Shown: in pieces, positions 1 through 64,000 of the stretch
Layout of the letters: each line of letters starts with the position of its first letter
Position numbering within the stretch: the stretch's first letter is position 1
NCBI RefSeq assembly: GCF_900106805.1
Contig: NZ_FNNP01000001.1
Coordinates: forward strand, 372,001-436,000
Direction: 5' to 3'
DNA: 64,000 bases
Origin: Ruegeria halocynthiae
GTDB taxonomy: Bacteria > Pseudomonadota > Alphaproteobacteria > Rhodobacterales > Rhodobacteraceae
Made by a program: the position numbers and the translations under genes
Notes under the pieces: generated by a model
Told to the model about the DNA's origin: nothing
Databases searched by the model: none
What the model saw: only the letters and a program-made list of their open reading frames with translations

Positions 1-358
1 GATGGCCGGATTCGGCCAATGGGGTGTGATGCTGCAATCGAATCGCACACTGATAGGGCAGGCCGGGTTTTTCTATGGCAACCGAGGGCTTGGAGAGGAC
101 TTCGACGGCTTTCCCGAGGCCGGTTGGGTTCTGGCCCCTGAAATGCAGGGGCAGGGGTACGGGCACGAGGCCGCCCAGGCTGCACATGACTGGTTTGACA
201 GAGTTATTCCCGGGCCACTGGTCGCACTGATCGATGCCGATCATACTGCATCACAGAGATTGGCTGAAAAGCTTGGATACAAGTTGCTGCGTGAGGCCGA
301 GTATTGTGAGACCCGGGTTCATCTGTTTCTTCGAAATGGGCCTCCGGCACGGGTGTGA
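1..358 (+). CDS. GNAT-family N-acetyltransferase, 5'-truncated by window edge
   Basis: This is the C-terminal part of a GNAT acetyltransferase, which would transfer an acetyl group from acetyl-CoA to an amine. An ATG lies at base 2, but the first residues are already inside the fold, so the true start is probably outside the window. The acetyl-CoA pyrophosphate-binding loop is visible as QGQGYG (about residues 49-54 of the visible part), followed by the helix EAAQAAHDWF and the terminal strand with SQRLAEKLGYKLL, typical of RimJ-like members. The substrate cannot be predicted. The stop is at 356-358, and about 120 nt separate it from the next gene. Confidence 0.75.
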   Translation, partial: MAGFGQWGVMLQSNRTLIGQAGFFYGNRGLGEDFDGFPEAGWVLAPEMQGQGYGHEAAQAAHDWFDRVIPGPLVALIDADHTASQRLAEKLGYKLLREAEYCETRVHLFLRNGPPARV

Positions 359-481
359 AACGCATTCATTACATGGATGCCGCAAACGGCATTTACTGTG
401 CCGATCCCGGGAAATGATGGGCGGGTCGGTGGCGATATGGTATCGTGGAATTGCCATTTGAGTGAGCGGAGGAGAAGGCTC

Positions 482-1225
482 ATGAGAATTTACCCCACGA
501 TGGAATTGCAGAACTGTCGCTGTGTTACGCTGGACAAAGGGCGTCTGGACGATGCGATGATCTGGCATGTGAATCCGGTAGAAACAGCACGCAGCTGGTC
601 TGCGGCTGGTGCAACATGGATGCAACTGACGGATTTTGATGCGATCGAAGGTCGCGACACCAATTCCGAACTGGTCGAAGAGATTATCCGAACTGCCGAG
701 ATGTCTGTGCAGTTGGCGGGCGGTATGCGAACCCGCGAGCAGGTCGAATACTGGATCAACAAGGGTGCGGGTCGAATCGTCATCGGAACGTTGGCGGCCT
801 GGGATCCGAATCTGGTGAAAGAACTGGCCAAGTTGTATCCAGACCAGATCGTGCTTGCGGTGGATGTATGGCAGGGGCAGGTGATGACCGAAGGGTGGCG
901 TAGTCAAAGCGCCTTTACTCCGGAAGCATTCATTGAAGCGTTTGCAGATGCACCGTTTGCCGCAATTCTGGTCACCGATATCGATAGTGACATGGAAGAT
1001 GTCGAGGCGCAGCTGGGTCTGATCTCGGGTCTGGCAGAGAAGTCACGCACGCCGATCATTGCAAGCGGTGTGGTACGCAGCGCTGATGATATCTCGCGTC
1101 TCGTATATATCCCGAATATTTCGGGTGCGATCGTAGGCCGGGCGCTGTTCCGCAAGACCGTCGATTTGGCCGAAGCTCTGGACGTTGCAAAATCGGCGCA
1201 TGAGCCGGTCGCTGAATTCCAGTAG
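482..1225 (+). CDS. HisA-like TIM-barrel protein (HisA paralogue)
   Basis: A 247-residue protein with the fold of HisA, the ProFAR isomerase of histidine biosynthesis. The ATG at 482 is preceded by a GGAGAAGG ribosome site; upstream in-frame starts are less well placed. The half-barrel phosphate loops are present in altered form (LAGGMRT near 78-84 and ASGVV near 197). The second catalytic Asp is D128 in AVDVWQGQ, and T165 sits in VTDIDSD. The first catalytic Asp of HisA (Asp8 in Thermotoga HisA) is Glu here (E8 in PTMELQ), and the usual AIDL motif is changed. No other his genes are adjacent. It may be a divergent isomerase or a repurposed paralogue; the reaction is unproven. Confidence 0.75.
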   Translation: MRIYPTMELQNCRCVTLDKGRLDDAMIWHVNPVETARSWSAAGATWMQLTDFDAIEGRDTNSELVEEIIRTAEMSVQLAGGMRTREQVEYWINKGAGRIVIGTLAAWDPNLVKELAKLYPDQIVLAVDVWQGQVMTEGWRSQSAFTPEAFIEAFADAPFAAILVTDIDSDMEDVEAQLGLISGLAEKSRTPIIASGVVRSADDISRLVYIPNISGAIVGRALFRKTVDLAEALDVAKSAHEPVAEFQ

Positions 1226-1239
1226 TCGCCGTACATAAG

Positions 1240-1280
1240 AAAACCCGCCATTTCCGCACTGAGGAATGGGCGGGTTTTTT
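1240..1280 (+). terminator. Rho-independent terminator after the HisA-like gene
   Basis: The arm AAAACCCGCCATT with TCC pairs with GGAATGGGCGGGTTTT across a short loop and runs into six T residues. It lies 15 nt after the stop codon of the upstream gene. Confidence 0.85.
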
Positions 1281-1389
1281 GCTGCGGGGGCGATTCTTAT
1301 GGGTTTGGCAGAGTATTAGAATGGGTCATGGCAACATGATGCCGGTTCAGATTACGCCGTTGCTCTTGCCCCCGCACCCCGGGCCGGGG

Positions 1390-1406
1390 TATGAGCGGTT
1401 CTCATA
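1390..1406. promoter_or_regulatory. Short dyad upstream of fabF
   Basis: TATGAG and CTCATA form a perfect 6-bp inverted repeat around a 5-nt spacer, ending 25 nt before the fabF ATG. The position suits an operator or a small leader hairpin. No known regulator motif is recognised. Confidence 0.3.
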
Positions 1407-1431
1407 ACAGGAAGCAGGCAAGAGGCACTTC

Positions 1432-2697
1432 ATGCGCAGAGTCGTTGTAACCGGTCTTGGATTGGTCACTCCTTTGGCCAGTGGGGTTGAAGAAACATGG
1501 TCGCGGCTGCTGGACGGTGAGTCCGGTGCAGGCCCGATTACACATTTCGACGCCGAGGCAAGCGGGGTCACTACGACCTATGCCTGCGAAGTTCCGCGCG
1601 GAGATGGCACCAACGGGACGTTCAATCCCGACGATTGGATGCCACCAAAGGAACAGCGCAAGATCGAGGATTTTATCCTTTATTCGATCGCTGCGGCCGA
1701 GATGGCCTGCAAAGATGCAGGCTGGCTGCCCGAGGATGAAGAAGACCGTCTGCGCACGGGCGTTCTGATCGGGTCCGGTATTGGCGGCCTTGGGTCCATT
1801 GCCAATACGGCCAATCTGATCCGCGACAAAGGCCCGCGCCGGGTTTCCCCATTCTTTATTCCCGGTGCTTTGATCAACCTTGCTTCGGGGCAGGTGTCGA
1901 TCCGCCATGGGTTCAAGGGGCCGAACCATTCGGTTGTGACCGCGTGTTCGACCGGTGCTCACGCGATTGGTGACGCCAGCCGCATCATCCGGGCCGGAGA
2001 CGCAGACGTGATGATCGCGGGCGGCGGAGAGGGCTGCATCTGCGAAATCGGTATCGCTGGTTTCAATGCCTGTAAGGCGCTGTCGACCAAGTATGCAGAT
2101 GATCCGAAAAAGGCGAGCCGCCCCTATGACATTGATCGTGATGGTTTTGTCATGGGTGAGGGCGCGGGTATCGTGGTTCTTGAGGATTACGAACACGCCA
2201 AAGCACGTGGCGCCAAGATTTACGCTGAAGTGCTCGGCTATGGCATGTCAGGTGACGCCTATCATATCACCGCTCCGTCCGAGAATGGCGACGGGGCCGA
2301 ACGTTCGATGAAGGCAGCGCTGCGTAGCGCTGACCTTGAGCCGAAAGATCTGGACTACATTAACGCACATGGCACTTCGACCATGGCGGATACGATTGAG
2401 CTGGGCGCGGTTGAGCGTCTGTTGGGCGATCATGCCAACAAAGCGACCATGACCTCGACCAAATCGGCCACTGGTCACCTGTTGGGTGCTGCAGGGGCGA
2501 TTGAAGCAATCTTCTCGATTCTGGCGATCCGTGATCAGGTTGCACCGCCCACTATCAACTTGGACAACCCGGCGGTTGAAACGTCGATCGATCTGGCCCC
2601 GAATGCCAAGCGTGAGCGTGAGATCAATGTAGCCTTGTCGAACTCGTTTGGCTTTGGCGGCACTAATGCAAGTGTGATCTTCGGAAAGGTCAGCTAA
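1432..2697 (+). CDS. fabF: 3-oxoacyl-[acyl-carrier-protein] synthase II
   Basis: A 421-residue FabF, the condensing enzyme of fatty-acid elongation, which joins malonyl-ACP to acyl-ACP in the cytoplasm. The thiolase-fold catalytic set is intact: nucleophile C172 in VTACSTGAH, H313 in NAHGTST, K344 in STKSATGH and H349. Full length matches the family. The ATG at 1432 follows a purine-rich stretch (AAGAGG). The acpP gene that often precedes fabF is not present here; the upstream neighbour is the HisA-like gene, separated by a terminator, so fabF must have its own promoter. Its TAA overlaps the mltG ATG by one base (TAATG), which indicates co-translation. Confidence 0.97.
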   Translation: MRRVVVTGLGLVTPLASGVEETWSRLLDGESGAGPITHFDAEASGVTTTYACEVPRGDGTNGTFNPDDWMPPKEQRKIEDFILYSIAAAEMACKDAGWLPEDEEDRLRTGVLIGSGIGGLGSIANTANLIRDKGPRRVSPFFIPGALINLASGQVSIRHGFKGPNHSVVTACSTGAHAIGDASRIIRAGDADVMIAGGGEGCICEIGIAGFNACKALSTKYADDPKKASRPYDIDRDGFVMGEGAGIVVLEDYEHAKARGAKIYAEVLGYGMSGDAYHITAPSENGDGAERSMKAALRSADLEPKDLDYINAHGTSTMADTIELGAVERLLGDHANKATMTSTKSATGHLLGAAGAIEAIFSILAIRDQVAPPTINLDNPAVETSIDLAPNAKREREINVALSNSFGFGGTNASVIFGKVS

Positions 2698-3854
2698 TGT
2701 GGCGCGCACTCGCTTCGAACGCGCTGACTATTCTGATCGTCGGCCTGTTCCTGATGGGCGGTGTCGTCTTGTGGGGACAGTCGCAATATAAGTCCGGAGG
2801 TCCTCTGGAAACTGCGATCTGCCTGCAGGTCAAGCCCGGCTCCAACATGACGCGTGTTAGTCGCAATCTGGAAGATCAGGGGGCGATCAGCAGCGGTTTG
2901 ATCTTCCGGTTGGCAGCAGATTACGCGGACAAGTCTCAGCAGTTGAAAGCGGGTAGTTTTCTGGTGCGTGAAGGATCGTCGATGGAGCAGATCGTCGACG
3001 AGATCACCAGCAGCGGAGCCAGCACTTGTGGGACCGAGATCGAATACCGCATCGGCGTGACCCGGACTCAGACCCGTGTGCGCGAGCTTGATCCGGCGAC
3101 ATTGGATTTTGTTGAGGTCGCAGCATTCGAGCTGGGCGAGGGTGAAATTCCTGAAGTATATGACGAGAAACGAGGTGAGGCTGATACGCGCTATCGAATT
3201 TCTTTGGCCGAAGGTGTCACTAGCTGGCAAATCGTGGAGGCGCTGAAATCAATCGAGCTGCTGACCGGTGATGTCGCGGAATTACCTGCCGAGGGGATGT
3301 TGGCCCCGGACAGCTACGAAGTGATCCCGGGTGCGGATCGGAATGCCGTTCTGGAAGATATGAAGGAAAAGCAGCAGCTTAGAATCAATGCAGCTTGGGA
3401 AGGCCGTCAGGAAGGATTGCCTCTGAACAGCCCTGAAGAGATGCTGATACTTGCGTCAATCATCGAAAAAGAAACCGGTTTGCCGGCAGAGCGCGGTCAG
3501 GTGGCCAGCGTTTTTGTCAACCGGCTGAATCAGGGTATGAAACTGCAGACAGACCCAACCGTAATCTATGGCGTCACCAAGGGGCAGGGCACCTTGGGTC
3601 GTGGTTTGCGGCGGAGCGAATTGCGTCGTGTGACGCCGTGGAACACCTATGTCATCGACGGGCTGCCGCCCACACCGATCGCCAACCCGGGATTTGCGAG
3701 CCTTGAGGCCGCGGTGTCACCGGACGACACTGACTTTGTGTTCTTTGTTGCTGATGGGACCGGTGGTCATGCCTTCGCCGAAACCTTGCAGGAGCACAAT
3801 CGCAACGTTGCAAAGTGGCGCGAGATCGAGGCTGAGCGGAATTCGGGAAACTGA
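2697..3854 (+). CDS. mltG: Endolytic murein transglycosylase MltG (YceG-like)
   Basis: A 385-residue membrane-anchored lytic transglycosylase that cleaves nascent peptidoglycan and is thought to terminate glycan strands. One N-terminal membrane helix (about 9-27) is followed by a LysM-like part (KPGSNMTRVSRNLEDQGAI) and the YceG catalytic domain. The catalytic Glu is E257 in ASIIEKETG, with the conserved TDPTVIYG and NTYVIDGLPPTPIANPG further on. An extra segment of about 60 residues (roughly 108-168) separates the LysM-like part from the catalytic part, making it longer than E. coli MltG (340 residues). It is translationally coupled to fabF, the equivalent of the fab-mltG linkage in many proteobacteria. 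Confidence 0.93.
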   Translation: MWRALASNALTILIVGLFLMGGVVLWGQSQYKSGGPLETAICLQVKPGSNMTRVSRNLEDQGAISSGLIFRLAADYADKSQQLKAGSFLVREGSSMEQIVDEITSSGASTCGTEIEYRIGVTRTQTRVRELDPATLDFVEVAAFELGEGEIPEVYDEKRGEADTRYRISLAEGVTSWQIVEALKSIELLTGDVAELPAEGMLAPDSYEVIPGADRNAVLEDMKEKQQLRINAAWEGRQEGLPLNSPEEMLILASIIEKETGLPAERGQVASVFVNRLNQGMKLQTDPTVIYGVTKGQGTLGRGLRRSELRRVTPWNTYVIDGLPPTPIANPGFASLEAAVSPDDTDFVFFVADGTGGHAFAETLQEHNRNVAKWREIEAERNSGN

Positions 3855-3935
3855 TCTGATCGTCTGAGTTGTACAGGTTTAGAACGGCGTTTTGTCTGAC
3901 TTGTACAACTTGGATTTCCAACCTTAACAAAGTAG

Positions 3936-3962
3936 CGGCCCGGTCAATCGACCGGGCCGTTT
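3936..3962. terminator. Bidirectional terminator between mltG and the DEAD-box helicase
   Basis: A perfect 10-bp stem (CGGCCCGGTC / GACCGGGCCG, 3936-3945 with 3950-3959) with a 4-nt loop lies between two convergent genes. T residues follow on the plus strand and a TTTGTT stretch follows on the minus strand. Confidence 0.8.
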
Positions 3963-3967
3963 CATGT

Positions 3968-5227
3968 TCAGGCCGCTTTGGCGCGACGCGGGCGGCGGCG
4001 TTTCTGGCCGCCCGGTTTGGGCGCACCGGAATGCTGAGGTTTCGGGCCACGACGATTGTTGTTCTGACGGCGCGCGGGCTTCTTGGGTGCGATGGCTTCG
4101 GGCATCACACCACTGGCCACCGGAATCTCGGTCTTCATCAGCTTCTGGATCTGACGCAGCAGATCAACTTCTTCAGCTGAACAGAAAGCGATGGCCTCAC
4201 CCTCACGGCCCGCACGGGCCGTACGTCCGATACGGTGGACATAGTTGTCAGGCACTTCGGGCAGGTCGTAGTTGATCACGTAAGCCACACCGGGAATGTC
4301 GATGCCGCGCGCGGCAACATCGGTGGCGACGAGAACGTTGATCTCGCCCGCGCGAAACGCCTTGATGGCACGGTCGCGTTGGCCCTGGCTTTTGTTGCCA
4401 TGGATCGAGGCTGCGTTGAAACCATCTGCGACGAGGCCTTTCATCAATTTCTCGGCCCCGTGCTTGGTGCGGGAAAACACCAGCGTCAGCGCGTCCATAT
4501 CAGCTGAGAGGATCTCGCGTAGTTTGCTGGGTTTCGCAGGCTTTTCAACGAAATGGATCGATTGCGTGACCTTGTCCGCTGCTTTGCCGGGAGGCGAGAC
4601 CTGAACCCGTTGTGGGTTTGTGAGGTAGGCGCGGCTGAGCTCTTCCATCTGTTTGGGCATAGTGGCCGAGAACAGCATGGTCTGACGCGGGGTGCCCAGT
4701 TCCGGTGCGATGCGGCGCAGCGCGTGGATGAACCCCATGTCCAGCATCTGGTCGGCCTCGTCCAGAACCAGATGCTTGACCGAACTCAGATCAACAGCGC
4801 GGCGATCCATCAGATCGATCAGGCGACCCGGAGTGGCTACCAGAATGTCGGTGCCGCGCGACAGGAACATGATCTGTTTGTTGATCGACTGGCCGCCCAC
4901 AACGGTGGCGACGCGCAGTCTGGTGTTCTTGGTGAGGTTGCGCAGGCTGTCGGCAATCTGGTTGACCAGTTCGCGGGTGGGCGCAAGGATAAGTGATTTC
5001 GCCATTTTGGGCGCGGGTTTGCCGGGCTGGGCCAGCAGGTGGTCGATCAGCGGCAGGCCGAAGGCAAGTGTTTTGCCGGTGCCGGTCTGGGCGAGACCAA
5101 GAATGTCGTGACCGTTCAGTGCCAATGGAATGGCCTGATTCTGGATCGGAGTAGGTTGGGTGAATTTCGCGTCTTTCAGTGCGTCGTTCAGGGCTGGCGC
5201 AAGGCCAAGCATATCGAAGTCGAACAA
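3968..5227 (-). CDS. DEAD-box ATP-dependent RNA helicase, RhlE-like
   Basis: A 419-residue DEAD-box helicase that unwinds RNA, as used in ribosome assembly and mRNA turnover. All family motifs are visible: Q-motif (FTQPTPIQ, 22-29), Walker A AQTGTGKT (46-53), PTREL (83-87), TPGR, DEAD (156-159), SAT (187-189), ATDVAARGID, and HRIGRTARAG (331-340). The basic C-terminal tail (about 385-419, rich in R, K and N) is typical of RhlE-type RNA-binding extensions. I chose a TTG start at 5227 because AAGGAAT sits about 8 nt upstream and the N-terminus then reads MFDFDMLGL; an ATG five codons later at 5212 is the alternative. The reading frame stays open upstream to 5362, but that part looks non-coding. 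Confidence 0.93.
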   Translation of the reverse strand: MFDFDMLGLAPALNDALKDAKFTQPTPIQNQAIPLALNGHDILGLAQTGTGKTLAFGLPLIDHLLAQPGKPAPKMAKSLILAPTRELVNQIADSLRNLTKNTRLRVATVVGGQSINKQIMFLSRGTDILVATPGRLIDLMDRRAVDLSSVKHLVLDEADQMLDMGFIHALRRIAPELGTPRQTMLFSATMPKQMEELSRAYLTNPQRVQVSPPGKAADKVTQSIHFVEKPAKPSKLREILSADMDALTLVFSRTKHGAEKLMKGLVADGFNAASIHGNKSQGQRDRAIKAFRAGEINVLVATDVAARGIDIPGVAYVINYDLPEVPDNYVHRIGRTARAGREGEAIAFCSAEEVDLLRQIQKLMKTEIPVASGVMPEAIAPKKPARRQNNNRRGPKPQHSGAPKPGGQKRRRPRRAKAA

Positions 5228-5550
5228 ATAATATTCCTTTGTAATCCGCAGGATTGCCAGCGGACGAGTCGGTACTGGCCACGCGATGCGCGTAGCCGGC
5301 AAGGGTTGTGCGAGACCTCGGGACGTGCAGGCGTTTCCTGCGGCGTCTGGCCGTCGCGTCAAGAACCCTGCGTGAATGGGAACTATGGGATTGATAGGGC
5401 GCTGTGGGGCTAAGGCAGCCCGCCAATGCTCACGCTTCAGCGCTGTTTGAGGGGCACATGCGGGTTGAGAGGCAAAATGTCAAGCTTAGTGTTGCCGTTT
5501 CTGTCTTGAGCAAAGCATGGCTTCTGATTGGTAAGTGGCGGCTGGGGGCC
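5228..5550. other. Intergenic region, no gene seen
   Basis: About 320 nt between two minus-strand genes. It should carry the helicase promoter. No tRNA, credible ORF or strong terminator was seen. Confidence 0.5.
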
Positions 5551-6090
5551 TTAAAAAACTGTCAGACCGACCGCCTGATTGATCGCGAAACCGGTTCTCA
5601 CTGCCCGATAAGTCGGAAAAGGCATCCGCCCGGTGGTTTTAATGTCACGCTGAATCCAGTCCCGATCCTCCAGCTGTTGTAGAGAAGAAGACAAAGCCCG
5701 GTCTGTGATTGTCACCAGATCCGCCCTGATGGCGGAAAAGCGATATGGCGCACCGGTGAGCGCCAGGATCGGCACGGTCCATGTTTTTCGTATGAGCCTG
5801 AATTCGCTATCATTGGGTACTGCGTTGACGATGGCGCTGGCCATCTTCGCGGCTTGAGTCCCGGCAGAAGTCAATCTGAATTCCGGGCGTAGCGGATGAC
5901 CATGGCCCGGATTCCGCTCGATCAGTCCAAGCTGCAGAAGATGATCGAGACTTGCCGCAAAGGCAGTTCTGCCTGCGCTGGTGGCGGATAGCAAAGGTGC
6001 CTGCCGACCCGCAATACCAGAATGCAGCAGGGCGAGTATGTTCAATGACCATGCGCGTGAAGTCAGCTTGACAAGTAGATTGATGTCCAT
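5551..6090 (-). CDS. HxlR-type transcriptional regulator with two winged-helix units
   Basis: A 179-residue DNA-binding protein. Two winged-helix units of the HxlR/MarR type follow one another: residues 6-75 (LTSRAWSLNILALL ... LIERNPGHGHPLRPEFRLTSAG) and 97-170 (LIRKTWTVPILALTGAPYRFSAIRADL ... TYRAVRTG). Each begins with the W-S/T-L/V-x-I-L-A-L helix of HxlR proteins, so the gene looks like an internal duplication, whereas typical HxlR proteins have one such unit and dimerise. The ATG at 6090 has no clear ribosome site and lies next to a palindrome at 6095-6107, so it may be translated from a leaderless transcript. It is divergent from a glyoxalase-like gene it may control. Confidence 0.75.
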   Translation of the reverse strand: MDINLLVKLTSRAWSLNILALLHSGIAGRQAPLLSATSAGRTAFAASLDHLLQLGLIERNPGHGHPLRPEFRLTSAGTQAAKMASAIVNAVPNDSEFRLIRKTWTVPILALTGAPYRFSAIRADLVTITDRALSSSLQQLEDRDWIQRDIKTTGRMPFPTYRAVRTGFAINQAVGLTVF

Positions 6091-6094
6091 AAAG

Positions 6095-6107
6095 TATAGT
6101 AACTATA
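6095..6107. promoter_or_regulatory. Palindromic operator between HxlR-like and glyoxalase-like genes
   Basis: TATAGT-A-ACTATA is a perfect 13-bp dyad in the 40-bp divergent gap. It overlaps candidate -10 sequences for both directions, which is where an autoregulating repressor would bind. Confidence 0.5.
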
Positions 6108-6130
6108 AATTATACCGAAAGGGAAGATTG

Positions 6131-6508
6131 ATGCCGCTCGTTTCACTAAAAAATACCATTACGTTTGCGATTTCAGTTCGGGATCGCCATGCAAGCGCGG
6201 ATTGGTACAGCGCCAAGTTGGGGTTTGAGCTGACCCATCACATAGACGAGGCGGGTTGGAGCGAGATGCGCACCAATGTGGAAGGCGTGACACTGGGTCT
6301 GGGTGAACAGGCTGAGCCTGTACCGGGCAATTGCGTTCCGGTGTTTGAGGTCGCCGATATCGCCTCGGCGCGCGGCGCTTTGGAGGCCGACGGGGTGGCA
6401 TTCGACGGTGCCACTGAAACGGTCGAAGGGATGGTCAGCACGGCCACTTTCTATGATCCGGATAGAAATGCGCTGATGCTGGCGCAAGACCTGACGGGTG
6501 GTAACTAA
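6131..6508 (+). CDS. VOC-family (glyoxalase/bleomycin-resistance-like) protein
   Basis: A 125-residue vicinal-oxygen-chelate protein. The ATG at 6131 follows GAAAGGGAAG; in-frame codons upstream overlap the divergent regulator and are unlikely to be used. The paired beta-alpha-beta-beta-beta modules are visible: ITFAISVRDRHASADWYSAKLGFELTH, then GNCVPVFEVADIASARGALEADGVAF and FYDPDRNALMLAQ. These proteins bind a metal and act on small electrophiles, or bind antibiotics. The substrate is unknown. The divergent HxlR-type regulator suggests induction by the substrate, a common arrangement for detoxification genes. Confidence 0.8.
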   Translation: MPLVSLKNTITFAISVRDRHASADWYSAKLGFELTHHIDEAGWSEMRTNVEGVTLGLGEQAEPVPGNCVPVFEVADIASARGALEADGVAFDGATETVEGMVSTATFYDPDRNALMLAQDLTGGN

Positions 6509-6550
6509 GAGCATCCGGCAACCAATTGTTAACCACCACCGTACGCTCTC

Positions 6551-6570
6551 TGTTGCGTAGGTGTTGCGTA
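6551..6570 (+). repeat. Tandem 9-bp direct repeat upstream of the GTA promoter
   Basis: TGTTGCGTA occurs twice (6551-6559 and 6562-6570) with an 11-bp period, ending 5 nt before the predicted -35 box. One helical turn of spacing adjacent to -35 is the geometry of an activator binding site. Confidence 0.6.
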
Positions 6571-6575
6571 ACACA

Positions 6576-6604
6576 TTGACTTTGCGAACTTAATCACGTA
6601 TAAC
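6576..6604 (+). promoter_or_regulatory. Predicted promoter of the GTA operon
   Basis: TTGACT (6576-6581) and TATAAC (6599-6604) are separated by exactly 17 bp, close to the sigma-70 consensus. Transcription should start at about 6611-6612. A CtrA-like half site TTAACCAC lies further upstream at 6529-6536. Confidence 0.65.
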
Positions 6605-6629
6605 TTGTGTCATGCTAGAAGAAGTGGGC

Positions 6630-6661
6630 AACGGCCCCGGGGCGACCCGGTGGCCGTTTTT
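6630..6661 (+). terminator. Terminator-like hairpin in the GTA leader
   Basis: AACGGCC (6630-6636) pairs with GGCCGTT (6652-6658), enclosing a second stem CCGGG/CCCGG with loop GCGA, and five T residues follow from 6657. It sits about 20 nt after the predicted transcription start and before g1, so it could attenuate GTA expression or end a short RNA. Confidence 0.6.
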
Positions 6662-6707
6662 CGTTTCTCTCGTGCGGAAAAACTCACGCATGAGGTCACA
6701 GGCAAAC

Positions 6708-7040
6708 ATGACTTTGATTACCCCGGAAGAGCGGATTTCCCAGACGGCTGACTTGTTGGTGTCGCTTGAGAGGTCCATTCGCGATCTGCGCAATGCAGCG
6801 GAAGAACTGCGAAAACAGATCGGTGCCGGGGAGGATGCAGACCTTGCCGGAACAGGCAAGCAACTTGGACAGCTAGAGGGGCTGATCCGAAGTTGCCAGA
6901 AAGTGGAGACAAGCTTTGTCGAACAACATCACAGACAAGCCGGAATTGCCCAAGGGGGTTATGCGCTCGACCTTGATCGGGCACGATCTGAGATCGGGTG
7001 CAGGCTGGCTCGCCTCCGCGCCTGCTGCGGTGCAGGATAG
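6708..7040 (+). CDS. g1: GTA protein g1, small terminase subunit-like
   Basis: A 110-residue GTA g1 homologue, the DNA-recognition partner of the large terminase. A heptad-like helical stretch (SQTADLLVSLERSIRDLRNAAEELRKQI) is followed by the conserved C-terminal LDLDRARSEIGCRLARLRACCGAG. I chose ATG 6708 by similarity to the usual length. The same frame is open back to an ATG at 6612, which coincides with the predicted transcription start, giving a possible 142-residue form; ATG 6690 is also possible. The 3' end overlaps g2 by 125 nt. Confidence 0.8.
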   Translation: MTLITPEERISQTADLLVSLERSIRDLRNAAEELRKQIGAGEDADLAGTGKQLGQLEGLIRSCQKVETSFVEQHHRQAGIAQGGYALDLDRARSEIGCRLARLRACCGAG

Positions 7041-8331
7041 ATTTCTGAGTGAGATCGGGGAGGGGGGGCTGTGTGCCCTCCCTTTCCTGTTCGAGTTCTG
7101 GGCTCTGCCGCATCAACTGCCGCCCGAGGGGGACTGGCGGTCATGGGTGATCATGGGCGGGCGCGGGGCTGGTAAGACGCGCGCCGGGGCCGAATGGGTG
7201 CGGTCTGTGGTAGAAGGGTCTTTGCCGCTGGATAAGGGTGAGGCGTGTCGCGTGGCTTTGGTCGGTGAGACATTCGATCAAGTGCGCGATGTGATGATCT
7301 TTGGCGATAGCGGGATTTTGCAGTGTTCACCGCCGGATCGTCGGCCTGTGTGGAAAGCATCAGAACGGAAACTGGTCTGGCCCAACGGGGCCGAGGCGCA
7401 GGCGTTTTCGGCGCATGATCCCGAGGGGTTACGCGGGCCGCAGTTCGATGCGGCCTGGGTGGATGAACTGGCCAAATGGAAGAAGGCGGGCGAGACCTGG
7501 GATATGTTGCAATTTGCTTTGCGATTGGGGGATCGGCCTCGGGTCTGTGTGACCACGACGCCGCGCAATGTGAAGGTTTTGAAGGATTTGCTGGCGTCGC
7601 CGTCCACCGTGCAGACCCATGCGCCGACCGAAGCGAACCGGGCAAATCTGGCGGGCTCCTTCTTGGAAGAGGTGCGCACACGCTATGCAGGCACGCGGCT
7701 GGGGCGGCAGGAGCTGGACGGAGTGCTGCTGTCGGATGCCGAGGGGGCGTTGTGGACAGGTTCGATGCTGGAGGCGGCGCGCTGTGCGCAGGTGCCCGCG
7801 TTGGATCGCATCGTCGTGGCGCTGGACCCGGCGGTGACGGCGGGGGCGGATGCGGATGCCTGCGGGATCGTGGTCGTGGGCGCGCGGTTGCAGGGGCCGC
7901 CTGAGGAGTGGCGCGCCTATGTGCTGGCCGACCGGACGGTGCAAGGCGTTGGCCCGGCGGGCTGGGCGCAGGCGGCGATTGACGCGATGGATGAGTTTGG
8001 GGCCGAGCGGTTGGTTGCCGAGGTCAATCAGGGTGGGCAACTGGTGGAAGAGGTCGTGCGGCAGGTGGACCCTTTGGTGCCTTATCGGGCGGTGCGGGCC
8101 TCACGCGGAAAGGTGGCGCGGGCCGAGCCTGTGGCGGCGTTGTACGAGCAGGGGCGGGTGGCGCATCTGGCCGGGCTGGGCGCGCTGGAAGAACAGATGT
8201 GCCAGATGACCGCGCGGGGGTTCGAGGGGCAGGGCTCGCCCGACCGGGTCGACGCGCTGGTCTGGGCGCTGCATGAGTTGGTTGTGGGGCCAGCGGGGGC
8301 GTATCGGCGGCCTCGGGTGCGGAGTTTGTGA
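6916..8331 (+). CDS. g2: GTA large terminase (TerL)
   Basis: A 471-residue DNA-packaging motor and nuclease that fills GTA heads. Walker A is GGRGAGKT (81-88), Walker B is FDAAWVDE with D183-E184, and the RNase H-like nuclease core begins at ALDPAV (D304), with a second acidic strand near LVAEVNQGG. The TTG at 6916 has a GGAG ribosome site 7 nt upstream; the ATG at 6961 (MRSTLIGHD) is the alternative but its G-rich run is too close. The gene overlaps g1 deeply, which implies coupled synthesis of the two terminase subunits. In GTAs this enzyme packages without recognising its own gene cluster. Confidence 0.95.
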   Translation: MSNNITDKPELPKGVMRSTLIGHDLRSGAGWLASAPAAVQDRFLSEIGEGGLCALPFLFEFWALPHQLPPEGDWRSWVIMGGRGAGKTRAGAEWVRSVVEGSLPLDKGEACRVALVGETFDQVRDVMIFGDSGILQCSPPDRRPVWKASERKLVWPNGAEAQAFSAHDPEGLRGPQFDAAWVDELAKWKKAGETWDMLQFALRLGDRPRVCVTTTPRNVKVLKDLLASPSTVQTHAPTEANRANLAGSFLEEVRTRYAGTRLGRQELDGVLLSDAEGALWTGSMLEAARCAQVPALDRIVVALDPAVTAGADADACGIVVVGARLQGPPEEWRAYVLADRTVQGVGPAGWAQAAIDAMDEFGAERLVAEVNQGGQLVEEVVRQVDPLVPYRAVRASRGKVARAEPVAALYEQGRVAHLAGLGALEEQMCQMTARGFEGQGSPDRVDALVWALHELVVGPAGAYRRPRVRSL

Positions 8332-8391
8332 GGATCATTAACGAACGTCACAGCGCCACCAAAGATTCGAAGTCCAATATATAGACCGCAG

Positions 8392-8949
8392 CTATCCGAT
8401 AAAGGCGCAGTACTGCGTTTGATAATGTTGAAGTAATACCAGAAGGCGATGAGGTTGCTCAACGTCCTGCAATTCTTGCATCCCAAACAAGTAGAGCTTC
8501 ACAGGAGAAAACTCCATGGAACCGTAAAGATCTCCGGTTCCATATGGAGTAGGAGTGTACGGTTTGATAAACCTAAACACTATCTCTCCCCACTGAACAC
8601 CCTCCGTGAAACTGACTATACCCCAATCCGCGCTGTCCGGATCACTGGGATCTGGTAGTACAGTTTTTGTGAGATCAAAAGTGATGCCATGAGTTCGTAT
8701 GCCTTGTGTCGTCGTTTCTTCATTCTCGGCAGTCAGATTGCAGCCGTCTAATTTGATATATTGCCGGAAACGAATTTCGGGGAACCAAACGCGATTGCCA
8801 ATTTTGTTTCCTCCTTGAACCTGTCGTGTTTCGGAAAATTTTTTGATCTTTTGAGCAAGCGATGATTGCACGTCTTCGGCAAGCGCCATGTTGCAATTCA
8901 AGGCCAACAGAGAAATTAGGAGTGAGGCCATTCTGACGTGATTAATCAT
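8392..8949 (-). CDS. Hypothetical exported protein inside the GTA cluster
   Basis: A 185-residue protein of unknown function, transcribed against the GTA genes. The N-terminus is a Sec signal peptide (MINHVRMASLLISLLALNCNMALA, likely cut before ED). The mature part has KFSETRQVQGGNKIGNRVWFPEIRFRQYIKLDGCNLTAENEE and a pattern of short beta strands; two Cys (in GCNL and YCAF) could pair. I chose the ATG at 8949; a TTG one codon earlier and an ATG at 8931 are alternatives. A TATAAG box lies at 8964-8969 on the minus strand. Codon use is less GC-biased than in the GTA genes, suggesting acquisition. Confidence 0.6.
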   Translation of the reverse strand: MINHVRMASLLISLLALNCNMALAEDVQSSLAQKIKKFSETRQVQGGNKIGNRVWFPEIRFRQYIKLDGCNLTAENEETTTQGIRTHGITFDLTKTVLPDPSDPDSADWGIVSFTEGVQWGEIVFRFIKPYTPTPYGTGDLYGSMEFSPVKLYLFGMQELQDVEQPHRLLVLLQHYQTQYCAFIG

Positions 8950-9069
8950 CAAAGACTCAGATCCTTATAAACGTTTGCAAAAGCGCGGAACTTTCGAATA
9001 TGGCCCTCAATTGACATCAGCGCGCCAAGTTGTAAAGGGTTTGGAGTGTGCAATCTGAGGGTGCTGGAA

Positions 9070-9255
9070 ATGTCCTACAGAAAAACCTATTTTTTACTTG
9101 TTACTTTGGTGCTCCTTGGGTGTTTCGGCGCGCTTTGGTACTTTGATCAGCCCGGCTTCACTGGGAAGCACAGAATGGGAACTTTGCTGGCTACAGCATT
9201 GGTAATCGCAGGTCTAACAAGGCATTACTTTGTAGGCATGCGAGACGACGACTAG
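9070..9255 (+). CDS. Small membrane protein, function unknown
   Basis: A 61-residue protein with two predicted membrane helices: YFLLVTLVLLGCFGALWYF (about 6-24) and LLATALVIAGLTRHYFV (about 39-55), ending in an acidic DDD tail. The ATG at 9070 follows GAGGGTGCTGGAA; an in-frame start at 9046 is less likely. It is divergent from the exported-protein gene and codirectional with the GTA genes. A TTGACA sequence lies at 9011-9016 but without a convincing -10. No family was recognised. Confidence 0.5.
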   Translation: MSYRKTYFLLVTLVLLGCFGALWYFDQPGFTGKHRMGTLLATALVIAGLTRHYFVGMRDDD

Positions 9256-9264
9256 CATCGGCGG

Positions 9265-9384
9265 TTAAGCCTTTGGTGCTCTGAGCATTTCTTTGACGGA
9301 TGTCGACCCGTTGCCTACCCTCCGTACGCCCCATTCCCGAGGCTTAAACTTCTTTGCGTCATAACTCCTTTCAACAAGCCGGGC
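9265..9384 (-). pseudogene. Possible gene remnant upstream of GTA g3
   Basis: The minus strand reads LVERSYDAKKFKPREW, then GVRRVGNGSTSVKEMLRAPKA and TAA, which looks protein-like but has no upstream body: before this point the frame is only the antisense of g3. An alternative frame has an AAGGAG site and an ATG giving a 15-residue peptide (MTQRSLSLGNGAYGG). Either it is the 3' end of a lost gene or a chance frame. Confidence 0.25.
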
Positions 9385-9409
9385 AGAGCGGCGGCAGAAA
9401 GGAGCACAG

Positions 9410-10573
9410 ATGGTATTCGATTTCTTGCGTCGTGGATCGGCTGAGGCAGCACCCGAGGCAAAGGCGAGCGCGGCGGGGCCTGTGGTGGCGTGGCAGACGG
9501 GCGGGCGCGTGGCGTGGAGCCCCAGGGATGCGGTGTCGCTGACGCGGACGGGGTTTTCGGGAAACCCGGTGGGGTTCCGCTCGGTCAAGTTGATTGCTGA
9601 GGCGGCGGCGGCACTGCCTTTGGTGCTGCAGGATCAGGCGCAGCGCTTTGATGTGCATCCGATCCTGAGCCTCATGCGCCGTCCGAATGCGGCGCAGGGG
9701 CGGGCGGAGTTGATGGAGGCGCTGTTCGGGCAGCTGCTGCTGTCGGGCAATGCCTATGTTGAGGCTGTACAGGCTGAAGAAGGCTTGCCGGTTGAGCTGC
9801 ACGTTTTGCGCTCGGACCGGATGAGCGTGGTGCCAGGGGCGGATGGGTGGCCCAAAGCGTATGACTACGCGGTCGGCGGCAAGAAGCACCGGTTTGCGGC
9901 GGAAAACATCTGTCATATCAAATCGTTCCACCCGCAGGATGATCATTATGGGTTCTCGCCGATGCAGGCGGCGGCGATGGCGATTGATGTGCATAACAGC
10001 GCGTCTCGGTGGTCGAAATCGTTGCTGGACAATGCGGCGCGGCCTTCGGGGGCGCTTGTCTGGAAGGGCGGTAATGGCCATGGGGTGATGGCCGAGGATC
10101 AATTCCGGCGCCTTTCGGACGAGATTGAGCAGAACTATCGCGGGGCGCGCAATGCTGGTCGTCCGATGGTTCTGGAAGGAGGGCTGGATTGGAAGCCGAT
10201 GGGTTTCTCGCCCTCTGACATGGAGTTTCAAAAGACCAAGGAAGCCGCCGCCCGCGAGATCGCGCTGGCCTTTGGGGTCCCGCCGATGCTGCTGGGGATA
10301 CAAGGCGACGCGACCTATTCGAACTATCAGGAGGCCAACCGGGCGTTCTATCGCCTGACCGTGCTGCCCCTGGTGACGCGGGTGGCGGCGGCGGTGTCGG
10401 ATTGGCTGGCGGGGTTCTCGGGTGAGGATCTGGTGTTGAAACCCGATCTGGATCAGGTGCCTGCGCTGTCAGCGGAGCGGGACGCGCAATGGGCACGGGT
10501 CAATGGGGCTGATTTCCTGAGCGATGCCGAGAAGCGTGCATTGCTGGGGCTGCCGGAGCGTGCCGATGGGTGA
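9410..10573 (+). CDS. g3: GTA portal protein, HK97 family
   Basis: A 387-residue portal protein that forms the dodecameric DNA channel at the head vertex. Conserved portal features include GFRSVKLIAEAAAALPLVL near the N-terminus, ALFGQLLLSGNAYVE, IKSFHPQDDHYGFSPMQAAA and ALAFGVPPMLLGIQGDATYSNYQEANRAFYRLTVLPL. The ATG at 9410 is preceded by AAAGGAG. It is the first gene after the insert, so its expression may depend on read-through across about 1 kb or on a secondary promoter. It overlaps g3.5 by 8 nt. Confidence 0.95.
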   Translation: MVFDFLRRGSAEAAPEAKASAAGPVVAWQTGGRVAWSPRDAVSLTRTGFSGNPVGFRSVKLIAEAAAALPLVLQDQAQRFDVHPILSLMRRPNAAQGRAELMEALFGQLLLSGNAYVEAVQAEEGLPVELHVLRSDRMSVVPGADGWPKAYDYAVGGKKHRFAAENICHIKSFHPQDDHYGFSPMQAAAMAIDVHNSASRWSKSLLDNAARPSGALVWKGGNGHGVMAEDQFRRLSDEIEQNYRGARNAGRPMVLEGGLDWKPMGFSPSDMEFQKTKEAAAREIALAFGVPPMLLGIQGDATYSNYQEANRAFYRLTVLPLVTRVAAAVSDWLAGFSGEDLVLKPDLDQVPALSAERDAQWARVNGADFLSDAEKRALLGLPERADG

Positions 10574-10784
10574 CGGGTATCCTCCGTTCGAGTGTGCGCC
10601 CGGCCTGCGTCTGGCCGCGCATGAACGGGTGGCCGAGATTCAGCATGCGCATTTGTGCAGGCGGTTGGATCAAATCGAAGAGATGATGGAGCGGCTGGAA
10701 AAGCGGTTATGGCTGACGGTCTACGGCGTTGTGGCGGTGATCCTGGCGCAGGCGTTTCAGTCTCTGCTGGTGGTAACGCCATGA
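10566..10784 (+). CDS. g3.5: GTA protein g3.5, small membrane protein
   Basis: A 72-residue protein with an amphipathic coiled-coil stretch (HERVAEIQHAHLCRRLDQIEEMMERLEKRL) and one C-terminal membrane helix (LTVYGVVAVILAQAFQSLLVV). The ATG at 10566 overlaps the end of g3, and its own TGA overlaps the g4 ATG (ATGA). Position, length and topology match g3.5 of the Rhodobacter GTA; its role is not established. Confidence 0.75.
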   Translation: MGDGYPPFECAPGLRLAAHERVAEIQHAHLCRRLDQIEEMMERLEKRLWLTVYGVVAVILAQAFQSLLVVTP

Positions 10785-11356
10785 GTTCAGTGAGTTACAT
10801 GGAGAAGTTCATGGATTTAGAACATAAGTTTGCGCGGTTTGGCGATGGCCTTTCCGTGTCCGAGGATGCGGTGATCGAAGGCTATGCCAGCCTGTTTGGG
10901 CAGGTCGATCAGGGCAGCGATGTGGTGCAACGCGGGGCGTATCAAAGCTCGCTTGACGGGCTCGCCAAGGCGGGTCAGCGGGTCAAGATGCTGTGGCAGC
11001 ATGATCCGGCGCAGCCCATCGGCGTCTGGGACGAGGTGCGTGAGGACGACAAGGGCCTGTGGGTCAAGGGGCGTCTGCTGGAGAGCACGCAGAAGGGTCG
11101 TGAGGCGGCCGAGCTGATCCGGGCGGGTGCGATGGATGGCCTGTCGATCGGCTATCGCACCAAACGGGCCGTGAAGAACGATAAGGGCCAGCGGGTCCTG
11201 ACCGAACTGGAGCTGTGGGAGGTGTCGTTGGTGACCTTCCCGATGCTGCCCAGTGCGCGGGTGGCGGCGAAGGGGAGCGACCCCGAGGCCGAGAACACCT
11301 GGCGCAGTATTGCCGAGGTGTTCAACGATGCCCGGCAGGAGCTGGCGCGAACCTAG
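10781..11356 (+). CDS. g4: GTA prohead protease
   Basis: A 191-residue HK97-family prohead serine protease that trims capsid proteins during maturation. Family motifs: VIEGYASLFGQVDQGSDVVQRGAY, the His segment KMLWQHDPAQPIG, and the Ser segment AGAMDGLSIGYRT, ending with LWEVSLVTFPMLPSA. The ATG at 10781 forms an ATGA overlap with g3.5 and has GGTGG upstream; the in-frame ATGs at 10799 and 10811 are alternatives. The next gene, as expected, is the capsid substrate. Confidence 0.92.
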   Translation: MSSVSYMEKFMDLEHKFARFGDGLSVSEDAVIEGYASLFGQVDQGSDVVQRGAYQSSLDGLAKAGQRVKMLWQHDPAQPIGVWDEVREDDKGLWVKGRLLESTQKGREAAELIRAGAMDGLSIGYRTKRAVKNDKGQRVLTELELWEVSLVTFPMLPSARVAAKGSDPEAENTWRSIAEVFNDARQELART

Positions 11357-11392
11357 CGCGCCTCAAACCCCACCGAAAAACAGGACATGCTG

Positions 11393-12571
11393 ATGAGCAA
11401 GACCGAGAGCCCGGCCTTGACCGGAGAGGGTGCGCCCCTGGTTCAGGAGGTGAAGCAGGCGATGGCTGGCTTCGTTAATGAATTCAAGGGCCTGAAGGCT
11501 AAAGTTAAAACCAATATGAAACAGACAGAAGAGCGACTGACTATGCTGGATCGTAAATCAACCATCGCGGCACGTCCGCATCTTGCGGCATCTATCGAAG
11601 ACGGCGCGCCGCACCAGAAGGCCTTTGACGCATATGTGCGTTGCGGTGATGATGACGCGCTGCGTGGCCTAGAGGTGGAAACCAAATCGCTTTCCAGCGC
11701 GGTCAACAGCGATGGCGGCTATCTGGTCGATCCGCAAACCGCCGAGATGGTCAAGTCAGTTCTGAATTCGACGGCTTCGATCCGTTCGATTGCGTCGGTG
11801 GTGAATGTCGAGGCGAACTCGTTCGACGTGTTAATCGACCACACTGATGTTGGCGCGGGTTGGGCGGATGAAAATTCGGCCACGGCGGAGACCGCAACCC
11901 CGTCGATTGATCGTATCTCAATCCCGCTGCACGAGTTGAGCGCGCTGCCGAAAGCCTCGCAACGTCTGCTGGATGACAGTGCGTTTGACGTCGAGGGCTG
12001 GCTGGCCGGTCGTATTGCCGACAAGTTCGCCCGCGCCGAGGCGGCCGCGTTCATCAATGGGGATGGCGTGGACAAACCAAAGGGTATCATGAACCACCGT
12101 GCGATGGAAAATGACAGCTGGGGGTGGGACAGCCTGGGCTATATCGCAACCGGCATTGACGGTGGCGTCGAAGCTGACGCGATTGTCGACGTGGTCTATG
12201 CGCTGGGGGCGCAGTACCGGGTGAACGGCACCTTCGTGATGAACTCGAAAACCGCCGGTCTGATCCGCAAGCTGAAGGACAGCGATGGCCGCTTCCTGTG
12301 GTCGGATGGTCTGGCCGCGGGTGAGCCTGCGCGTCTGATGGGATATCCGGTGCTGATTGCCGAGGACATGCCGGATGCGGCGACTGACAGCTTCTCAATC
12401 GCGTTTGGTGATTTCCAGTCGGGCTACACCATTGCCGAGCGTCCCGATCTGCGCGTATTGCGCGATCCGTTCAGCGCCAAGCCGCACGTCCTGTTCTACG
12501 CGACCAAGCGCGTGGGCGGCGATGTGAGCGATTTTGCTGCAATCAAACTGCTGAAATTCGGCACTGCCTAA
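11393..12571 (+). CDS. g5: GTA major capsid protein, HK97 fold
   Basis: A 392-residue HK97-type capsid protein that forms the small GTA head. The N-terminal delta region (about 1-100) contains coiled-coil-like LKAKVKTNMKQTEERLTMLDRK and would be removed by g4. The mature core begins around SLSSAVNSDGGYLVDPQT, with SIPLHELSALPKASQRLLDDSAFDVEGWLAGRIADKFARAEAAAFINGDG and the C-terminal VLFYATKRVGGDVSDFAAIKLLKF. The ATG at 11393 has AGGA 7 nt upstream, while the ATG at 11387 is only 1 nt from it. A 170-nt gap follows before g6. Confidence 0.95.
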   Translation: MSKTESPALTGEGAPLVQEVKQAMAGFVNEFKGLKAKVKTNMKQTEERLTMLDRKSTIAARPHLAASIEDGAPHQKAFDAYVRCGDDDALRGLEVETKSLSSAVNSDGGYLVDPQTAEMVKSVLNSTASIRSIASVVNVEANSFDVLIDHTDVGAGWADENSATAETATPSIDRISIPLHELSALPKASQRLLDDSAFDVEGWLAGRIADKFARAEAAAFINGDGVDKPKGIMNHRAMENDSWGWDSLGYIATGIDGGVEADAIVDVVYALGAQYRVNGTFVMNSKTAGLIRKLKDSDGRFLWSDGLAAGEPARLMGYPVLIAEDMPDAATDSFSIAFGDFQSGYTIAERPDLRVLRDPFSAKPHVLFYATKRVGGDVSDFAAIKLLKFGTA

Positions 12572-12741
12572 GCGGTGACGAATCCGGGGGGCCATTGGCC
12601 CTTCTGACGGCGGGCGCGGGCCGGGGTGAGATCCCCTGCGTTGTCTAGCTGCTCCCCTCCGTCCGAGCAACGTGGGGCGGCGCGTGCCCGTCATTTTCCT
12701 GAAGTTGGCCCCGGAAGGGTCCGAGATTGCGGAGAGTATGG

Positions 12742-13341
12742 ATGATGTTGATCGAAGAAACCGCCATCGCGGATGCGGCGCTGCCGGTGGATCAGTTCAA
12801 GGCGCATTTGCGGCTGGGCACGGGGTTTGCCCAAGGCAATGTGCAGGACGAGGTGCTAAATAGCTTTTTGCGCGCGGCCATCGCAGCGATCGAGGCGCGC
12901 ACAGGCAAGGTGTTGATCGAGCGGGATTTCTCGTGGGACCTGAATGGCTGGCGTGATCCGGCTGGTGAAGTACTGCCCGTGTCTCCGGTGGTTGCGGCTG
13001 CCTCGGTCACACTGACCGATGCGTTGGGGACCGAAACCGTTTTGGATGCCGCGACCTATCGATTGGAGCGTGACACGCAACGGCCTCGGTTGCGTCCGGC
13101 GGGGGCCTGCTTGCCAATGGTGCAGAAAGGCGGATCGGTGAAGATCGTCTTCACGGCCGGAATGGCTGTGGATTGGGGCGGCTTGCCTGCTGATCTTGGG
13201 CAGGCGGTGCTGCTGTTGGCGGCGCATTACTATGAATATCGCGATGAGACGGCGCTGGGTGCGGGGTGCATGCCCTTTGGCGTGACCAGCCTGATCCAGC
13301 GCTATCGCACGGTGCGCTTCGGCGCAGGGGTGATGCAATGA
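12742..13341 (+). CDS. g6: GTA head-tail connector protein g6
   Basis: A 199-residue phage connector (gp6-like/phiE125 gp8-like) protein that binds under the portal. The pattern PVDQFKAHLRLGTGFAQGNVQDEVLNSFLRAAIAAIEARTGKVLIERDFSWDL is the family's helical N-terminus, followed by beta strands and QAVLLLAAHYYEYRDE. The ATG at 12742, with GGAGAG upstream, is followed immediately by a second ATG. The stop overlaps g7 by 4 nt (ATGA). Confidence 0.88.
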   Translation: MMLIEETAIADAALPVDQFKAHLRLGTGFAQGNVQDEVLNSFLRAAIAAIEARTGKVLIERDFSWDLNGWRDPAGEVLPVSPVVAAASVTLTDALGTETVLDAATYRLERDTQRPRLRPAGACLPMVQKGGSVKIVFTAGMAVDWGGLPADLGQAVLLLAAHYYEYRDETALGAGCMPFGVTSLIQRYRTVRFGAGVMQ

Positions 13342-13676
13342 GCGCGCCGCGATTGAACCGCAAGCTGGTGCTGGAGGCTCCGGTCCGCAGCGCCGATGGC
13401 GCGGGGGGTTATACCGAGACCTGGGCCGCGCTGGGAACGCTTTGGGCCGAAGTCACGGCGCGCAGCGGGTCGGAACGCGCAGTGGGCGGTGCCTCGGTCT
13501 CGCGTGTCGGTTATCGCATCGTGGTGCGGGGTGCACCCGAGGGATCTTCGATGCGACCCGCGCCGGATCAGCGGTTCCGCGAGGGCGCGCGTCGGTTTGT
13601 AATTCGCGCCGTGGCTGAACGCGACCCGCGTGGCCAGTACCTGACCTGTTTTGCGGATGAAGAGGTGGCGGCATGA
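13338..13676 (+). CDS. g7: GTA head-tail adaptor (stopper) protein g7
   Basis: A 112-residue small beta protein of the phage head-tail joining family (SPP1 gp16-like). RKLVLEAPVRSADGAGGYTETWAALGTLWAEVTARSGSERAVGG matches the characteristic N-terminal beta strands, and the second half is RPAPDQRFREGARRFVIRAV. It is coupled to g6 and g8 by 4-nt overlaps at both ends. Confidence 0.87.
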   Translation: MSAPRLNRKLVLEAPVRSADGAGGYTETWAALGTLWAEVTARSGSERAVGGASVSRVGYRIVVRGAPEGSSMRPAPDQRFREGARRFVIRAVAERDPRGQYLTCFADEEVAA

Positions 13677-14086
13677 GCTATGGCGTTTCAGCCGCATTGC
13701 AGGCGGCGGTGTTCCAACAGCTTTCCGGCGACGCGCAGGTCAGCACGCTTTCAGGCGGTGCGATCTATGACGCGGTGCCTGCGGGGACGGTACCGCAGAC
13801 CTATGTGACGCTGGGCCCGGAGGAGGTGCGTGATGCCTCTGACCGGTCCGGCGCGGGGGCGGTGCATCGGTTCACGGTCTCCATCGTCTCAGAAGCGGCG
13901 GGTTTTGGTGCGGCCAAGACACTGGCCGGGGCGGTGTGTGACGCACTGGAAGGGGCGGCGCTGTCCTTGGACCGGGGTCATCTGGTGGGGCTGTGGTTCG
14001 AACGTGCACGCGCCAGACGCACCGGAACCGGCGGTGCGATCCGCCAGATCGATCTGAAGTTCCGCGCCCGCGTGGAAGACGACTAA
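13673..14086 (+). CDS. g8: GTA tail terminator-like protein g8 (DUF3168)
   Basis: A 137-residue DUF3168 protein, the tail-completion component joining head and tail. Typical features are SAALQAAVFQQLSGDAQVSTL, IYDAVPAGTVPQTYVTLGPEEV, the central TVSIVSEAAGFGAAKTLAGAVCDAL and the final IRQIDLKFRARVED. It overlaps g7 by 4 nt and is followed after 20 nt by the major tail protein. Confidence 0.88.
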   Translation: MSYGVSAALQAAVFQQLSGDAQVSTLSGGAIYDAVPAGTVPQTYVTLGPEEVRDASDRSGAGAVHRFTVSIVSEAAGFGAAKTLAGAVCDALEGAALSLDRGHLVGLWFERARARRTGTGGAIRQIDLKFRARVEDD

Positions 14087-14106
14087 GCAATCAACGGAGA
14101 GAGCAT

Positions 14107-14520
14107 ATGGCTGCCCAGAACGGAAAAGACCTGTTGGTCAAAGTGGATATGAACGGCACCGGTCTGTTCGAGACCATCGCGGGCCTGCGCGCCACGCGGA
14201 TCAGTTTCAATGCGGAAAGCGTGGATGTGACCAGCCTGGAAAGTCAGGGCGGGTGGCGTGAACTGCTGTCGGGGGCGGGGGTGAAATCCGCCGCGATCTC
14301 GGGCTCGGGCGTGTTCAAGGATGCGGGCACGGATGAGCGTGCGCGTCAGCTGTTCTTTGACGGTGAGACGCCCGGATTTCAGGTGATCATCCCGGAATTC
14401 GGCATCGTTGAAGGCCCATTTCAGGTGAGCAGCATCGAATATGCGGGCTCGCATAACGGTGAGGCGACCTATGAGATGAGCATGGCAAGCGCCGGTGCGC
14501 TGAGCTTTACAGCGCTCTGA
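14107..14520 (+). CDS. g9: GTA major tail protein (tube)
   Basis: A 137-residue tail tube protein of the phage major tail protein family (TP901-1-like). It shows MAAQNGKDLLVKVDMNGTG, ATRISFNAESVDVTSLES, ISGSGVFKD and SSIEYAGSHNGEATYEMSMASAGALSFTA, the alternating strands of the tube fold. The ATG at 14107 is preceded by GGAGAGAGC. The stop overlaps g10 by one base. Confidence 0.92.
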   Translation: MAAQNGKDLLVKVDMNGTGLFETIAGLRATRISFNAESVDVTSLESQGGWRELLSGAGVKSAAISGSGVFKDAGTDERARQLFFDGETPGFQVIIPEFGIVEGPFQVSSIEYAGSHNGEATYEMSMASAGALSFTAL

Positions 14521-14837
14521 TGGCCAATCCGTGGACGGGCGAGGTGGCATTGACCATCGATGGGGAGCGGCGGGTGCTCAAGCTGACTTTTGGTGCTTTG
14601 GCGGAATTGGAGCAGGAATTGCAGGCCGGGTCTCTGGTGGAGTTGGTGCAGCGGTTTGAGGGCGGGGCCTATTCCAGCGGTGATGTGCTGGCGCTGATCG
14701 TGGCTGGTCTGCGAGGCGGTGGAGCTGACGTCACGCGCGCCGACCTGCTGCGTGCGGAAATCGAAGGCGGGCCGATGGCCGGGGCCAAGGCCGCCGCAGA
14801 GTTGCTGGCGCGCGCCTTCATGGTGCCGGGGCAGTGA
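14520..14837 (+). CDS. g10: GTA family protein g10, tail assembly chaperone-like
   Basis: A 105-residue gene-transfer-agent family protein (GTA-gp10 type). It starts MANPWTGEVALTIDGERRVLKLTFGALAELEQEL and has GDVLALIVAGLRGGGADVTRADLL, resembling tail assembly chaperones that bind the tape measure protein. It is coupled to g9 (1-nt overlap) and to g10.1 (4-nt overlap). Confidence 0.85.
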   Translation: MANPWTGEVALTIDGERRVLKLTFGALAELEQELQAGSLVELVQRFEGGAYSSGDVLALIVAGLRGGGADVTRADLLRAEIEGGPMAGAKAAAELLARAFMVPGQ

Positions 14838-15043
14838 GCGGGTTCGACTGGCCCGTCCTGATGCGGGCCGGGTTCCTCGGCTTGCGTCTGACGCCCGAGC
14901 AGTTCTGGCGTCTTACCCCCGCCGAGCTGCGACTGATGCTGGGGCAGGGCGCTGGGATGCCAGCGATGAACCGGGCGGGGCTGGATGCGCTGCAGGCGGC
15001 CTATCCGGACAAGGAACAAGGAGAGCGTGATGACGGATCGTGA
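14834..15043 (+). CDS. g10.1: GTA protein g10.1, phage tail assembly chaperone
   Basis: A 69-residue protein starting at a GTG (14834) inside the end of g10. FDWPVLMRAGFLGLRLTPEQFWRLTPAELRLML is the signature of the short tail-assembly-chaperone family next to GTA tape measures. Phage equivalents are often made by frameshift; here it is a separate overlapping gene. It also overlaps g11 by 14 nt. Confidence 0.82.
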   Translation: MSGFDWPVLMRAGFLGLRLTPEQFWRLTPAELRLMLGQGAGMPAMNRAGLDALQAAYPDKEQGERDDGS

Positions 15044-15692
15044 AGGATTTGACGACCTGCAGGAGCGGGGGGAGGCGCTGGGTGATGCGCTGGGGGACGC
15101 CGCGACCATGGCCTCGGCGTTTGATGGTCAGATGCGGCGGATCAAGGCTGCGTTTGAAGAGACCGGAAAGGATGTGGCCACGCTGGAGCGCGGCATGTCC
15201 GGCGGTCTGCGCAAGGCGTTTGATGGCGTGGTGCTGGATGGGATGAACCTGTCGGGGGCGCTGGACGTGCTGAAGAGTTCGATGATCCGTACGGCTTATA
15301 CTGCGGCGATCAAGCCGGTGACGGATCATTTCGGCGGGATGCTGGCAAATGGGGTTGGCGGTCTGGTGCAGGGGATTCTGCCGTTTGCGGATGGCGGCAG
15401 TTTTTCGCAAGGGCGCGTGATGCCGTTTGCCAATGGCGGCGTGGTCAGCAGCCCGACCATGTTCCCGATGCGAGGCGGCACCGGGTTGATGGGTGAGGCG
15501 GGTCCCGAGGCGATCATGCCGCTGGCGCGTGGCGCGGATGGCAAGCTGGGTGTTCGAACGCAGGGCGGTGGCCGGGCGGTCAACGTGGTGATGAATATCT
15601 CGACGCCCGATGTGCAGGGGTTCCGCCGCTCGCAGGGCCAGATCGCGGCGCAGATGAGCCGAGCCTTGGGTCGCGGCAATCGGAACAGATAA
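15030..15692 (+). CDS. g11: GTA tape measure protein (short)
   Basis: A 220-residue tape measure protein, very short for a siphovirus-like tail and consistent with the short GTA tail. The N-terminus is helical (DDLQERGEALGDALGDAATMASAFDGQMRRIKAAFEETG), followed by a hydrophobic Gly-rich section (FGGMLANGVGGLVQGILPFADGG) and the family's GTGLMGEAGPEAIMPLARGADGKLGV. The ATG at 15030 follows AGGAGAG and overlaps g10.1. Confidence 0.9.
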   Translation: MTDREGFDDLQERGEALGDALGDAATMASAFDGQMRRIKAAFEETGKDVATLERGMSGGLRKAFDGVVLDGMNLSGALDVLKSSMIRTAYTAAIKPVTDHFGGMLANGVGGLVQGILPFADGGSFSQGRVMPFANGGVVSSPTMFPMRGGTGLMGEAGPEAIMPLARGADGKLGVRTQGGGRAVNVVMNISTPDVQGFRRSQGQIAAQMSRALGRGNRNR

Positions 15693-15704
15693 GGGGAGCA
15701 GGTG

Positions 15705-16337
15705 ATGAATTTCCACGAGGTGAGATTTCCCGCCAGCCTGAGCTTTGGCTCGGTCGGGGGACCGGAACGGCGCACGGATATCGTGACGCTGGCCAACGGG
15801 TTTGAAGAACGCAACACGCCTTGGGCGCATTCGCGCAGGCGCTATGACGCGGGGCTGGGGATGCGGTCTTTGGATGATGTTGAAACGCTGATCTCGTTCT
15901 TCGAGGCGCGGCAGGGCCAGATGTTTGGGTTCCGCTGGAAAGACTGGTCGGATTTTAAATCCGGTGCGGCCTCGGTCGAGGTGGACAAGGGCGATCAGGT
16001 GATTGCGCGCGGGGATGGCGAAACGACCTCGTTTCAGTTGGTCAAGACCTATAGCTCGGGTGGTTTCAGCTATGTCAGACCTATTCTGAAACCAGTATTG
16101 GGGACCGTAAAGCTGGGTTTGGATCAGGACGCGCAGCGCGAGGGCGTGGACTTTGAGGTCGATCTTGTGACCGGGCGCGTGACCCTTACCACACCACCGC
16201 CCGAGCAGGTCGAGATCACCGCCGGGTTTGAGTTTGACGTGCCGGTACGGTTCGACACCGACAAGATCCAGACGAGTGTCGCCAGTTTTCAGGCCGGAGA
16301 TGTCCCGAACGTGCCGGTGGTCGAGGTGCGGGTCTGA
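15705..16337 (+). CDS. g12: GTA distal tail protein (DUF2460)
   Basis: A 210-residue DUF2460 protein, the distal tail ring joining tube and baseplate hub. FHEVRFPASLSFGSVGGPERRTDIVTLANGFEERNTPWAHSRRRYDAG and SFFEARQGQMFGFRWKDWSDFKS are diagnostic. The ATG at 15705 has GGGGAG 7 nt upstream; a GTG one codon earlier is also possible. The stop overlaps g13 by one base. Confidence 0.92.
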   Translation: MNFHEVRFPASLSFGSVGGPERRTDIVTLANGFEERNTPWAHSRRRYDAGLGMRSLDDVETLISFFEARQGQMFGFRWKDWSDFKSGAASVEVDKGDQVIARGDGETTSFQLVKTYSSGGFSYVRPILKPVLGTVKLGLDQDAQREGVDFEVDLVTGRVTLTTPPPEQVEITAGFEFDVPVRFDTDKIQTSVASFQAGDVPNVPVVEVRV

Positions 16338-17221
16338 TGAACGGAGCCAGACAAGCGCTGCAGGCGCATTTGCAGAGTGGATTGACCACGACATGCCGCT
16401 GCTGGGCGATCACACGCAGCGACGGACAGACCTTTGGTTTCACCGATCACGATATGGAGTTGAGTTTTGACGGGCTGGCGTTCAAGGCCAGCACCGGACT
16501 GACAGCAGCAGCAATCGAACAGGCAACCGGCCTGTCGATCGACAACACCGAGGCAATGGGTGCGTTGTCTGATGCCTCGGTCCGGGAAGAAGACATAGAG
16601 GCCGGCCGCTTTGACGGCGCAGAGGTGCGGGCCTGGTTGGTCAACTGGGCTGATGCTGCGCAGCGGATGCTGCAGTTTCGCGGCTCGATCGGAGAACTGC
16701 GTCGCGCAGGTGGGGCATTTCACGCGGAATTGCGTGGGCTGACCGACTTGCTGAACCGGCCATTGGGGCGGATTTATCAGAAGCCCTGTACGGCTGTGCT
16801 GGGGGATGGTGCGTGCCGTTTTGCCTTGGATACGCCTGGCTATCGTGCCGAGGCTGAAATTGATGCGCTGGACGGGGAGGTCCTGCGTTTGCGAGGTGCT
16901 GAGAGCTCTGACGGGGGGTGGTTCGAGCGGGACAGGTTGGATGTGCTGGACGGTGCCGCACAAGGCCTTTGGGCTTCGATCAAGCTGGATGAACAGGTCA
17001 AAGATGGGCGCAATGTCACGCTGTGGTCGTCGATTGGCGGCGGGCTGGCAGTAGGAGATCGAGTCCAACTGACCGCGGGTTGCGACAAACGCATGACCAC
17101 CTGTCGGTTGAAATTCAATAACATGCTGAATTTTCAAGGTTTCCCCGATCTGCCGCACGAGGACTGGGTTATGGCTGTTCCCAAGCGCAGCAGCCAACAC
17201 AAAGGGGGGAGCAGGCGGTGA
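16337..17221 (+). CDS. g13: GTA baseplate hub protein (DUF2163)
   Basis: A 294-residue DUF2163 hub protein. Published structural work on the R. capsulatus particle describes an iron-sulfur cluster in the hub; candidate ligands here are C151, C160, C249 and C256, in KPCTAVLGDGACRF and AGCDKRMTTCRLKF, with C20 and C22 additional. Other conserved parts are GFTDHDMELSFDG and the C-terminal FNNMLNFQGFPDLP. It overlaps g12 and g14 by one base each. Confidence 0.92.
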   Translation: MNGARQALQAHLQSGLTTTCRCWAITRSDGQTFGFTDHDMELSFDGLAFKASTGLTAAAIEQATGLSIDNTEAMGALSDASVREEDIEAGRFDGAEVRAWLVNWADAAQRMLQFRGSIGELRRAGGAFHAELRGLTDLLNRPLGRIYQKPCTAVLGDGACRFALDTPGYRAEAEIDALDGEVLRLRGAESSDGGWFERDRLDVLDGAAQGLWASIKLDEQVKDGRNVTLWSSIGGGLAVGDRVQLTAGCDKRMTTCRLKFNNMLNFQGFPDLPHEDWVMAVPKRSSQHKGGSRR

Positions 17222-17661
17222 TGCGGACAAAGCAAGATATCGTAAAAGAAGCGCGGGCATGGCTGGGTACGCCCTACGTGCATCAGGCGTCGGTGTGTGG
17301 TGCAGGTGCCGATTGCCTTGGCCTGCTGCGGGGCGTTTGGCGCAGCGTGATGGGGCATGAGCCCGAAGCGGTGCCGGTCTACAGCATGGACTGGTCAGAA
17401 CCACAGGGCGAGGAACGCATGTGGGCTGCTGCCCGCCGTCATCTGATTGAGAAATCACCCGAGAAGATGGCCAAGGGGGACGTGCTGTTGTTCCGGATGC
17501 GGGATGCGGCAGTTGCCAAACATCTGGGCATCGTCAGTGCCCGGGACCCAATGCGGTTCATCCACGCCTATACCGGGCATGGCGTTGTCGAAAACACGCT
17601 GAGCGAACCGTGGCGTCGCCGCGTTGTTGCCTGTTTCGAATTCCCGCTGGAGGACCTCTGA
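17221..17661 (+). CDS. g14: GTA NlpC/P60-family tail peptidase
   Basis: A 146-residue cell-wall peptidase thought to cut peptidoglycan cross-bridges during DNA entry. The catalytic Cys is C32 in GADCLGLLRGVW, and the His is H101 in AKHLGIV with H114 in FIHAYTGHGV as third residue. The ATG at 17221 overlaps the g13 stop; a GTG one codon upstream is an alternative. It overlaps g15 by one base. Confidence 0.92.
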   Translation: MRTKQDIVKEARAWLGTPYVHQASVCGAGADCLGLLRGVWRSVMGHEPEAVPVYSMDWSEPQGEERMWAAARRHLIEKSPEKMAKGDVLLFRMRDAAVAKHLGIVSARDPMRFIHAYTGHGVVENTLSEPWRRRVVACFEFPLEDL

Positions 17662-20600
17662 TGGCTACTATACTTCTGTCTGCCGCCGGTGCGGCAATTG
17701 GTGGCTCGATCGGCGGTTCGGTCGCAGGTCTGTCGACAGCGGTGATTGGACGCGCGGTAGGGGCGACGCTAGGGCGCGTGATCGACAACCGCTTGATGGC
17801 GAGCCAATCAGTGATGGGTGGCGGCAGCGAAGTGGTCGAGACCGGACGTTTGGATCGCTTTCGCCTGACTGAAACCGGCGAAGGAGCACCGGTTTCGACG
17901 GTGTTTGGCCGAATGCGGGTTGGAGGTCAGGTCATCTGGGCCTCGGATTTTCTGGAAACCCGATCTACCTCGACTTCGACGCAAACCTCGGGCGGAGGTG
18001 GAAGCGGCAAGGGGAAGCCAAAACCTGTTGAGGTCACGACGACAACAACAACGCACAGCTACAGCTATTCGGTGTCTCTGGCGATTGCTGTCGGCGCGGG
18101 CGCGGTTGCTGACATCACGCGCATCTGGGCGGATGGCGAGGAGGTTGAGCGCAGAACCTTGAACATGCGGATATATCGTGGCGATCACGAGCAACTACCT
18201 GATCCTTTGATCGAAGCGGTTGAGGGCGCAGGTACGGTTCCTGCCTATCGTGGCACTGCCTATGTGGTAATCGAAGATCTTGCGCTGGCCCCGTATGGTA
18301 ATCGCGTACCTCAATTCTCGTTCGAAGTGGTGCGACAGGAGCAGGACGCCATGCCGGATGCCGATGATGCGCTGTCGCGGATCATCAAGGGCGTAGCGCT
18401 GATGCCGGGGACGGGCGAGTACGCGCTGGCCTCAACTCAGGTGAATTACACCAAAGGTCGAGGTCGCAGCTGGGCGGCGAATGTTAATTCACCTTCGGGA
18501 AGGTCCGATCTTGTGACCTCGACCCGGGCGCTTGATAAAGAATTGCCGGGTTGCGAGGCGGCCTCGTTGATCGTGTCGTGGTTTGGTGATGATCTGCGCT
18601 GCGCCGAGTGCCAGATCCGCCCAAAGGTCGAGCGCAAAAATATCGAGGGCAAGAACATGCCCTGGAGTGTTTCGGGCTTGTCCCGTGCGGCGGCAGGGCA
18701 GGTGAAATGGGAGGATGGGCGCCCGGTCTATGGCGGCACCCCGGCTGACGCGGCAGTGGTGCAGGCGATCCGGCATCTGACGAGTTCTGGCAAGCGTGTC
18801 ATGTTCTATCCGTTCATCCTGATGGAGCAATCAGAAGGTAACGGCCTGCCTGATCCTTGGTCTGGTGCAAGCGATCAACCGCATCTGCCGTGGCGGGGGC
18901 GGATTACGCTGAGTGTGGCTCCGGGGCGGTCGGGGTCACCGGATCAGAGCGCGGATGCGGATGCACAGGTGGCGGCGTTCTTTGGAACTGCGCGCGCATC
19001 GCATTTTTCTGTTGGCAGCGGAACGGTGTCTTATAGCGGCCCCAATGAATGGGGATTGAGGCGCTTTATTTTGCATTACGCGGCCTTGTGCAAAGCGGCG
19101 GGCGGTGTGGATTCGTTCTGTATCGGGTCGGAAATGCGCGGTCTGACGCAAATCCGCGGGGCATCGGGTTTCGTGGCGGTTGCGGAATTGCGGTCTCTGG
19201 CTGCCGAAGTGCGTGCGATTTTAGGACCAGAGATCAAGATCGGATACGCCGCCGACTGGACCGAATATTTCGGGTATCAGCCGCAGGATGGCAGCGGTGA
19301 TCGGTACTTCCATCTCGACCCGCTTTGGGCGGATGAGAATATCGATTTCATCGGCATCGATAATTACATGCCGCTGTCGGATTGGCGTGACGGGGAAGCT
19401 CATCTTGATATCGAAACCTCGAACGGTTCGATCTATGATCTGGACTATCTGCGCGGCAATATCGAAGGCGGCGAGGGTTATGACTGGTACTATGCCTCAC
19501 CCGAGGAAGCCGAGGCGCAGATCAGAAGTCCGATCACCGATTATGCCCATGATGAACCATGGGTGTGGCGCTACAAGGATGTGCGCAACTGGTGGACAAA
19601 CCGACATCACGAGAGGATCGGAGGGGTGCGGCAGCAAACGCCCACGGACTGGGTGCCGGGGGCCAAGCCGATCTGGTTCACCGAACTGGGCTGTGCGGCC
19701 ATCGACAAGGGTACGAACCAGCCGAACAAGTTTCTGGATCCGAAATCGTCAGAATCAGATTTACCCAGCTATTCCAACGGTGTGCGGGACGATTTTATCA
19801 TGATTCAATACCTCAGAGCAGTTCTGGGGTATTGGGGTGATCCGCAGATCAACCCAGTGTCGGATATCTATGATGGTCCGATGGTTGACCTGTCGAACGC
19901 CTTTGTCTGGGCGTGGGACGCACGTCCGTTCCCGACATTTCCCAATCTGCGTTCGCAATGGTCTGACGGAGATAACTATGCGCGCGGGCATTGGTTGAAC
20001 GGACGGTCCGGGTCGCGGACCCTGGCCTCGGTTGTGACAGAGATCTGCCATGAGGCAGGCGTGACAGCGATTGATGTCTCCGAGCTCTATGGTGTGGTGC
20101 GGGGTTATGCGGTCGAGGACGTGATGAATGCGCGACAGGCGTTGCAACCGCTGATGCTGCGCTATGGGTTTGATGCAATCGAACGGGATGGGGTGTTGGT
20201 GTTCAGAACCCGCGATGGGCGTCAAGCGCATGATCTGGATCCTGAACAGATTGCGATCAGTTCGGATATCGACGGGACGGTGGAACACCGTCGCGAGGCT
20301 GAGGCAGAGATGACCGGACGTGTCCGATTACGATTTGTCCAGTCGGATGCGGACCATGATGTGGTCGCTGAAGAAGTCGTCTTGCCAGACGACAGAACCC
20401 ACGCGGTTGCGGTTAATGAAATGCCGTTGTCGATGACCCGCGCCGAAGGGCGTCAGACGGTCGAGCGCTGGCTGAGCGAATCCCGGATCTCGCGCGAGAC
20501 GGCCCGGTTTGCGCTGCCACCGTCGCTGTTGAATGTCGGGGCAGGAGACGTGGTGCGTCTGCCCGATGCCGGGAACGGAACGCTGTATCGGATCGACCGG

Positions 20601-21641
20601 CTGGAACAGGCTGAGATGCAGCTGGCGGATGCGGTGCGGATTGAGCCCGGCGTCTACACGCCATCCGAAGTGCAGGATGACGTGGCAGCGGCCAAGCCGT
20701 TTATCGCTCCGGTGCCGGTTCTGCCGGTGTTTATGGATCTGCCGCTGATCACCGGATCCGAAGCGCCCCATGCGCCGTATCTGGCGATTTCGGCTGAGCC
20801 CTGGCCCGGAAGCGTGGCCGTATATTCGGCGGCACAGGATGAGGACTACACGCTGCATCAGGTGATCGCGGGGCAGGCTGTGATTGGTTTCACCGAAACC
20901 CCGCTGCGGCGCACCGGAGCTGGCCTTTGGGACGAAGGCGCCGCATTGCGGGTCAATCTGATCGATGGAGTGTTGGAGTCGCGCGCCCGCTCAGCACTTC
21001 TGAGTGGTGCCAATCTGGCCGCGATTGGTGACGGAACGCCAGGCAATTGGGAAGTGTTTCAGTTTTCTGAGGCGACTTTGCAGGAGGCTGGCATATACAA
21101 CCTGTCGGGTCGATTGCGTGGGCAGCTGGGGACAGATGCATTGATGCCCGATGTTTGGCCTGAAGGGTCAATATTTGTGCTGCTGGATGAAAGAGTCTAT
21201 CAGACTGGGCTGCTGCGCACCGAACGCCGCGTGGCCAAGCATTACCGCATCGGCCCCGCAACGCGAGGTTATGAGGATCCGGCTTATGTGCATATGGTCG
21301 AAGCCTTCGATGGAAACGGGCTGAGGCCCTATGCGCCAGCGCACCTGCGAGTTTTTGCGTCGGCTGTTGGTGACGACATTTCATGGGTGCGTCGGACGCG
21401 ATTGGATGGCGAAGACTGGGGCGGGCTTGAGGTGCCGCTGGGGGAAGAAAGTGAATCCTACTTAATTCGCCTATTCTCCGAGGGTGCTTTGCTGCGCGAG
21501 ACGATCACCAGCGCACCGAATTGGCAGTATTCCGCTGCGATGAAATCAGAGGATGGGTTGACGGGGGCCTACGACATCGCGGTCGCGCAGGTTTCAGCCT
21601 CCTTTGGGCCCGGTGCATTCGCCTGGCATTCGGTAGGCTAG
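17661..21641 (+). CDS. g15: GTA host-specificity protein with TIM-barrel domain
   Basis: A 1326-residue protein, the largest in the window and the tip of the GTA tail that contacts recipient cells. An N-terminal Gly/Ala-rich segment (AAGAAIGGSIGGSVAGLSTAV) resembles phage tail tip proteins. A central GTA TIM-barrel, glycoside-hydrolase-like domain spans about 430-760, with GSEMRG, GYAADWTEYFGY, DFIGIDNYMPLSDWRDG and IWFTELGCAAIDKG, the two Glu in acid/base-like positions. A phage-tail (Phage-tail_3-like) region follows. The length is close to R. capsulatus g15 and no frameshift is seen. Confidence 0.95.
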   Translation: MATILLSAAGAAIGGSIGGSVAGLSTAVIGRAVGATLGRVIDNRLMASQSVMGGGSEVVETGRLDRFRLTETGEGAPVSTVFGRMRVGGQVIWASDFLETRSTSTSTQTSGGGGSGKGKPKPVEVTTTTTTHSYSYSVSLAIAVGAGAVADITRIWADGEEVERRTLNMRIYRGDHEQLPDPLIEAVEGAGTVPAYRGTAYVVIEDLALAPYGNRVPQFSFEVVRQEQDAMPDADDALSRIIKGVALMPGTGEYALASTQVNYTKGRGRSWAANVNSPSGRSDLVTSTRALDKELPGCEAASLIVSWFGDDLRCAECQIRPKVERKNIEGKNMPWSVSGLSRAAAGQVKWEDGRPVYGGTPADAAVVQAIRHLTSSGKRVMFYPFILMEQSEGNGLPDPWSGASDQPHLPWRGRITLSVAPGRSGSPDQSADADAQVAAFFGTARASHFSVGSGTVSYSGPNEWGLRRFILHYAALCKAAGGVDSFCIGSEMRGLTQIRGASGFVAVAELRSLAAEVRAILGPEIKIGYAADWTEYFGYQPQDGSGDRYFHLDPLWADENIDFIGIDNYMPLSDWRDGEAHLDIETSNGSIYDLDYLRGNIEGGEGYDWYYASPEEAEAQIRSPITDYAHDEPWVWRYKDVRNWWTNRHHERIGGVRQQTPTDWVPGAKPIWFTELGCAAIDKGTNQPNKFLDPKSSESDLPSYSNGVRDDFIMIQYLRAVLGYWGDPQINPVSDIYDGPMVDLSNAFVWAWDARPFPTFPNLRSQWSDGDNYARGHWLNGRSGSRTLASVVTEICHEAGVTAIDVSELYGVVRGYAVEDVMNARQALQPLMLRYGFDAIERDGVLVFRTRDGRQAHDLDPEQIAISSDIDGTVEHRREAEAEMTGRVRLRFVQSDADHDVVAEEVVLPDDRTHAVAVNEMPLSMTRAEGRQTVERWLSESRISRETARFALPPSLLNVGAGDVVRLPDAGNGTLYRIDRLEQAEMQLADAVRIEPGVYTPSEVQDDVAAAKPFIAPVPVLPVFMDLPLITGSEAPHAPYLAISAEPWPGSVAVYSAAQDEDYTLHQVIAGQAVIGFTETPLRRTGAGLWDEGAALRVNLIDGVLESRARSALLSGANLAAIGDGTPGNWEVFQFSEATLQEAGIYNLSGRLRGQLGTDALMPDVWPEGSIFVLLDERVYQTGLLRTERRVAKHYRIGPATRGYEDPAYVHMVEAFDGNGLRPYAPAHLRVFASAVGDDISWVRRTRLDGEDWGGLEVPLGEESESYLIRLFSEGALLRETITSAPNWQYSAAMKSEDGLTGAYDIAVAQVSASFGPGAFAWHSVG

Positions 21642-21648
21642 GGCCATC

Positions 21649-21945
21649 GTGCGACCAATCCTGCACGGAGACATCAGCGCGGCGGCGCGGGCTTTGCTGG
21701 TCGCGCCGCCGCCCGAGCGCGATCTGCTGAGTGCCCGCATGATCGCCGAGGCCGAACTGGCCGATCAGCATGTCGCCCGGACAGGTCGGTTGCATCCTGT
21801 TTATGGAAACGGCTCGCTGATGGCGGCCGCGCGTTGTCGCCCTCTGGCAGATGAGCCCAATTTCGATGACCCGCAATATTGCCAGTGTTTCGAGATGGTT
21901 CTGCGCAAATTGATCCGATATCACATCAGCCGGACGCGCAGCTGA
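21649..21945 (+). CDS. Conserved GTA-associated protein downstream of g15
   Basis: A 98-residue protein starting at a GTG (21649), 7 nt after g15, so almost certainly cotranscribed. The sequence RPILHGDISAAARALLVAPPPERDLLSARMIAEAELADQHVARTGRLHPVYGNGSLMAAARCRP resembles the small gene that follows g15 in many Rhodobacteraceae GTA clusters. Its function is unknown to me. Its end overlaps the convergent DksA-like gene by 20 nt. Confidence 0.7.
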   Translation: MRPILHGDISAAARALLVAPPPERDLLSARMIAEAELADQHVARTGRLHPVYGNGSLMAAARCRPLADEPNFDDPQYCQCFEMVLRKLIRYHISRTRS

Positions 21946-22264
21946 CGCATTTGGAGGCGGCAAGGTCTAGTTCCAGCCGTCCTTGTGCAATCTCCTCACC
22001 ACAATCTTCGCAATAGCCAAATTCATTCTCTTCCATCCGGATCAGCGCGGCCTGAAGTCGATGCTTTTCGGTGTCGCGCCGGACTTGCTGAGCCTTTGCC
22101 ATCGCCTGATTTTGCAAGGCGTCCATCCGGCTGAGTCGTCCAACCGCCTGCTGATCCAGTTCCACTACCGATTGCGCCTCGTGACCAGCGGCTGACTGTG
22201 CGGCCAGATCGCTCAGGCGCTGGTGAATAAGCTGCCGGAAATGCTGCAATTCTGCTGAGTTCAT
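21926..22264 (-). CDS. TraR/DksA-family zinc-finger protein
   Basis: A 112-residue protein with an N-terminal coiled-coil-forming stretch (ELQHFRQLIHQRLSDLAAQS ... VGRLSRMDALQNQAMAKAQQVRRDTEKHRLQAALIRMEE) and the four-Cys zinc finger CEDC-x17-CVSC at the end. DksA proteins insert into the RNA polymerase secondary channel and cooperate with ppGpp. It is shorter than E. coli DksA (151 residues), like the small alphaproteobacterial DksA paralogues. It converges on the last GTA-associated gene, overlapping it by 20 nt; a role in GTA control is only a guess. Confidence 0.85.
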   Translation of the reverse strand: MNSAELQHFRQLIHQRLSDLAAQSAAGHEAQSVVELDQQAVGRLSRMDALQNQAMAKAQQVRRDTEKHRLQAALIRMEENEFGYCEDCGEEIAQGRLELDLAASKCVSCASG

Positions 22265-22350
22265 TTTTTGTTGTTGTGCATATCAAGGGTTTGCGTTTGG
22301 TGTTTTTACCACTAGATGGCTATTCTAAGCGCAGTAAAGGATGAAAAGCC

Positions 22351-23160
22351 ATGTTTGAAACGCGCAGCCAAGTGACACCTGTGGACCCGGTTTGGGATCG
22401 CATCACATCCGAGGCTCATGCCGCCGTCGAGACAGAGCCGCTGATGGGCGGGTTGGTGCACGCCTGTATCCTGCACCACCGCAGCCTGGAGAGGGCGTTG
22501 TCCTATCGTATCTCGGCTAAGCTTTGCTCGAACGAGATGTCGATGATGGTGCTACGCGAGATCGTGGATGAGGCCTATGCCGATGACAAGGCGTTGATCG
22601 AAGCCGCACGCGCCGACCTGATGGCCGTCTATGAACGCGATCCAGCGTGCCACCGTCTGTTGCAGCCGATCCTATACTTCAAAGGCTATCAGGCGATGCA
22701 GGCCTATCGTGTGGCCCATTGGCTATGGAACAAGGGACGGCATGATCTGGCCTATTTCCTTCAGATGCGATCATCCGAGATTTTCGGGATCGACGTCCAT
22801 CCCGCAGCCCGGATCGGTAAAGGGATCATGATCGATCATGCACATTCCATTGTGATCGGTGAGACCGCAATTGTCGGTGATAATGTTTCAATGTTGCATT
22901 CGGTGACACTGGGCGGGACAGGCAAAGAAGAAGAACAGCGCCATCCCACGATTGGGGACGGCGTTCTGATCGGTGCCGGCGCCAAGGTTCTGGGCAATAT
23001 CGAGGTTGGCCATTGCAGCCGTATCGCTGCCGGTTCAGTGGTTTTGCAAAAAGTGCCTCCTTGCACGACGGTTGCGGGCATTCCCGCTAAGATCGTTGGG
23101 GAAGCTGGGTGTGATCAACCTTCGATCTCAATGGATCATATGCTGGGCAAGGACCAGTAG
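22351..23160 (+). CDS. cysE: Serine O-acetyltransferase
   Basis: A 269-residue CysE that makes O-acetylserine from serine and acetyl-CoA, the first step of cysteine synthesis. The helical N-terminal SATase domain (AHAAVETEPLMGGLVHACILHHRSLERALSYRIS) is followed by the left-handed beta helix built from hexapeptide repeats (GIDVHPAARIGKGIMIDHAHSIVIGETAIVGDNVSMLHSVTLGGTG), containing the catalytic His of IDHAH. The C-terminal tail after GIPAKIVG may mediate feedback or CysK binding. It is a single gene with a strong terminator. Confidence 0.96.
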   Translation: MFETRSQVTPVDPVWDRITSEAHAAVETEPLMGGLVHACILHHRSLERALSYRISAKLCSNEMSMMVLREIVDEAYADDKALIEAARADLMAVYERDPACHRLLQPILYFKGYQAMQAYRVAHWLWNKGRHDLAYFLQMRSSEIFGIDVHPAARIGKGIMIDHAHSIVIGETAIVGDNVSMLHSVTLGGTGKEEEQRHPTIGDGVLIGAGAKVLGNIEVGHCSRIAAGSVVLQKVPPCTTVAGIPAKIVGEAGCDQPSISMDHMLGKDQ

Positions 23161-23175
23161 TGTGATTGAATTAAG

Positions 23176-23208
23176 AAAGGCCGTCTTGAACAACAAGGCG
23201 GCCTTTTT
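23176..23208 (+). terminator. Rho-independent terminator after cysE
   Basis: AAAGGCCG with TCTTG pairs with CAAGG and CGGCCTTT across AACAA, followed by five T. It also separates cysE from the convergent pdh operon. Confidence 0.85.
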
Positions 23209-23228
23209 CTGTTCCAGGTCGGTGTGGT

Positions 23229-24530
23229 TTAAGCCAACATGACCATTGGATTTTCCAGATTTTCGACAATGGCTTGCAATAACTGAGCGCCCAGAGCGCC
23301 GTCGATGACCCGGTGATCAACCGACATGGTGACGGACATGACGGTTGCGACCGTCAGCTCTCCGTCTTCACCCACGACGGGTTTCTTGATGCCTGTACCA
23401 ACGGCCAAAATACCTGCGTGCGGCGGGTTCACGATAGCGTCGAAATTGTCGATGCCAAACATGCCGAGGTTCGAGACTGCAAACGTTCCCCCCTGATATT
23501 CATGCGGGGCCAGTTTACGCTCACGTGCGCGGCCAGCGAGGTCTTTCATCTCGGTCGACAAAGCAGACAGCGACTTGGTATCGGCATCTTGCAGAACCGG
23601 AGTGAACAATCCGCCCTCGATGGCGACGGCAACGGCCACATCCGAGGGTTTCAGTTGCAGCACCCGGTCGCCCGCCCAGACGGCGTTGCATTCGGGAACC
23701 TGTTGCAGTGCGTTGGCGACTGCCTTGATGATGAAGTCATTGACGCTGAGCTTCACACCCCGGCCTTCGAGTTGCTTGTTCAGCTGACTGCGGAACTTCA
23801 GTAGTGCGTCCAGCTTGATATCGCGGCGCAGGTAGAAATGCGGGATGGTCTGTTTGGCCTCGGACAGACGCGCGGCGATGATTTTGCGCATTCCGTCGAG
23901 TTTGACTTCTTCGTAGTCGCGACCCTCGTACATTTTGGCCACGGCGTCTGCCGATGGACCAGCTGGAGCGGTAGCGGGGGCGGGTACGGCCGCGGGCTGT
24001 ACAGGTGCTATTGCCGGAGCGGTTGCAGAGGCGCCTTCAACATCTGCTTTGACGATACGGCCATGCGGGCCAGAACCTGCAATCTGTGTGAGATCGAGAC
24101 CTTTCTGCGCGGCAGTACGACGGGCCAGAGGTGAGGCAAATATACGTCCTCCATCGGCCTTGGCAGGAGCTGCCGGAGCAGAGGCGGGCGCCTCGGATGC
24201 CGCTGGCGCGGCGACCTCGTTGCCCGCGGCGGCTGGTGCCGCCTCTGGCGCTTTGGCTGGCGTTGCCGCGATATCACCGGCGCTTTCGCCGTCTTCCAGC
24301 AGAACCGCGATGGCGGTGTTGACCTTGACGCTTTCGGTGCCTTCAGGGATCAGGATCTTGCCGATGGTGCCTTCGTCAACGGCTTCGAACTCCATCGTGG
24401 CCTTGTCGGTTTCAATCTCGGCCAGCAGGTCACCCGAAGAGACGGTATCGCCCTCTTTCACCAGCCATTTTGCAAGAGTGCCTTCCTCCATCGTCGGGGA
24501 CAGGGCGGGCATCAGGATTTCGGTGGGCAT
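23229..24530 (-). CDS. pdhC: Pyruvate dehydrogenase E2, dihydrolipoamide acetyltransferase
   Basis: A 433-residue E2 core protein that transfers the acetyl group from lipoyl to CoA. Domains in order: lipoyl (1-80, lipoyl Lys K43 in ETDKATME), Ala/Pro-rich linker, peripheral-subunit-binding domain (about 130-170, [34 protein letters not shown]), a second Ala/Pro linker, and the catalytic domain with H406 and D410 in VDHRVIDG. The ATG at 24530 has GAGGAG upstream and lies one base after the DUF5076 stop. It is the last gene of the pdh operon. E3 (lpd) is about 18 kb away. Confidence 0.96.
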
Positions 24531-24531
24531 C

Positions 24532-24792
24532 TCAGCGCTCCTCAATCAGAGTAATTTGGTCAAAAGGCGCCCGAGGGCGCCCGGTGCCGCGTGCAAGCTT
24601 TGCAATCGCGGCCTCGATTTTATCTTTGTTCTCAGCCATCCAGACATAGGCGGTCTGGTGAGAGGGGCGCGCGCCAATCAAATGCATATCCGCCGACAGC
24701 CGCTCGGGCACAAGGGCCCGCACGATGCGGTTGTCGATATCAATCTCGACACGGTAGCATTCGGTTGCTGGATCGCGGCCCCTGATCTCCAT
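24532..24792 (-). CDS. DUF5076-type protein inside the pdh operon
   Basis: An 86-residue protein of unknown function lying between the E1-beta and E2 genes: its ATG overlaps the pdhB stop by one base and its stop is one base before the pdhC ATG. The sequence [69 protein letters not shown] suggests a small alpha/beta domain. Tight coupling suggests it is made with the complex. I recognise it as DUF5076-like but know no assigned role. Confidence 0.75.
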
Positions 24793-26162
24793 TACCGGTA
24801 AGTCACCTGTTTCACCGCCGCGATCACTTCATCCGTGGTGACAAGCGCCAGTTTTTCCAGGTTTGCGGCATAAGGCATGGGAACATCTTTGCCGGTGAGG
24901 GTGATGACGGGCGCGTCGAGGTAGTCGAACGCCTCTTGCATCACTACCGAGCTGATGTAGCTGCCGACCGAGCCTTGCGGCCAGCCTTCTTCCACAGTCA
25001 CCAGACGGTTGGTTTTCATCACCGAGTTGATGATCGCACCCGTATCCATCGGACGGATGGTCCGCAGGTCGATGACCTCGGCACTGATGCCGTCTTCGGC
25101 CAGTTTGTCGGCGGCTTCCAGTGCGAATTGCATACCGATGCCAAAGCTTACGATGGTCACATCCGAGCCTTCGCGCCAGATGCGGGCTTTGCCCAGCGGG
25201 ACGGTCAGGTCATCCACTTGGGGCACGTCGAATGAACGGCCGTAGAGGATTTCGTTTTCCAGGAAAACCACCGGGTTGGGGTCGCGGATCGCCGATTTCA
25301 ACAGGCCTTTGGCGTCGGCGGCTGAGTAGGGTGCAACAACCTTGAGCCCAGGCACCTGCATGAACCAGGCTGTGTAATCCTGACTATGCTGGGCTGCCAC
25401 GCGCGCGGCTGCACCATTGGGACCACGGAATACGATGGGGCAACCCATCTGCCCGCCGGACATATAGAGTGTCTTGGCGGCAGAGTTGATGATCTGATCC
25501 ATCGCTTGCATGGCAAAGTTGAAGGTCATGAATTCGACGATTGGTTTCAGCCCTGCCATGGCAGACCCGACAGCAATACCGGTGAACCCATGTTCGGTGA
25601 TCGGCGTATCGATCACACGCTTGGCCCCGAACTCGTCTAGCAATCCTTGCGAGATTTTGTAGGCACCCTGATACTCGGCGACTTCTTCGCCCATCAGATA
25701 AACATCTTCGTCGCCACGCATTTCTTCGGCCATGGCGTCACGCAAGGATTCACGCACGGTTTGTTGCGCCATTTCAGCATCCGCTGGCCAGTCAGGCGAT
25801 AGGTCCACAACCGGAGCAGCCGGTGCCGCGGCAGGAGCGGGCGCCTCAACCGCCGCAGGGGCGGCTTCGGCAACCGCTGCGGCTGCGGGTGCAGCCGCTG
25901 GAAGCGCCGAGGCGTCTTCGCCTTCTTCGACCAGAACCGCGATTGGGGTGTTTACCTTGACCCCTTCGGTCCCTTCGGCGATCAGGATCTTACCGACGAT
26001 GCCCTCATCAACGGCTTCGAACTCCATGGTTGCTTTGTCGGTTTCGATCTCGGCCATGATGTCGCCTGAGGATACGGTGTCGCCTTCCTTAACCAGCCAT
26101 TTGGCCAGTGTGCCCTCTTCCATCGTGGGCGAAAGGGCGGGCATGAGAATTTCAGTTGCCAT
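24792..26162 (-). CDS. pdhB: Pyruvate dehydrogenase E1 beta subunit with lipoyl domain
   Basis: A 456-residue E1-beta with an added N-terminal lipoyl domain (about 1-80, lipoyl Lys in [15 protein letters not shown]) and Ala/Pro-rich linker (about 85-120), then the transketolase-like beta domain ([44 protein letters not shown] ... [46 protein letters not shown]) and C-terminal domain. This architecture is normal for alphaproteobacteria. The lipoyl domain is nearly identical to that of pdhC. It sits 15 nt after pdhA and overlaps DUF5076 by one base. Confidence 0.96.
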
Positions 26163-26177
26163 GTCTTATTCGTCCTC

Positions 26178-27167
26178 TCAGGCGTAAATGTCAGTCCAGA
26201 GCTCATCCAGCGACGGCTCGGGGCTTTCTTTCGAGAATTCGGCGGCTTGGTTGACGACCTCTTTGATCTCTTTATCGATCGCTTTCAGGTCATCTTCGGT
26301 CGCGTGTTTGCCGGTCAGCAACAGCTCGCGCACATGTTCGATCGGGTCGCTTTGTTCGCGCACCTTCTGAACCTCTTCGCGGGTGCGATACTTGGCCGGG
26401 TCAGACATCGAGTGACCGCGATAGCGGTAGGTCTTGACCTCAAGGATATAGGGACCTTTGCCAGCGCGGCAGTGGGCAACAGCTTTTTCGCCCGCGGCTT
26501 TGACCGCCAGCACGTCCATCCCGTTGACGATCTCGCCGGGGATGCCGAAAGCCTCGCCACGGTGGTAGATGTCTTTAGTGGAGGTCGAACGCGCCTGGGA
26601 GGTGCCCATGGCGTATTGATTATTCTCGATCACGAAGACAACTGGCAATTCCCAGATTGCCGCCATATTGAACGTCTCGTAGACCTGACCCTGATTGGCC
26701 GCGCCGTCACCGAAATAGGTGAAGGTCACACCGCCGTTCTCTTTGTATTTGTCGGCGAATGCCAGGCCAGCACCCAAAGGCACCTGAGCACCAACGATGC
26801 CATGGCCGCCATAGAAATGCTTCTCTTTCGAGAACATATGCATCGAGCCGCCTTTGCCTTTCGACAGACCGCCTTCGCGCCCGGTCAATTCGGCCATCAC
26901 GCCGCCCGGCTCCATGCCGCAGGCCAGCATGTGGCCGTGGTCGCGGTATGACGTAATACGCTTGTCGCCTTCCCTGGCCGCGGCCTCAAGGCCCACAACA
27001 ACGGCTTCTTGTCCGATGTACAGGTGACAGAACCCACCGATCAGACCCATGCCGTAGAGTTGACCGGCTTTTTCCTCGAATCGGCGGATCAGCAGCATCT
27101 CACGGTAATAGGTCTTAAGTTCCTCCGCAGAAACATTTGGTTTCTTTGTGGTTTTTCGCGCAGCCAT
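26178..27167 (-). CDS. pdhA: Pyruvate dehydrogenase E1 alpha subunit
   Basis: A 329-residue E1-alpha that with E1-beta decarboxylates pyruvate using thiamine diphosphate. The TPP/Mg motif runs from GDG (153-155) to ENNQ (181-184). The mobile-loop region is YRYRGHSMSDPAKYRTREEV. The ATG at 27167 follows GAGGGGGAG. It is the first gene of the operon pdhA-pdhB-DUF5076-pdhC. The upstream palindrome at 27194-27213 suggests a repressor blocking initiation, and the same element precedes lpd. Confidence 0.97.
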   Translation of the reverse strand: MAARKTTKKPNVSAEELKTYYREMLLIRRFEEKAGQLYGMGLIGGFCHLYIGQEAVVVGLEAAAREGDKRITSYRDHGHMLACGMEPGGVMAELTGREGGLSKGKGGSMHMFSKEKHFYGGHGIVGAQVPLGAGLAFADKYKENGGVTFTYFGDGAANQGQVYETFNMAAIWELPVVFVIENNQYAMGTSQARSTSTKDIYHRGEAFGIPGEIVNGMDVLAVKAAGEKAVAHCRAGKGPYILEVKTYRYRGHSMSDPAKYRTREEVQKVREQSDPIEHVRELLLTGKHATEDDLKAIDKEIKEVVNQAAEFSKESPEPSLDELWTDIYA

Positions 27168-27193
27168 TGTGGCGATCTCCCCCTCTTGGACAG

Positions 27194-27213
27194 ATAGTTT
27201 AGCGTTAAACTAT
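27194..27213. promoter_or_regulatory. Palindromic operator upstream of pdhA
   Basis: ATAGTTTA-GCGT-TAAACTAT is a perfect inverted repeat with 8-bp arms, ending 26 nt before the pdhA start codon. Only two of 20 positions differ from the element upstream of lpd at 42253-42272. Confidence 0.75.
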
Positions 27214-27351
27214 TTCATAGAGTATTTCGTGCCATCTGGCGAGTGTTAATGTGACGCGGGGGCAGTGTGCACAGATTGCGGCCCGAGAGAAACTTTGGAG
27301 AAGATTTTCGGCAGGAGGTCTTTCAACGAAAAACCCCGTCCCGTCGGCCGG

Positions 27352-27651
27352 TTAGCGAATGACAATCTCATCGGAACGGATCATGCCAAGAACAGAGCGC
27401 GCCTGTTGGTCCAGCAGATCAAGATCCAGATATGTGTCCGACAGACGGCGGGTGAGGTTTTCCATCCGCGCGATCTCATCGCTCAGCTGCGTAAGATCGC
27501 GTGACAGCGCATCGCGTTCGGAGGCGATTTCCACCCTGCGGAACAGGCCATAATCACCCTGAACGGCGGCAAAGGTGAAATAGACGCCCAGCATGAAGGC
27601 GATTGAAAAGAATATGAATGCGCCCAGACCGGGCCGATAGGAACGGGTCAC
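27352..27651 (-). CDS. FtsB/DivIC-type septum formation initiator
   Basis: A 99-residue single-pass membrane protein. RSYRPGLGAFIFFSIAFMLGVYFTFAAVQGDYGLF contains the membrane helix, followed by the coiled coil RRVEIASERDALSRDLTQLSDEIARMENLTRRLSD and the conserved YLDLDLLDQQARSVLGMIRSDEIVI end. FtsB forms a complex with FtsL and FtsQ at the division septum. I chose the GTG at 27651 by family length; other in-frame starts lie upstream to 27714. It lies upstream of pdhA on the same strand, about 185 nt away. Confidence 0.85.
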   Translation of the reverse strand: MTRSYRPGLGAFIFFSIAFMLGVYFTFAAVQGDYGLFRRVEIASERDALSRDLTQLSDEIARMENLTRRLSDTYLDLDLLDQQARSVLGMIRSDEIVIR

Positions 27652-27791
27652 CGTGTTAACCACCGTACAAAGAACTGCCTCAGAAACGTGCCCTTGGCGG
27701 GCATCTGTTTGCACTATGTCACAGGTGATTCGGCTTGTGAATCCCCTCAGTTAACAAAAAGCCAAAGCTTGCTTGCCCGGCGGCAGGCGCC

Positions 27792-28982
27792 TTACTGGTC
27801 CAAAGCAGCGACGCCGGGCAGAGTTTTGCCTTCCATCCATTCAAGGAACGCGCCACCGGCAGTCGAGATGTACGAAAAGTCCTGTGCAGCGCCGGAAGCA
27901 TTGAGTGCAGCGACCGTATCCCCACCACCGGCTACCGAAGTCAATTTGCCGTCACGAGTCAGAGCCGCAGCTTTGAGCGCTGCAGCGTTTGTGGCGGTGT
28001 CGAAGGGGGTGAGCTCGAACGCGCCCAGAGGGCCGTTCCAGATCAATGTCCGGCTCTTCTCAAGCACTTCCGAAACTACGGCCACGCTTTCAGGACCGGC
28101 GTCCAGAATCATGGCATCGGAAGGGCATTGATCGGCGGGCAGTACCTGATGTGGCGCGTCAGCTTCAAATACTTCGGCCACCACGATGTCACAGGGCAGG
28201 AGGATAGTGCAGCCTGCGGTTTTGGCCTTATTCAGGATCTTTGTGGCTGTGTCCGTCATGGTGTGTTCGGCCAGCGATCTGCCGACGTTTTGTCCCTTGG
28301 CCACAAGAAAGGTATTTGCCATGCCACCGCCGATCACAAGATAATCGACCTTCTCGATCAGGTTGCCGAGCAGGTCCAACTTGGTTGATACCTTCGCGCC
28401 GCCAACAACTGCCGTGACAGGCCGTTTGGGGGCGCCCAACGCGGCCTCCAGCGCGCTTAACTCCTGCTGCATCAGACGTCCGGCACAGGCCGGCAGCAGA
28501 CGGGCCAGCGCCTCGGTCGAGCTATGGGCGCGATGTGCGGCCGAGAACGCATCGTTGCAGTAGATGTCGCCCAGCTTGGCCATGCCTTCGGCCAGTGTCT
28601 TGCTGTTTTTGGTCTCGCCAGCATGGAAGCGGGTGTTTTCCAGCAGCAGTACTTCGCCATAGATTAGCGATGCGGCAGCGGCTTCTGCATCGGGGCCGAC
28701 GCAATCATCTGCAAAACGAACCGGTGCACCGAATGCGGCCTCAAGCGCGGGCACCAGTTGTTTCAGGGACATCTCAGCGACGCGCTCGCCTTTTGGGCGC
28801 CCGAAATGCGCCAGCAAGATCGGCTTACCGCCTGAGGTTAGAATATCGCGTATGGTGGGTACGATGCGTTGGATGCGGGTGTCATCGGTGACGATTCCGT
28901 TCGCGACGGGCACATTGATGTCCACACGTACCAGAATCCGTTTGCCGTTCAGATCCATATCGTCCAGAGATTTCCAGCCCAT
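27792..28982 (-). CDS. pgk: Phosphoglycerate kinase
   Basis: A 396-residue PGK that converts 1,3-bisphosphoglycerate and ADP to 3-phosphoglycerate and ATP in glycolysis. The N-terminal substrate domain shows [19 protein letters not shown] and HFGRPKG; the C-terminal nucleotide domain shows [19 protein letters not shown] and [10 protein letters not shown]. The ATG at 28982 has AAGGA upstream and starts the typical [21 protein letters not shown]; an upstream in-frame ATG at 29006 is unlikely. It is divergent from the cyclophilin pair, with about 135 nt for both promoters. Confidence 0.97.
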
Positions 28983-29117
28983 CGCGTCTATCCTTGCCCA
29001 TTGCATCCTGTGTCAGCGGTTCTTTTCCTGCATTTTGCCTTCAGGTCAATGCGTGACTTGGCTTTCGCGCGTCCGCGTCTTAGGTATTTGCGCAAGTTTC
29101 AAAGACAGGAGGGCCAG

Positions 29118-29624
29118 ATGGCCGAGATCAAAGACCCCGAAAACACGATCATCATCGAGCTGAAGGACGGCAATGTCGTTATCGAATTGCTGCCCGATGT
29201 AGCCCCTCAGCATTCGGCTCGCATGAAAGAGCTGGCCCGCGGTGGCGAATATGACAATGTTGCCTTTCACCGCGTGATCGACGGGTTCATGGCCCAAACC
29301 GGCGACGTACAGCACGGTGACATGGAAGACGAGTTCAACCTGCGCATGGCTGGTACTGGTGGTTCGTCGCTGCCGAACGTTCCGGCTGAGTTCTCGAAAT
29401 TACCCCATGACCGGGGCACTTTGGGTGCGGCGCGCTCGGCCAACCCGGATTCGGCCAACTCGCAGTTCTTCATCAATTTCGGCGACAACCACTTCCTGAA
29501 CGGTCAGTACACGGTTTACGGACGCGTTATCGACGGGATGGAGCATGTGGACGCCATTGTGCGCGGTGAGCCGCCTGCAAGCCCGGACCGGATGATCAGC
29601 GTCAAGGTGGCCGCCGATGCATAA
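29118..29624 (+). CDS. Cytoplasmic cyclophilin-type peptidyl-prolyl isomerase
   Basis: A 168-residue cyclophilin (PpiB-like) that speeds cis-trans isomerisation of X-Pro bonds. Active-site segments are FHRVIDGFMAQTGD (catalytic Arg in FHRV), ANSQFFINF and the LNGQYTVYGRVIDGMEHVD end. There is no signal peptide, so it is cytoplasmic. The ATG at 29118 follows AGGAGGG. It overlaps the next gene, an exported cyclophilin, by 8 nt. Confidence 0.93.
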   Translation: MAEIKDPENTIIIELKDGNVVIELLPDVAPQHSARMKELARGGEYDNVAFHRVIDGFMAQTGDVQHGDMEDEFNLRMAGTGGSSLPNVPAEFSKLPHDRGTLGAARSANPDSANSQFFINFGDNHFLNGQYTVYGRVIDGMEHVDAIVRGEPPASPDRMISVKVAADA

Positions 29625-30165
29625 GCTGGCCGCCGCATTTGTCCTGATGGCCAGCCCTGCGCTGGCTACGGGCCTTGAGATCGAGATTGAAGGTGAGGGG
29701 GCTAATGGCACTGTCACTGTTGATCTGTTCGAAGATCTTGCACCTAAGCATGTTGAGCAGATTACTGCTCTGGCTGCAGCCGGTCAGTATGATGGCGTTG
29801 TATTTCACCGCGTGATCGACGGCTTCATGGCGCAGACCGGTGATGTTGAGTTTGGTCGTGTCGGCGGCGACATGCGTCGCGCGGGCACTGGCGGCTCGGA
29901 CCGCCCCGATCTGCCAGCCGAGTTCTCGGATTTTGACTATGAACGGGGAGTTGTAGGGATGGCGCGGGCGCAGGACCCCGACAGTGCCAACTCGCAGTTC
30001 TTCATCATGTTTGAGCCAGGCCCGTTTCTGAACGGTCAGTACACCGTTGTTGGTCAGGTGACAGACGGAATGGACGTGGTTGATACGATCAAGCGGGGGG
30101 ATGGCCCGAATGGCGCCGTGATCGGGCAACCTGATGCGATGAAAAAGGTCACTGTGACCGAATAA
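29617..30165 (+). CDS. Exported cyclophilin-type peptidyl-prolyl isomerase
   Basis: A 182-residue cyclophilin (PpiA-like). The N-terminus MHKLAAAFVLMASPALA is a signal peptide, so the enzyme should act in the periplasm. The core keeps FHRVIDGFMAQTGD, ANSQFFIMF and FLNGQYTVVGQVTDGMDVVD, strongly alike to the gene before it. The start lies within the end of that gene (8-nt overlap). Tandem duplication followed by targeting to two compartments is the simplest explanation. A strong terminator follows. Confidence 0.92.
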   Translation: MHKLAAAFVLMASPALATGLEIEIEGEGANGTVTVDLFEDLAPKHVEQITALAAAGQYDGVVFHRVIDGFMAQTGDVEFGRVGGDMRRAGTGGSDRPDLPAEFSDFDYERGVVGMARAQDPDSANSQFFIMFEPGPFLNGQYTVVGQVTDGMDVVDTIKRGDGPNGAVIGQPDAMKKVTVTE

Positions 30166-30168
30166 ACA

Positions 30169-30203
30169 GAAAGCCCCGGCCGCGACTGCAGGCCGGGGCT
30201 TTC
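30169..30203. terminator. Bidirectional terminator between cyclophilin genes and aqpZ
   Basis: GAAAGCCCCGGCC pairs perfectly with GGCCGGGGCTTTC around a 9-nt loop (30182-30190), between convergent genes. T-rich ends are present on both strands. Confidence 0.85.
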
Positions 30204-30216
30204 TGACGTGATTTGA

Positions 30217-30906
30217 TCAATCGTCAGTCGACATGGCCCGCCAGATCAGCGCGCCAATCGCGCCGCCGATCAAGGGTGCGACCCAAAACAGCCAAAGCTG
30301 AGCCAGCGCCGGACCATCGGCAAACAGGGCTACGCCCGTTGATCGGGCAGGGTTCACGGATGTGTTCGTAACCGGGATCGAGATCAAGTGGATCAGTGTC
30401 AGTCCCAATCCGATGGCGATCGGGGCAAACCCTGCTGGCGCTCCGCTGGAGGTTGCACCCAGAATGATCACGATGAAGAACGCCGTCATGACGATTTCGA
30501 TCACAAGGGCCGACATGAGCGAATAGCCCTCGGGGGAGGCTTCGCCATACCCGTTCGAGGCAAATCCTCCAACCCCTTCGAACCCGGGTGCTCCGCTGAC
30601 AATCAGATACAGAACTGCTGCCGCTGCGATGGCGCCAATCACCTGAGCGATCCAATAGGGGATCAGATCCTTGGCGTCGAACCGCCCGCCGATCATCAGG
30701 CCAAGGCTGACAGCAGGGTTGAAATGCCCGCCCGAGATATGCCCGACCGCATAGGCCATGGTCAGTACGGTCAATCCAAAGGCGAAAGATACGCCCAGCC
30801 AGCCGATGCCAACATCTGCAACGCCAGCTGCCAGTACCGCGCTACCGCAGCCGCCAAGTACAAGCCAGAACGTGCCAAAGAATTCGGCCATGAGTTTTGA
30901 TGACAT
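30217..30906 (-). CDS. aqpZ: Aquaporin Z
   Basis: A 229-residue inner-membrane water channel. Both NPA boxes are present, at 63-65 ([10 protein letters not shown]) and 185-187 (SVNPARSTG), with R188 following the second. A His in TLIHLISIP and a Thr before the second NPA match the narrow aromatic/Arg filter of water-specific AqpZ rather than GlpF. The ATG at 30906 is preceded by GGAGGAC; an in-frame extension upstream lacks a ribosome site. Six membrane helices are expected. Confidence 0.95.
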
Positions 30907-31071
30907 TAAAAGTCCTCCAGAAAACAATGAGTTTAAGATTAATTCAAAAATCACTTTTTGTGAAACTGGGCCACAGCGGGGAATTTTTTAAGTGATGCCG
31001 CACTGCTGTTCGTAACCGGGCGCGCTGACGGCTGGAGAGTTCATCGCCACGCCGCCAACGCGCTGCTAACG

Positions 31072-31533
31072 CTATTTGTCGGCCTTCTTTCTTACGAGTT
31101 GCGCCGCAAACGATACGCCGGTTCCAGGGCCTGCATAGGTCACCATTATTACGTCGTCGATATAGACGCCCTGGAAAATACCGGATGACACATCGTCGCC
31201 TGAAATTCCGGCCTCGGCCAGAACAAAGCTGTTGGGATCTGCAAGGCTGAAGGTGCCCATGGCTTCTTCGACGATCCAATCCTTATCGCCGATGCGGCGC
31301 CAGCGATTGGTAGCGGTGATGAGGTTGCCGTCAAGCTTGACGATCTCTAGCTCCATCTCAGTGCGCAACAGTCCCTTGTCATGATTGGGATTTGATTTTG
31401 CGAAGGCGACCAAATACGTCCCGGTCCAAGTCCCGACGATCTGAGGGAAGCCGCCGCCCTCATTCGCCGATACAGGTGCAGCCAGAGCCAGAGCCAGCGC
31501 GATGGAAAGACGTTGGATTAATTTGCGTATCAT
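31072..31533 (-). CDS. Hypothetical exported protein
   Basis: A 153-residue protein starting with a signal peptide (MIRKLIQRLSIALALALAAPVSA, cut before NEGG). The mature part (IVGTWTGTYLVAFAKSNPNHDKGLLRTEMELEIVKLDGNLITATNRWRRIGDKDWIVEEAMGTFSLADP ... GIFQGVYIDDVIMVTYAGPGTG) is rich in beta strands and resembles small calycin-like barrels, but I do not recognise a family. GGAGGT precedes the ATG. It stands alone between aqpZ and the bactofilin gene. Confidence 0.65.
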   Translation of the reverse strand: MIRKLIQRLSIALALALAAPVSANEGGGFPQIVGTWTGTYLVAFAKSNPNHDKGLLRTEMELEIVKLDGNLITATNRWRRIGDKDWIVEEAMGTFSLADPNSFVLAEAGISGDDVSSGIFQGVYIDDVIMVTYAGPGTGVSFAAQLVRKKADK

Positions 31534-31627
31534 AGGGGACCTCCGGTGAATTTGTGGAATGTATCCACGCTAGCGGAGCGAATGAGTTTCGCAAAGAGGT
31601 GCAGCAGCATCCTGTTTACTGGTCCGT

Positions 31628-31663
31628 ACCAAACAAAAACGCCGCAGAGTTTCCTGCGGCGTT
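31628..31663 (-). terminator. Terminator after the bactofilin gene
   Basis: The stem AACGCCGCAG / CTGCGGCGTT (loop AGTTTC) runs into TTTTTGTTT when read on the minus strand, 28 nt after the bactofilin stop. Confidence 0.8.
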
Positions 31664-31690
31664 CATCGTATCAAAATGTGAATTCCGGCG

Positions 31691-32191
31691 TTACTGCTTA
31701 ACTTCCGCAGCAGGGTTGGCGCCCGGCTTGCCGCCGCGACCTGGGTTCAATGGGTCGTCCTGGCGCTGAACGGACCCTTCGAAATGCGCGCCGCTTTCGA
31801 TGGCGATGGTCTTGTGGATGATGTCGCCTTCAACCCGCGCGGTCGAGGTCAGGCGGACCTTCAGGCCACGCACACGACCTACGATACGGCCATTGACCAC
31901 GACGTCATCAGCTGTGACTTCGCCCTTGATGGTGGCGGTCTCGCCGATGGTCAGCAGGTGGGCACGGATGTCGCCTTCGACGGTGCCTTCGACCTGAATG
32001 TCACCCGAGGTCTTAAGGTTACCGGTGATGTGCAGATCAGATGACAGAACTGATGCGGGCGGCTTTGGCTTGGGCGGGGTGCTGGCCTTGGTTTCAGCCG
32101 GTGCAGGAGCCGCCGGAGTGGTCGGTGCGGCCGGTTTCGCTGCCTCAGTCTCTTTCGATCCGGGTTCGTTGATTTTGCTCTTAGAAAACAT
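31691..32191 (-). CDS. Bactofilin
   Basis: A 166-residue bactofilin, a polymer-forming cytoskeletal protein that recruits cell-wall enzymes. An Ala/Pro/Lys-rich disordered N-terminus (1-45) precedes the right-handed beta-helix core (about 50-145: SDLHITGNLKTSGDIQVEGTVEGDIRAHLLTIGETATIKGEVTADDVVVNGRIVGRVRG), and a short disordered tail follows. Its start codon lies inside the last codons of the M23 peptidase gene (11-nt overlap), the usual bactofilin-peptidase pairing. Confidence 0.94.
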   Translation of the reverse strand: MFSKSKINEPGSKETEAAKPAAPTTPAAPAPAETKASTPPKPKPPASVLSSDLHITGNLKTSGDIQVEGTVEGDIRAHLLTIGETATIKGEVTADDVVVNGRIVGRVRGLKVRLTSTARVEGDIIHKTIAIESGAHFEGSVQRQDDPLNPGRGGKPGANPAAEVKQ

Positions 32192-33530
32192 TTCTCGCAG
32201 CCTTGATGTAAGTCATTGGGTTTACAGGTGTTCCGTTCACGCGCACCTCATAGTGCAAATGCGTGCCAGTAGACCGTCCGGTGCTACCCATATCAGCAAT
32301 ATGATCCCCGCGCGAGACCCTTTGACCGACCTTTACGCGTATCTTGGTGTTATGAGCGTAAAGTGTCTCAATCCCAAAGGCGTGCTTGATCTTGACCAGT
32401 CGTCCGAAGCCAGATTGCCAGCCTGCATGAGTGACGACGCCATCGGCTGTGGCAAAGATATCCGTACCGGTTGCACCGGCGAAATCCGCACCGTTATGCA
32501 TTCGACGACCGCCTGTCTTAGGGTCACGTCGCGTACCATAGCCGCTGGTATAGCGGACGGCGGCACGCACAGGGCTGGCGAAGGGGGCCTTTTCGGCAGC
32601 AATGCGATAGAGGTTCAGTTGGTCCATCTGTTCCAGCAGGACGTTGGCGCGGATCTGGTCGGGGGTCAGTTCCTCACCGCGTGTGCTGAAGGATAAAGGG
32701 GTCAGCGGACCGCCGACACCGCTATATCCGCGCCGAACTTCGTCGAGGATACGATCTGTTGGCATACCCGCTTTGCGGAACATCTTGTCGAGGGGCTCGA
32801 CCGAGATCACCATTGCCTCTTCCAGCTGGCGGAAAATCTCGTCGCTGCGTTCCTGCATCAGTCGAATCTCAAGCTCAAGCTCGTCGCGCTGATCCAATGC
32901 ACCTTGCGCGTCAGCGGCGATCTGGTCGCGCTGCGCGGCGGTGCGCGACAGAGCATCCGTCATGAACGCCATCTGTTCGGGGTTGGCCGTCGCCATCATG
33001 TAAGCCGCACCGCCATCGGTGCTTTGTAGCAGCTCGGCCAGTTCGCTGCGGGCATCCTCACGCTGCTTCATCGTGGCGCGCAGTGTGGTCTGGATCACTT
33101 CGATTCCGGTTTCCAGCTCGCGGCGGCGATTTTCCGATTCCAGCAATTCGGATTGCATGACAGAAATCTGTTCGAGCGCTACGTTGAACCGGTCATGCGC
33201 TGCCAAAGCCTCGGCTGCGCGTGTGTCGCGCTCTTGCGATAAAATATTCAGGCGTTCCTGATAGGTGGCCTGATCACGCTTGGCTTGTTCCCGGAAGTTG
33301 CCCGACCCGATGCTGTCCATCAGCAGGATCGAGGTCGCAATCGCGGTCCATGCGACCATGACCGAAACGCCCGCGACTGCAGCGATCTGGGTTTCCGAAC
33401 TTAATCGGATGAACCGCGTGTCATCGTCAGATTTAAGAAATACCCGGCGCTCAGGAAAGTGCCGCTCAAGCAGTGAGTGTAGTTTGATTGCCAGACGTGT
33501 CCGCACGCGTCCTACCTCAATTGTCCCCAT
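32181..33530 (-). CDS. Membrane-anchored M23 peptidoglycan endopeptidase
   Basis: A 449-residue LytM-type metallopeptidase. A basic N-terminus is followed by a membrane helix (about 47-72), a long periplasmic coiled coil (about 75-265, FREQAKRDQATYQERLNILSQERD onward) and a C-terminal M23 domain with the zinc motifs HNGADFAG (HxxxD) and HLHYEV (HxH). The enzyme appears intact at both zinc motifs, unlike degenerate EnvC-type activators. Overlap with bactofilin suggests the cytoskeleton localises this enzyme. Confidence 0.92.
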   Translation of the reverse strand: MGTIEVGRVRTRLAIKLHSLLERHFPERRVFLKSDDDTRFIRLSSETQIAAVAGVSVMVAWTAIATSILLMDSIGSGNFREQAKRDQATYQERLNILSQERDTRAAEALAAHDRFNVALEQISVMQSELLESENRRRELETGIEVIQTTLRATMKQREDARSELAELLQSTDGGAAYMMATANPEQMAFMTDALSRTAAQRDQIAADAQGALDQRDELELEIRLMQERSDEIFRQLEEAMVISVEPLDKMFRKAGMPTDRILDEVRRGYSGVGGPLTPLSFSTRGEELTPDQIRANVLLEQMDQLNLYRIAAEKAPFASPVRAAVRYTSGYGTRRDPKTGGRRMHNGADFAGATGTDIFATADGVVTHAGWQSGFGRLVKIKHAFGIETLYAHNTKIRVKVGQRVSRGDHIADMGSTGRSTGTHLHYEVRVNGTPVNPMTYIKAARNVF

Positions 33531-33684
33531 ATCTCGGAGCCGGTCGTGAGTGAGTAGCCGCTCCTTGACGCGATTGCATAGAGAGGTCGGGCCGTTCGGG
33601 CAAGTTTGTTAACCAATCGAGGGCGACGAACGGAGTTTTATCGCGCGTGATCGGCGGGAATTTGCCGATCGCGTGCGTTTGCTA

Positions 33685-34524
33685 TCAATCTGACACAACT
33701 CCGGGTGGTGGCAGATCCTCGGTTAGTGGCCAGTAGAAATCAGGTGGCAACCCGGCCTCGGCGCGTTTCTCTTCGTTGAAAGGTGGTTTCAGCGCGCCGT
33801 GGAAATAGCGGCGGACAAGCTGGTGGAAGACCTCCTTGGGATCGGCATTCTCGCGCCCGCACAGGAAATGGAACCATTTCGAGCCATACGCTACGTGACC
33901 CACTTCCTCGGCATAGATCACTTCAAGAGCGGCCACCGCGTCCTCGGCCTTGGCCCTTCGGAAGATGTCGATCATTCCAGGGGTCACGTCCAACCCGCGC
34001 GCCTCAAGCACCATGGGCACTACCGCAAGACGACCCATCAGGTCTTCTGCGGTGTCTTCGGCAGCGCGCCACATTCCCGCATGTGCGGGCAGGGCGCCAT
34101 AATGGCTGCCCATTCGTTCCAGACAGTCGCAGACCATCTCGAAATGGCGCGATTCTTCTTCGGCGCACTTTACCCAGTCGTCGTAGAAACCGATGGGCAT
34201 GGGAACGTGGCCAAACCGGGCGATGATATCCCAGTGCAGGTCCACCGCGTTCAATTCGATATGGGCAACGGCGTGCAGCAGGGCGATACGGCCGACCTCT
34301 GATCCCGGCTTGCGGCGGGGCACGTCGCGCGGGGACAACAATTCGGGTTTCTCAGGTCGCGCGGGATAAAGCGGCGGCGCGGCTGTGCCGATTTCGATCT
34401 CTGGCGTATCGCCTTTGCGGGCGGCGAACCAGGCCGCTGCGTATGTCTTGGACAGGGCTGTTTTCTCGTGCCCCACCGCCGTGGTCAGAACCTCGGTCGC
34501 CATTTCGGTTAGTGTCTTGGCCAC
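33685..34524 (-). CDS. Ferritin-like DUF455 protein
   Basis: A 279-residue protein with a di-iron ferritin-like four-helix pattern: AHIELNAVDLHWDI, CAEEESRHFEMVCDCLERMGSHYG and IYAEEVGHVAYGSKWF supply E/H ligands in the expected ExxH-like spacing. DUF455 proteins belong to the ferritin-like superfamily; their reaction is not known to me. I chose the GTG at 34524 (then AKTLTEMATEVL) because GGGA lies about 6 nt upstream; GTG 34536 and ATG 34503 are alternatives. It is separated from the thiol peroxidase gene by 66 nt and may be cotranscribed with it, which would fit oxidative-stress or metal roles. Confidence 0.85.
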   Translation of the reverse strand: MAKTLTEMATEVLTTAVGHEKTALSKTYAAAWFAARKGDTPEIEIGTAAPPLYPARPEKPELLSPRDVPRRKPGSEVGRIALLHAVAHIELNAVDLHWDIIARFGHVPMPIGFYDDWVKCAEEESRHFEMVCDCLERMGSHYGALPAHAGMWRAAEDTAEDLMGRLAVVPMVLEARGLDVTPGMIDIFRRAKAEDAVAALEVIYAEEVGHVAYGSKWFHFLCGRENADPKEVFHQLVRRYFHGALKPPFNEEKRAEAGLPPDFYWPLTEDLPPPGVVSD

Positions 34525-34590
34525 TTCTTTTCCCACCTTTGTTGCAATCCGCGCGGGTCATAGACCGTATGCCCGCGCAGGTCGAGAGGG

Positions 34591-35052
34591 TCAGAGCGCG
34601 CGCACCGCCTCAAGTACTTCATCCACGTGACCCGGAACTTTCACCTTGCGCCAGGCACGGGCGATCTTGCCTTCAGCGTCGATCAGAAAGGTCGAACGTT
34701 CAATACCCATAGATTTACGCCCGTACATGTTCTTTTCGACCCAGACGCCATAATCCTCGCACACGGTCTGGCCGTCATCGGACAGCAGCGGCGTAGTCAG
34801 ACCATGTTTGGCCACGAACTTGTCATGCTTGGCGACAGTATCGCGCGAGATGCCGAAGATATTAGCGCCCGCATCTGCAAAGGCCTGCAACTGCTCCGAG
34901 AATCCGATGGATTCCTTGGTGCAGCCCGGCGTATCATCGCGGGGATAGAAAAACAGGACGACTGCGCGGCCACGCTGTTCCGACAGGGACACTTCGCCGC
35001 CGCCGTCGCGGGGCAGAGTAAAGTCGGGTGCGATGTCTGAGACTTCGGGCAT
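34591..35052 (-). CDS. bcp: Thioredoxin-dependent thiol peroxidase (BCP/PrxQ)
   Basis: A 153-residue peroxiredoxin of the BCP/PrxQ type, reducing H2O2 and organic peroxides. The peroxidatic Cys is C44 in DDTPGCTKES. The resolving Cys found five residues later in E. coli BCP is absent (I49 here); the only other Cys is C98 in QTVCEDYG. It may be a one-Cys enzyme or use C98. The ATG at 35052 has GGAG 8 nt upstream; a TTG at 35058 is also in frame. It is divergent from the AsmA-like gene. Confidence 0.92.
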   Translation of the reverse strand: MPEVSDIAPDFTLPRDGGGEVSLSEQRGRAVVLFFYPRDDTPGCTKESIGFSEQLQAFADAGANIFGISRDTVAKHDKFVAKHGLTTPLLSDDGQTVCEDYGVWVEKNMYGRKSMGIERSTFLIDAEGKIARAWRKVKVPGHVDEVLEAVRAL

Positions 35053-35111
35053 ATTCAAACTCCGGCTGGGAAATTAACGGTTGCTGCTTATCATAGGGCT
35101 CCGTTGGCAGG

Positions 35112-38100
35112 TTGAAAGGCGTGGGGCGCAAATTGGTCCAGCAAGAACAGCAGGATGACGCGCAAGCGGGCAACAAACCGCGCCGCCGATCGCGTCGGCG
35201 AACGGCCGGGCTGTGGACATTGCGCGGCGTCTTCATTCTTGTTTTTCTGGCGCTGATCACAGGGTTCATGGCGATTGGTCATCGTTTACACGCGCCAGTC
35301 TGGTTACGTGACCGGGTAGAGGCACGTATTGATGCAGCGCTGGGCGGTGTAAAAGTGCAGTTCGGCGATGTCAGTTTCATAATCCACGAAGGCTGGCGTC
35401 CGCGATTGCGCCTGACCGATGTCCGTATCAGTGATGCGGCGGGACAGCAGATTGCCGAAGTGTCGGACCTGCGAGCCAGCTTGTCGATGCGCCCACTGCT
35501 GCGCGGTCATGTGCGGCCAAAACGAATTATCCTGGAGGGCGCTCAAATTGCGCTGACCAGAGGTGTCGACGGCGCTTTGTCGCTGACCGTTGGTGCAGGC
35601 AGCGCTCCGGTTGGACAGGCGCCGAACCTCGCGCAGTTGATCGAAAGATCGGACGCCGTTTTCATGTCGCCCATCCTCTCGGCCCTGACCTCGGTCGAGT
35701 TGGATGCGATCACGCTGGATTATCAGGATCTTCGGCTGGGGCGGTCCTGGGTTCTGGATGGCGGGCGCATTCAGGCCACCCGCAGCGCGGGCGAAGTCCG
35801 GCTGGCCACAGGTTTCTCAGTTCTCGCCGGGCGTGATTACGTCAGCATGATCGAGGCCAACTATACCAGCCAATTGGGCAGTCCGACCGCACGGTTTGGC
35901 GTGTCGATCACCGATCTTCCGGCCGAGGACATTGCCGGTCACAGCCCGGCCCTTGCCTGGATGCAGGTGCTCAAAACTCCGATCTCGGGTGCTCTTCGAG
36001 GCAGCGTTGATGCCGAGGGCGCGCTGGGGCCGGTTTTTGCAACGCTGAATCTGGGTGTGGGTGCGGTACAGCCGACACTGGAAACGACCCCGATCAAATT
36101 CGATTCGGCGCGAACCTATTTCACTTACGATCCAGCGCGGCAGGTGTTGGATTTCAATGAGGTCTCGATCAGTTCTGCCTGGGGAACCGTGCAGGCGGAT
36201 GGCAAGGCTTTCCTGCAGGGGGTCAACGCCGGGGGATTGGACAGTATGTCAGCGCAGTTCCGACTGAGTGGGATCGAGGTCAATCCGGCCAATTTGTTCC
36301 CCGAGGCGCTGAACCTGACGAAGGCCGATGTGGATTTTCAGATGAAGCTGGCGCCGTTCCGGTTGCAACTGGGGCAGATGACAATCGAAGATGGTGCACA
36401 CCGCGCGCGGTTGAGCGGGTCTCTGGCGGGTCTCTCCGAAGGCTGGGTGGCTGAAATCGATGCGCAGATTGATCGGATGAAATCCGATCAGCTGCTGAAA
36501 TACTGGCCCGAACGGCTGGCCCCGAAACCGCGCCTCTGGGTCACCGAAAATGTACATTACGGCGAGATGTCAGATCTGGACTTCGCCCTGCGGTTGCGGC
36601 CTGGTGAAAAGCCCGACATCTACTTGGATTTCGAGTTTGAAAACACCAAGGTTCGATTTGCCAAAACGTTGCCGCCCATTGAGAACGCGCAGGGGCAGGC
36701 CAGCTTGCTCAACCGTCGCTTTACAGTATCGGCGCAACAGGGAATCGTGATCGCGGATAAGGGTGGGGCGGTCGACGCCTCGGGTACTTCGTTCATCATC
36801 CCCGATACGAGCATCAAGAAAACAACTCCGGGAATTGCGCGCATACGGGCCAGCGGCAGCGTAACAGCGGCTTTGTCCCTTCTGGACAGGCCGCCGCTGC
36901 AATTGCTGACCAAGGCCAATCTGCCGGTTGATCTGGCGGATGGTCAGGTCAGGCTTGGTGGGACACTTTCATTGCCCCTGATCAAGGGGCTGAAACTCAA
37001 CGATACCCGGTTTCATTTCACCGGAGAGCTGTCGAATCTGGATAGCGACAAACTGGTGCCGGGTTTCAATATCAGTGCTGACCGCCTGACCCTGACCGGA
37101 GATCAGTCGCAGGTGGCCATCGAAGGCGACGGGCTGTTCGGCGTAGTTCCTGTCGTGGCCGCTTGGCGCCAGCCAATTGGCGGAGACACCCCGCAACGCA
37201 GTGAATTGACGGGAGAGATCGAGCTCTCGCCGCGCCTGATGGAGCAGATCAACGCCGGGTTGCCGCGCGGGATGCTGGTCGGGCAGGGGATCGCTGAATT
37301 CAATCTCAGCCTCGGCGCTGGCGAGCCTCCGCGCTTGACCGCAGATTCTGATCTCGTGGGTGTTGCACTGGCCATCCCCGAGCTTGGTTGGCGCAAACCC
37401 GCCAACACCAGCGGCACATTGATGGCCCAGGCGACGCTGGGGGCGCAGCTTAAGGTTGATGCCTTGCGGATTGACACGGCAGGTCTGCGAACCGCGGCGG
37501 AGATATCATTCCGCGACGGTACATTTGACCGGGTTCAGTTCAGTTCCTTTGAGCTGGGGGATTGGCTTGCGGTTCCGGCAGAGCTGATCGGGCGCGGGGC
37601 TGCGCTACCGGATATCCGCGTGTTGGGCGGTGTACTTGATCTGGGAAAGTCCAGTCTGGGTGAAGGCAGCAATGGCGGCGATGAGGCAGGGCCAGGCCCA
37701 AGGCTTGACGTCACGCTGGATCGGTTGCAGGTCACTGAAACGGTTGCGTTGACCGGTTTAACCGGATCGTTCCAGACCACCGGCGGGCTTAACGGTAGTT
37801 TCGCGGCGCAGGTCAACGGGGGCGCTTCGATCAGAGGGCAGGTCACGCCACGCGCTTCTCGGTCAGCGGTTGGTTTGACTTCGGATGATGCGGGGGCGGT
37901 TCTGCGCTCGGCCGGAGTTCTGACGCAAGCTCGGGGTGGATCATTGCAGGTGCAGCTCGATCCTGTCGCCGCACCGGGAAATTATGATGTGGACCTACAG
38001 ATTCGGGACACGCGGATCAAAGATGCGCCCGCCATGGCTGCGTTGTTGAACGCAATCAGTCTGGTTGGGCTGCTGGATGAAATGGCGGGACAGGGCATTT

Positions 38101-38504
38101 TCTTTTCGGCCATCGACAGCAAGATGCGCATCACCCCGACCGAGGTGAAGGTGCTGAGCGGCAGCGCCGTTGGTCCGTCAATGGGGTTGTCATTTGACGG
38201 AACGATCGACACGGTGGCCGGAATGCTGAACCTGCGCGGTGCAATTTCGCCAATCTATCTTGTGAACGTGATTGGCAGCATTCTGACCAAGAAGGGTGAG
38301 GGGATATTTGCCTTCAACTACACGCTGACCGGCCCGCTGACCAAGCCGCAAGTTTCAGTCAACCCGCTGTCGGGGCTTGCGCCATTGTTTCTCCGCAACC
38401 TGCTGCGCGAACCTGCGCCAACCGTGTCTGATGGTCCGAAAGCCACGACAGACCCGTCCGCAGGTCCTCGTCCGGATACTCAAACGCGCGGTGAAAATCG
38501 CTGA
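35112..38504 (+). CDS. AsmA/YhdP-like envelope protein (DUF3971 type)
   Basis: An 1130-residue protein with a basic cytoplasmic N-terminus (RRRSRRRTAG), one membrane helix (about 39-56) and a very long periplasmic part made of repeating beta-strand units. GMLNLRGAISPIYLVNVIGSILTKKGEGIFAFNYTLTGPLTKPQVSVNPLSGLAPLFLR is the typical AsmA-like C-terminus. YhdP/TamB/YdbH-type proteins are thought to bridge inner and outer membranes for phospholipid transport. The TTG at 35112 is a tentative start; GTG 35121 and TTG 35133 are close alternatives. It ends 44 nt before queA. Confidence 0.88.
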   Translation: MKGVGRKLVQQEQQDDAQAGNKPRRRSRRRTAGLWTLRGVFILVFLALITGFMAIGHRLHAPVWLRDRVEARIDAALGGVKVQFGDVSFIIHEGWRPRLRLTDVRISDAAGQQIAEVSDLRASLSMRPLLRGHVRPKRIILEGAQIALTRGVDGALSLTVGAGSAPVGQAPNLAQLIERSDAVFMSPILSALTSVELDAITLDYQDLRLGRSWVLDGGRIQATRSAGEVRLATGFSVLAGRDYVSMIEANYTSQLGSPTARFGVSITDLPAEDIAGHSPALAWMQVLKTPISGALRGSVDAEGALGPVFATLNLGVGAVQPTLETTPIKFDSARTYFTYDPARQVLDFNEVSISSAWGTVQADGKAFLQGVNAGGLDSMSAQFRLSGIEVNPANLFPEALNLTKADVDFQMKLAPFRLQLGQMTIEDGAHRARLSGSLAGLSEGWVAEIDAQIDRMKSDQLLKYWPERLAPKPRLWVTENVHYGEMSDLDFALRLRPGEKPDIYLDFEFENTKVRFAKTLPPIENAQGQASLLNRRFTVSAQQGIVIADKGGAVDASGTSFIIPDTSIKKTTPGIARIRASGSVTAALSLLDRPPLQLLTKANLPVDLADGQVRLGGTLSLPLIKGLKLNDTRFHFTGELSNLDSDKLVPGFNISADRLTLTGDQSQVAIEGDGLFGVVPVVAAWRQPIGGDTPQRSELTGEIELSPRLMEQINAGLPRGMLVGQGIAEFNLSLGAGEPPRLTADSDLVGVALAIPELGWRKPANTSGTLMAQATLGAQLKVDALRIDTAGLRTAAEISFRDGTFDRVQFSSFELGDWLAVPAELIGRGAALPDIRVLGGVLDLGKSSLGEGSNGGDEAGPGPRLDVTLDRLQVTETVALTGLTGSFQTTGGLNGSFAAQVNGGASIRGQVTPRASRSAVGLTSDDAGAVLRSAGVLTQARGGSLQVQLDPVAAPGNYDVDLQIRDTRIKDAPAMAALLNAISLVGLLDEMAGQGIFFSAIDSKMRITPTEVKVLSGSAVGPSMGLSFDGTIDTVAGMLNLRGAISPIYLVNVIGSILTKKGEGIFAFNYTLTGPLTKPQVSVNPLSGLAPLFLRNLLREPAPTVSDGPKATTDPSAGPRPDTQTRGENR

Positions 38505-38548
38505 ACTGAACGGTGGCCGAATCTTTTAGGTCGATGTATGGCGCCGCC

Positions 38549-39595
38549 ATGAAACTCAGCGATTTCGATTTCCACTTGCCCGAACATCTGATTGCGACGC
38601 GGCCCGCCAATCCGCGCCCGTCGGCGCGGCTGCTGGTTGCGCATGGGGACTCGATTCAGGATCACCATGTGTTCGATCTGCCTGACATGCTGCGCCCCGG
38701 AGACCGACTGGTGTTGAACGACACCCGCGTGATCCCTGCGCGGCTGAGTGGCCGCCGCCATCGCGAAAGCGCACAAGGCCCTGTTTCCGCTGCGATCGAA
38801 GCGACGCTGCTGGACCCGCAATCCGATAGTTGCTGGGCTGCGCTGATCAAGCCATTGAAAAAGGTCCGACTCGGAGAGGAGATCGTGTTTTCGGATGATC
38901 TGAGCGCGACCTTGGATCGTGTCGCCGACGGCCAGGCCTATTTGCGTTTCAACCTGACCGGAGAAGATTTCGACCGCGCTCTGGAGCAGGCAGGCGCAAT
39001 GCCGTTGCCACCCTATATTGCGGCGAAGCGAGCGGCGGATGAACAGGACAAGACCGATTACCAAACCGTTTGGGCGCGGAATTCCGGTGCTGTTGCGGCG
39101 CCTACTGCGTCGCTGCATTTTGACGATGCTTTGTTGAATGCGCTCGCGGAACGCGGTGTCGAATTTACTCATGTAACCTTACACGTAGGTGCAGGCACGT
39201 TCCTCCCGGTCAAGGTTGACGACGTGACCACCCATAGGATGCACGCCGAATGGGGGCGCGTCAGCGCGCAGGCGGCAGCCGAGATTGCAGCGACCAAAGC
39301 GGCGGGCGGACGGATCATTCCCGTCGGCACCACCGCCCTGCGTCTGATCGAAAGTGCTGCGCGCTCGGGGCGGATCGAACCATGGGAGGGGGAGACCGAT
39401 ATATTCATCTATCCCGGTTTCCGGTTCCACGTCACCGATGCGCTGATGACCAACTTTCATTTGCCGAAGTCCACTCTGCTGATGCTGGTTTCGGCACTGA
39501 TAGGACAGGATCAGGTCAATGCAATCTATGATCATGCTATTGCTGGTGAGTACCGCTTTTTCTCATATGGCGACGCCTCTCTCTTGATTCCTTAG
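38549..39595 (+). CDS. queA: S-adenosylmethionine:tRNA ribosyltransferase-isomerase
   Basis: A 348-residue QueA, which adds the ribosyl part of SAM to preQ1 in tRNA to form epoxyqueuosine. Conserved regions are [80 protein letters not shown] and the end [19 protein letters not shown] chose the ATG at 38549 by family N-terminus; in-frame codons upstream do not fit. There is no tgt gene beside it, although the two are often adjacent. Confidence 0.96.
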
Positions 39596-39701
39596 TCGCA
39601 TCTTTGCCATCCGCGTCTCAACAATGTCGTATACAGGCGCGACGTGGATCGTAATTGCTTGCAAAGCGAACAAAAAACATCGGTAACTTTGGATAGGCGG
39701 A

Positions 39702-40973
39702 ATGCTTCAGGTTCTTTCCAGCGCTTGGGCGCTTCTTCTGGGAATGGGATTGCTGATGGTCGGCAACGGCCTGCAGGGCACATTGCTGGGCGTTCGCGGC
39801 GAGATTGAGGGCTTCTCGACGCTTGAGATGTCCTTTGTGATGTCGGCCTATTTCGTTGGATTTCTGGGCGGTTCGCGTCTGGCGCCCGAGATGATCCGGC
39901 GTGTGGGCCATGTACGCGTCTTTGCGGCACTGGCCTCCTTTATCTCGGCCGTCATGATCTTGTACCCGATGCTGACCGATCCGATTGCGTGGTCGCTGGG
40001 CCGTGTAGTGATAGGGTTTTGTTTCTCGGGCGTGTATGTGACCGCCGAAAGCTGGTTGAATAACGCAGCCAACAATGAGAACCGGGGCCAGGCGCTGTCA
40101 CTCTATATGATGGTTCAAATGACCGGTGTCGTCAGCGCGCAGGCACTGCTGCTGGTTGGGGACCCTGCCGGCTACGAAACCTTTGTTATCGCGTCTATCC
40201 TTGTTTCAATCTCATTCGCGCCCATTCTGCTATCCATCTCTCCGACCCCAGCGTTCGATACCACCAAGCCGATGACCTTGCGCCAGTTGATGGAAACGTC
40301 GCCGCTGGGCTGTGTCGGCATGTTCTTGTTGGGCGGGATATTTTCGGCGCAATTCGGGATGAGCGCCGTATACGGTGCACAGGTGGGGCTGAGCCTTGTC
40401 GAGATTTCGACCTTTGTCGCCGTATTTTATGTTGGTGCTGTTGTGTTGCAATATCCTCTGGGCTGGATGTCCGATAGAACGGACCGACGTCTGCTGATCA
40501 TGCTGGTGGCCGCTGTTGGCGGGGTAGGTGCCCTGATCGGAATGATCCTTGGCGTTACCTTCACCATGCTTCTTGTGGCGGCCTTCATCATCGGCGGCAT
40601 GACGAGTCCGCTTTATTCTCTGCTGATCGCCTACACCAACGATTATCTGGAATACGAAGACATGTCGGCGGCTTCGGGCGGGCTGATCTTTATCAACGGC
40701 CTAGGCGCTATCGCGGGGCCGATCATCACGGGTTGGCTGATGGGGACGGACGTGATCGGCCCAAAGGGCTTTTTCATGTTTATCGCCGCATTGATGTTTG
40801 CCATGGCAGCGTATGCCGCCTACCGCATGACACAGCGCGTTTACGCGCCGGTGGATGAAACGGGGACAATCATGCCGATCTACCCAACGTCGTCACCCGT
40901 TGCGATGGAAGTTGCACAAGAGGTCGTTATCGAGGCGGCGCAGGACGAGCAGGATACGCAAGAACCCGCCTGA
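39702..40973 (+). CDS. MFS transporter, YcaD-like
   Basis: A 423-residue major facilitator transporter with about 12 membrane helices (first GMGLLMVGNGLQGTLLGVRG, second FVMSAYFVGFLGGSRLAPEMIRRVGHVRVFAAL, carrying the family's G-x-x-x-D/R-R-x-G-like loop). VTAESWLNNAANNENRGQALSLYMM and LQYPLGWMSDRTDRRLLI match the YcaD-type subgroup. The C-terminus is an acidic cytoplasmic tail. The substrate is unknown. The gene is likely monocistronic, 106 nt after queA. Confidence 0.88.
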   Translation: MLQVLSSAWALLLGMGLLMVGNGLQGTLLGVRGEIEGFSTLEMSFVMSAYFVGFLGGSRLAPEMIRRVGHVRVFAALASFISAVMILYPMLTDPIAWSLGRVVIGFCFSGVYVTAESWLNNAANNENRGQALSLYMMVQMTGVVSAQALLLVGDPAGYETFVIASILVSISFAPILLSISPTPAFDTTKPMTLRQLMETSPLGCVGMFLLGGIFSAQFGMSAVYGAQVGLSLVEISTFVAVFYVGAVVLQYPLGWMSDRTDRRLLIMLVAAVGGVGALIGMILGVTFTMLLVAAFIIGGMTSPLYSLLIAYTNDYLEYEDMSAASGGLIFINGLGAIAGPIITGWLMGTDVIGPKGFFMFIAALMFAMAAYAAYRMTQRVYAPVDETGTIMPIYPTSSPVAMEVAQEVVIEAAQDEQDTQEPA

Positions 40974-41080
40974 GCGCCGGAAATGTGACTCTAGTGTTGC
41001 AATATGTTACTGTTACAAATCTGTAAAAGAGATTTTAATGACGTTACGTCCTGGGGAGGGCAATTACGGAGTCTAGGGCA

Positions 41081-41659
41081 ATGGTTAGTCCTGAAGAAGT
41101 ATTGAGTTTTTGGTTGGATGAGGTTGGCCCCAAGGGGTGGTACCTGCAGGATGAAGCGCTGGATGCGCGAATCCGCGATAAATTTCTGACAACATGGAAA
41201 GCCGCGTGCGAGGGTAAGTTCTCGCTCTGGTTGACCTATCCAAGCGGGTCACTTGCCTATATTGTCCTTATGGATCAGTTGCCTCGCAACATGTTCCGGG
41301 GCAACAAGCAGGCGTTCGCATCGGATCGGGCGGCACTGGCTGCAGCGAAATGCGCGGTCGACAAGGGCTGGGACCTCAAGATCGACGAGCCGGCACGGCA
41401 GTTCTTTTATCTGCCGATGATGCATTCGGAAAATCTGTGTGATCAGGAACGCTGTGTGCGCCTGATGTTCGAACGGATGTCGGAAAGTGGCGACGGCAAT
41501 CTGCTGCACGCGCGGGCCCATCGAGAGGTGATCCGAAAATTCGGTCGTTTCCCGTATCGAAACGATGCGCTGGAACGCCCGACGACTGAACACGAAGCCG
41601 CATATGTCAGCAGTGGCGGCTACGGCTCGACAGTGCGTGAATTGCAGGCCGCGACCTAA
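41081..41659 (+). CDS. DUF924-family protein
   Basis: A 192-residue helical protein of the DUF924 family (TPR-like fold), function unknown. Family motifs: VLSFWLDEVGPKGWY, SLAYIVLMDQLPRNMFRGNKQAFASDRAALAAA, FFYLPMMHSENLCDQERCV and HREVIRKFGRFPYRN. The ATG at 41081 is used; a GGGGAGGG run lies about 25 nt upstream and a closer site is weak. The stop overlaps the stop of the next, convergent gene by 4 nt, with no terminator between them. Confidence 0.9.
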   Translation: MVSPEEVLSFWLDEVGPKGWYLQDEALDARIRDKFLTTWKAACEGKFSLWLTYPSGSLAYIVLMDQLPRNMFRGNKQAFASDRAALAAAKCAVDKGWDLKIDEPARQFFYLPMMHSENLCDQERCVRLMFERMSESGDGNLLHARAHREVIRKFGRFPYRNDALERPTTEHEAAYVSSGGYGSTVRELQAAT

Positions 41660-42090
41660 GTCGCGGGCTCGCATCCTTTCAAAGTCATAAGCCGGTCGGT
41701 GATACGGTCTGCGGATGTCGTGATGGCATGATCAATCAGATCTTCCGGGTTTTCGACCAGGTTCGCCAGACGGGCCTGGGTATCTTCCAGCTTGTCTTCC
41801 ACATTACCCAGGCGTTGCAGCGCTGCATTCAGTTGTTGGCGGTCAGCGGCATCAAGCTGTGTGTCCGGACTGCTGAGGGTTGCAAGATCGCTGCGCAGTG
41901 CGGTCAGTTCTCCGCGGATGCCTTGCGCCTGTTCGCGTAGCGGAGCCACAAGTTGCAGATTCTCTGCAAACCCGGATCTGATATGTTCTACCGATTGCGC
42001 GAGCTTCCAGCCAAGGAACAGGCACAGCGCCAGCAGTATCAAGGTTGCGTTCAAAAGGGCGAGCAATAAATCTTTGAGCGTTTTGGCCAT
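41656..42090 (-). CDS. Single-pass membrane coiled-coil protein, unknown function
   Basis: A 144-residue protein with one N-terminal membrane helix (LLLALLNATLILLALCLFLGWKLA, about 8-31) and a long coiled coil (about 40-120, with heptads such as LQLVAPLREQAQGIRGELTALRSDLATL and LQRLGNVEDKLEDTQARLANL). No family was recognised. It converges on DUF924 with a 4-nt overlap and is divergent from lpd. Confidence 0.65.
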   Translation of the reverse strand: MAKTLKDLLLALLNATLILLALCLFLGWKLAQSVEHIRSGFAENLQLVAPLREQAQGIRGELTALRSDLATLSSPDTQLDAADRQQLNAALQRLGNVEDKLEDTQARLANLVENPEDLIDHAITTSADRITDRLMTLKGCEPAT

Positions 42091-42252
42091 GATACGCCTT
42101 TCGAAAATTGGGTTTGTTTTGAAACAGATGGTCTGCTGTCTTCAGTTCTAGCCTTTGCGGTAGTGTGGGTATAGGCTGAAATCTGCTCCATATTCGTGAT
42201 CTAACCCTGCGTCATATATGTCGCGGGTTGTTATGTTGATGCGTTGCAAGAA

Positions 42253-42272
42253 ATAGTTTAGCGGTAAACTAG
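42253..42272. promoter_or_regulatory. Palindromic operator upstream of lpd
   Basis: ATAGTTTA-GCGG-TAAACTAG matches the pdhA operator at 18 of 20 positions; 7 bp of each arm pair. It ends 30 nt before the lpd ATG, almost the same distance as at pdhA. Confidence 0.75.
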
Positions 42273-42302
42273 TTTTGAACCGACCTGTGCCGAGAGGGAA
42301 AC

Positions 42303-43697
42303 ATGGCTGCACAATCCTATGATCTGATCGTAATCGGGGCTGGCCCCGGTGGCTATGTGGCTGCTATTCGCGCGGCGCAGCTGGGCCTGAAGACCGTCGT
42401 TGTCGAGCGCGAGCACCTGGGTGGCATCTGTTTGAACTGGGGCTGCATCCCGACCAAGGCGCTTTTGCGTTCTTCGGAAGTGTTCCACCTGATGGAGCGT
42501 GCCAAGGATTTCGGACTGAAGGCAGATAAGATCGGTTATGATCTCGACGCGGTGGTAAAGCGTTCGCGCGGAGTAGCGGCACAGCTTTCCGGCGGCATCG
42601 GTCACCTGCTCAAAAAGAACAAAGTGGCCGTTGTGATGGGAGAGGCGACGATCCCTGCCAAAGGCAAGGTCAGCGTCAAAACCGACAAAGGCACGGAAGA
42701 GCTGACAGCCAAGAATATCGTTTTGGCCACCGGCGCTCGCGCGCGGGAATTGCCCGGACTTGAGGCCGACGGAGACTTGGTTTGGACTTATAAGCACGCA
42801 TTGCAACCGCCGCGTATGCCAAAGAAACTGCTTGTCATCGGCTCGGGCGCAATCGGTATTGAATTCGCCAGCTTTTATAACACGCTGGGTGCGGACACGA
42901 CTGTTGTCGAAGTCATGGATCGTGTTCTGCCGGTTGAGGATGCCGAGATAAGCGCGTTTGCCAAGAAGGCCTTCACCAAGCAGGGCATGACCATCATGGA
43001 AAAGGCGATGGTCAAGCAGTTGGATCGCGCCAAAGGCAAAGTCACCGCGCATATCGAAGTGAAGGGCAAGGTTGAGAAGCATGACTTTGATACTGTGATT
43101 TCGGCCGTCGGCATTGTCGGCAATGTCGAAAACCTCGGGCTCGAAGCGCTGGGTGCCAAGATTGACCGCACCCATGTTGTGACGGATGAATTCTGTCGCA
43201 CTGGAGTAGAGGGGCTTTATGCGATTGGTGACATCGCGGGCGCGCCTTGGCTTGCCCACAAAGCCAGCCACGAAGGTGTGATGGTTGCTGAGCTGATCGC
43301 CGGTAAACACGCGCATCCGGTCAAACCTGAAAGCATCGCAGGCTGTACCTATTGTCAGCCTCAGGTTGCCTCGGTTGGGTACAGCGAAGCTAAGGCCAAA
43401 GAACTTGGTTATGAGATCAAAGTCGGTCGCTTCCCGTTCATCGGCAACGGCAAGGCCATCGCACTTGGCGAACCCGAGGGCCTGATCAAGACGGTGTTTG
43501 ACGCCAAGACCGGGGAATTGCTGGGTGCGCACATGATCGGTGCGGAAGTAACCGAGTTGATTCAGGGCTACGTGGTTGGCCGCCAGTTGGAGACCACAGA
43601 AGAAGACCTGATGAACACCGTTTTCCCGCATCCAACACTGTCAGAAATGATGCATGAAAGTGTGCTGGATGCCTATGGGCGTGTGATCCATATGTAA
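42303..43697 (+). CDS. lpd: Dihydrolipoamide dehydrogenase (E3)
   Basis: A 464-residue flavoprotein disulfide reductase that reoxidises dihydrolipoyl groups of 2-oxoacid dehydrogenases with NAD+. FAD site GAGPGGYVAAIRAAQLG (12-28), redox pair C43/C48 in GGICLNWGCIP, NAD site VIGSGAIGIEFASFYNTLG, and catalytic His-Glu H443/E448 in FPHPTLSEMM. It is not beside an E1 or E2 gene, but its operator matches that of the pdh operon, supporting assignment as the pyruvate dehydrogenase E3. The ATG at 42303 follows GAGAGGGAA. Confidence 0.97.
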   Translation: MAAQSYDLIVIGAGPGGYVAAIRAAQLGLKTVVVEREHLGGICLNWGCIPTKALLRSSEVFHLMERAKDFGLKADKIGYDLDAVVKRSRGVAAQLSGGIGHLLKKNKVAVVMGEATIPAKGKVSVKTDKGTEELTAKNIVLATGARARELPGLEADGDLVWTYKHALQPPRMPKKLLVIGSGAIGIEFASFYNTLGADTTVVEVMDRVLPVEDAEISAFAKKAFTKQGMTIMEKAMVKQLDRAKGKVTAHIEVKGKVEKHDFDTVISAVGIVGNVENLGLEALGAKIDRTHVVTDEFCRTGVEGLYAIGDIAGAPWLAHKASHEGVMVAELIAGKHAHPVKPESIAGCTYCQPQVASVGYSEAKAKELGYEIKVGRFPFIGNGKAIALGEPEGLIKTVFDAKTGELLGAHMIGAEVTELIQGYVVGRQLETTEEDLMNTVFPHPTLSEMMHESVLDAYGRVIHM

Positions 43698-43702
43698 AGG
43701 AC

Positions 43703-43822
43703 GGGGGCTCTGCCCCCATTGCGGCAAGCCGCAACTCCCCCGAGGTATTTACAGCCAGATGAAGCATGGGATCCGTACTTCATCTGGCCGAAAATACCTC
43801 GGAGCGCGAGGCAGAGCCTCGC
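43703..43822. repeat. Compound inverted repeats between convergent lpd and M20 genes
   Basis: Several hairpins are packed together: GGGGGC-TCT-GCCCCC (43703-43717), GCGGC-AA-GCCGC (43721-43732), a long imperfect stem of about 25 bp per arm (43740-43764 with 43778-43802, arms containing CCGAGGTATTT and AAATACCTCGG, and CCAGATGAAG/CTTCATCTGG), and GCGAGGC-AGA-GCCTCGC (43806-43822). It probably ends transcription in both directions and looks like a dispersed intergenic repeat. Confidence 0.75.
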
Positions 43823-43834
43823 ATGTTTCCAAGT

Positions 43835-45223
43835 TTATTTCCGGGTCAATGCTTCCAGAATGCGCGCCCACGAACGGATGCCCTTGTGGAAACTTTTGAC
43901 ATCGTATTTCTCGTTCGGTGAATGGATGGCATCATCGTCATTAGCATAACCGACCAGCATCGAATCCAATCCCAATACCGTATTGAAAAACCCTACGACG
44001 GGGATTGAACCGCCCATACCGGTGAAAACGGCCTCGCGGTCCCACTCATCCGAAAGCGCGCCGCGCGCGGCTTCGAATTCGGGGCGGTCGAGATTCATGA
44101 CCGAGGCAGGGGACCCTTCCAGGTCGTTGTCCCAGACGACTTTGGCATCGGGTGACAGTCGATCTTCAACATGTTTGCGGATATTGTTGCGCAATGCGTC
44201 CGGGTCCATATCGCCCACAAGGCGGCAGGTGATCTTGCAATGCGCCTCGGACGGGATCACGGTTTTGGATCCGGCGCCGTTATATCCGCCCCAGAGGCCA
44301 TTCACCTCAAGTGTCGGGCGCGCCCATTGTTGTTCCAGCGTGGAGTACCCCTTTTCGCCGTGGGGTTGGGAATAGCCAACAGAGTTTAGGTATTCTGCTT
44401 CATCGAAGCCGCAATTCTGCCACTGGCGCAGTTGCTCGGCCGGAACTTCGTGTACGCCTTCGTAGAATCCGTCGACCGACACGCGGCCAGTTTCTTCGTC
44501 GTAGAATGAGGCAACGATACGCGATAGCTCTCGCAGAGGGTTCAGGCCCGGCCCGCCATAGTGGCCCGAATGCAGGTCGATGCGCGGACCAATGATGGTA
44601 AATTCATCCTTGAGCATTCCGCGTAGTTGTGAAGCAATTGACGGGACGCCCCGCGATACCATCGAGGTATCACAGACCAGAGCCAGATCGGCCTGAAGCT
44701 CGGTTTTGTTCGCTTCGAGGAACGGCACTAGTGAGGGCGATCCGGATTCCTCTTCGCCTTCGAAGAAAAACGTAATTCGGCAGGGCAGAGTGCCGTGAAC
44801 CGCTTTCCATGCGCGGCAGGCTTCGACGAAGGTCATCAACTGACCTTTGTCATCGGAGGACCCGCGCCCGCGGATCACTTGCCCGTGTGCTGTGTCTTCC
44901 AGCGCCGGATCGAAGGGGTCGCGGTTCCAAAGTTCCAGCGGATCAACAGGTTGCACGTCATAATGGCCGTAGAACAGCACATGCGGGCCGTCACCGCCTT
45001 CGCCGACATGGCCGACGACCATGGGATGACCAGGTGTTTCGCGCTTTTCTGCCTTGATGCCGATGCTTTGCAGATCAGCCACCAGCCAGTCGGCGGCTTG
45101 GTTAACATTCTCTTTGAACGCCGGGTCTGTCGATATCGACGGGATTCGCAAAAAATCCATCAGGCGATCGATGGATGCGGTCAGATCGGTATCGATCCGG
45201 CTGAGTACGGCGTCAAGCGACAT
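43835..45223 (-). CDS. M20-family dipeptidase/metallopeptidase
   Basis: A 462-residue zinc peptidase of the M20 (CPG2/dipeptidase) family. First metal His in LFYGHYDVQPVDP, bridging Asp in GRGSSDDKGQ, catalytic/metal Glu in FFFEGEEESGSPSL, further Asp in LVCDTSM and final His in DDAIHSPNEK. The dimerisation lid follows (DLHSGHYGGPGLNPL). It probably cleaves dipeptides or small C-terminal peptides in the cytoplasm; the exact substrate is unclear. It is divergent from hemA, with about 300 nt between start codons. Confidence 0.92.
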   Translation of the reverse strand: MSLDAVLSRIDTDLTASIDRLMDFLRIPSISTDPAFKENVNQAADWLVADLQSIGIKAEKRETPGHPMVVGHVGEGGDGPHVLFYGHYDVQPVDPLELWNRDPFDPALEDTAHGQVIRGRGSSDDKGQLMTFVEACRAWKAVHGTLPCRITFFFEGEEESGSPSLVPFLEANKTELQADLALVCDTSMVSRGVPSIASQLRGMLKDEFTIIGPRIDLHSGHYGGPGLNPLRELSRIVASFYDEETGRVSVDGFYEGVHEVPAEQLRQWQNCGFDEAEYLNSVGYSQPHGEKGYSTLEQQWARPTLEVNGLWGGYNGAGSKTVIPSEAHCKITCRLVGDMDPDALRNNIRKHVEDRLSPDAKVVWDNDLEGSPASVMNLDRPEFEAARGALSDEWDREAVFTGMGGSIPVVGFFNTVLGLDSMLVGYANDDDAIHSPNEKYDVKSFHKGIRSWARILEALTRK

Positions 45224-45379
45224 GGGGTTCTCCTAGAAGGTCTGGAATTTGCGCAGAGCCTAGCAGGGCAGGCGGGACCGTCCAGCCCGTTCTGCCGACA
45301 TCGCAGTTGAAACGCCTGCGTCGTTTCCTCGCGTCTGGTTGCCGTAACTTTACTTGTCGTGCCGCGCCTTACCCGGTAT

Positions 45380-45393
45380 TTGATGCAAATCAA
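45380..45393. promoter_or_regulatory. FnrL (FNR-type) box upstream of hemA
   Basis: TTGAT-GCAA-ATCAA matches the FNR/FnrL consensus TTGAT-N4-ATCAA perfectly. It lies 130 nt upstream of the hemA start. FnrL control of hemA is known in Rhodobacter. Confidence 0.85.
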
Positions 45394-45523
45394 AGTTGGG
45401 TTCACCGGTTCGGCTGTAGGCAGTCTGAACAGAGGAACGCGAAGCCATGTAAGCGCACGATTTGCTGAGTGGCGAAAAAAGTCGCTCGGGTATAATATCA
45501 ACCGGGCATCCAAGGAGGGTCCG

Positions 45524-46747
45524 TTGGACTATACTGCTCAGCTCGATACTGCGATTGCCAGGCTGCATGACGAAGGACGTTACCGGACCTTCATAGACAT
45601 CGAACGCCGCAACGGGCATTTCCCACATGCGGTGCGGACATGCCCTGACGGATCGCAGCAGAATATCACCGTCTGGTGCGGCAACGACTATCTGGGCATG
45701 GGCCAGAACCCGGTTGTGCTGGACGCGATGCACGAGGCAGTGGATGCGACCGGTGCGGGCTCGGGCGGCACGCGTAACATATCGGGCACCACCGTCTATC
45801 ACAAACGGCTTGAGGCCGAGCTGGCCGACTTGCATGGCAAGGAAGAGGCGCTGTTGTTCACCAGTGCCTATATCGCCAATGACGCCACGCTGAGCACTTT
45901 GCCCAAGCTGTTTCCTGGCCTAATCATCTATTCTGATGCGTTGAACCATGCGTCGATGATCGAAGGAGTGCGGCGTAACGGGGGGGCAAAGCGTATCTTC
46001 CGTCACAACGACGTGGCCCACCTGCGTGAATTGCTGGAGGCCGACGATCCGACCGCCCCCAAGCTGATCGCCTTTGAATCGGTCTATTCGATGGATGGCG
46101 ATTTTGGCCCGATTGAACAGATTTGCGATCTGGCTGATGAATTTGGTGCATTGACCTATATTGATGAGGTTCATGCGGTTGGAATGTACGGCCCACGTGG
46201 TGGTGGTGTGACTGAACGTGACCGTCTGGCCCATCGTATTGACATCATCAACGGCACGCTGGCGAAGGCTTATGGCGTCATGGGTGGTTATATCGCAGCA
46301 AGCGCCAAGATGTGTGACGCCATCCGCTCTTACGCACCGGGCTTCATCTTTACCACGTCGCTGCCGCCTGCGGTTGCGGCAGGGGCGGCCGCATCGGTCG
46401 CTTATCTCAAGCGCACACCGGAGCTGCGCGAGCAACATCAGACGCAGGCCAGTATCTTGAAGCTGCGCCTCAAAGGATTGGGTCTGCCGCTGATCGATCA
46501 CGGCAGTCACATCGTGCCCGTGATTGTTGGTAACCCAGTTCATACCAAGATCCTCAGCGACCGGTTGCTGGATGATCATGGAATTTACGTACAGCCAATC
46601 AATTTCCCGACCGTGCCGCGCGGAACCGAGCGTCTGCGGTTCACTCCGTCACCAGTGCACGGACCCGACGAAATGAACCGTCTGGTACAGGCGATGGACG
46701 AACTTTGGTCACATTGTGCGCTAAATCGCGCCGAACTTGCCGGATAA
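45524..46747 (+). CDS. hemA: 5-aminolevulinate synthase
   Basis: A 407-residue ALAS that condenses glycine and succinyl-CoA to 5-aminolevulinate, the first step of tetrapyrrole synthesis by the C4 route. The PLP Lys is K248 in NGTLAKAYG, as in Rhodobacter enzymes. Other conserved parts are [43 protein letters not shown] and the end [10 protein letters not shown] chose a TTG start at 45524: an AAGGAGG ribosome site precedes it and the product then matches R. sphaeroides HemA in length and N-terminus (MDY...). In-frame codons back to 45359 overlap the FnrL-box region and are unlikely to be translated. Confidence 0.97.
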
Positions 46748-46877
46748 CCTCACGCCAAAGTGTGCAACGAGTTTGCTGCGTGTTAAGCTTAGGCTAACAA
46801 AAGCAACGCACGAATCGTTATAGGAGCGATTCGGCGTTGGCGCGTAACACGCGACAGGCAAAGATGGGGCAGCAGGG

Positions 46878-48092
46878 ATGATTGGGCGCAGATCACAGCG
46901 CGATTCCGAAGAAGGTATGGACGTCAGGCCGAAGGGTTTTGACGACTACGAGGTACGGCTCGGCGATGTCATGCGTGGTGAACGCGCGACGATGGGCAAA
47001 TCTCTTCTGGACGTACAGCGCGAACTGCGGATCAAAGCCAACTACATCGCCGCCATCGAAAATGCTGATCCCGATGCATTTGACACACCCGGCTTCATCG
47101 CCGGGTATGTGCGTTCTTATGCCCGATATTTGGGTATGAACCCGGATGAAACTTTCTCGAACTTCTGCCAGGAAAGTGGCTTTGAGGTCGCGCATGGCAT
47201 GTCGGCCGAGGCGTCCGTGGTCAAGAAAACTCAGGGCGGTCTGCCTTCGCGCGGACCGATGGGGCGTGATCCGTTTGTCTCGCCCAGCACGCCCTATATT
47301 CCGGGCCGCGAATCCGTCGTTAGCCAGATCGAACCACGTGCAATCGGATCAACTCTGGTCCTGTTGGCCGTCATCGGTGGTATTGGCTATGGTGGCTGGT
47401 CGGTTCTGAACCGTATCCAGCAGGTTCAGGTCAGCCCGGTCGAGCAGGCGCCAATCGTGCTTACCGATCTTGATCCGCTGGATGCCGCGCAGGCACGGCC
47501 CGAAGGGATTGAAGTGGCTGGCGCCAAGGCACCGAGTTCTGAGGCGCTGGATCGTCTGTATCGTCCACAGGCGCTGGATGTACCGGTCCTGGTCGCGCGC
47601 GATGCGCCGATCTCAACCCTTGATCCGCGCAATGTCGGAACATTCCGCGCGCCTGAGCCCCCGCAGATTCATGTGACCGAGGTTCATACGGTCGAACGCC
47701 CTACATTGCCTCAGGTGGTTGAAAAACTTAATGCAACGCTGAAAATCGTCGCCGTGAACCCGTCGTGGATGCGGGTCACTGCAGCTGATGGCAGTGTGAT
47801 CTTCGAAGGTACACTGGGCACTGTCGAACAAGGCAGCACGTTTGAAGTTCCGTTAACCGAAGAACCGCCGCAATTGCGGGCTGGTGCCTCGGGTTCGGTC
47901 TATTTCTCGATGAATGGTAAGCACTTTGGACCGGTCGGCGCGCCCGGTACGGTAACCAAAGGTGTCGTTCTGTCCAAAGATGCCGTCGCCGAAAGCTTTG
48001 CGGTGGCTGATCTTGAGGCTGAACAGAACAGTGCACTCAAGCAATTGGTCGCAGAGCTGCAGACCACGATAGCAGAAGCGCCGACTGAGTGA
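46878..48092 (+). CDS. RodZ-like cell-shape protein
   Basis: A 404-residue protein with an N-terminal helix-turn-helix of the RodZ type (about 26-92, LGDVMRGERATMGKSLLDVQRELRIKANYIAAIENADPDAF), a single membrane helix (about 156-177) and a C-terminal beta domain (about 285-375, LKIVAVNPSWMRVTAADGSVIFEGTLGTVEQGSTFEVPL; DUF4115-like). RodZ links MreB to the cell-wall synthesis machinery. It stands directly before ispG, the same order as rodZ-ispG in E. coli, which supports the call. Between helix and beta domain is a long Pro-rich periplasmic linker. Confidence 0.85.
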   Translation: MIGRRSQRDSEEGMDVRPKGFDDYEVRLGDVMRGERATMGKSLLDVQRELRIKANYIAAIENADPDAFDTPGFIAGYVRSYARYLGMNPDETFSNFCQESGFEVAHGMSAEASVVKKTQGGLPSRGPMGRDPFVSPSTPYIPGRESVVSQIEPRAIGSTLVLLAVIGGIGYGGWSVLNRIQQVQVSPVEQAPIVLTDLDPLDAAQARPEGIEVAGAKAPSSEALDRLYRPQALDVPVLVARDAPISTLDPRNVGTFRAPEPPQIHVTEVHTVERPTLPQVVEKLNATLKIVAVNPSWMRVTAADGSVIFEGTLGTVEQGSTFEVPLTEEPPQLRAGASGSVYFSMNGKHFGPVGAPGTVTKGVVLSKDAVAESFAVADLEAEQNSALKQLVAELQTTIAEAPTE

Positions 48093-48162
48093 TCTAGCCA
48101 TTGCTCCTCATGGGTTGGCGAACTATCTAAGGGTCAACTCTGGCTGATCTGGACCGATCCTC

Positions 48163-49284
48163 ATGTCCCTCAATCACGTACGTCCCTGGCGCGACATCTA
48201 TCGCCGCAAATCTCGCCAGATCATGGTGGGCAATGTGCCCGTCGGTGGAGATGCGCCGATTGCAGTACAGACCATGACCAATACGCTGACCACCGATGTG
48301 GCAGCGACTGTTGCACAGATTCAGGCGGCGGCAGAAGCCGGAGCGGATATTGTACGGGTATCTGTCCCGGATGAACCCTCGGCAAAAGCGCTGAAAGAAA
48401 TTGTGCGCGAAAGTCCGGTTCCGATCGTGGCCGATATCCATTTCCACTACAAACGCGGTATCGAAGCCGCTGAGGCGGGCGCCGCATGCTTGCGGATCAA
48501 TCCCGGCAATATCGGGGATGAAAAGCGGGTGAAAGAGGTCATTAAGGCCGCGCGTGATCACAATTGCTCAATCCGGATCGGTGTGAACGCGGGTAGTCTG
48601 GAAAAGCACCTGCTTGAAAAATACGCCGAACCATGCCCCGAGGCGATGGTCGAAAGCGGATTGGAACATATCCGTATTCTTGAAGACAACGATTTTCACA
48701 ACTTCAAGATCAGCGTGAAGGCCAGCGATGTGTTCCTGTCGGCTGCGGCTTATCAGGGGATCGCTGAGGCCACCGATGCTCCGATCCATCTGGGCATCAC
48801 TGAGGCCGGCGGACTGGTTAGCGGCACGATCAAATCCGCCATCGGCCTGGGCAACTTGCTGTGGATGGGTATCGGCGACACAATCCGTGTCAGCTTGTCT
48901 GCGGATCCGGTCGAAGAGGTTAAAGTCGGTTTTGAAATCCTCAAATCTCTGGGTCTGCGCCATCGCGGTGTGAACATCATCTCGTGCCCATCCTGCGCGC
49001 GGCAAGGTTTTGACGTGATTAAAACCGTCGAGTCGCTGGAACATCGACTGGAGCACATCAAAACCCCGATGAGCCTGTCGATCATCGGTTGCGTGGTAAA
49101 CGGACCGGGTGAGGCGCTGATGACTGATGTCGGCTTTACGGGTGGCGGCGCCGGAAGTGGTATGGTCTATCTTGCAGGCAAGGCCAGCCACAAAATGTCG
49201 AATGACCAGATGATCGACCACATCGTAGAAGAGGTTGAAAAGAAAGCCGCTGAGATTGATGCGGCTCAGGAAGCTGCTGAGTAG
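48163..49284 (+). CDS. ispG: 4-hydroxy-3-methylbut-2-enyl diphosphate synthase
   Basis: A 373-residue IspG (GcpE), the iron-sulfur enzyme that converts MEcPP to HMBPP in the MEP isoprenoid pathway. The N-terminal TIM barrel includes [13 protein letters not shown] and [10 protein letters not shown]; the [4Fe-4S] ligands are C275 and C278 (SCPSCARQ) and C310 ([10 protein letters not shown]), with E317 as the usual fourth ligand. It has the short form without the plant-type insertion. Its stop is only 6 nt from that of the next convergent gene. Confidence 0.97.
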
Positions 49285-49290
49285 CAGGCG

Positions 49291-50361
49291 CTATACAGCG
49301 GGCATCTGCTGTGTGGCACAGTGGATGCCGCCGCCCAACTCGCCCAGAATATCGACATTCATCGCAATGATCTCGCGGCTCGGGTAGTGGCGGGCGAGGG
49401 CGCGCTGCGCGATCTCGTCTGTTTTGAGGTCACCGAACTGGGACATCACGATGGCGCCGTTACAAACATAGTAGTTTGCATAAGAGGCCACGAATTCCGG
49501 ATGGTTGATTCGGCGTATGTTGGGCTCGGGGATAACCTCAACCTGTAACCCCTCGGCAATGAGGCGGTCATGAGTGTCAAGCGCGGCCAGGTGAAACGGG
49601 TCATCCATGTCCGGATCGTCTGGTAAGTTGATCAGTACACGCCCGGGTCCGGTAAAGCGTGCCAGACTGTCGATATGGTAATCGGTGATATCCTCACCCC
49701 AGACACCATCGGACCAGATCAAGCGCTTGGCGCCATAGGCAGCAAGCAGTCGGGCTTCGACCTCATCACGCGACAGGCCGGGATTGCGGTTAGTGTTAAC
49801 CCAAGAGCTTTCGTGCGCCATGATTAACCCGTGGCCGTCCTGCTCGGCACCTCCAGCTTCGCCCTTCAGCTCGGTTGGGATCAGGCGAAGCCCGAGTCGC
49901 CCGGCAATCCTGCTGGCGATCTGCGCATCCTGTTCATGGGCTTGTTTCCGGCCCCAGCCATTGAACTGAATCTGACTGAGCGCGATCCCTCCATGATTGT
50001 CGATCGCAAAGATGGGGCCCGAGTCTCGACACCACAAATCTTCGGTTGGAATATCCCAAAGCTCGACCGCTGCGGATAATTTTTGGCGTGCAGTCGGATG
50101 GTGCTCTGCCGCAGCAAGCACTGCCACAGGTTCAAAGTCGGATATTGCGTTGGCAATATCCGCGATGGTCTGTTGCACCATGTTCAGAAAAATCGGGTCG
50201 CGGTACACTTTGCGACTGACTGGCCACTGCATGAACGTGCGTTCGTGGCGCGTTTCTTCCGCCGGGACGAAAAAACCCGGCGTGCGCTTTGCCATGGATT
50301 GGTCAGACAAGCCCATTAGACCCAGCGCACCTCCGGCAAGTAAAAGGCTCCGCCGATTCAT
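49291..50361 (-). CDS. Exported agmatine deiminase-family protein
   Basis: A 356-residue member of the peptidylarginine/agmatine deiminase family, which hydrolyse guanidinium groups to ureas. The nucleophile is C348 in GGGIHCATQQ; RDSGP, DYHIDSLARF and WVNTNRNPGLSR are the other active-site parts. Unlike E. coli-type agmatine deiminases it begins with a signal sequence, MNRRSLLLAGGALGLMGL, with a twin arginine resembling a Tat leader, so it may act in the periplasm. The conserved EGG before the active-site segment is changed to EAGGAE. The ATG at 50361 has AAGGG upstream. It follows the DsbA-like gene, with an overlap of the possible longer N-terminal frame only. Confidence 0.85.
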   Translation of the reverse strand: MNRRSLLLAGGALGLMGLSDQSMAKRTPGFFVPAEETRHERTFMQWPVSRKVYRDPIFLNMVQQTIADIANAISDFEPVAVLAAAEHHPTARQKLSAAVELWDIPTEDLWCRDSGPIFAIDNHGGIALSQIQFNGWGRKQAHEQDAQIASRIAGRLGLRLIPTELKGEAGGAEQDGHGLIMAHESSWVNTNRNPGLSRDEVEARLLAAYGAKRLIWSDGVWGEDITDYHIDSLARFTGPGRVLINLPDDPDMDDPFHLAALDTHDRLIAEGLQVEVIPEPNIRRINHPEFVASYANYYVCNGAIVMSQFGDLKTDEIAQRALARHYPSREIIAMNVDILGELGGGIHCATQQMPAV

Positions 50362-50383
50362 CTGAGAGCCCTTCCACAATCCC

Positions 50384-51142
50384 TTAGCCCTGCTCAGCCC
50401 GAACGCCATTTGCGATCTGCAGCATCTGGTCAGCGGGCAGGAAGCCGCGCAGCATCTCGGTGCCTAGAACAAACGAAGGCGTACCGGAAATCCGCAGTTT
50501 TTGTGCCAACTCGCGAGACTTGTTGATCTCTTCGGAAACTTCGTCACTGTCCATGGCCGCGACAATCGCGTCGCTGTCCAGTCCCAACCCATCCGAGATA
50601 CGGCGCAGGGTGACCTCGGAAGGTTCACCGCTGAATTCCAGCAAGGCATCATGCACCTGCTTATAGGCATCATCCCCGGCGACCTGTTTGGTCGCGACAG
50701 CAAAGCGCGAGGATATGACCGAGGCGTCACCCAAAATCGGGAGCTCTTTGATCACCAGCCGGATGTTGCCATCGCTCTCTAACAGCGTGGCTACCTCGGG
50801 CACCGCGCGGCGGCAATAGCCGCAGCGATAGTCCATGAACTCGACAAGAGTGATGTCGCCATCCGGGTTGCCACCCACCCAGCTGTAGCCGTCATTAAAC
50901 AGGTCGTCCGCATTGGCAGCGACGAGTTCTTTGTCAGCATCGGCTTCGGCGGCGGCGTTGCGCTCTTCCAGGATGTTGATCGCCTCAATGATGACTTCGG
51001 GATTTTCCAGCAGGTATTCGCGCACCTGTGTGCCAAACTCGGCTTTCTCGGCGTCGCTCATGGCGTTCAGATCAAGCGCCTGTGCCGGGCCGGAAATCAG
51101 GGAAAGACCCAATAGGGCCGGTGCAGCATGTCTCAGGATCAT
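50384..51142 (-). CDS. DsbA-family thiol-disulfide oxidoreductase
   Basis: A 252-residue exported thioredoxin-fold protein. The signal peptide is MILRHAAPALLGLSLISGPAQA, followed by a helical N-terminal region (about 25-75) as in ScsC/DsbG-like proteins that oligomerise. The active site is C107-GY-C110 in DYRCGYCRR, with a cis-Pro loop SGTPSFVLG. It probably forms or shuffles disulfides in the periplasm. The ATG at 51142 has GAGGAAACGG upstream. It overlaps the M48 gene stop by 4 nt, suggesting one transcript with it. Confidence 0.93.
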   Translation of the reverse strand: MILRHAAPALLGLSLISGPAQALDLNAMSDAEKAEFGTQVREYLLENPEVIIEAINILEERNAAAEADADKELVAANADDLFNDGYSWVGGNPDGDITLVEFMDYRCGYCRRAVPEVATLLESDGNIRLVIKELPILGDASVISSRFAVATKQVAGDDAYKQVHDALLEFSGEPSEVTLRRISDGLGLDSDAIVAAMDSDEVSEEINKSRELAQKLRISGTPSFVLGTEMLRGFLPADQMLQIANGVRAEQG

Positions 51143-52500
51143 TTCCGTTTCCTCTTTTTCTTCTTCTTTTCGCGCTCCGACGCAATCAGCACATCCTGTG
51201 CCCGTTGCCAACCCGGAGAACCTTCGGGCAGTTGTGCAACAGCCCGTTTAGCATGTATGCCCGCATCCACAAGGCGCCCCTGTAGCGCAAATCGTTCTGC
51301 AGTCACAGTGGACGCCATCCCGTTGTTTCCCACCTTTGAATAAGCAGAGCCGAGATCACGCATGAGCCTGGGATTTCGATAATCCCGGGCCCGTGCCTTT
51401 TCAAGCACTTGCAAGGCTTGCTTCGTCCGCCCGTTGGCCAGCAGGGCGCGCCCGTATCCGGCGAGTATCAGAGCATTGTTGGGGGCCATTTCAACCGCTG
51501 TAGCGTAGGCATCCACAGCTTCACCCACGCGCCGGTTCTCCAGCAGGATCTGACCTTTCAGTTCGTAGAAAAACGGATCGTCGGGTCGAATCTTCAGCGC
51601 ACCGTCGATTGCGGCACGGGCGCGGGACAGGTCACGGTTCTGGTGATGGGCCGCGGCTTCACGCATCAGGCGGATGTCACGATCCTTCTCTTCAGCGGAC
51701 CGGCGCATTGTCCAGGTTGGGGATCGCAGAAAGGCAGACAATTTGCCTTTGACCCGCGCGAACCAGTAGTCGGCATTTGCGTTTTGCTCAGCCTTGTCGC
51801 CGAACTCATCCAGAAACGACTCGGCGGCGCGCAGACGCTCGCGGCTGGTCGGATGTGAGCGCATGTAGGGGTCCTGATTGACCGGGTTCAGCAATTCTTG
51901 CCCAGCAAACTTGCGATGCAGGTTGACCATCCCGCGTGGAGAAATCCCGGCCCAACGCAAATAGCTGGCGGCGCTGCGATCGGCCGAGGCCTCTTCGGCA
52001 CGTGTATGGCCCAGAAAGCTGCGCAGTGCCGAGGCCTGCGTCCCTGCCGCAATACCAGCGGCAGCCTCGCCGCCACCAGCAGCGGCAGTAGCGAGCGCCA
52101 GAAGAGTTCCAAGCTGTGCGTTGCGCTGCGCCGCCCGCAGGTTTTCGGAACGGCGGGCCAGATGACCATTGGCGATATGCGCAGCCTCGTGGGCGATCAC
52201 GGCCTGCAGCATCTCTGGCGTATCAACGGTCAGGATCAGGCCATAGTTCACATAGATGGTGTTGTAGTCGATGACGAACGCGTTGAATGTACCGTCGTTG
52301 ACAATCATAATCCGGACGCGATTGGTGTTCAGGCCAGCGGCCCGCAGGATCGGAAAGGCAAGCTCTTGCAGGCCGTGTTCAATGTCAGGATCACGGATCA
52401 GGCTTTGTGCGCTGGCCTGCATCGCGCTGACCAACCATGTCACTGCCAGCAGCAACACGGCCGGGATTGACGCCAGCCGGGATAAGCGTTCAAAAGCCAT
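51139..52500 (-). CDS. M48-family metallopeptidase with TPR repeats (BepA-like)
   Basis: A 453-residue exported zinc peptidase resembling BepA, which maintains outer-membrane protein assembly. A signal peptide (MAFERLSRLASIPAVLLLAVTWLVSAMQASAQ) is followed by the M48 domain with HEAAHIANGH (HExxH) and the third ligand region TRAEEASADRSA, then TPR-like repeats (RARAAIDGALKIRPDDPFFYELKGQILLENRRVGEAVDAYATAVEMAPNNALILAGYGRALLANGRTKQAL) and a strongly basic tail (KKKKKRKRK). I chose the ATG at 52500; one at 52524 would overlap the divergent gene start. It is coupled to the downstream DsbA-like gene. Confidence 0.9.
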   Translation of the reverse strand: MAFERLSRLASIPAVLLLAVTWLVSAMQASAQSLIRDPDIEHGLQELAFPILRAAGLNTNRVRIMIVNDGTFNAFVIDYNTIYVNYGLILTVDTPEMLQAVIAHEAAHIANGHLARRSENLRAAQRNAQLGTLLALATAAAGGGEAAAGIAAGTQASALRSFLGHTRAEEASADRSAASYLRWAGISPRGMVNLHRKFAGQELLNPVNQDPYMRSHPTSRERLRAAESFLDEFGDKAEQNANADYWFARVKGKLSAFLRSPTWTMRRSAEEKDRDIRLMREAAAHHQNRDLSRARAAIDGALKIRPDDPFFYELKGQILLENRRVGEAVDAYATAVEMAPNNALILAGYGRALLANGRTKQALQVLEKARARDYRNPRLMRDLGSAYSKVGNNGMASTVTAERFALQGRLVDAGIHAKRAVAQLPEGSPGWQRAQDVLIASEREKKKKKRKRK

Positions 52501-52522
52501 GGCTGCAACATGGGAGATGGCC

Positions 52523-53686
52523 ATGAGAAACTCAACCCGTTCCGGGGTCGATCCCTTCATCGTGATGGACGTGATGGAGGCCGCGCGCAAGGCCGAGGAG
52601 GCCGGGCGGCATATCGTTCATATGGAGGTTGGCCAACCGGGGACCGGTGCGCCCAAAGGAGCGACCGAGGCCCTTGCGAAGGCCATGGAACAGGGGCCTT
52701 TGGGGTATACGGTGGCGTTGGGCCTACCCGCGCTTCGGCAACGGATCGCGCAGATGTATGGTGAGTGGTACGACGTTGATCTAAATCCTGAACGGGTGGT
52801 GATCACTCCGGGATCATCTGGTGGATTTCTGCTGGCTTTTACGGCTTTGTTCGATAGCGGCGATCGGGTGGGGATCGGTGCGCCGGGTTATCCGTCTTAT
52901 CGGCAAATTCTCAAAGCTCTGGGATTGGTGCCGGTCGACCTGCCCACCGCGCCGGAAAACCGGTTGCAACCGGTGCCTGTCGATTTTGCGGGGCTTGATT
53001 TGCAGGGATTGATGGTCGCCTCACCCGCCAACCCCACAGGAACGATGCTGGATCATGACGCGATGCAGACATTGATCGAGGCTGCACACGGGCAGGGCGC
53101 ATCGTTCATCAGTGACGAGATTTATCACGGGCTGGAATACGAAGCCAAAGCCGTCACCGCGCTGGAACTGACGGATGAGTGCTATGTGATCAATTCGTTT
53201 TCCAAGTATTTCTCGATGACGGGCTGGCGGGTTGGCTGGATGGTCGTGCCTGAAGATCAAGCGCGCGTGGTTGAGCGTATTGCCCAGAACATGTTCATCT
53301 GCGCCCCTCATGCAAGCCAGGTGGCGGCATTGGCCGCGATGGATTGCGAGGAAGAACTTCAGGCCAATCTGGATGTCTATCGTCGCAATCGTCTTCTGAT
53401 GCTCGAAGGCTTACCCAAAGCTGGGTTCACCAAAATTGCACCGCCAGATGGGGCGTTTTACGTCTACGCGGATGTCTCGGAATTGACCGATGACAGCCGG
53501 TCCTTTGCGGCCGAGATACTCGACAACGCCAGAGTTGCAGTGACTCCGGGGTTGGATTTTGATCCGGTGCGTGGGCACACGACGCTGCGGTTTTCCTATG
53601 CGCGCTCGACCGAAGACATTCAGGACGGGCTGGATCGGTTGCGGCGCTTCATGGCCGAACGGGGTGTGATCTCGGAAACGGTCTAA
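52523..53686 (+). CDS. PLP-dependent aminotransferase, class I/II
   Basis: A 387-residue fold-type I aminotransferase. Conserved parts: HMEVGQPGTGAPKGATEAL, ITPGSSGGFLLAFTALFDSGDRVGIGAPGYPSYRQIL, SPANPTGTMLD, FISDEIYHGLEYE, the PLP Lys in NSFSKYFSMTGWRVGWMV, and the substrate Arg in LRFSYARST. It is of the aspartate/aromatic type; the amino acid substrate cannot be fixed by eye. The ATG at 52523 has GGGAG 6 nt upstream; ATGs upstream in frame lack spacing. Only 22 nt separate it from the divergent M48 start codon, so both promoters lie inside the opposite gene. Confidence 0.9.
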   Translation: MRNSTRSGVDPFIVMDVMEAARKAEEAGRHIVHMEVGQPGTGAPKGATEALAKAMEQGPLGYTVALGLPALRQRIAQMYGEWYDVDLNPERVVITPGSSGGFLLAFTALFDSGDRVGIGAPGYPSYRQILKALGLVPVDLPTAPENRLQPVPVDFAGLDLQGLMVASPANPTGTMLDHDAMQTLIEAAHGQGASFISDEIYHGLEYEAKAVTALELTDECYVINSFSKYFSMTGWRVGWMVVPEDQARVVERIAQNMFICAPHASQVAALAAMDCEEELQANLDVYRRNRLLMLEGLPKAGFTKIAPPDGAFYVYADVSELTDDSRSFAAEILDNARVAVTPGLDFDPVRGHTTLRFSYARSTEDIQDGLDRLRRFMAERGVISETV

Positions 53687-53752
53687 AGCGTTCACAAAGG
53701 CAGGGGATTGCTATAGGGTCTGCCACAAACGATCTCGGGATAACTTGAGGCC

Positions 53753-54973
53753 ATGAGCAGGATTTTCTACGCACTCGCCCTGATCTGGGCGCTGACCGGT
53801 GCTGCTGTCGCGCAGGACTTCAGCGCGCTTGCGCGTGCTCTTCCAGACCAAAGCCGCATCGTTGATGAGGGCAACACCGGGGTACGGGTCGAACTTGGTC
53901 TTAGCCAGGGCGTACCATACCGCGTTTTTACACTGCGCGATCCCTACCGCATGGTACTGGATTTTCAAGAGGTCGACTGGTCAGGTCTGAAGCGCGAGGC
54001 TTTCCTGCAAAGCAGTCGTATCAGCGGTGTCCAGTTTGGGGCCTATGTTCCCGGCTGGTCGCGTTTGGTGCTAGAGCTTGGTGCTCCGTTGGCGGTGGAA
54101 ACCGCCGATCTGCGGGTTGATCAGGCGACGGGCGCCGCGCATTTGTCCTTGCACCTGAAAGGGATCGATTTTGACAGTTTCGCGGCCAGTGCGGGCGCAC
54201 CCCGCCAGCCGGGATGGGACCTGCCGGAACCTGCAGTGACACTGGCGGTGCCTCGACGCGCAGGTGAACATGCTTTGCGTGTCATGCTGGATCCAGGTCA
54301 CGGAGGCATTGATCCAGGCGCTGAAGTCGCTGATGCAAATGAAAAAACCCTGATGTTGACTTTCGCCCGCGAACTGCGCGAGGCGCTGTTGCGTAGCGGT
54401 GATTTCGAAGTGGTTATGACCCGTGTTGACGATCAGTTCGTATCACTGGAACGGCGCATCGCATTGGCGCATCGGGCCGGGGCAGACGTGTTCATTTCGT
54501 TGCACGCGGATTCGTTGTCCGAAGGGTTGGCGCATGGGGCGGTGGTCTACACGCTGTCGGATGAGGCGTCGGACGTAGCCAGCCAGAAATTGGCCGAACG
54601 GCATGACCGGGGTGATTTGATTGCGGGCATTGATCTGAGTGGTGCAGATGATCAGGTGGCCGATGTGTTGCTGGATTTGGCTCGGCAAGAGACCAAACCA
54701 CGCAGCAACGCGATGGCGCGCTCGTTGGTCGATGGCATGTCGCAGCAGGGCGGCCCAATGAATCGTCGCCCGCTGCGTTCTGCATCGTTTTCGGTGTTGA
54801 AGGCCGCTGATATTCCATCGGTTTTGGTTGAGCTGGGATTTTTGTCCAGCCCACGCGATTTCAAGAACATCTCTGATCCGGAGTGGCGGGCATCCATGGC
54901 CCGCGGTCTCGTGCAGGGGCTTGAGAACTGGCGTCAGGACGATCTGGTAAAGCGCTCCCTGATCGGGCAATAA
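53753..54973 (+). CDS. amiC: N-acetylmuramoyl-L-alanine amidase AmiC-type
   Basis: A 406-residue periplasmic amidase that removes stem peptides from peptidoglycan during cell separation. The signal peptide is MSRIFYALALIWALTGAAVAQ, then an AMIN domain (about 40-140) that targets septal wall, and an Amidase_3 domain with zinc ligands H183 (DPGHGG), E197 and H251 (SLHADS), plus catalytic E360 (VELGFLSS). It is codirectional with mrcA about 95 nt downstream. Confidence 0.95.
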   Translation: MSRIFYALALIWALTGAAVAQDFSALARALPDQSRIVDEGNTGVRVELGLSQGVPYRVFTLRDPYRMVLDFQEVDWSGLKREAFLQSSRISGVQFGAYVPGWSRLVLELGAPLAVETADLRVDQATGAAHLSLHLKGIDFDSFAASAGAPRQPGWDLPEPAVTLAVPRRAGEHALRVMLDPGHGGIDPGAEVADANEKTLMLTFARELREALLRSGDFEVVMTRVDDQFVSLERRIALAHRAGADVFISLHADSLSEGLAHGAVVYTLSDEASDVASQKLAERHDRGDLIAGIDLSGADDQVADVLLDLARQETKPRSNAMARSLVDGMSQQGGPMNRRPLRSASFSVLKAADIPSVLVELGFLSSPRDFKNISDPEWRASMARGLVQGLENWRQDDLVKRSLIGQ

Positions 54974-55068
54974 CGCTGCGGCGCAAAATAGCCATTGTAG
55001 CCTTTCGTGTTTTGACCCTGCGGGGGGGCGACACTATATAGGCTTCACCGCGAGTAAAAGGCAGTAAC

Positions 55069-57555
55069 GTGATCCGGTTCATTCTTTCGTTTTTCGGGGC
55101 AATCTTCAGCCTCGTAACCTTGGGTATTTTCATGGCGGCGCTGGTGATCGGCGCGGTGTTTTGGATGTATGGGCGCGACCTGCCCAGCCACGAGTCACTG
55201 GCGCAATACAAGCCGCCGACGATCAGCCGGATATACTCGGGTGAAGGTCAGCTGATTGATGAATTCGCGCAGGAACGCCGCCTGTTCACCCCGTCCGAGG
55301 AAATCCCCGATCTGGTGAAACAGGCGTTTATTTCGGCGGAAGACAAGAATTTCTACACCCACCAGGGCTATGACCCGCGCGGGATCATCGCGGCAGGGGT
55401 CGAGGCGGTGCGTTCGAAGGGCGAAACTGTCCGTGGTGCATCGACGATCACACAGCAGGTGATGAAAAACTTCTTGCTGTCAGGCGACCGCCGGGCTGAG
55501 CGCAAGATCAAGGAGATCATCCTCGCCACCCGGCTCGAGGATACGCTCGACAAGGAACAGATCCTCGAACTTTATATGAACGAGATCTTTCTGGGCCAGA
55601 ACTCCTATGGGGTGACTGCTGCGGCGCAGACCTATTTCAACAAGACGCTGCAAGAACTGGCCCCGCATGAGGCTGCGATGCTGGCAGCAATGCCCAAGGC
55701 ACCATCGGATTATCATCCGGTCCGGCAGAAAGAACGCCTGTTGAATCGCCGCAACTATGTGCTGCGTGAAATGCAGCAGAACGGCTATATCGATAAGGAG
55801 GCCTATGAGGTCGAGGTTGAGATGCCTCTGCGCTCGGTCCAGAATGGCGATTTTGAAAGCTTCCGCACAGCGCTGCCGCCGCGTGATTACTTCACTGACG
55901 AAATCCGCCGCCAGCTAAGTGAAGACTTCGGTGAGGGTGAATTCTTTACCGGTGGATTCACCGTGCGCGCCTCGGTGGACGAACAGATGCAGGTCGAAGC
56001 CGCCAAGGCCCTGCGCACGGCTTTGCAGAAATACGACCGCTCGCGCGGGAAATGGCGGGGCACCGGTGAAGTGATCCCCGAAGAGAAACTGGCGGATGAG
56101 GCGCAATGGCGCGAGGCGTTGGCGATCATGGAAATCCCACGGGACGTGGTGTTGCCGACGCAATGGCATCCCGCTGTCGTACTGAACGTGGTCGAGCAAT
56201 CCCTGACCGTTGGCATCGAGGACGGTCCTGCAGACGGTGTAATCCCTCGCGAGGACATTAAGTGGATGCAGGGTGATTTCGCAGCCAATTTCAAACGCGG
56301 TGATGTTATTCTTGTGATGGCCGGGGAAGAGGGCCAGTGGTCCGCCCGTCAGGTGCCCGAAGTACAGGGCGGCTTTGTCGCAATGGACGTGAATTCGGGC
56401 CGTGTTCTGGCGATGCAGGGTGGCTTCTCATACCAGGACACGGTGTTCAACCGCGCCACTCAGGCGCAGCGCCAGCCTGGCTCTAGCTTCAAGCCGTTTG
56501 TTTATGCTGCGGCTCTGGACAGCGGATACAGCCCCGCCACCATTGTTGTGGATGCGCCGATCGAAGTGAATACTCCTCAGGGCCTATGGCGCCCCAAGAA
56601 CTCGACCAACAAGTTCTATGGCCCAACGCCTTTGCGTACCGGGATCGAACAATCGCGGAACCTGATGACCATCCGCTTGGCGCAGGAAATCACCATGCCC
56701 GTCGTTGCAGGCTATGCCGAGCGGTTTGGCGTCTACGACCGGATGGGTGCATTCCTTGCAAACTCACTGGGGTCCGAAGAGACCACGCTTTACAAGATGG
56801 TTGCTGCCTATGCGATGTTTGCCAATGGCGGCGAACGGGTGGAACCCACCCTTGTTGATCGTATTCAGGATCGGTTCGGCAAGACGATCTATCGTCATGA
56901 CGACCGCCAATGCCTGGATTGTAGTTCCAGCTGGCTTGAACCGGACGAAGCCCCGCAGATTGTCACCGACCGCAGTCAGGTTATGGATGCGATCACTGCC
57001 TATCAGCTGACGTCGATGATGAAAGGCGTGGTGGATCGCGGAACGGCTTCGAGAGTTGTCAATCTGCCGGTGCCCACCGCGGGCAAGACCGGCACGACCA
57101 ACGAGTCCAAGGATGCCTGGTTTATCGGTTTCACGTCGAACATTGTCGCCGGTTGCTACATCGGCTATGACCGCCCGCGCCCGATGGGGCGGGGGGCTTA
57201 TGGTGGCACCTTGTGCGGCCCGGTCTTCCAGGGCTTCATGGAAAAAGCGGTCGAGAAATACGGCGGTGGCCCATTCGAGGTTCCCCCCGGTGGACACTTC
57301 ATCAAGATTGACCGGTTCAGTGGCGCGCGCTTGCCCGAGGATGCCAGCGGCGACTATGTCGTGGCCGAGTACTTCCGCGACGGCGTGGATGGTTTCATCG
57401 ACCGCGTTTACGACGGTGGTTTTGCGATGGGTTCGGATCTGCCGCTGTTTGAGGAAGCCAGCTCGGGCCGTCAGGTGACCACCTCGACCGGTGACACGAT
57501 CACGGTTGGCCCTAATGCCAGTCAGGGTGACCTGCAGGGTGGCGGGCTTTACTAA
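55069..57555 (+). CDS. mrcA: Penicillin-binding protein 1A
   Basis: An 828-residue bifunctional class A PBP that polymerises and cross-links peptidoglycan. It has a membrane helix (about 4-33), a GT51 domain with catalytic E91 in SAEDKNFYTHQG and TITQQVMKNFLL, an OB-like linker (about 310-430), and a transpeptidase domain with S472-x-x-K475 (PGSSFKPF), SRN in EQSRNLMT, and K673-TGT. It starts at a GTG at 55069 after AAAAGGC. A TATATA box lies just upstream at about 55036, suggesting its own promoter. Confidence 0.96.
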   Translation: MIRFILSFFGAIFSLVTLGIFMAALVIGAVFWMYGRDLPSHESLAQYKPPTISRIYSGEGQLIDEFAQERRLFTPSEEIPDLVKQAFISAEDKNFYTHQGYDPRGIIAAGVEAVRSKGETVRGASTITQQVMKNFLLSGDRRAERKIKEIILATRLEDTLDKEQILELYMNEIFLGQNSYGVTAAAQTYFNKTLQELAPHEAAMLAAMPKAPSDYHPVRQKERLLNRRNYVLREMQQNGYIDKEAYEVEVEMPLRSVQNGDFESFRTALPPRDYFTDEIRRQLSEDFGEGEFFTGGFTVRASVDEQMQVEAAKALRTALQKYDRSRGKWRGTGEVIPEEKLADEAQWREALAIMEIPRDVVLPTQWHPAVVLNVVEQSLTVGIEDGPADGVIPREDIKWMQGDFAANFKRGDVILVMAGEEGQWSARQVPEVQGGFVAMDVNSGRVLAMQGGFSYQDTVFNRATQAQRQPGSSFKPFVYAAALDSGYSPATIVVDAPIEVNTPQGLWRPKNSTNKFYGPTPLRTGIEQSRNLMTIRLAQEITMPVVAGYAERFGVYDRMGAFLANSLGSEETTLYKMVAAYAMFANGGERVEPTLVDRIQDRFGKTIYRHDDRQCLDCSSSWLEPDEAPQIVTDRSQVMDAITAYQLTSMMKGVVDRGTASRVVNLPVPTAGKTGTTNESKDAWFIGFTSNIVAGCYIGYDRPRPMGRGAYGGTLCGPVFQGFMEKAVEKYGGGPFEVPPGGHFIKIDRFSGARLPEDASGDYVVAEYFRDGVDGFIDRVYDGGFAMGSDLPLFEEASSGRQVTTSTGDTITVGPNASQGDLQGGGLY

Positions 57556-57643
57556 CCGCCCAAGTTTCCCGGTTTAGTCGTCTTGTGGTGGCCTGCACCT
57601 CTTGCTATCACGCAAGCCTGATTGAGCAAGTTGGGACCTGACC

Positions 57644-58771
57644 ATGCGCGCCGAAACCCAGAATATCGTGGCGGAAATCGAAAAGTCGCTGGAGCTGCTG
57701 GCGCAGCGCATGGACTATGAAACCGCACCGCACCGGTTGGAGGAATTCAACGCGCGTGTCGAAGACCCGAACCTGTGGGACAATCCCGAGAACGCGCAGA
57801 AACTGATGCGCGAGCGTCAGATGCTGGTCGATGCAATCGAAACCTACGAATCCATCAAAACCGATCTCAGCGACAATATCGAACTGATCGAGCTGGGTGA
57901 GATGGAAGAGGACGAAGAGGTCGTCACTGACGCCGAAGGCGCGATCAAAAAGCTGCAGTCGAAAGCGGCCAAGAAAGAGCTTGAGGCGCTGCTGGATGGT
58001 GAGGCGGACGGCAACGATACCTTCCTTGAGATAAATTCGGGCGCTGGCGGCACGGAAAGCTGTGACTGGGCTTCGATGTTGGCCCGTATGTATGTCCGCT
58101 GGGCTGAGAAAAAGGGTTATACTGTCGAGCTGCAATCCGAGACGTCAGGCGAAGAGGCCGGGATCAAATCCGCTGCCTACAAGATTTCCGGTCACAACGC
58201 TTATGGCTGGCTGAAATCCGAAAGTGGCGTGCATCGGTTGGTGCGGATTTCGCCCTTCGACTCGGCGGCCAAGCGGCATACGTCGTTCAGCTCGGTCTGG
58301 GTTTATCCGGTAGTAGACGACAACATCGAGATTGAGGTCAATCCGGCCGATATTCGTGTGGATACCTATCGTTCTTCGGGTGCGGGTGGTCAGCACGTGA
58401 ACACCACAGACTCGGCGGTTCGGATCACGCATATTCCAACCGGCATCGTCGTGACCAGTTCCGAGAAGTCGCAGCATCAGAACCGCGACATCGCCATGAA
58501 AGCGCTGAAATCGCGGCTGTATCAACAAGAGCTTGATCGCAGAAACGCCGAGATCAATGCCGCGCATGAGGCCAAAGGAGATGCGGGCTGGGGCAACCAG
58601 ATCCGATCTTACGTGTTGCAGCCCTATCAGATGGTCAAGGACCTGCGGACCAATCACGAGACATCGGACACCAAAGGCGTGCTGGACGGTGATCTTGATG
58701 GGTTCATGGGGGCGACACTGGCCTTGAACGTCTCAGGCAAAAGCCGTTCCGAGGCGCAGGGCGAAGACTAA
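57644..58771 (+). CDS. prfB: Peptide chain release factor 2
   Basis: A 375-residue RF2 that terminates translation at UAA and UGA. The stop-codon-recognition tripeptide is S203-P204-F205 and the catalytic GGQ is G248-G249-Q250 in GAGGQHVN. The reading frame is continuous: the programmed +1 frameshift with internal UGA that regulates RF2 in E. coli is absent, as in various alphaproteobacteria. It starts 88 nt after mrcA and is directly followed by an M50-like gene at a TTG. Confidence 0.97.
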
Positions 58772-59425
58772 TTGCGGCAGCACCTGACCTCTGCGGCGAA
58801 CCTGATCAAAGGTCATTGGCAACTGATCGTCATGGTCGCGTTGGTGTTTGTGTTCTGGAACTCACCAGTTGTTTTGCCCTTAAAAATTCTGACTGTGTTC
58901 CTGCACGAGCTGTCACACGCGCTGGCCGTAGTCCTGACTGGTGGCTCGGTCGAAAGCTTCTCGGTTTCTCCACAACAGGGTGGTCTGGTGATCGGACGAG
59001 GCGGCAATCGGTTTATCAGCCTGTCCGCCGGATATCTGGGGTCGCTATTGCTTGGCATGGGCCTGCTGGCGATCGCATTGCGCACAAATACGGACCGGGT
59101 TGCGCTCGGCCTATTTGGCGGCGTCATGCTGGTGGTGACGATGCTCTATATCCGTGATCCGTTTGCCATTGTTTTCTGTGCTGGCAGCGGAGCGGTGATG
59201 CTGGCCATCGCCTGGTACCTTAGTCGCAACCTATGTGACCAGATTCTGCGGGTCATCGGCCTGACCAGCATGATCTACGTTCCGTTCGACATTTTCGACG
59301 ATACGATCCGGCGTTCAGGCTTGCGGTCAGATGCCTACATGTTGGCCGAAGAGTTCGGAGGAACAACCATGTTGTGGGGCGGGCTGTGGCTGGTACTGAG
59401 CATTGTCATGATCTTTTCTGCCTGA
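58772..59425 (+). CDS. M50-type membrane metalloprotease-like protein
   Basis: A 217-residue integral membrane protein with about six helices and a zinc-type motif HELSH in LTVFLHELSHALAVVLTGG, as in M50B-like site-2 proteases. A possible third ligand Asp lies in the C-terminal half (YVPFDIFDDTI). The TTG at 58772 follows the prfB TAA directly, so translation is likely coupled. The substrate is unknown; small M50B-like proteins are common in bacteria. Confidence 0.8.
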   Translation: MRQHLTSAANLIKGHWQLIVMVALVFVFWNSPVVLPLKILTVFLHELSHALAVVLTGGSVESFSVSPQQGGLVIGRGGNRFISLSAGYLGSLLLGMGLLAIALRTNTDRVALGLFGGVMLVVTMLYIRDPFAIVFCAGSGAVMLAIAWYLSRNLCDQILRVIGLTSMIYVPFDIFDDTIRRSGLRSDAYMLAEEFGGTTMLWGGLWLVLSIVMIFSA

Positions 59426-59595
59426 AAAACATGCTGGGCCGCGACAGCAACATCCGGTTCGACATCCGGGTCAGGTAAAAACCTTCTGTGGGCTTCGTGT
59501 ACGGCGCAACGCCGAAAAGATACATCTAAACAGTGGCTTTAAATGGTCTTTCCACGAGGCTAGGCTGATGATGAGCAGCCAAGGGAACAAGCCAC

Positions 59596-60993
59596 ATGGA
59601 TTTGACCAGAGCATCCGCTAAGGACACCCTAGATGGTTTGTCCAATCGCCAGCTTTCAGCGGCTGACCTGATGCGCGCGACCCTGGATCGGATCTCGGAA
59701 GTGAACGCTCAGGTGAACGCGATTGTCGCGCTGCGAAATGAAGAGGACCTGATGGCCGAAGCGCAAAAGGCAGATGCCGCGCCCGCACGTGGCCCTCTGC
59801 ATGGGTTGCCAATTGCGGTCAAAGATCTGGTGAATGTGGCAGGCATTGCATCGACACAGGGGTCTCTGATTTTCAAGGATTACATTCCGCAAGCTGACGA
59901 TCTGCTGGCCGCCAGATTGCGGGCAGCCGGGGCGATCTTGATTGGTAAGACCAACACGCCGGAATTCGGGTTAGGCTCGCATACGTTCAACCCCGTCTAT
60001 GGCGCAACCTGTAACCCCTATGATTCCGCGCGATCGTGTGGTGGGTCCTCCGGAGGCGCGGCGGTGGCATTGGCAACGGGGATGCTGGCGCTGGCAGACG
60101 GGTCCGACATGATGGGCAGCCTGCGCAATCCGGCGGCGTGGAACAATGTCTATGGCTTCCGACCAAGTTGGGGCCGGGTTCCATCGGAACCGGCAGGGGA
60201 CAGCTATCTGCATCAGCTTTCGACACTCGGGCCGATGGCGCGCAGCCCCGAGGATATCGGGATTTTGCTTGACGTACTGTCCGGCCCTGATCCCAGAGTT
60301 CCACTGAGTGTGGACCACCCCAAAGTGTCGCCCGTACACGCGGCCGATCTGACAGATATGCGGATCGGATGGCTGGGCGACTGGGGTGGCGCATTCCCGT
60401 GCGAAGCCGGCATTCTAAAGCTTTGCCGCGACGCGCTGGATGCATTCGAGGGATGTGGCGCGCGTGTCGACACCCTTGCACCCCCTTTTGATGCCGAACT
60501 GATCTGGGAAAGCTGGATCACGCTGCGCTCCTGGAGCGTCGCCACTGGGCTGGAACCACTGGCCGAGCACGAAGGGGTATTCAAGGACACGGCCCGATGG
60601 GAGTTGGAGCGCGGACTGGCGTTCAGCGCGATGGATGTACACCGCGCCAGCGTCATCCGGTCAGACTGGTACAGGCGAGCGGCAGAGTTGTTCGTCGACT
60701 ATGATGCGTTAGTTTTGCCTGCAGCACAGGTCTGGCCGTTTGAGATCGAAAAGCCGTACCCGACCGAGATTGAAGGGCAGGGCATGGATACCTATCATCG
60801 CTGGATGCAGGTCGTCACACCGGTCAGTTTGCTGGGTCTGCCCTGTCTGGGCGCACCTGCGGGGTTCGGGGCGGCTGGATTGCCGATGGGGCTGCAGATA
60901 TTTGGCCCGCGTGGCTCGGATGCACGGATGCTGTCGATGGGCGCGGCCTATCATGCCGAAACGCAATGGCCGCAGAAACGACCCGCCTTGTAG
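59596..60993 (+). CDS. Amidase signature-family hydrolase
   Basis: A 465-residue Ser-cisSer-Lys amidase. The triad is K76 (AVKDLVN), cis-Ser in CGGSSGGAA (151-152) and nucleophile S175. The nucleophile motif reads [13 protein letters not shown] instead of the commoner GSDTGGSIR, so the oxyanion-hole neighbours are altered. It is not a clear GatA: no gatB or gatC is near. It probably hydrolyses small amides. It has a 28-nt gap to the DUF2189 gene. Confidence 0.9.
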
Positions 60994-61021
60994 CATGATC
61001 ACCCGGGAGGAGAGAACAAGA

Positions 61022-61813
61022 ATGGACAAACCCTTTGGTGTGCCGACACTGAAACCCGTCGATGCCGAGATGCTGAAAGAGGCGCTGCGCCGGGCCTGGC
61101 GGGATTATCGCCGCGCGCCGCTCTTCGGCCTTCTGTTTGCAGGTTTCTATGTGTTGGCGGGGTGGCTGATGGCGTGGGTTACGCTGATGACGGGAACGTC
61201 GTTCTGGCTGGTGCTGGCCGCGATCGGGTTTCCGTTGATTGGCCCGTTCGCCGCCGTGGGTCTTTACGAGATATCTCATCGGCTGGAACAGGGCGACCCG
61301 CTGAACCCCGGCGCGATCTTTGGTGTTGTCATACAGCAAAGCCGCAGGCAACTGCCGTCGATTTGCGCCATTATCGTAGTGATATTCCTGTTCTGGTTCT
61401 TTCTCGGTCATATGATCTTTGCCCTGTTCATGGGGCTGTCGACTATGACCAACATCTCGTCATCGTTCGAGGTATTCCTGACCCCGAATGGGTTGACCAT
61501 GTTAGCCCTAGGCACGCTTGTCGGGGCCATTTTTGCGATCATTCTGTATATGATTACGGTGCTTTCGATCCCCATGCTGCTGGATCGCGAGCTGGATTTC
61601 GTGACCGCAATGATCTCTAGCTTTGGTTACGTCAAAGCGAATATGCAAGTCATGTTGGGATGGGGCGCATTCATTGCCATCACGACATTTTTGGCCATGA
61701 TACCATGGTTTCTGGGCCTGTTTATCATTCTGCCTCTGCTGGGTCATGCAAGCTGGCATCTTTATCGCCTGATCACCGAAAATGGCGGCGCTGACGTGCA
61801 CAAACCTGCTTGA
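61022..61813 (+). CDS. DUF2189 integral membrane protein
   Basis: A 263-residue protein with about six membrane helices ([22 protein letters not shown]-like first segment, last [32 protein letters not shown]) matching the DUF2189 family: [49 protein letters not shown] and [32 protein letters not shown]. Function unknown. The ATG at 61022 has GGGAGGAG upstream. Probably cotranscribed with the amidase. Confidence 0.88.
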
Positions 61814-61824
61814 TCCGGGCGAAT

Positions 61825-62571
61825 TCAGGTTAAGGCAACTGTAGGGGTGACCTCATCAAGGGCATGGGGCACCTCGCGCCTTAACCGCAGAGCCGCCGTC
61901 AGGTCGTGTCCGAAGTGACGCAGCTTTAAGCGGCTCACTCCAGTTCCTTGCGCGCTACTCGCTGCCAAATGGTATATGTATCCTGACCAATCTTGCCCGG
62001 CCTGTTCAGACTGCTTGGTCAGGACCATCATCCTGCAATCCTGCGCGCCCGGTCGGGACATCAGCGCGAAAACCTGACTGCCGATGCAGGACACAATGCC
62101 CTGAACCTCGCGCGCAGGGGCAGATTGCCCAGGCATCTGAGACCTGGGATCATAGCAGCGTAACAAAGTGCAATGGCGAATGCGGCGAACAAACAGCAGC
62201 TTGTTTCGGACCGGATTGCGTTTGTGAGGGGATGTTTCGACGGCATGATAAAAGCCCGTCGCCAAGAACTCTTCAGTCCCGGTGGTGAGAAACCGATCAA
62301 TAACTTGCGAAGCGGGGTGGTGACTGGACGTCTCAATTTCGTCCATAGGTTTCAACAAGATACGTGCGTCGACATTAAAAAACTGGCAAATCCGGTCGAG
62401 TACATCCGGTCGCGGAAAGCTCTCACCTGACAGATAGCGATTGAATTGAGTGCGGTTGATACCCAGTTGGCGGCACAGCTCGGAAACTGACGGGTACTTG
62501 CGTGCAAGCTGTCTGAGGTTGGCACCGAACATGCTGCGCAATTCTGCGGGGCTGCGGTTAATTCCGGTCAC
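61825..62571 (-). CDS. XRE-family transcriptional regulator
   Basis: A 248-residue regulator with an N-terminal helix-turn-helix (about 12-70: LRSMFGANLRQLARKYPSVSELCRQLGINRTQFNRYLSGESFPRPDVLDRICQFFNVDARIL) and a long C-terminal region with mixed alpha/beta sequence and several Cys (HCTLLRCYD, IVSCIGS, AQDCRM) that may sense a ligand or redox state. It starts at a GTG (62571) and converges on the DUF2189 gene. Its target is unknown. About 300 nt of non-coding DNA lies upstream. Confidence 0.85.
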   Translation of the reverse strand: MTGINRSPAELRSMFGANLRQLARKYPSVSELCRQLGINRTQFNRYLSGESFPRPDVLDRICQFFNVDARILLKPMDEIETSSHHPASQVIDRFLTTGTEEFLATGFYHAVETSPHKRNPVRNKLLFVRRIRHCTLLRCYDPRSQMPGQSAPAREVQGIVSCIGSQVFALMSRPGAQDCRMMVLTKQSEQAGQDWSGYIYHLAASSAQGTGVSRLKLRHFGHDLTAALRLRREVPHALDEVTPTVALT

Positions 62572-62871
62572 GTCTGTCTAAGATTTCCATTTGTATTTTC
62601 AGAAAAAACACGAATGCGGCAGCGCGTAGGCCGCACATCATTCAAGAAAATCGTAAAGATGACCCCAGCGGAAGCCAGTAAATGACCCGCCACCTTTACA
62701 GGCTAGCGGGATAACGTGCAAAATCAACTGGCATTTGGCCTATTTGCATGATCTTTTTCATGCTGTTGCTCAAATATATGTGATCCGAGCTGCGTATCAT
62801 GCAGACGGCGGCATGGTTCACTATGCGTCCGCCCCGATCACAAAATCTGCGCCGGAGCGGAGGAGTGGAAC
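62572..62871. other. Intergenic region, no gene seen
   Basis: About 300 nt between ilvH and the XRE regulator gene, AT-richer than the flanks. It should carry the promoter of the XRE gene. No strong terminator, tRNA or credible ORF was found. Confidence 0.5.
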
Positions 62872-63432
62872 TTAATCGCCGCGCAACAACGCAGCTACAC
62901 CGGTGCGGGCGATCTCGACCAAGCCCAGAGGGCGCATCAGATCTGCAAATGCGTCGATCTTGTCCGGCGCACCAGTGATTTCAAAGATGAATGAATTCAG
63001 GGTGCTGTCGACCACGTTGGCACGGAAGATGTCGGCCAGACGCAGCGCCTCGACACGCTTGTCACCTTCGCCCACAACTTTGATGATCGCCAGCTCGCGC
63101 TCGACTGCGGCACCTTCGACCGTAAGGTCATGCACATCACGAACCGAGACGATGCGCCCAAGTTGGGCCTTGATCTGCTCGATCACCTGCGGCGTGCCTG
63201 TGGTGACGATGGTAATGCGGCTGAGATGTCCGGTGTGGTCCACCTCGGCAACCGTCAGGCTTTCGATGTTATAGCCGCGGCCCGAGAACAGCCCGATCAC
63301 TCGGGCAAGTACACCGGGTTCATTTTCAACAAGCACCGCAATCGTGTGCTGTTCCTGCACGTCCGAAAAGGTGGGGCGCAGGTTGTAGGCAGAATGCCGC
63401 GTGGAGCCTTTGACGATGTTTAGCGGTGTCAT
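62872..63432 (-). CDS. ilvH: Acetolactate synthase small (regulatory) subunit
   Basis: A 186-residue regulatory subunit that gives valine feedback control to acetolactate synthase in branched-chain amino acid synthesis. The N-terminal ACT domain (about 28-105) shows TIAVLVENEPGVLARVIGLFSGRGYNIESLTVAEVDHTGHLSRITIVT; the C-terminal domain has ERELAIIKV and FIFEITGAPDKIDAFADLMRPLGLVEIARTGVAALLRG. It is longer than E. coli IlvH at the N-terminus. The ATG at 63432 has GAGGT upstream and overlaps the preceding gene stop. The large subunit gene is not in the window. Confidence 0.96.
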   Translation of the reverse strand: MTPLNIVKGSTRHSAYNLRPTFSDVQEQHTIAVLVENEPGVLARVIGLFSGRGYNIESLTVAEVDHTGHLSRITIVTTGTPQVIEQIKAQLGRIVSVRDVHDLTVEGAAVERELAIIKVVGEGDKRVEALRLADIFRANVVDSTLNSFIFEITGAPDKIDAFADLMRPLGLVEIARTGVAALLRGD

Positions 63433-64000
63433 TGAAGGACCTCATCAATTAGGTAGGTGTCTGCCGGCTTGCGGAGTTTGGAAATCAATGCCTGAAGGCA
63501 TACAGCGCAAGCCAGTATCAGGATCGGGGCGAAAACGAGCCGCAATGAAAGTGTATCGGTCATTTTGAACAGCACCAAATGTGTTGCTGGTCCGATGCCG
63601 ATCCACATCGCTGCGGCCAGGGCAAGACGCAATGGCGTCTTTGTCAGAACACCCGCGCGCAAAAGGAACAATGTTGCGATCGCTAGCAATCCTGCCTCGT
63701 AGAACCAGAAGTAGGGGGTAGACAAGGATATACCCAGTATAAGAACTGCTGCGCGCAGGTCGAAGTCAACTTTGGGGCTGCGCCAGGCGACGAAAACAGC
63801 AATCCCTGACAATCCAGTCAAAATCCACTGCGTGGCAAGCGCCACGGGTTCCGGCAAACCGATACCGGCAATTAGGGAATATGGGCTCAGCATGAGGGTA
63901 TTCAAATGGATAGATCCTTGGATCTCTTCGAAATGAACGCCCATCATATGGCGCATTTCAGACCAATAATCGACGCCTACAACAAGAGTGGATAGAAGCG
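63429..64000 (-). CDS. GT87/DUF2029-type membrane glycosyltransferase, 5'-truncated
   Basis: The C-terminal part (about 190 residues) of a multi-pass membrane protein running off the window edge; the frame stays open to base 64000, reading LLSTLVVGVDYWSEMRHMM upstream of the first internal ATG. YWSEMRHMMGVHFEEIQGSIHLNTLMLSPYSLIAGIG and at least five membrane helices resemble GT87/DUF2029 polyprenol-phosphate-sugar-dependent transferases, common in Rhodobacteraceae. The stop overlaps the ilvH start by 2 nt, so the two are probably cotranscribed although functionally unrelated. Confidence 0.7.
   Translation of the reverse strand, partial: LLSTLVVGVDYWSEMRHMMGVHFEEIQGSIHLNTLMLSPYSLIAGIGLPEPVALATQWILTGLSGIAVFVAWRSPKVDFDLRAAVLILGISLSTPYFWFYEAGLLAIATLFLLRAGVLTKTPLRLALAAAMWIGIGPATHLVLFKMTDTLSLRLVFAPILILACAVCLQALISKLRKPADTYLIDEVLQ

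Follow-up and report, generated by a model that had tools for sequence, protein, structure and literature searches.

A conserved terminator-like hairpin in the leader of the Ruegeria gene transfer agent cluster and its predicted bypass by GafA

The gene transfer agent locus

The window considered here, a stretch of 64,000 nucleotides, comes from the 4.24 Mb genome of Ruegeria halocynthiae and carries a gene transfer agent (GTA) cluster preceded by a predicted promoter and a structured leader. Table 1 presents an overview of the features concerned. The cluster begins with g1 at 6708, ends at about 21641 and is by its gene content of the RcGTA type, with HK97-type genes and with a GafA-like gene located elsewhere in the genome. 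Its structural part encodes a portal, a prohead protease, a capsid protein, connectors, tail proteins, an NlpC peptidase and a large last protein, and the genes scanned in the GTA cluster matched the NCBIfam models TIGR01537, TIGR01543, TIGR01554, TIGR02215, TIGR01563, TIGR02126 and TIGR02219. Gene names and gene order follow those of the RcGTA cluster.

The first gene of the main cluster, g1, gave no match in NCBIfam or Pfam. Its start is most likely at 6708, since a conserved ATGAC(A/T)TT segment is found there after a leader of variable length. Close relatives of the large terminase, g2, occur in 53 of 54 genomes of the genus, some of them truncated, and the phage relatives found in the g2 search are all distant, with less than 60% identity.

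In about ten genus genomes the terminase match stops at residue 186, mostly within frames of 845-848 amino acids. An intein was considered for the 845-aa frames and ruled out, as both frames that were read are g2-g15 fusions: in loci L251 (472-2985) and L252 the truncated terminase frame runs on as the C-terminal part of g15 (ELGCAA...), and on this reading both are deletions that fuse g2 to g15. Among 15 loci that were truncated or partial, 14 still had a leader recognised by pattern search, the exception being L265; in L259 the stem of the leader is damaged, and in L262 the T-run is shortened. Between g2 and g3 of the window, an ORF of 186 amino acids lies on the minus strand (8392-8952). 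By eye its start resembles a signal peptide, Pfam gave no match for it, and any transcript running through the operon would need to pass over it.

Table 1. Positions in the window of the promoter, leader and GTA cluster features
Feature	Position	Strand	Remarks
Direct repeat GTTGCG...GTTGCG upstream of the -35	6552-6568	+	Copies at 6552-6557 and 6563-6568
Predicted -35 element of the main-cluster promoter, TTGACT	6576-6581	+	By eye, then comparison
Conserved spacer element, predicted GafA-C loading site	6585-6593	+	CGAACTTAA here; family consensus CGnACGGTC
-10 element TATAAC (predicted)	6599-6604	+	17 nt from the -35; by eye, then comparison
Conserved initial transcribed segment ATGCTAGAAGAAGTGGGC from the predicted +1	6612-6629	+	Genus and family comparison
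Lower stem, AGAAGUGGG (6620-6628) with 6660-6668	6620-6668	+	Encloses hairpin and T-run
Terminator hairpin core, 10 pairs	6632-6656	+	Sequence, fold, conservation
U-tract	6657-6661	+	Predicted release at about 6660-6661, giving a leader RNA of about 50 nt
Second leader hairpin, CUCGUGC (6669-6675) with GCAUGAG (6688-6694)	6669-6694	+	Adjoins the first
GTA g1, first gene of the main cluster	6708-7040	+	110 aa; ORF listing; start most likely 6708
GTA g2, large terminase	6916-8331	+	TIGR01630 match weak, below cut-off
Rest of the GTA structural cluster	9410-21641	+	NCBIfam matches for genes scanned, ORFs

Promoter and leader hairpin

The predicted promoter of the main cluster is near consensus, with transcription expected to start at about 6611-6612. 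Across 84 family loci the T, T, G, A and C of the -35 are kept in 84, 84, 83, 83 and 82 cases, counts that are partly circular, as these 84 were selected out of 86 by their match to the -35, which also contributed to the anchor score. The first four positions of the -10 hold T in 78, A in 83, T in 52 and A in 68 of the 84 loci; here too the conservation is partly circular, the anchor score having been built from the -35, TATA and +1 motifs. The spacer was not used in the score. It contains an element with C in 72, G in 74, C in 77, G in 71 and T in 68 of the 84 loci, a conservation about equal to that of the -10. In the stretch from -60 to -7 relative to the -35, 3 of 54 columns are above 0.35 bits. 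The Ruegeria window matches the family consensus of this element at CGnAC only. By analogy with the QBE, ABE and ZBE, which stand at the same place, the element is predicted to be the loading site of the regulator, through the C-terminal part of GafA (GafA-C).

Two further sequences flank this core. Upstream of the -35, GTTGCG occupies -24 in 21 and -13 in 28 of the 30 genus loci, and -13 in only 6 of the 84 family loci; the repeat may be a lineage-specific candidate site for the GafY-like N-terminal domain of GafA. Downstream, ATGCTAG is present in all 30 genus loci, and the family consensus of the initial segment is partly circular because the +1 motif is part of the anchor score. The segment GCTRGAAGAAG after the start is conserved and matches a -10-like sequence poorly. 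No clear pause element resembling a -10 was seen past the start in the 84 family loci, the best candidate, TAGAAG, having A as its second letter in 41 and G in 40 of them.

The hairpin itself reads CGGCCCCGGG-GCGA-CCCGG-T-GGCCG and is followed directly by TTTTT. Its two tiers of five pairs are arranged around a single bulged T (6651) beneath a GCGA loop, and in the fold two A-U pairs (6631-6657 and 6630-6658) lengthen it into the T-run. The stem begins at about +20 relative to the predicted start. A GC-rich stem-loop therefore stands immediately 5' of a T-run on the transcribed strand, which is the make-up of an intrinsic (Rho-independent) terminator, and the d'Aubenton-Carafa type score is +56.7. 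For the predicted 50-nt transcript (6612-6661) the folding energy is -25.5 kcal/mol (z -3.05), with 2 of 200 shuffles as good, while the region 6590-6700 folds at -46.8 kcal/mol (z -4.10), with none of 200 as good. A scan of the sequence for perfect stems did not include the hairpin, probably because of the bulged T. Sequence and fold thus bear out the preliminary description, which had reported a two-tier GC-rich hairpin with five T about 20 nt past the predicted start, and they lend support to its further suggestion that the terminator-like hairpin could gate the GTA and yield an RNA of about 50 nt.

Conservation in the genus and family

Leaders, taken as the sequence upstream of the large terminase, were compared in two sets. 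Of 54 genus genomes searched, 53 had a terminase match, and the genus set consists of the 30 that scored best, the window included. The family set consists of 89 loci, each from another genus, drawn from the 259 of 295 genomes with a terminase match and made up of the 29 top matches and 60 of the next 64 (G113, G264, G148 and G181 were left out). As loci were chosen by terminase match, the sample leans towards genomes with the best-kept terminase. A hairpin qualified at -12 kcal/mol or lower if a stretch with four or more T in six came after it and it lay 25-85 nt past the anchor.

By this measure, a qualifying hairpin stands at the same place of the leader in 30 of 30 genus and 79 of 89 family loci. 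Dinucleotide shuffles passed at about 5% (32 of 600 for the genus, 88 of 1780 for the family), windows at four shifted positions in 2, 0, 0 and 0 of 30 genus and 3, 5, 4 and 2 of 89 family loci, and the opposite strand in 1 of 30 and 6 of 89. The d'Aubenton-Carafa type score exceeds zero in 78 of the 89 family leaders versus 2 of 89 windows within the g1 coding sequence. One of the ten failing family loci, L077, is a near miss at -11.8 kcal/mol, and all ten of their genomes have a DUF6456 match, two as fragments only. In a collection of named loci that overlaps the first set, 75 of 80 pass, one of them (L164) doubtfully; the passing loci include Rhodovulum, Tateyamaria and three of four Sulfitobacter, and R. 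capsulatus was not identified among the loci compared. Within the Ruegeria genome, a covariance model of the leader gave a single match at E <= 1, this leader at 76.5 bits, in a search that scored 150 of 1746 candidates. Rfam gave no matches at gathering scores in the 64-kb window.

Covariation and further leader stems

Covariation of the stem in related GTA clusters, suggested as a check in the preliminary description, was found in two alignments. The first is anchored on the flanks and holds the 65 of 89 family loci with both anchors. In it, the upper stem has G-C, A-U, G-U or C-G as its first pair, with 18 double-changed cells, a value reached in 0 of 500 shuffles, and the six base pairs are paired on average in 75% of cases as against 37-57% when slid. 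The second keeps the stems in the same register and has 28 rows, namely 27 loci picked by 5'-arm pattern and anchors, which makes for a mild selection, together with the window, where the 5' arm is shifted out of register by one letter. Here 94.2% of cells are paired as against 89.0% in shuffles (0 of 500), slid registers give 50-60%, and there are 34 double changes versus 13.4 in shuffles. RNAalifold on a MAFFT alignment of 90 leaders returned 0 pairs, probably because differences in loop length shift the stems out of register. The pattern of substitution indicates that the hairpin structure is under selection.

The T-run is conserved as well. At the five columns of the U-tract, from 5' to 3', T is found in 56, 59, 59, 57 and 46 of the 65 loci. 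Two of these columns face a G, and there G-U outnumbers G-C by 46 to 4 and by 39 to 11. T is kept although C would pair better, which argues for the need of a terminator, as a plain stem would not require T.

Two more structures, neither of them in the preliminary description, accompany the hairpin. The lower stem is paired on average in 85% of cases versus 40-65% in slid registers (65 of 89 loci, flank-anchored). Among its seven pairs, a+9/b-6 shows clear covariation, with 11 double changes and none of 500 shuffles as good, a+10/b-7 shows good covariation (4 of 500), two are weak (16 and 27 of 500) and three are no better than shuffles. This stem extends past the release point, which termination alone leaves unexplained. 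In 72 of the 86 family loci both arms of the second hairpin can be recognised by five or more of their seven letters, and its pairs are kept at 85-97% with weak covariation; it overlaps a GAGG sequence upstream of g1. Together, the lower stem and the second hairpin point to an additional role of the RNA.

Such a role can be accommodated in more than one way. The leader may act first as a terminator and then, once read through, as an extended 5' hairpin that serves processing, stability or translation control of the g1 mRNA. The lower stem, which can pair only after read-through, and the overlap of the second hairpin with GAGG would fit such a dual element, but the weak covariation of the second hairpin does not favor it, and we regard this account as unlikely. 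Alternatively, the leader could be a cis-acting antitermination or stability RNA in which the long and second hairpins act on the polymerase or protect the 5' end and the T-run is incidental. The model for this is HK022 put, where two adjacent stem-loops at the start of the transcript act in cis without a protein. The lower stem, with its advantage over slid registers and one clearly covarying pair, and a second hairpin that directly adjoins the first with both arms in 72 of 86 loci, resemble this arrangement; however, the columns facing G mostly hold T rather than C, and a GC stem with a T-run behind it, confined to a single strand, is the layout of a terminator. A put-like RNA is therefore held to be distinctly unlikely. 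It is more improbable still that the leader chiefly releases a functional trans-acting RNA of about 50 nt with GTA silencing as a secondary effect. Release is predicted at +49/50 and the 5' segment is conserved, as such an RNA would have it, but the absence of Rfam matches in the window, the single genomic site of the leader model and the lack of any report of such an RNA in the literature searched all speak against it.

The leader reading frame

The preliminary description had placed the hairpin inside an extended g1 frame and had proposed that a ribosome moving from the AUG at 6612 opens it, so that GTA expression would be tied to translation. The first part holds for this genome, where 6612 and 6708 are in frame and 96 nt apart, but it does not extend to the genus. 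An ATG stands at the +1 place in all 30 genus loci, yet its distance to the ATG of g1 is a multiple of three in just 7 of them, with a remainder of 1 in 17 and of 2 in 6. In the family, 38 of 86 leaders have the ATG and 48 lack it, 30 of them with AAG instead, and the ORFs that begin at the +1 ATG range from 4 to at least 100 amino acids. The ORF from 6612 would also be leaderless, because the predicted transcript begins at that A. No leader frame conserved across the hairpin, as a translation-coupled attenuator would have, was found in the 30 genus and 86 family leaders, and the ribosome as opener of the gate has become very improbable. Annotators are advised to avoid the upstream ATG as the start of g1.

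That the hairpin instead terminates the glyoxalase-family gene upstream (6131-6508) and has nothing to do with the control of the GTA is hardly credible: the gene lies on the same strand with its stop codon about 120 nt away, but upstream homologues of it turned up at 11 of the 30 genus loci and at none of the 89 family loci, with the hairpin still kept, and the hairpin stands downstream of the conserved GTA promoter. For the opening of the predicted terminator, GafA acting on RNA polymerase is a better candidate than the ribosome.

GafA and the proposed antitermination

The Ruegeria genome encodes a GafA-like protein of 372 amino acids on the same contig, about 480 kb beyond the window. DUF6456 covers its residues 226-362, and near its N-terminus HTH_38 matches weakly, below the Pfam cut-off. 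Of the 295 family genomes, 269 have DUF6456, this one among them. Homologues of R. capsulatus GafA, whose constructs extend to residue 382, are annotated with DUF6456 (PMC9638019), and the C-terminal part of GafA is described as homologous to GafZ and the N-terminal part to GafY (PMC11150451). A regulator homologous to a known antiterminator is thus present in the Ruegeria genome.

Published work on R. capsulatus describes GafA as an activator that acts through the omega subunit of RNA polymerase; GafA-C binds a promoter fragment containing the -35, the -10 and the start, and the C-terminal part alone fails to induce RcGTA (PMC9638019). GafA is reported to be active also at the gafA and lysis promoters (PMC6363796). 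At those promoters of the Ruegeria genome the leader model found nothing, the GTA site being the only one. The mechanism of activation was called not known in 2022 (PMC9632790), and Tran & Le suggested in 2024 that GafA might possess an unrecognised antitermination activity (PMC11150451).

Hairpin and T-run together are best read as an intrinsic terminator that lies close to the promoter of the GTA main operon and is bypassed by processive antitermination through GafA, a reading to which we assign a probability of roughly two in three. RNA polymerase would start at about 6612, stop at about 6660 and free a leader RNA of about 50 nt, leaving the cluster silent. GafA, once made, would bind the GTA promoter, and its C-terminal DUF6456 domain would load onto the polymerase at the spacer element between -35 and -10. 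The GafA-loaded polymerase would then resist the terminator, pass the hairpin and transcribe the operon. Termination, read-through by GafA and the loading site are each something that we infer. Since the promoter is near consensus, a lock that acts after initiation is plausible. GafA may also help initiation, as published via omega, and the share of that help is here a matter of inference. A terminator downstream of the regulated promoter, which for Q and AlpA lies ahead of the first gene, belongs to an antitermination module of this type and is seen here at the level of sequence, with promoter and start predicted. Several observations sit less easily with this reading: the lack of a clear pause element of the kind Q requires, the ten family loci without a qualifying hairpin, the reach of the lower stem past the release point, the published action of GafA via omega and at the gafA and lysis promoters, the failure of its C-terminal part to induce RcGTA by itself, and the two non-family genomes (G480 and G580) that combine a leader-side terminator with no DUF6456 match.

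A broader proposition may tentatively be added, although the odds are somewhat against it. Rhodobacterales GTAs may have kept the full late-gene switch of their phage ancestor. The promoter would then fire in ordinary cells and transcription would stop at +50, so that silence is set after the start; the decisive act of GafA at this promoter would be antitermination and not initiation, and an RNA of about 50 nt would be present in GTA-off cells across the family.

Comparison with known systems

The closest parallel is the CcGTA of Caulobacter, which shares with Ruegeria a GTA cluster, a homologous regulator and, by prediction, a regulator-binding element in the -35/-10 spacer (PMC11150451). There, GafZ antiterminates at the GTA promoter and needs the element between -35 and -10; it associates with the polymerase and Nus factors, part of the polymerases pass terGTA and E. 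coli rrnB T1, and loss of GafZ costs about 4-fold even without terGTA (PMC11150451). Read-through of the terminator is predicted in Ruegeria. The two differ in that the Caulobacter terminator consists of three 150-bp repeats after the first gene, while in Ruegeria it would be a compact hairpin at about +20, before any gene, and in that the Caulobacter -35 is AATCAT as against a near-consensus promoter here (PMC11150451). GafZ is reported to have no sequence or structural similarity to known antiterminators (PMC11150451).

Q, AlpA and GafZ all bind in the -35/-10 spacer (PMC6606751, PMC7969949, PMC11150451). In Pseudomonas, AlpA is a host-encoded antiterminator with a binding element in the spacer that turns on lysis genes in a subset of cells, and the intrinsic terminators under its control begin 54 and 26 nt past the start (PMC7969949), compared with about 20 nt in the Ruegeria leader. 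AlpA governs lysis genes, whereas the Ruegeria hairpin precedes a GTA cluster. The lambdoid Q/PR'/tR' system has the same order of promoter, spacer site, leader terminator and late (particle) genes; however, Q requires a -10-like pause element past the start (PMC6606751), and no clear one is apparent in the Ruegeria leader. Turning to the RcGTA promoter of Rhodobacter capsulatus, the kind of cluster and the regulator are the same, but the published mechanism differs, being activation through the omega subunit (PMC6363796, PMC9638019). In the main texts of these two GafA papers the terms "terminat-" and "hairpin" have 0 occurrences.

GTA loci outside the family

At E <= 0.01 with strict filters, the covariance model matched 13 of 289 genomes of the class. 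Three belong to the family, namely the Ruegeria genome, G107 and G262; in each of them a hit falls immediately before the terminase match, with a further weak hit at another place in G262. The family genome G346 has a terminase and no model match. Of the ten matching genomes outside the family, two (G569 and G586) have a listed terminase, which is located elsewhere. The model thus found no leader element at the non-family GTA loci compared.

Terminators were also sought before the terminases of 27 non-family loci of the class. Strong ones (-18 kcal/mol or lower) occur in 5 loci; the opposite strand gave 1, and shuffles averaged 0.25. With the threshold at -14 kcal/mol the three numbers are 5, 2 and 1.35. 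Among the genomes with a leader-side terminator, G480 and G580 have no DUF6456 match and the match of G452 is below the cut-off. With two of five genomes lacking DUF6456 and one below the cut-off, the mechanism is not claimed for these loci.

The strong terminator-like hairpins before GTA-like terminases are those of L213, L214, L223, L224 and L231, from four other families of the class. In L213 and L214, whose genomes have no DUF6456 match, the hairpin follows a segment, GACACGCTGAGAG, that resembles the +1 region of Rhodobacterales. Another arrangement is seen at L253 (704-1531 and 1546-1700) of the distant alphaproteobacterium G471, where a DUF6456 (GafZ-like) gene lies directly upstream of a GTA-like promoter and terminase. 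The gene order of a Q-type switch is Q, PR', late genes, and that of L253 is like it. By eye, the L253 leader may form a long stem of TCGATAA..GGTCAG with CTGACCTTATCGA.

Significance

In the open-licence literature, no report was found of a terminator in the leader of a Rhodobacterales GTA. The kind of switch proposed here is known; its place, its compactness and its conservation across the family are, as far as seen, new. A conserved leader terminator offers a concrete second target for GafA beside its contact with omega, and it makes the one-line suggestion of Tran & Le that GafA might act in antitermination a testable one. Should the proposed bypass hold, the production of particles, which is lethal to the producing cell, would be controlled across a large bacterial family by the same logic as in lambda Q and AlpA.
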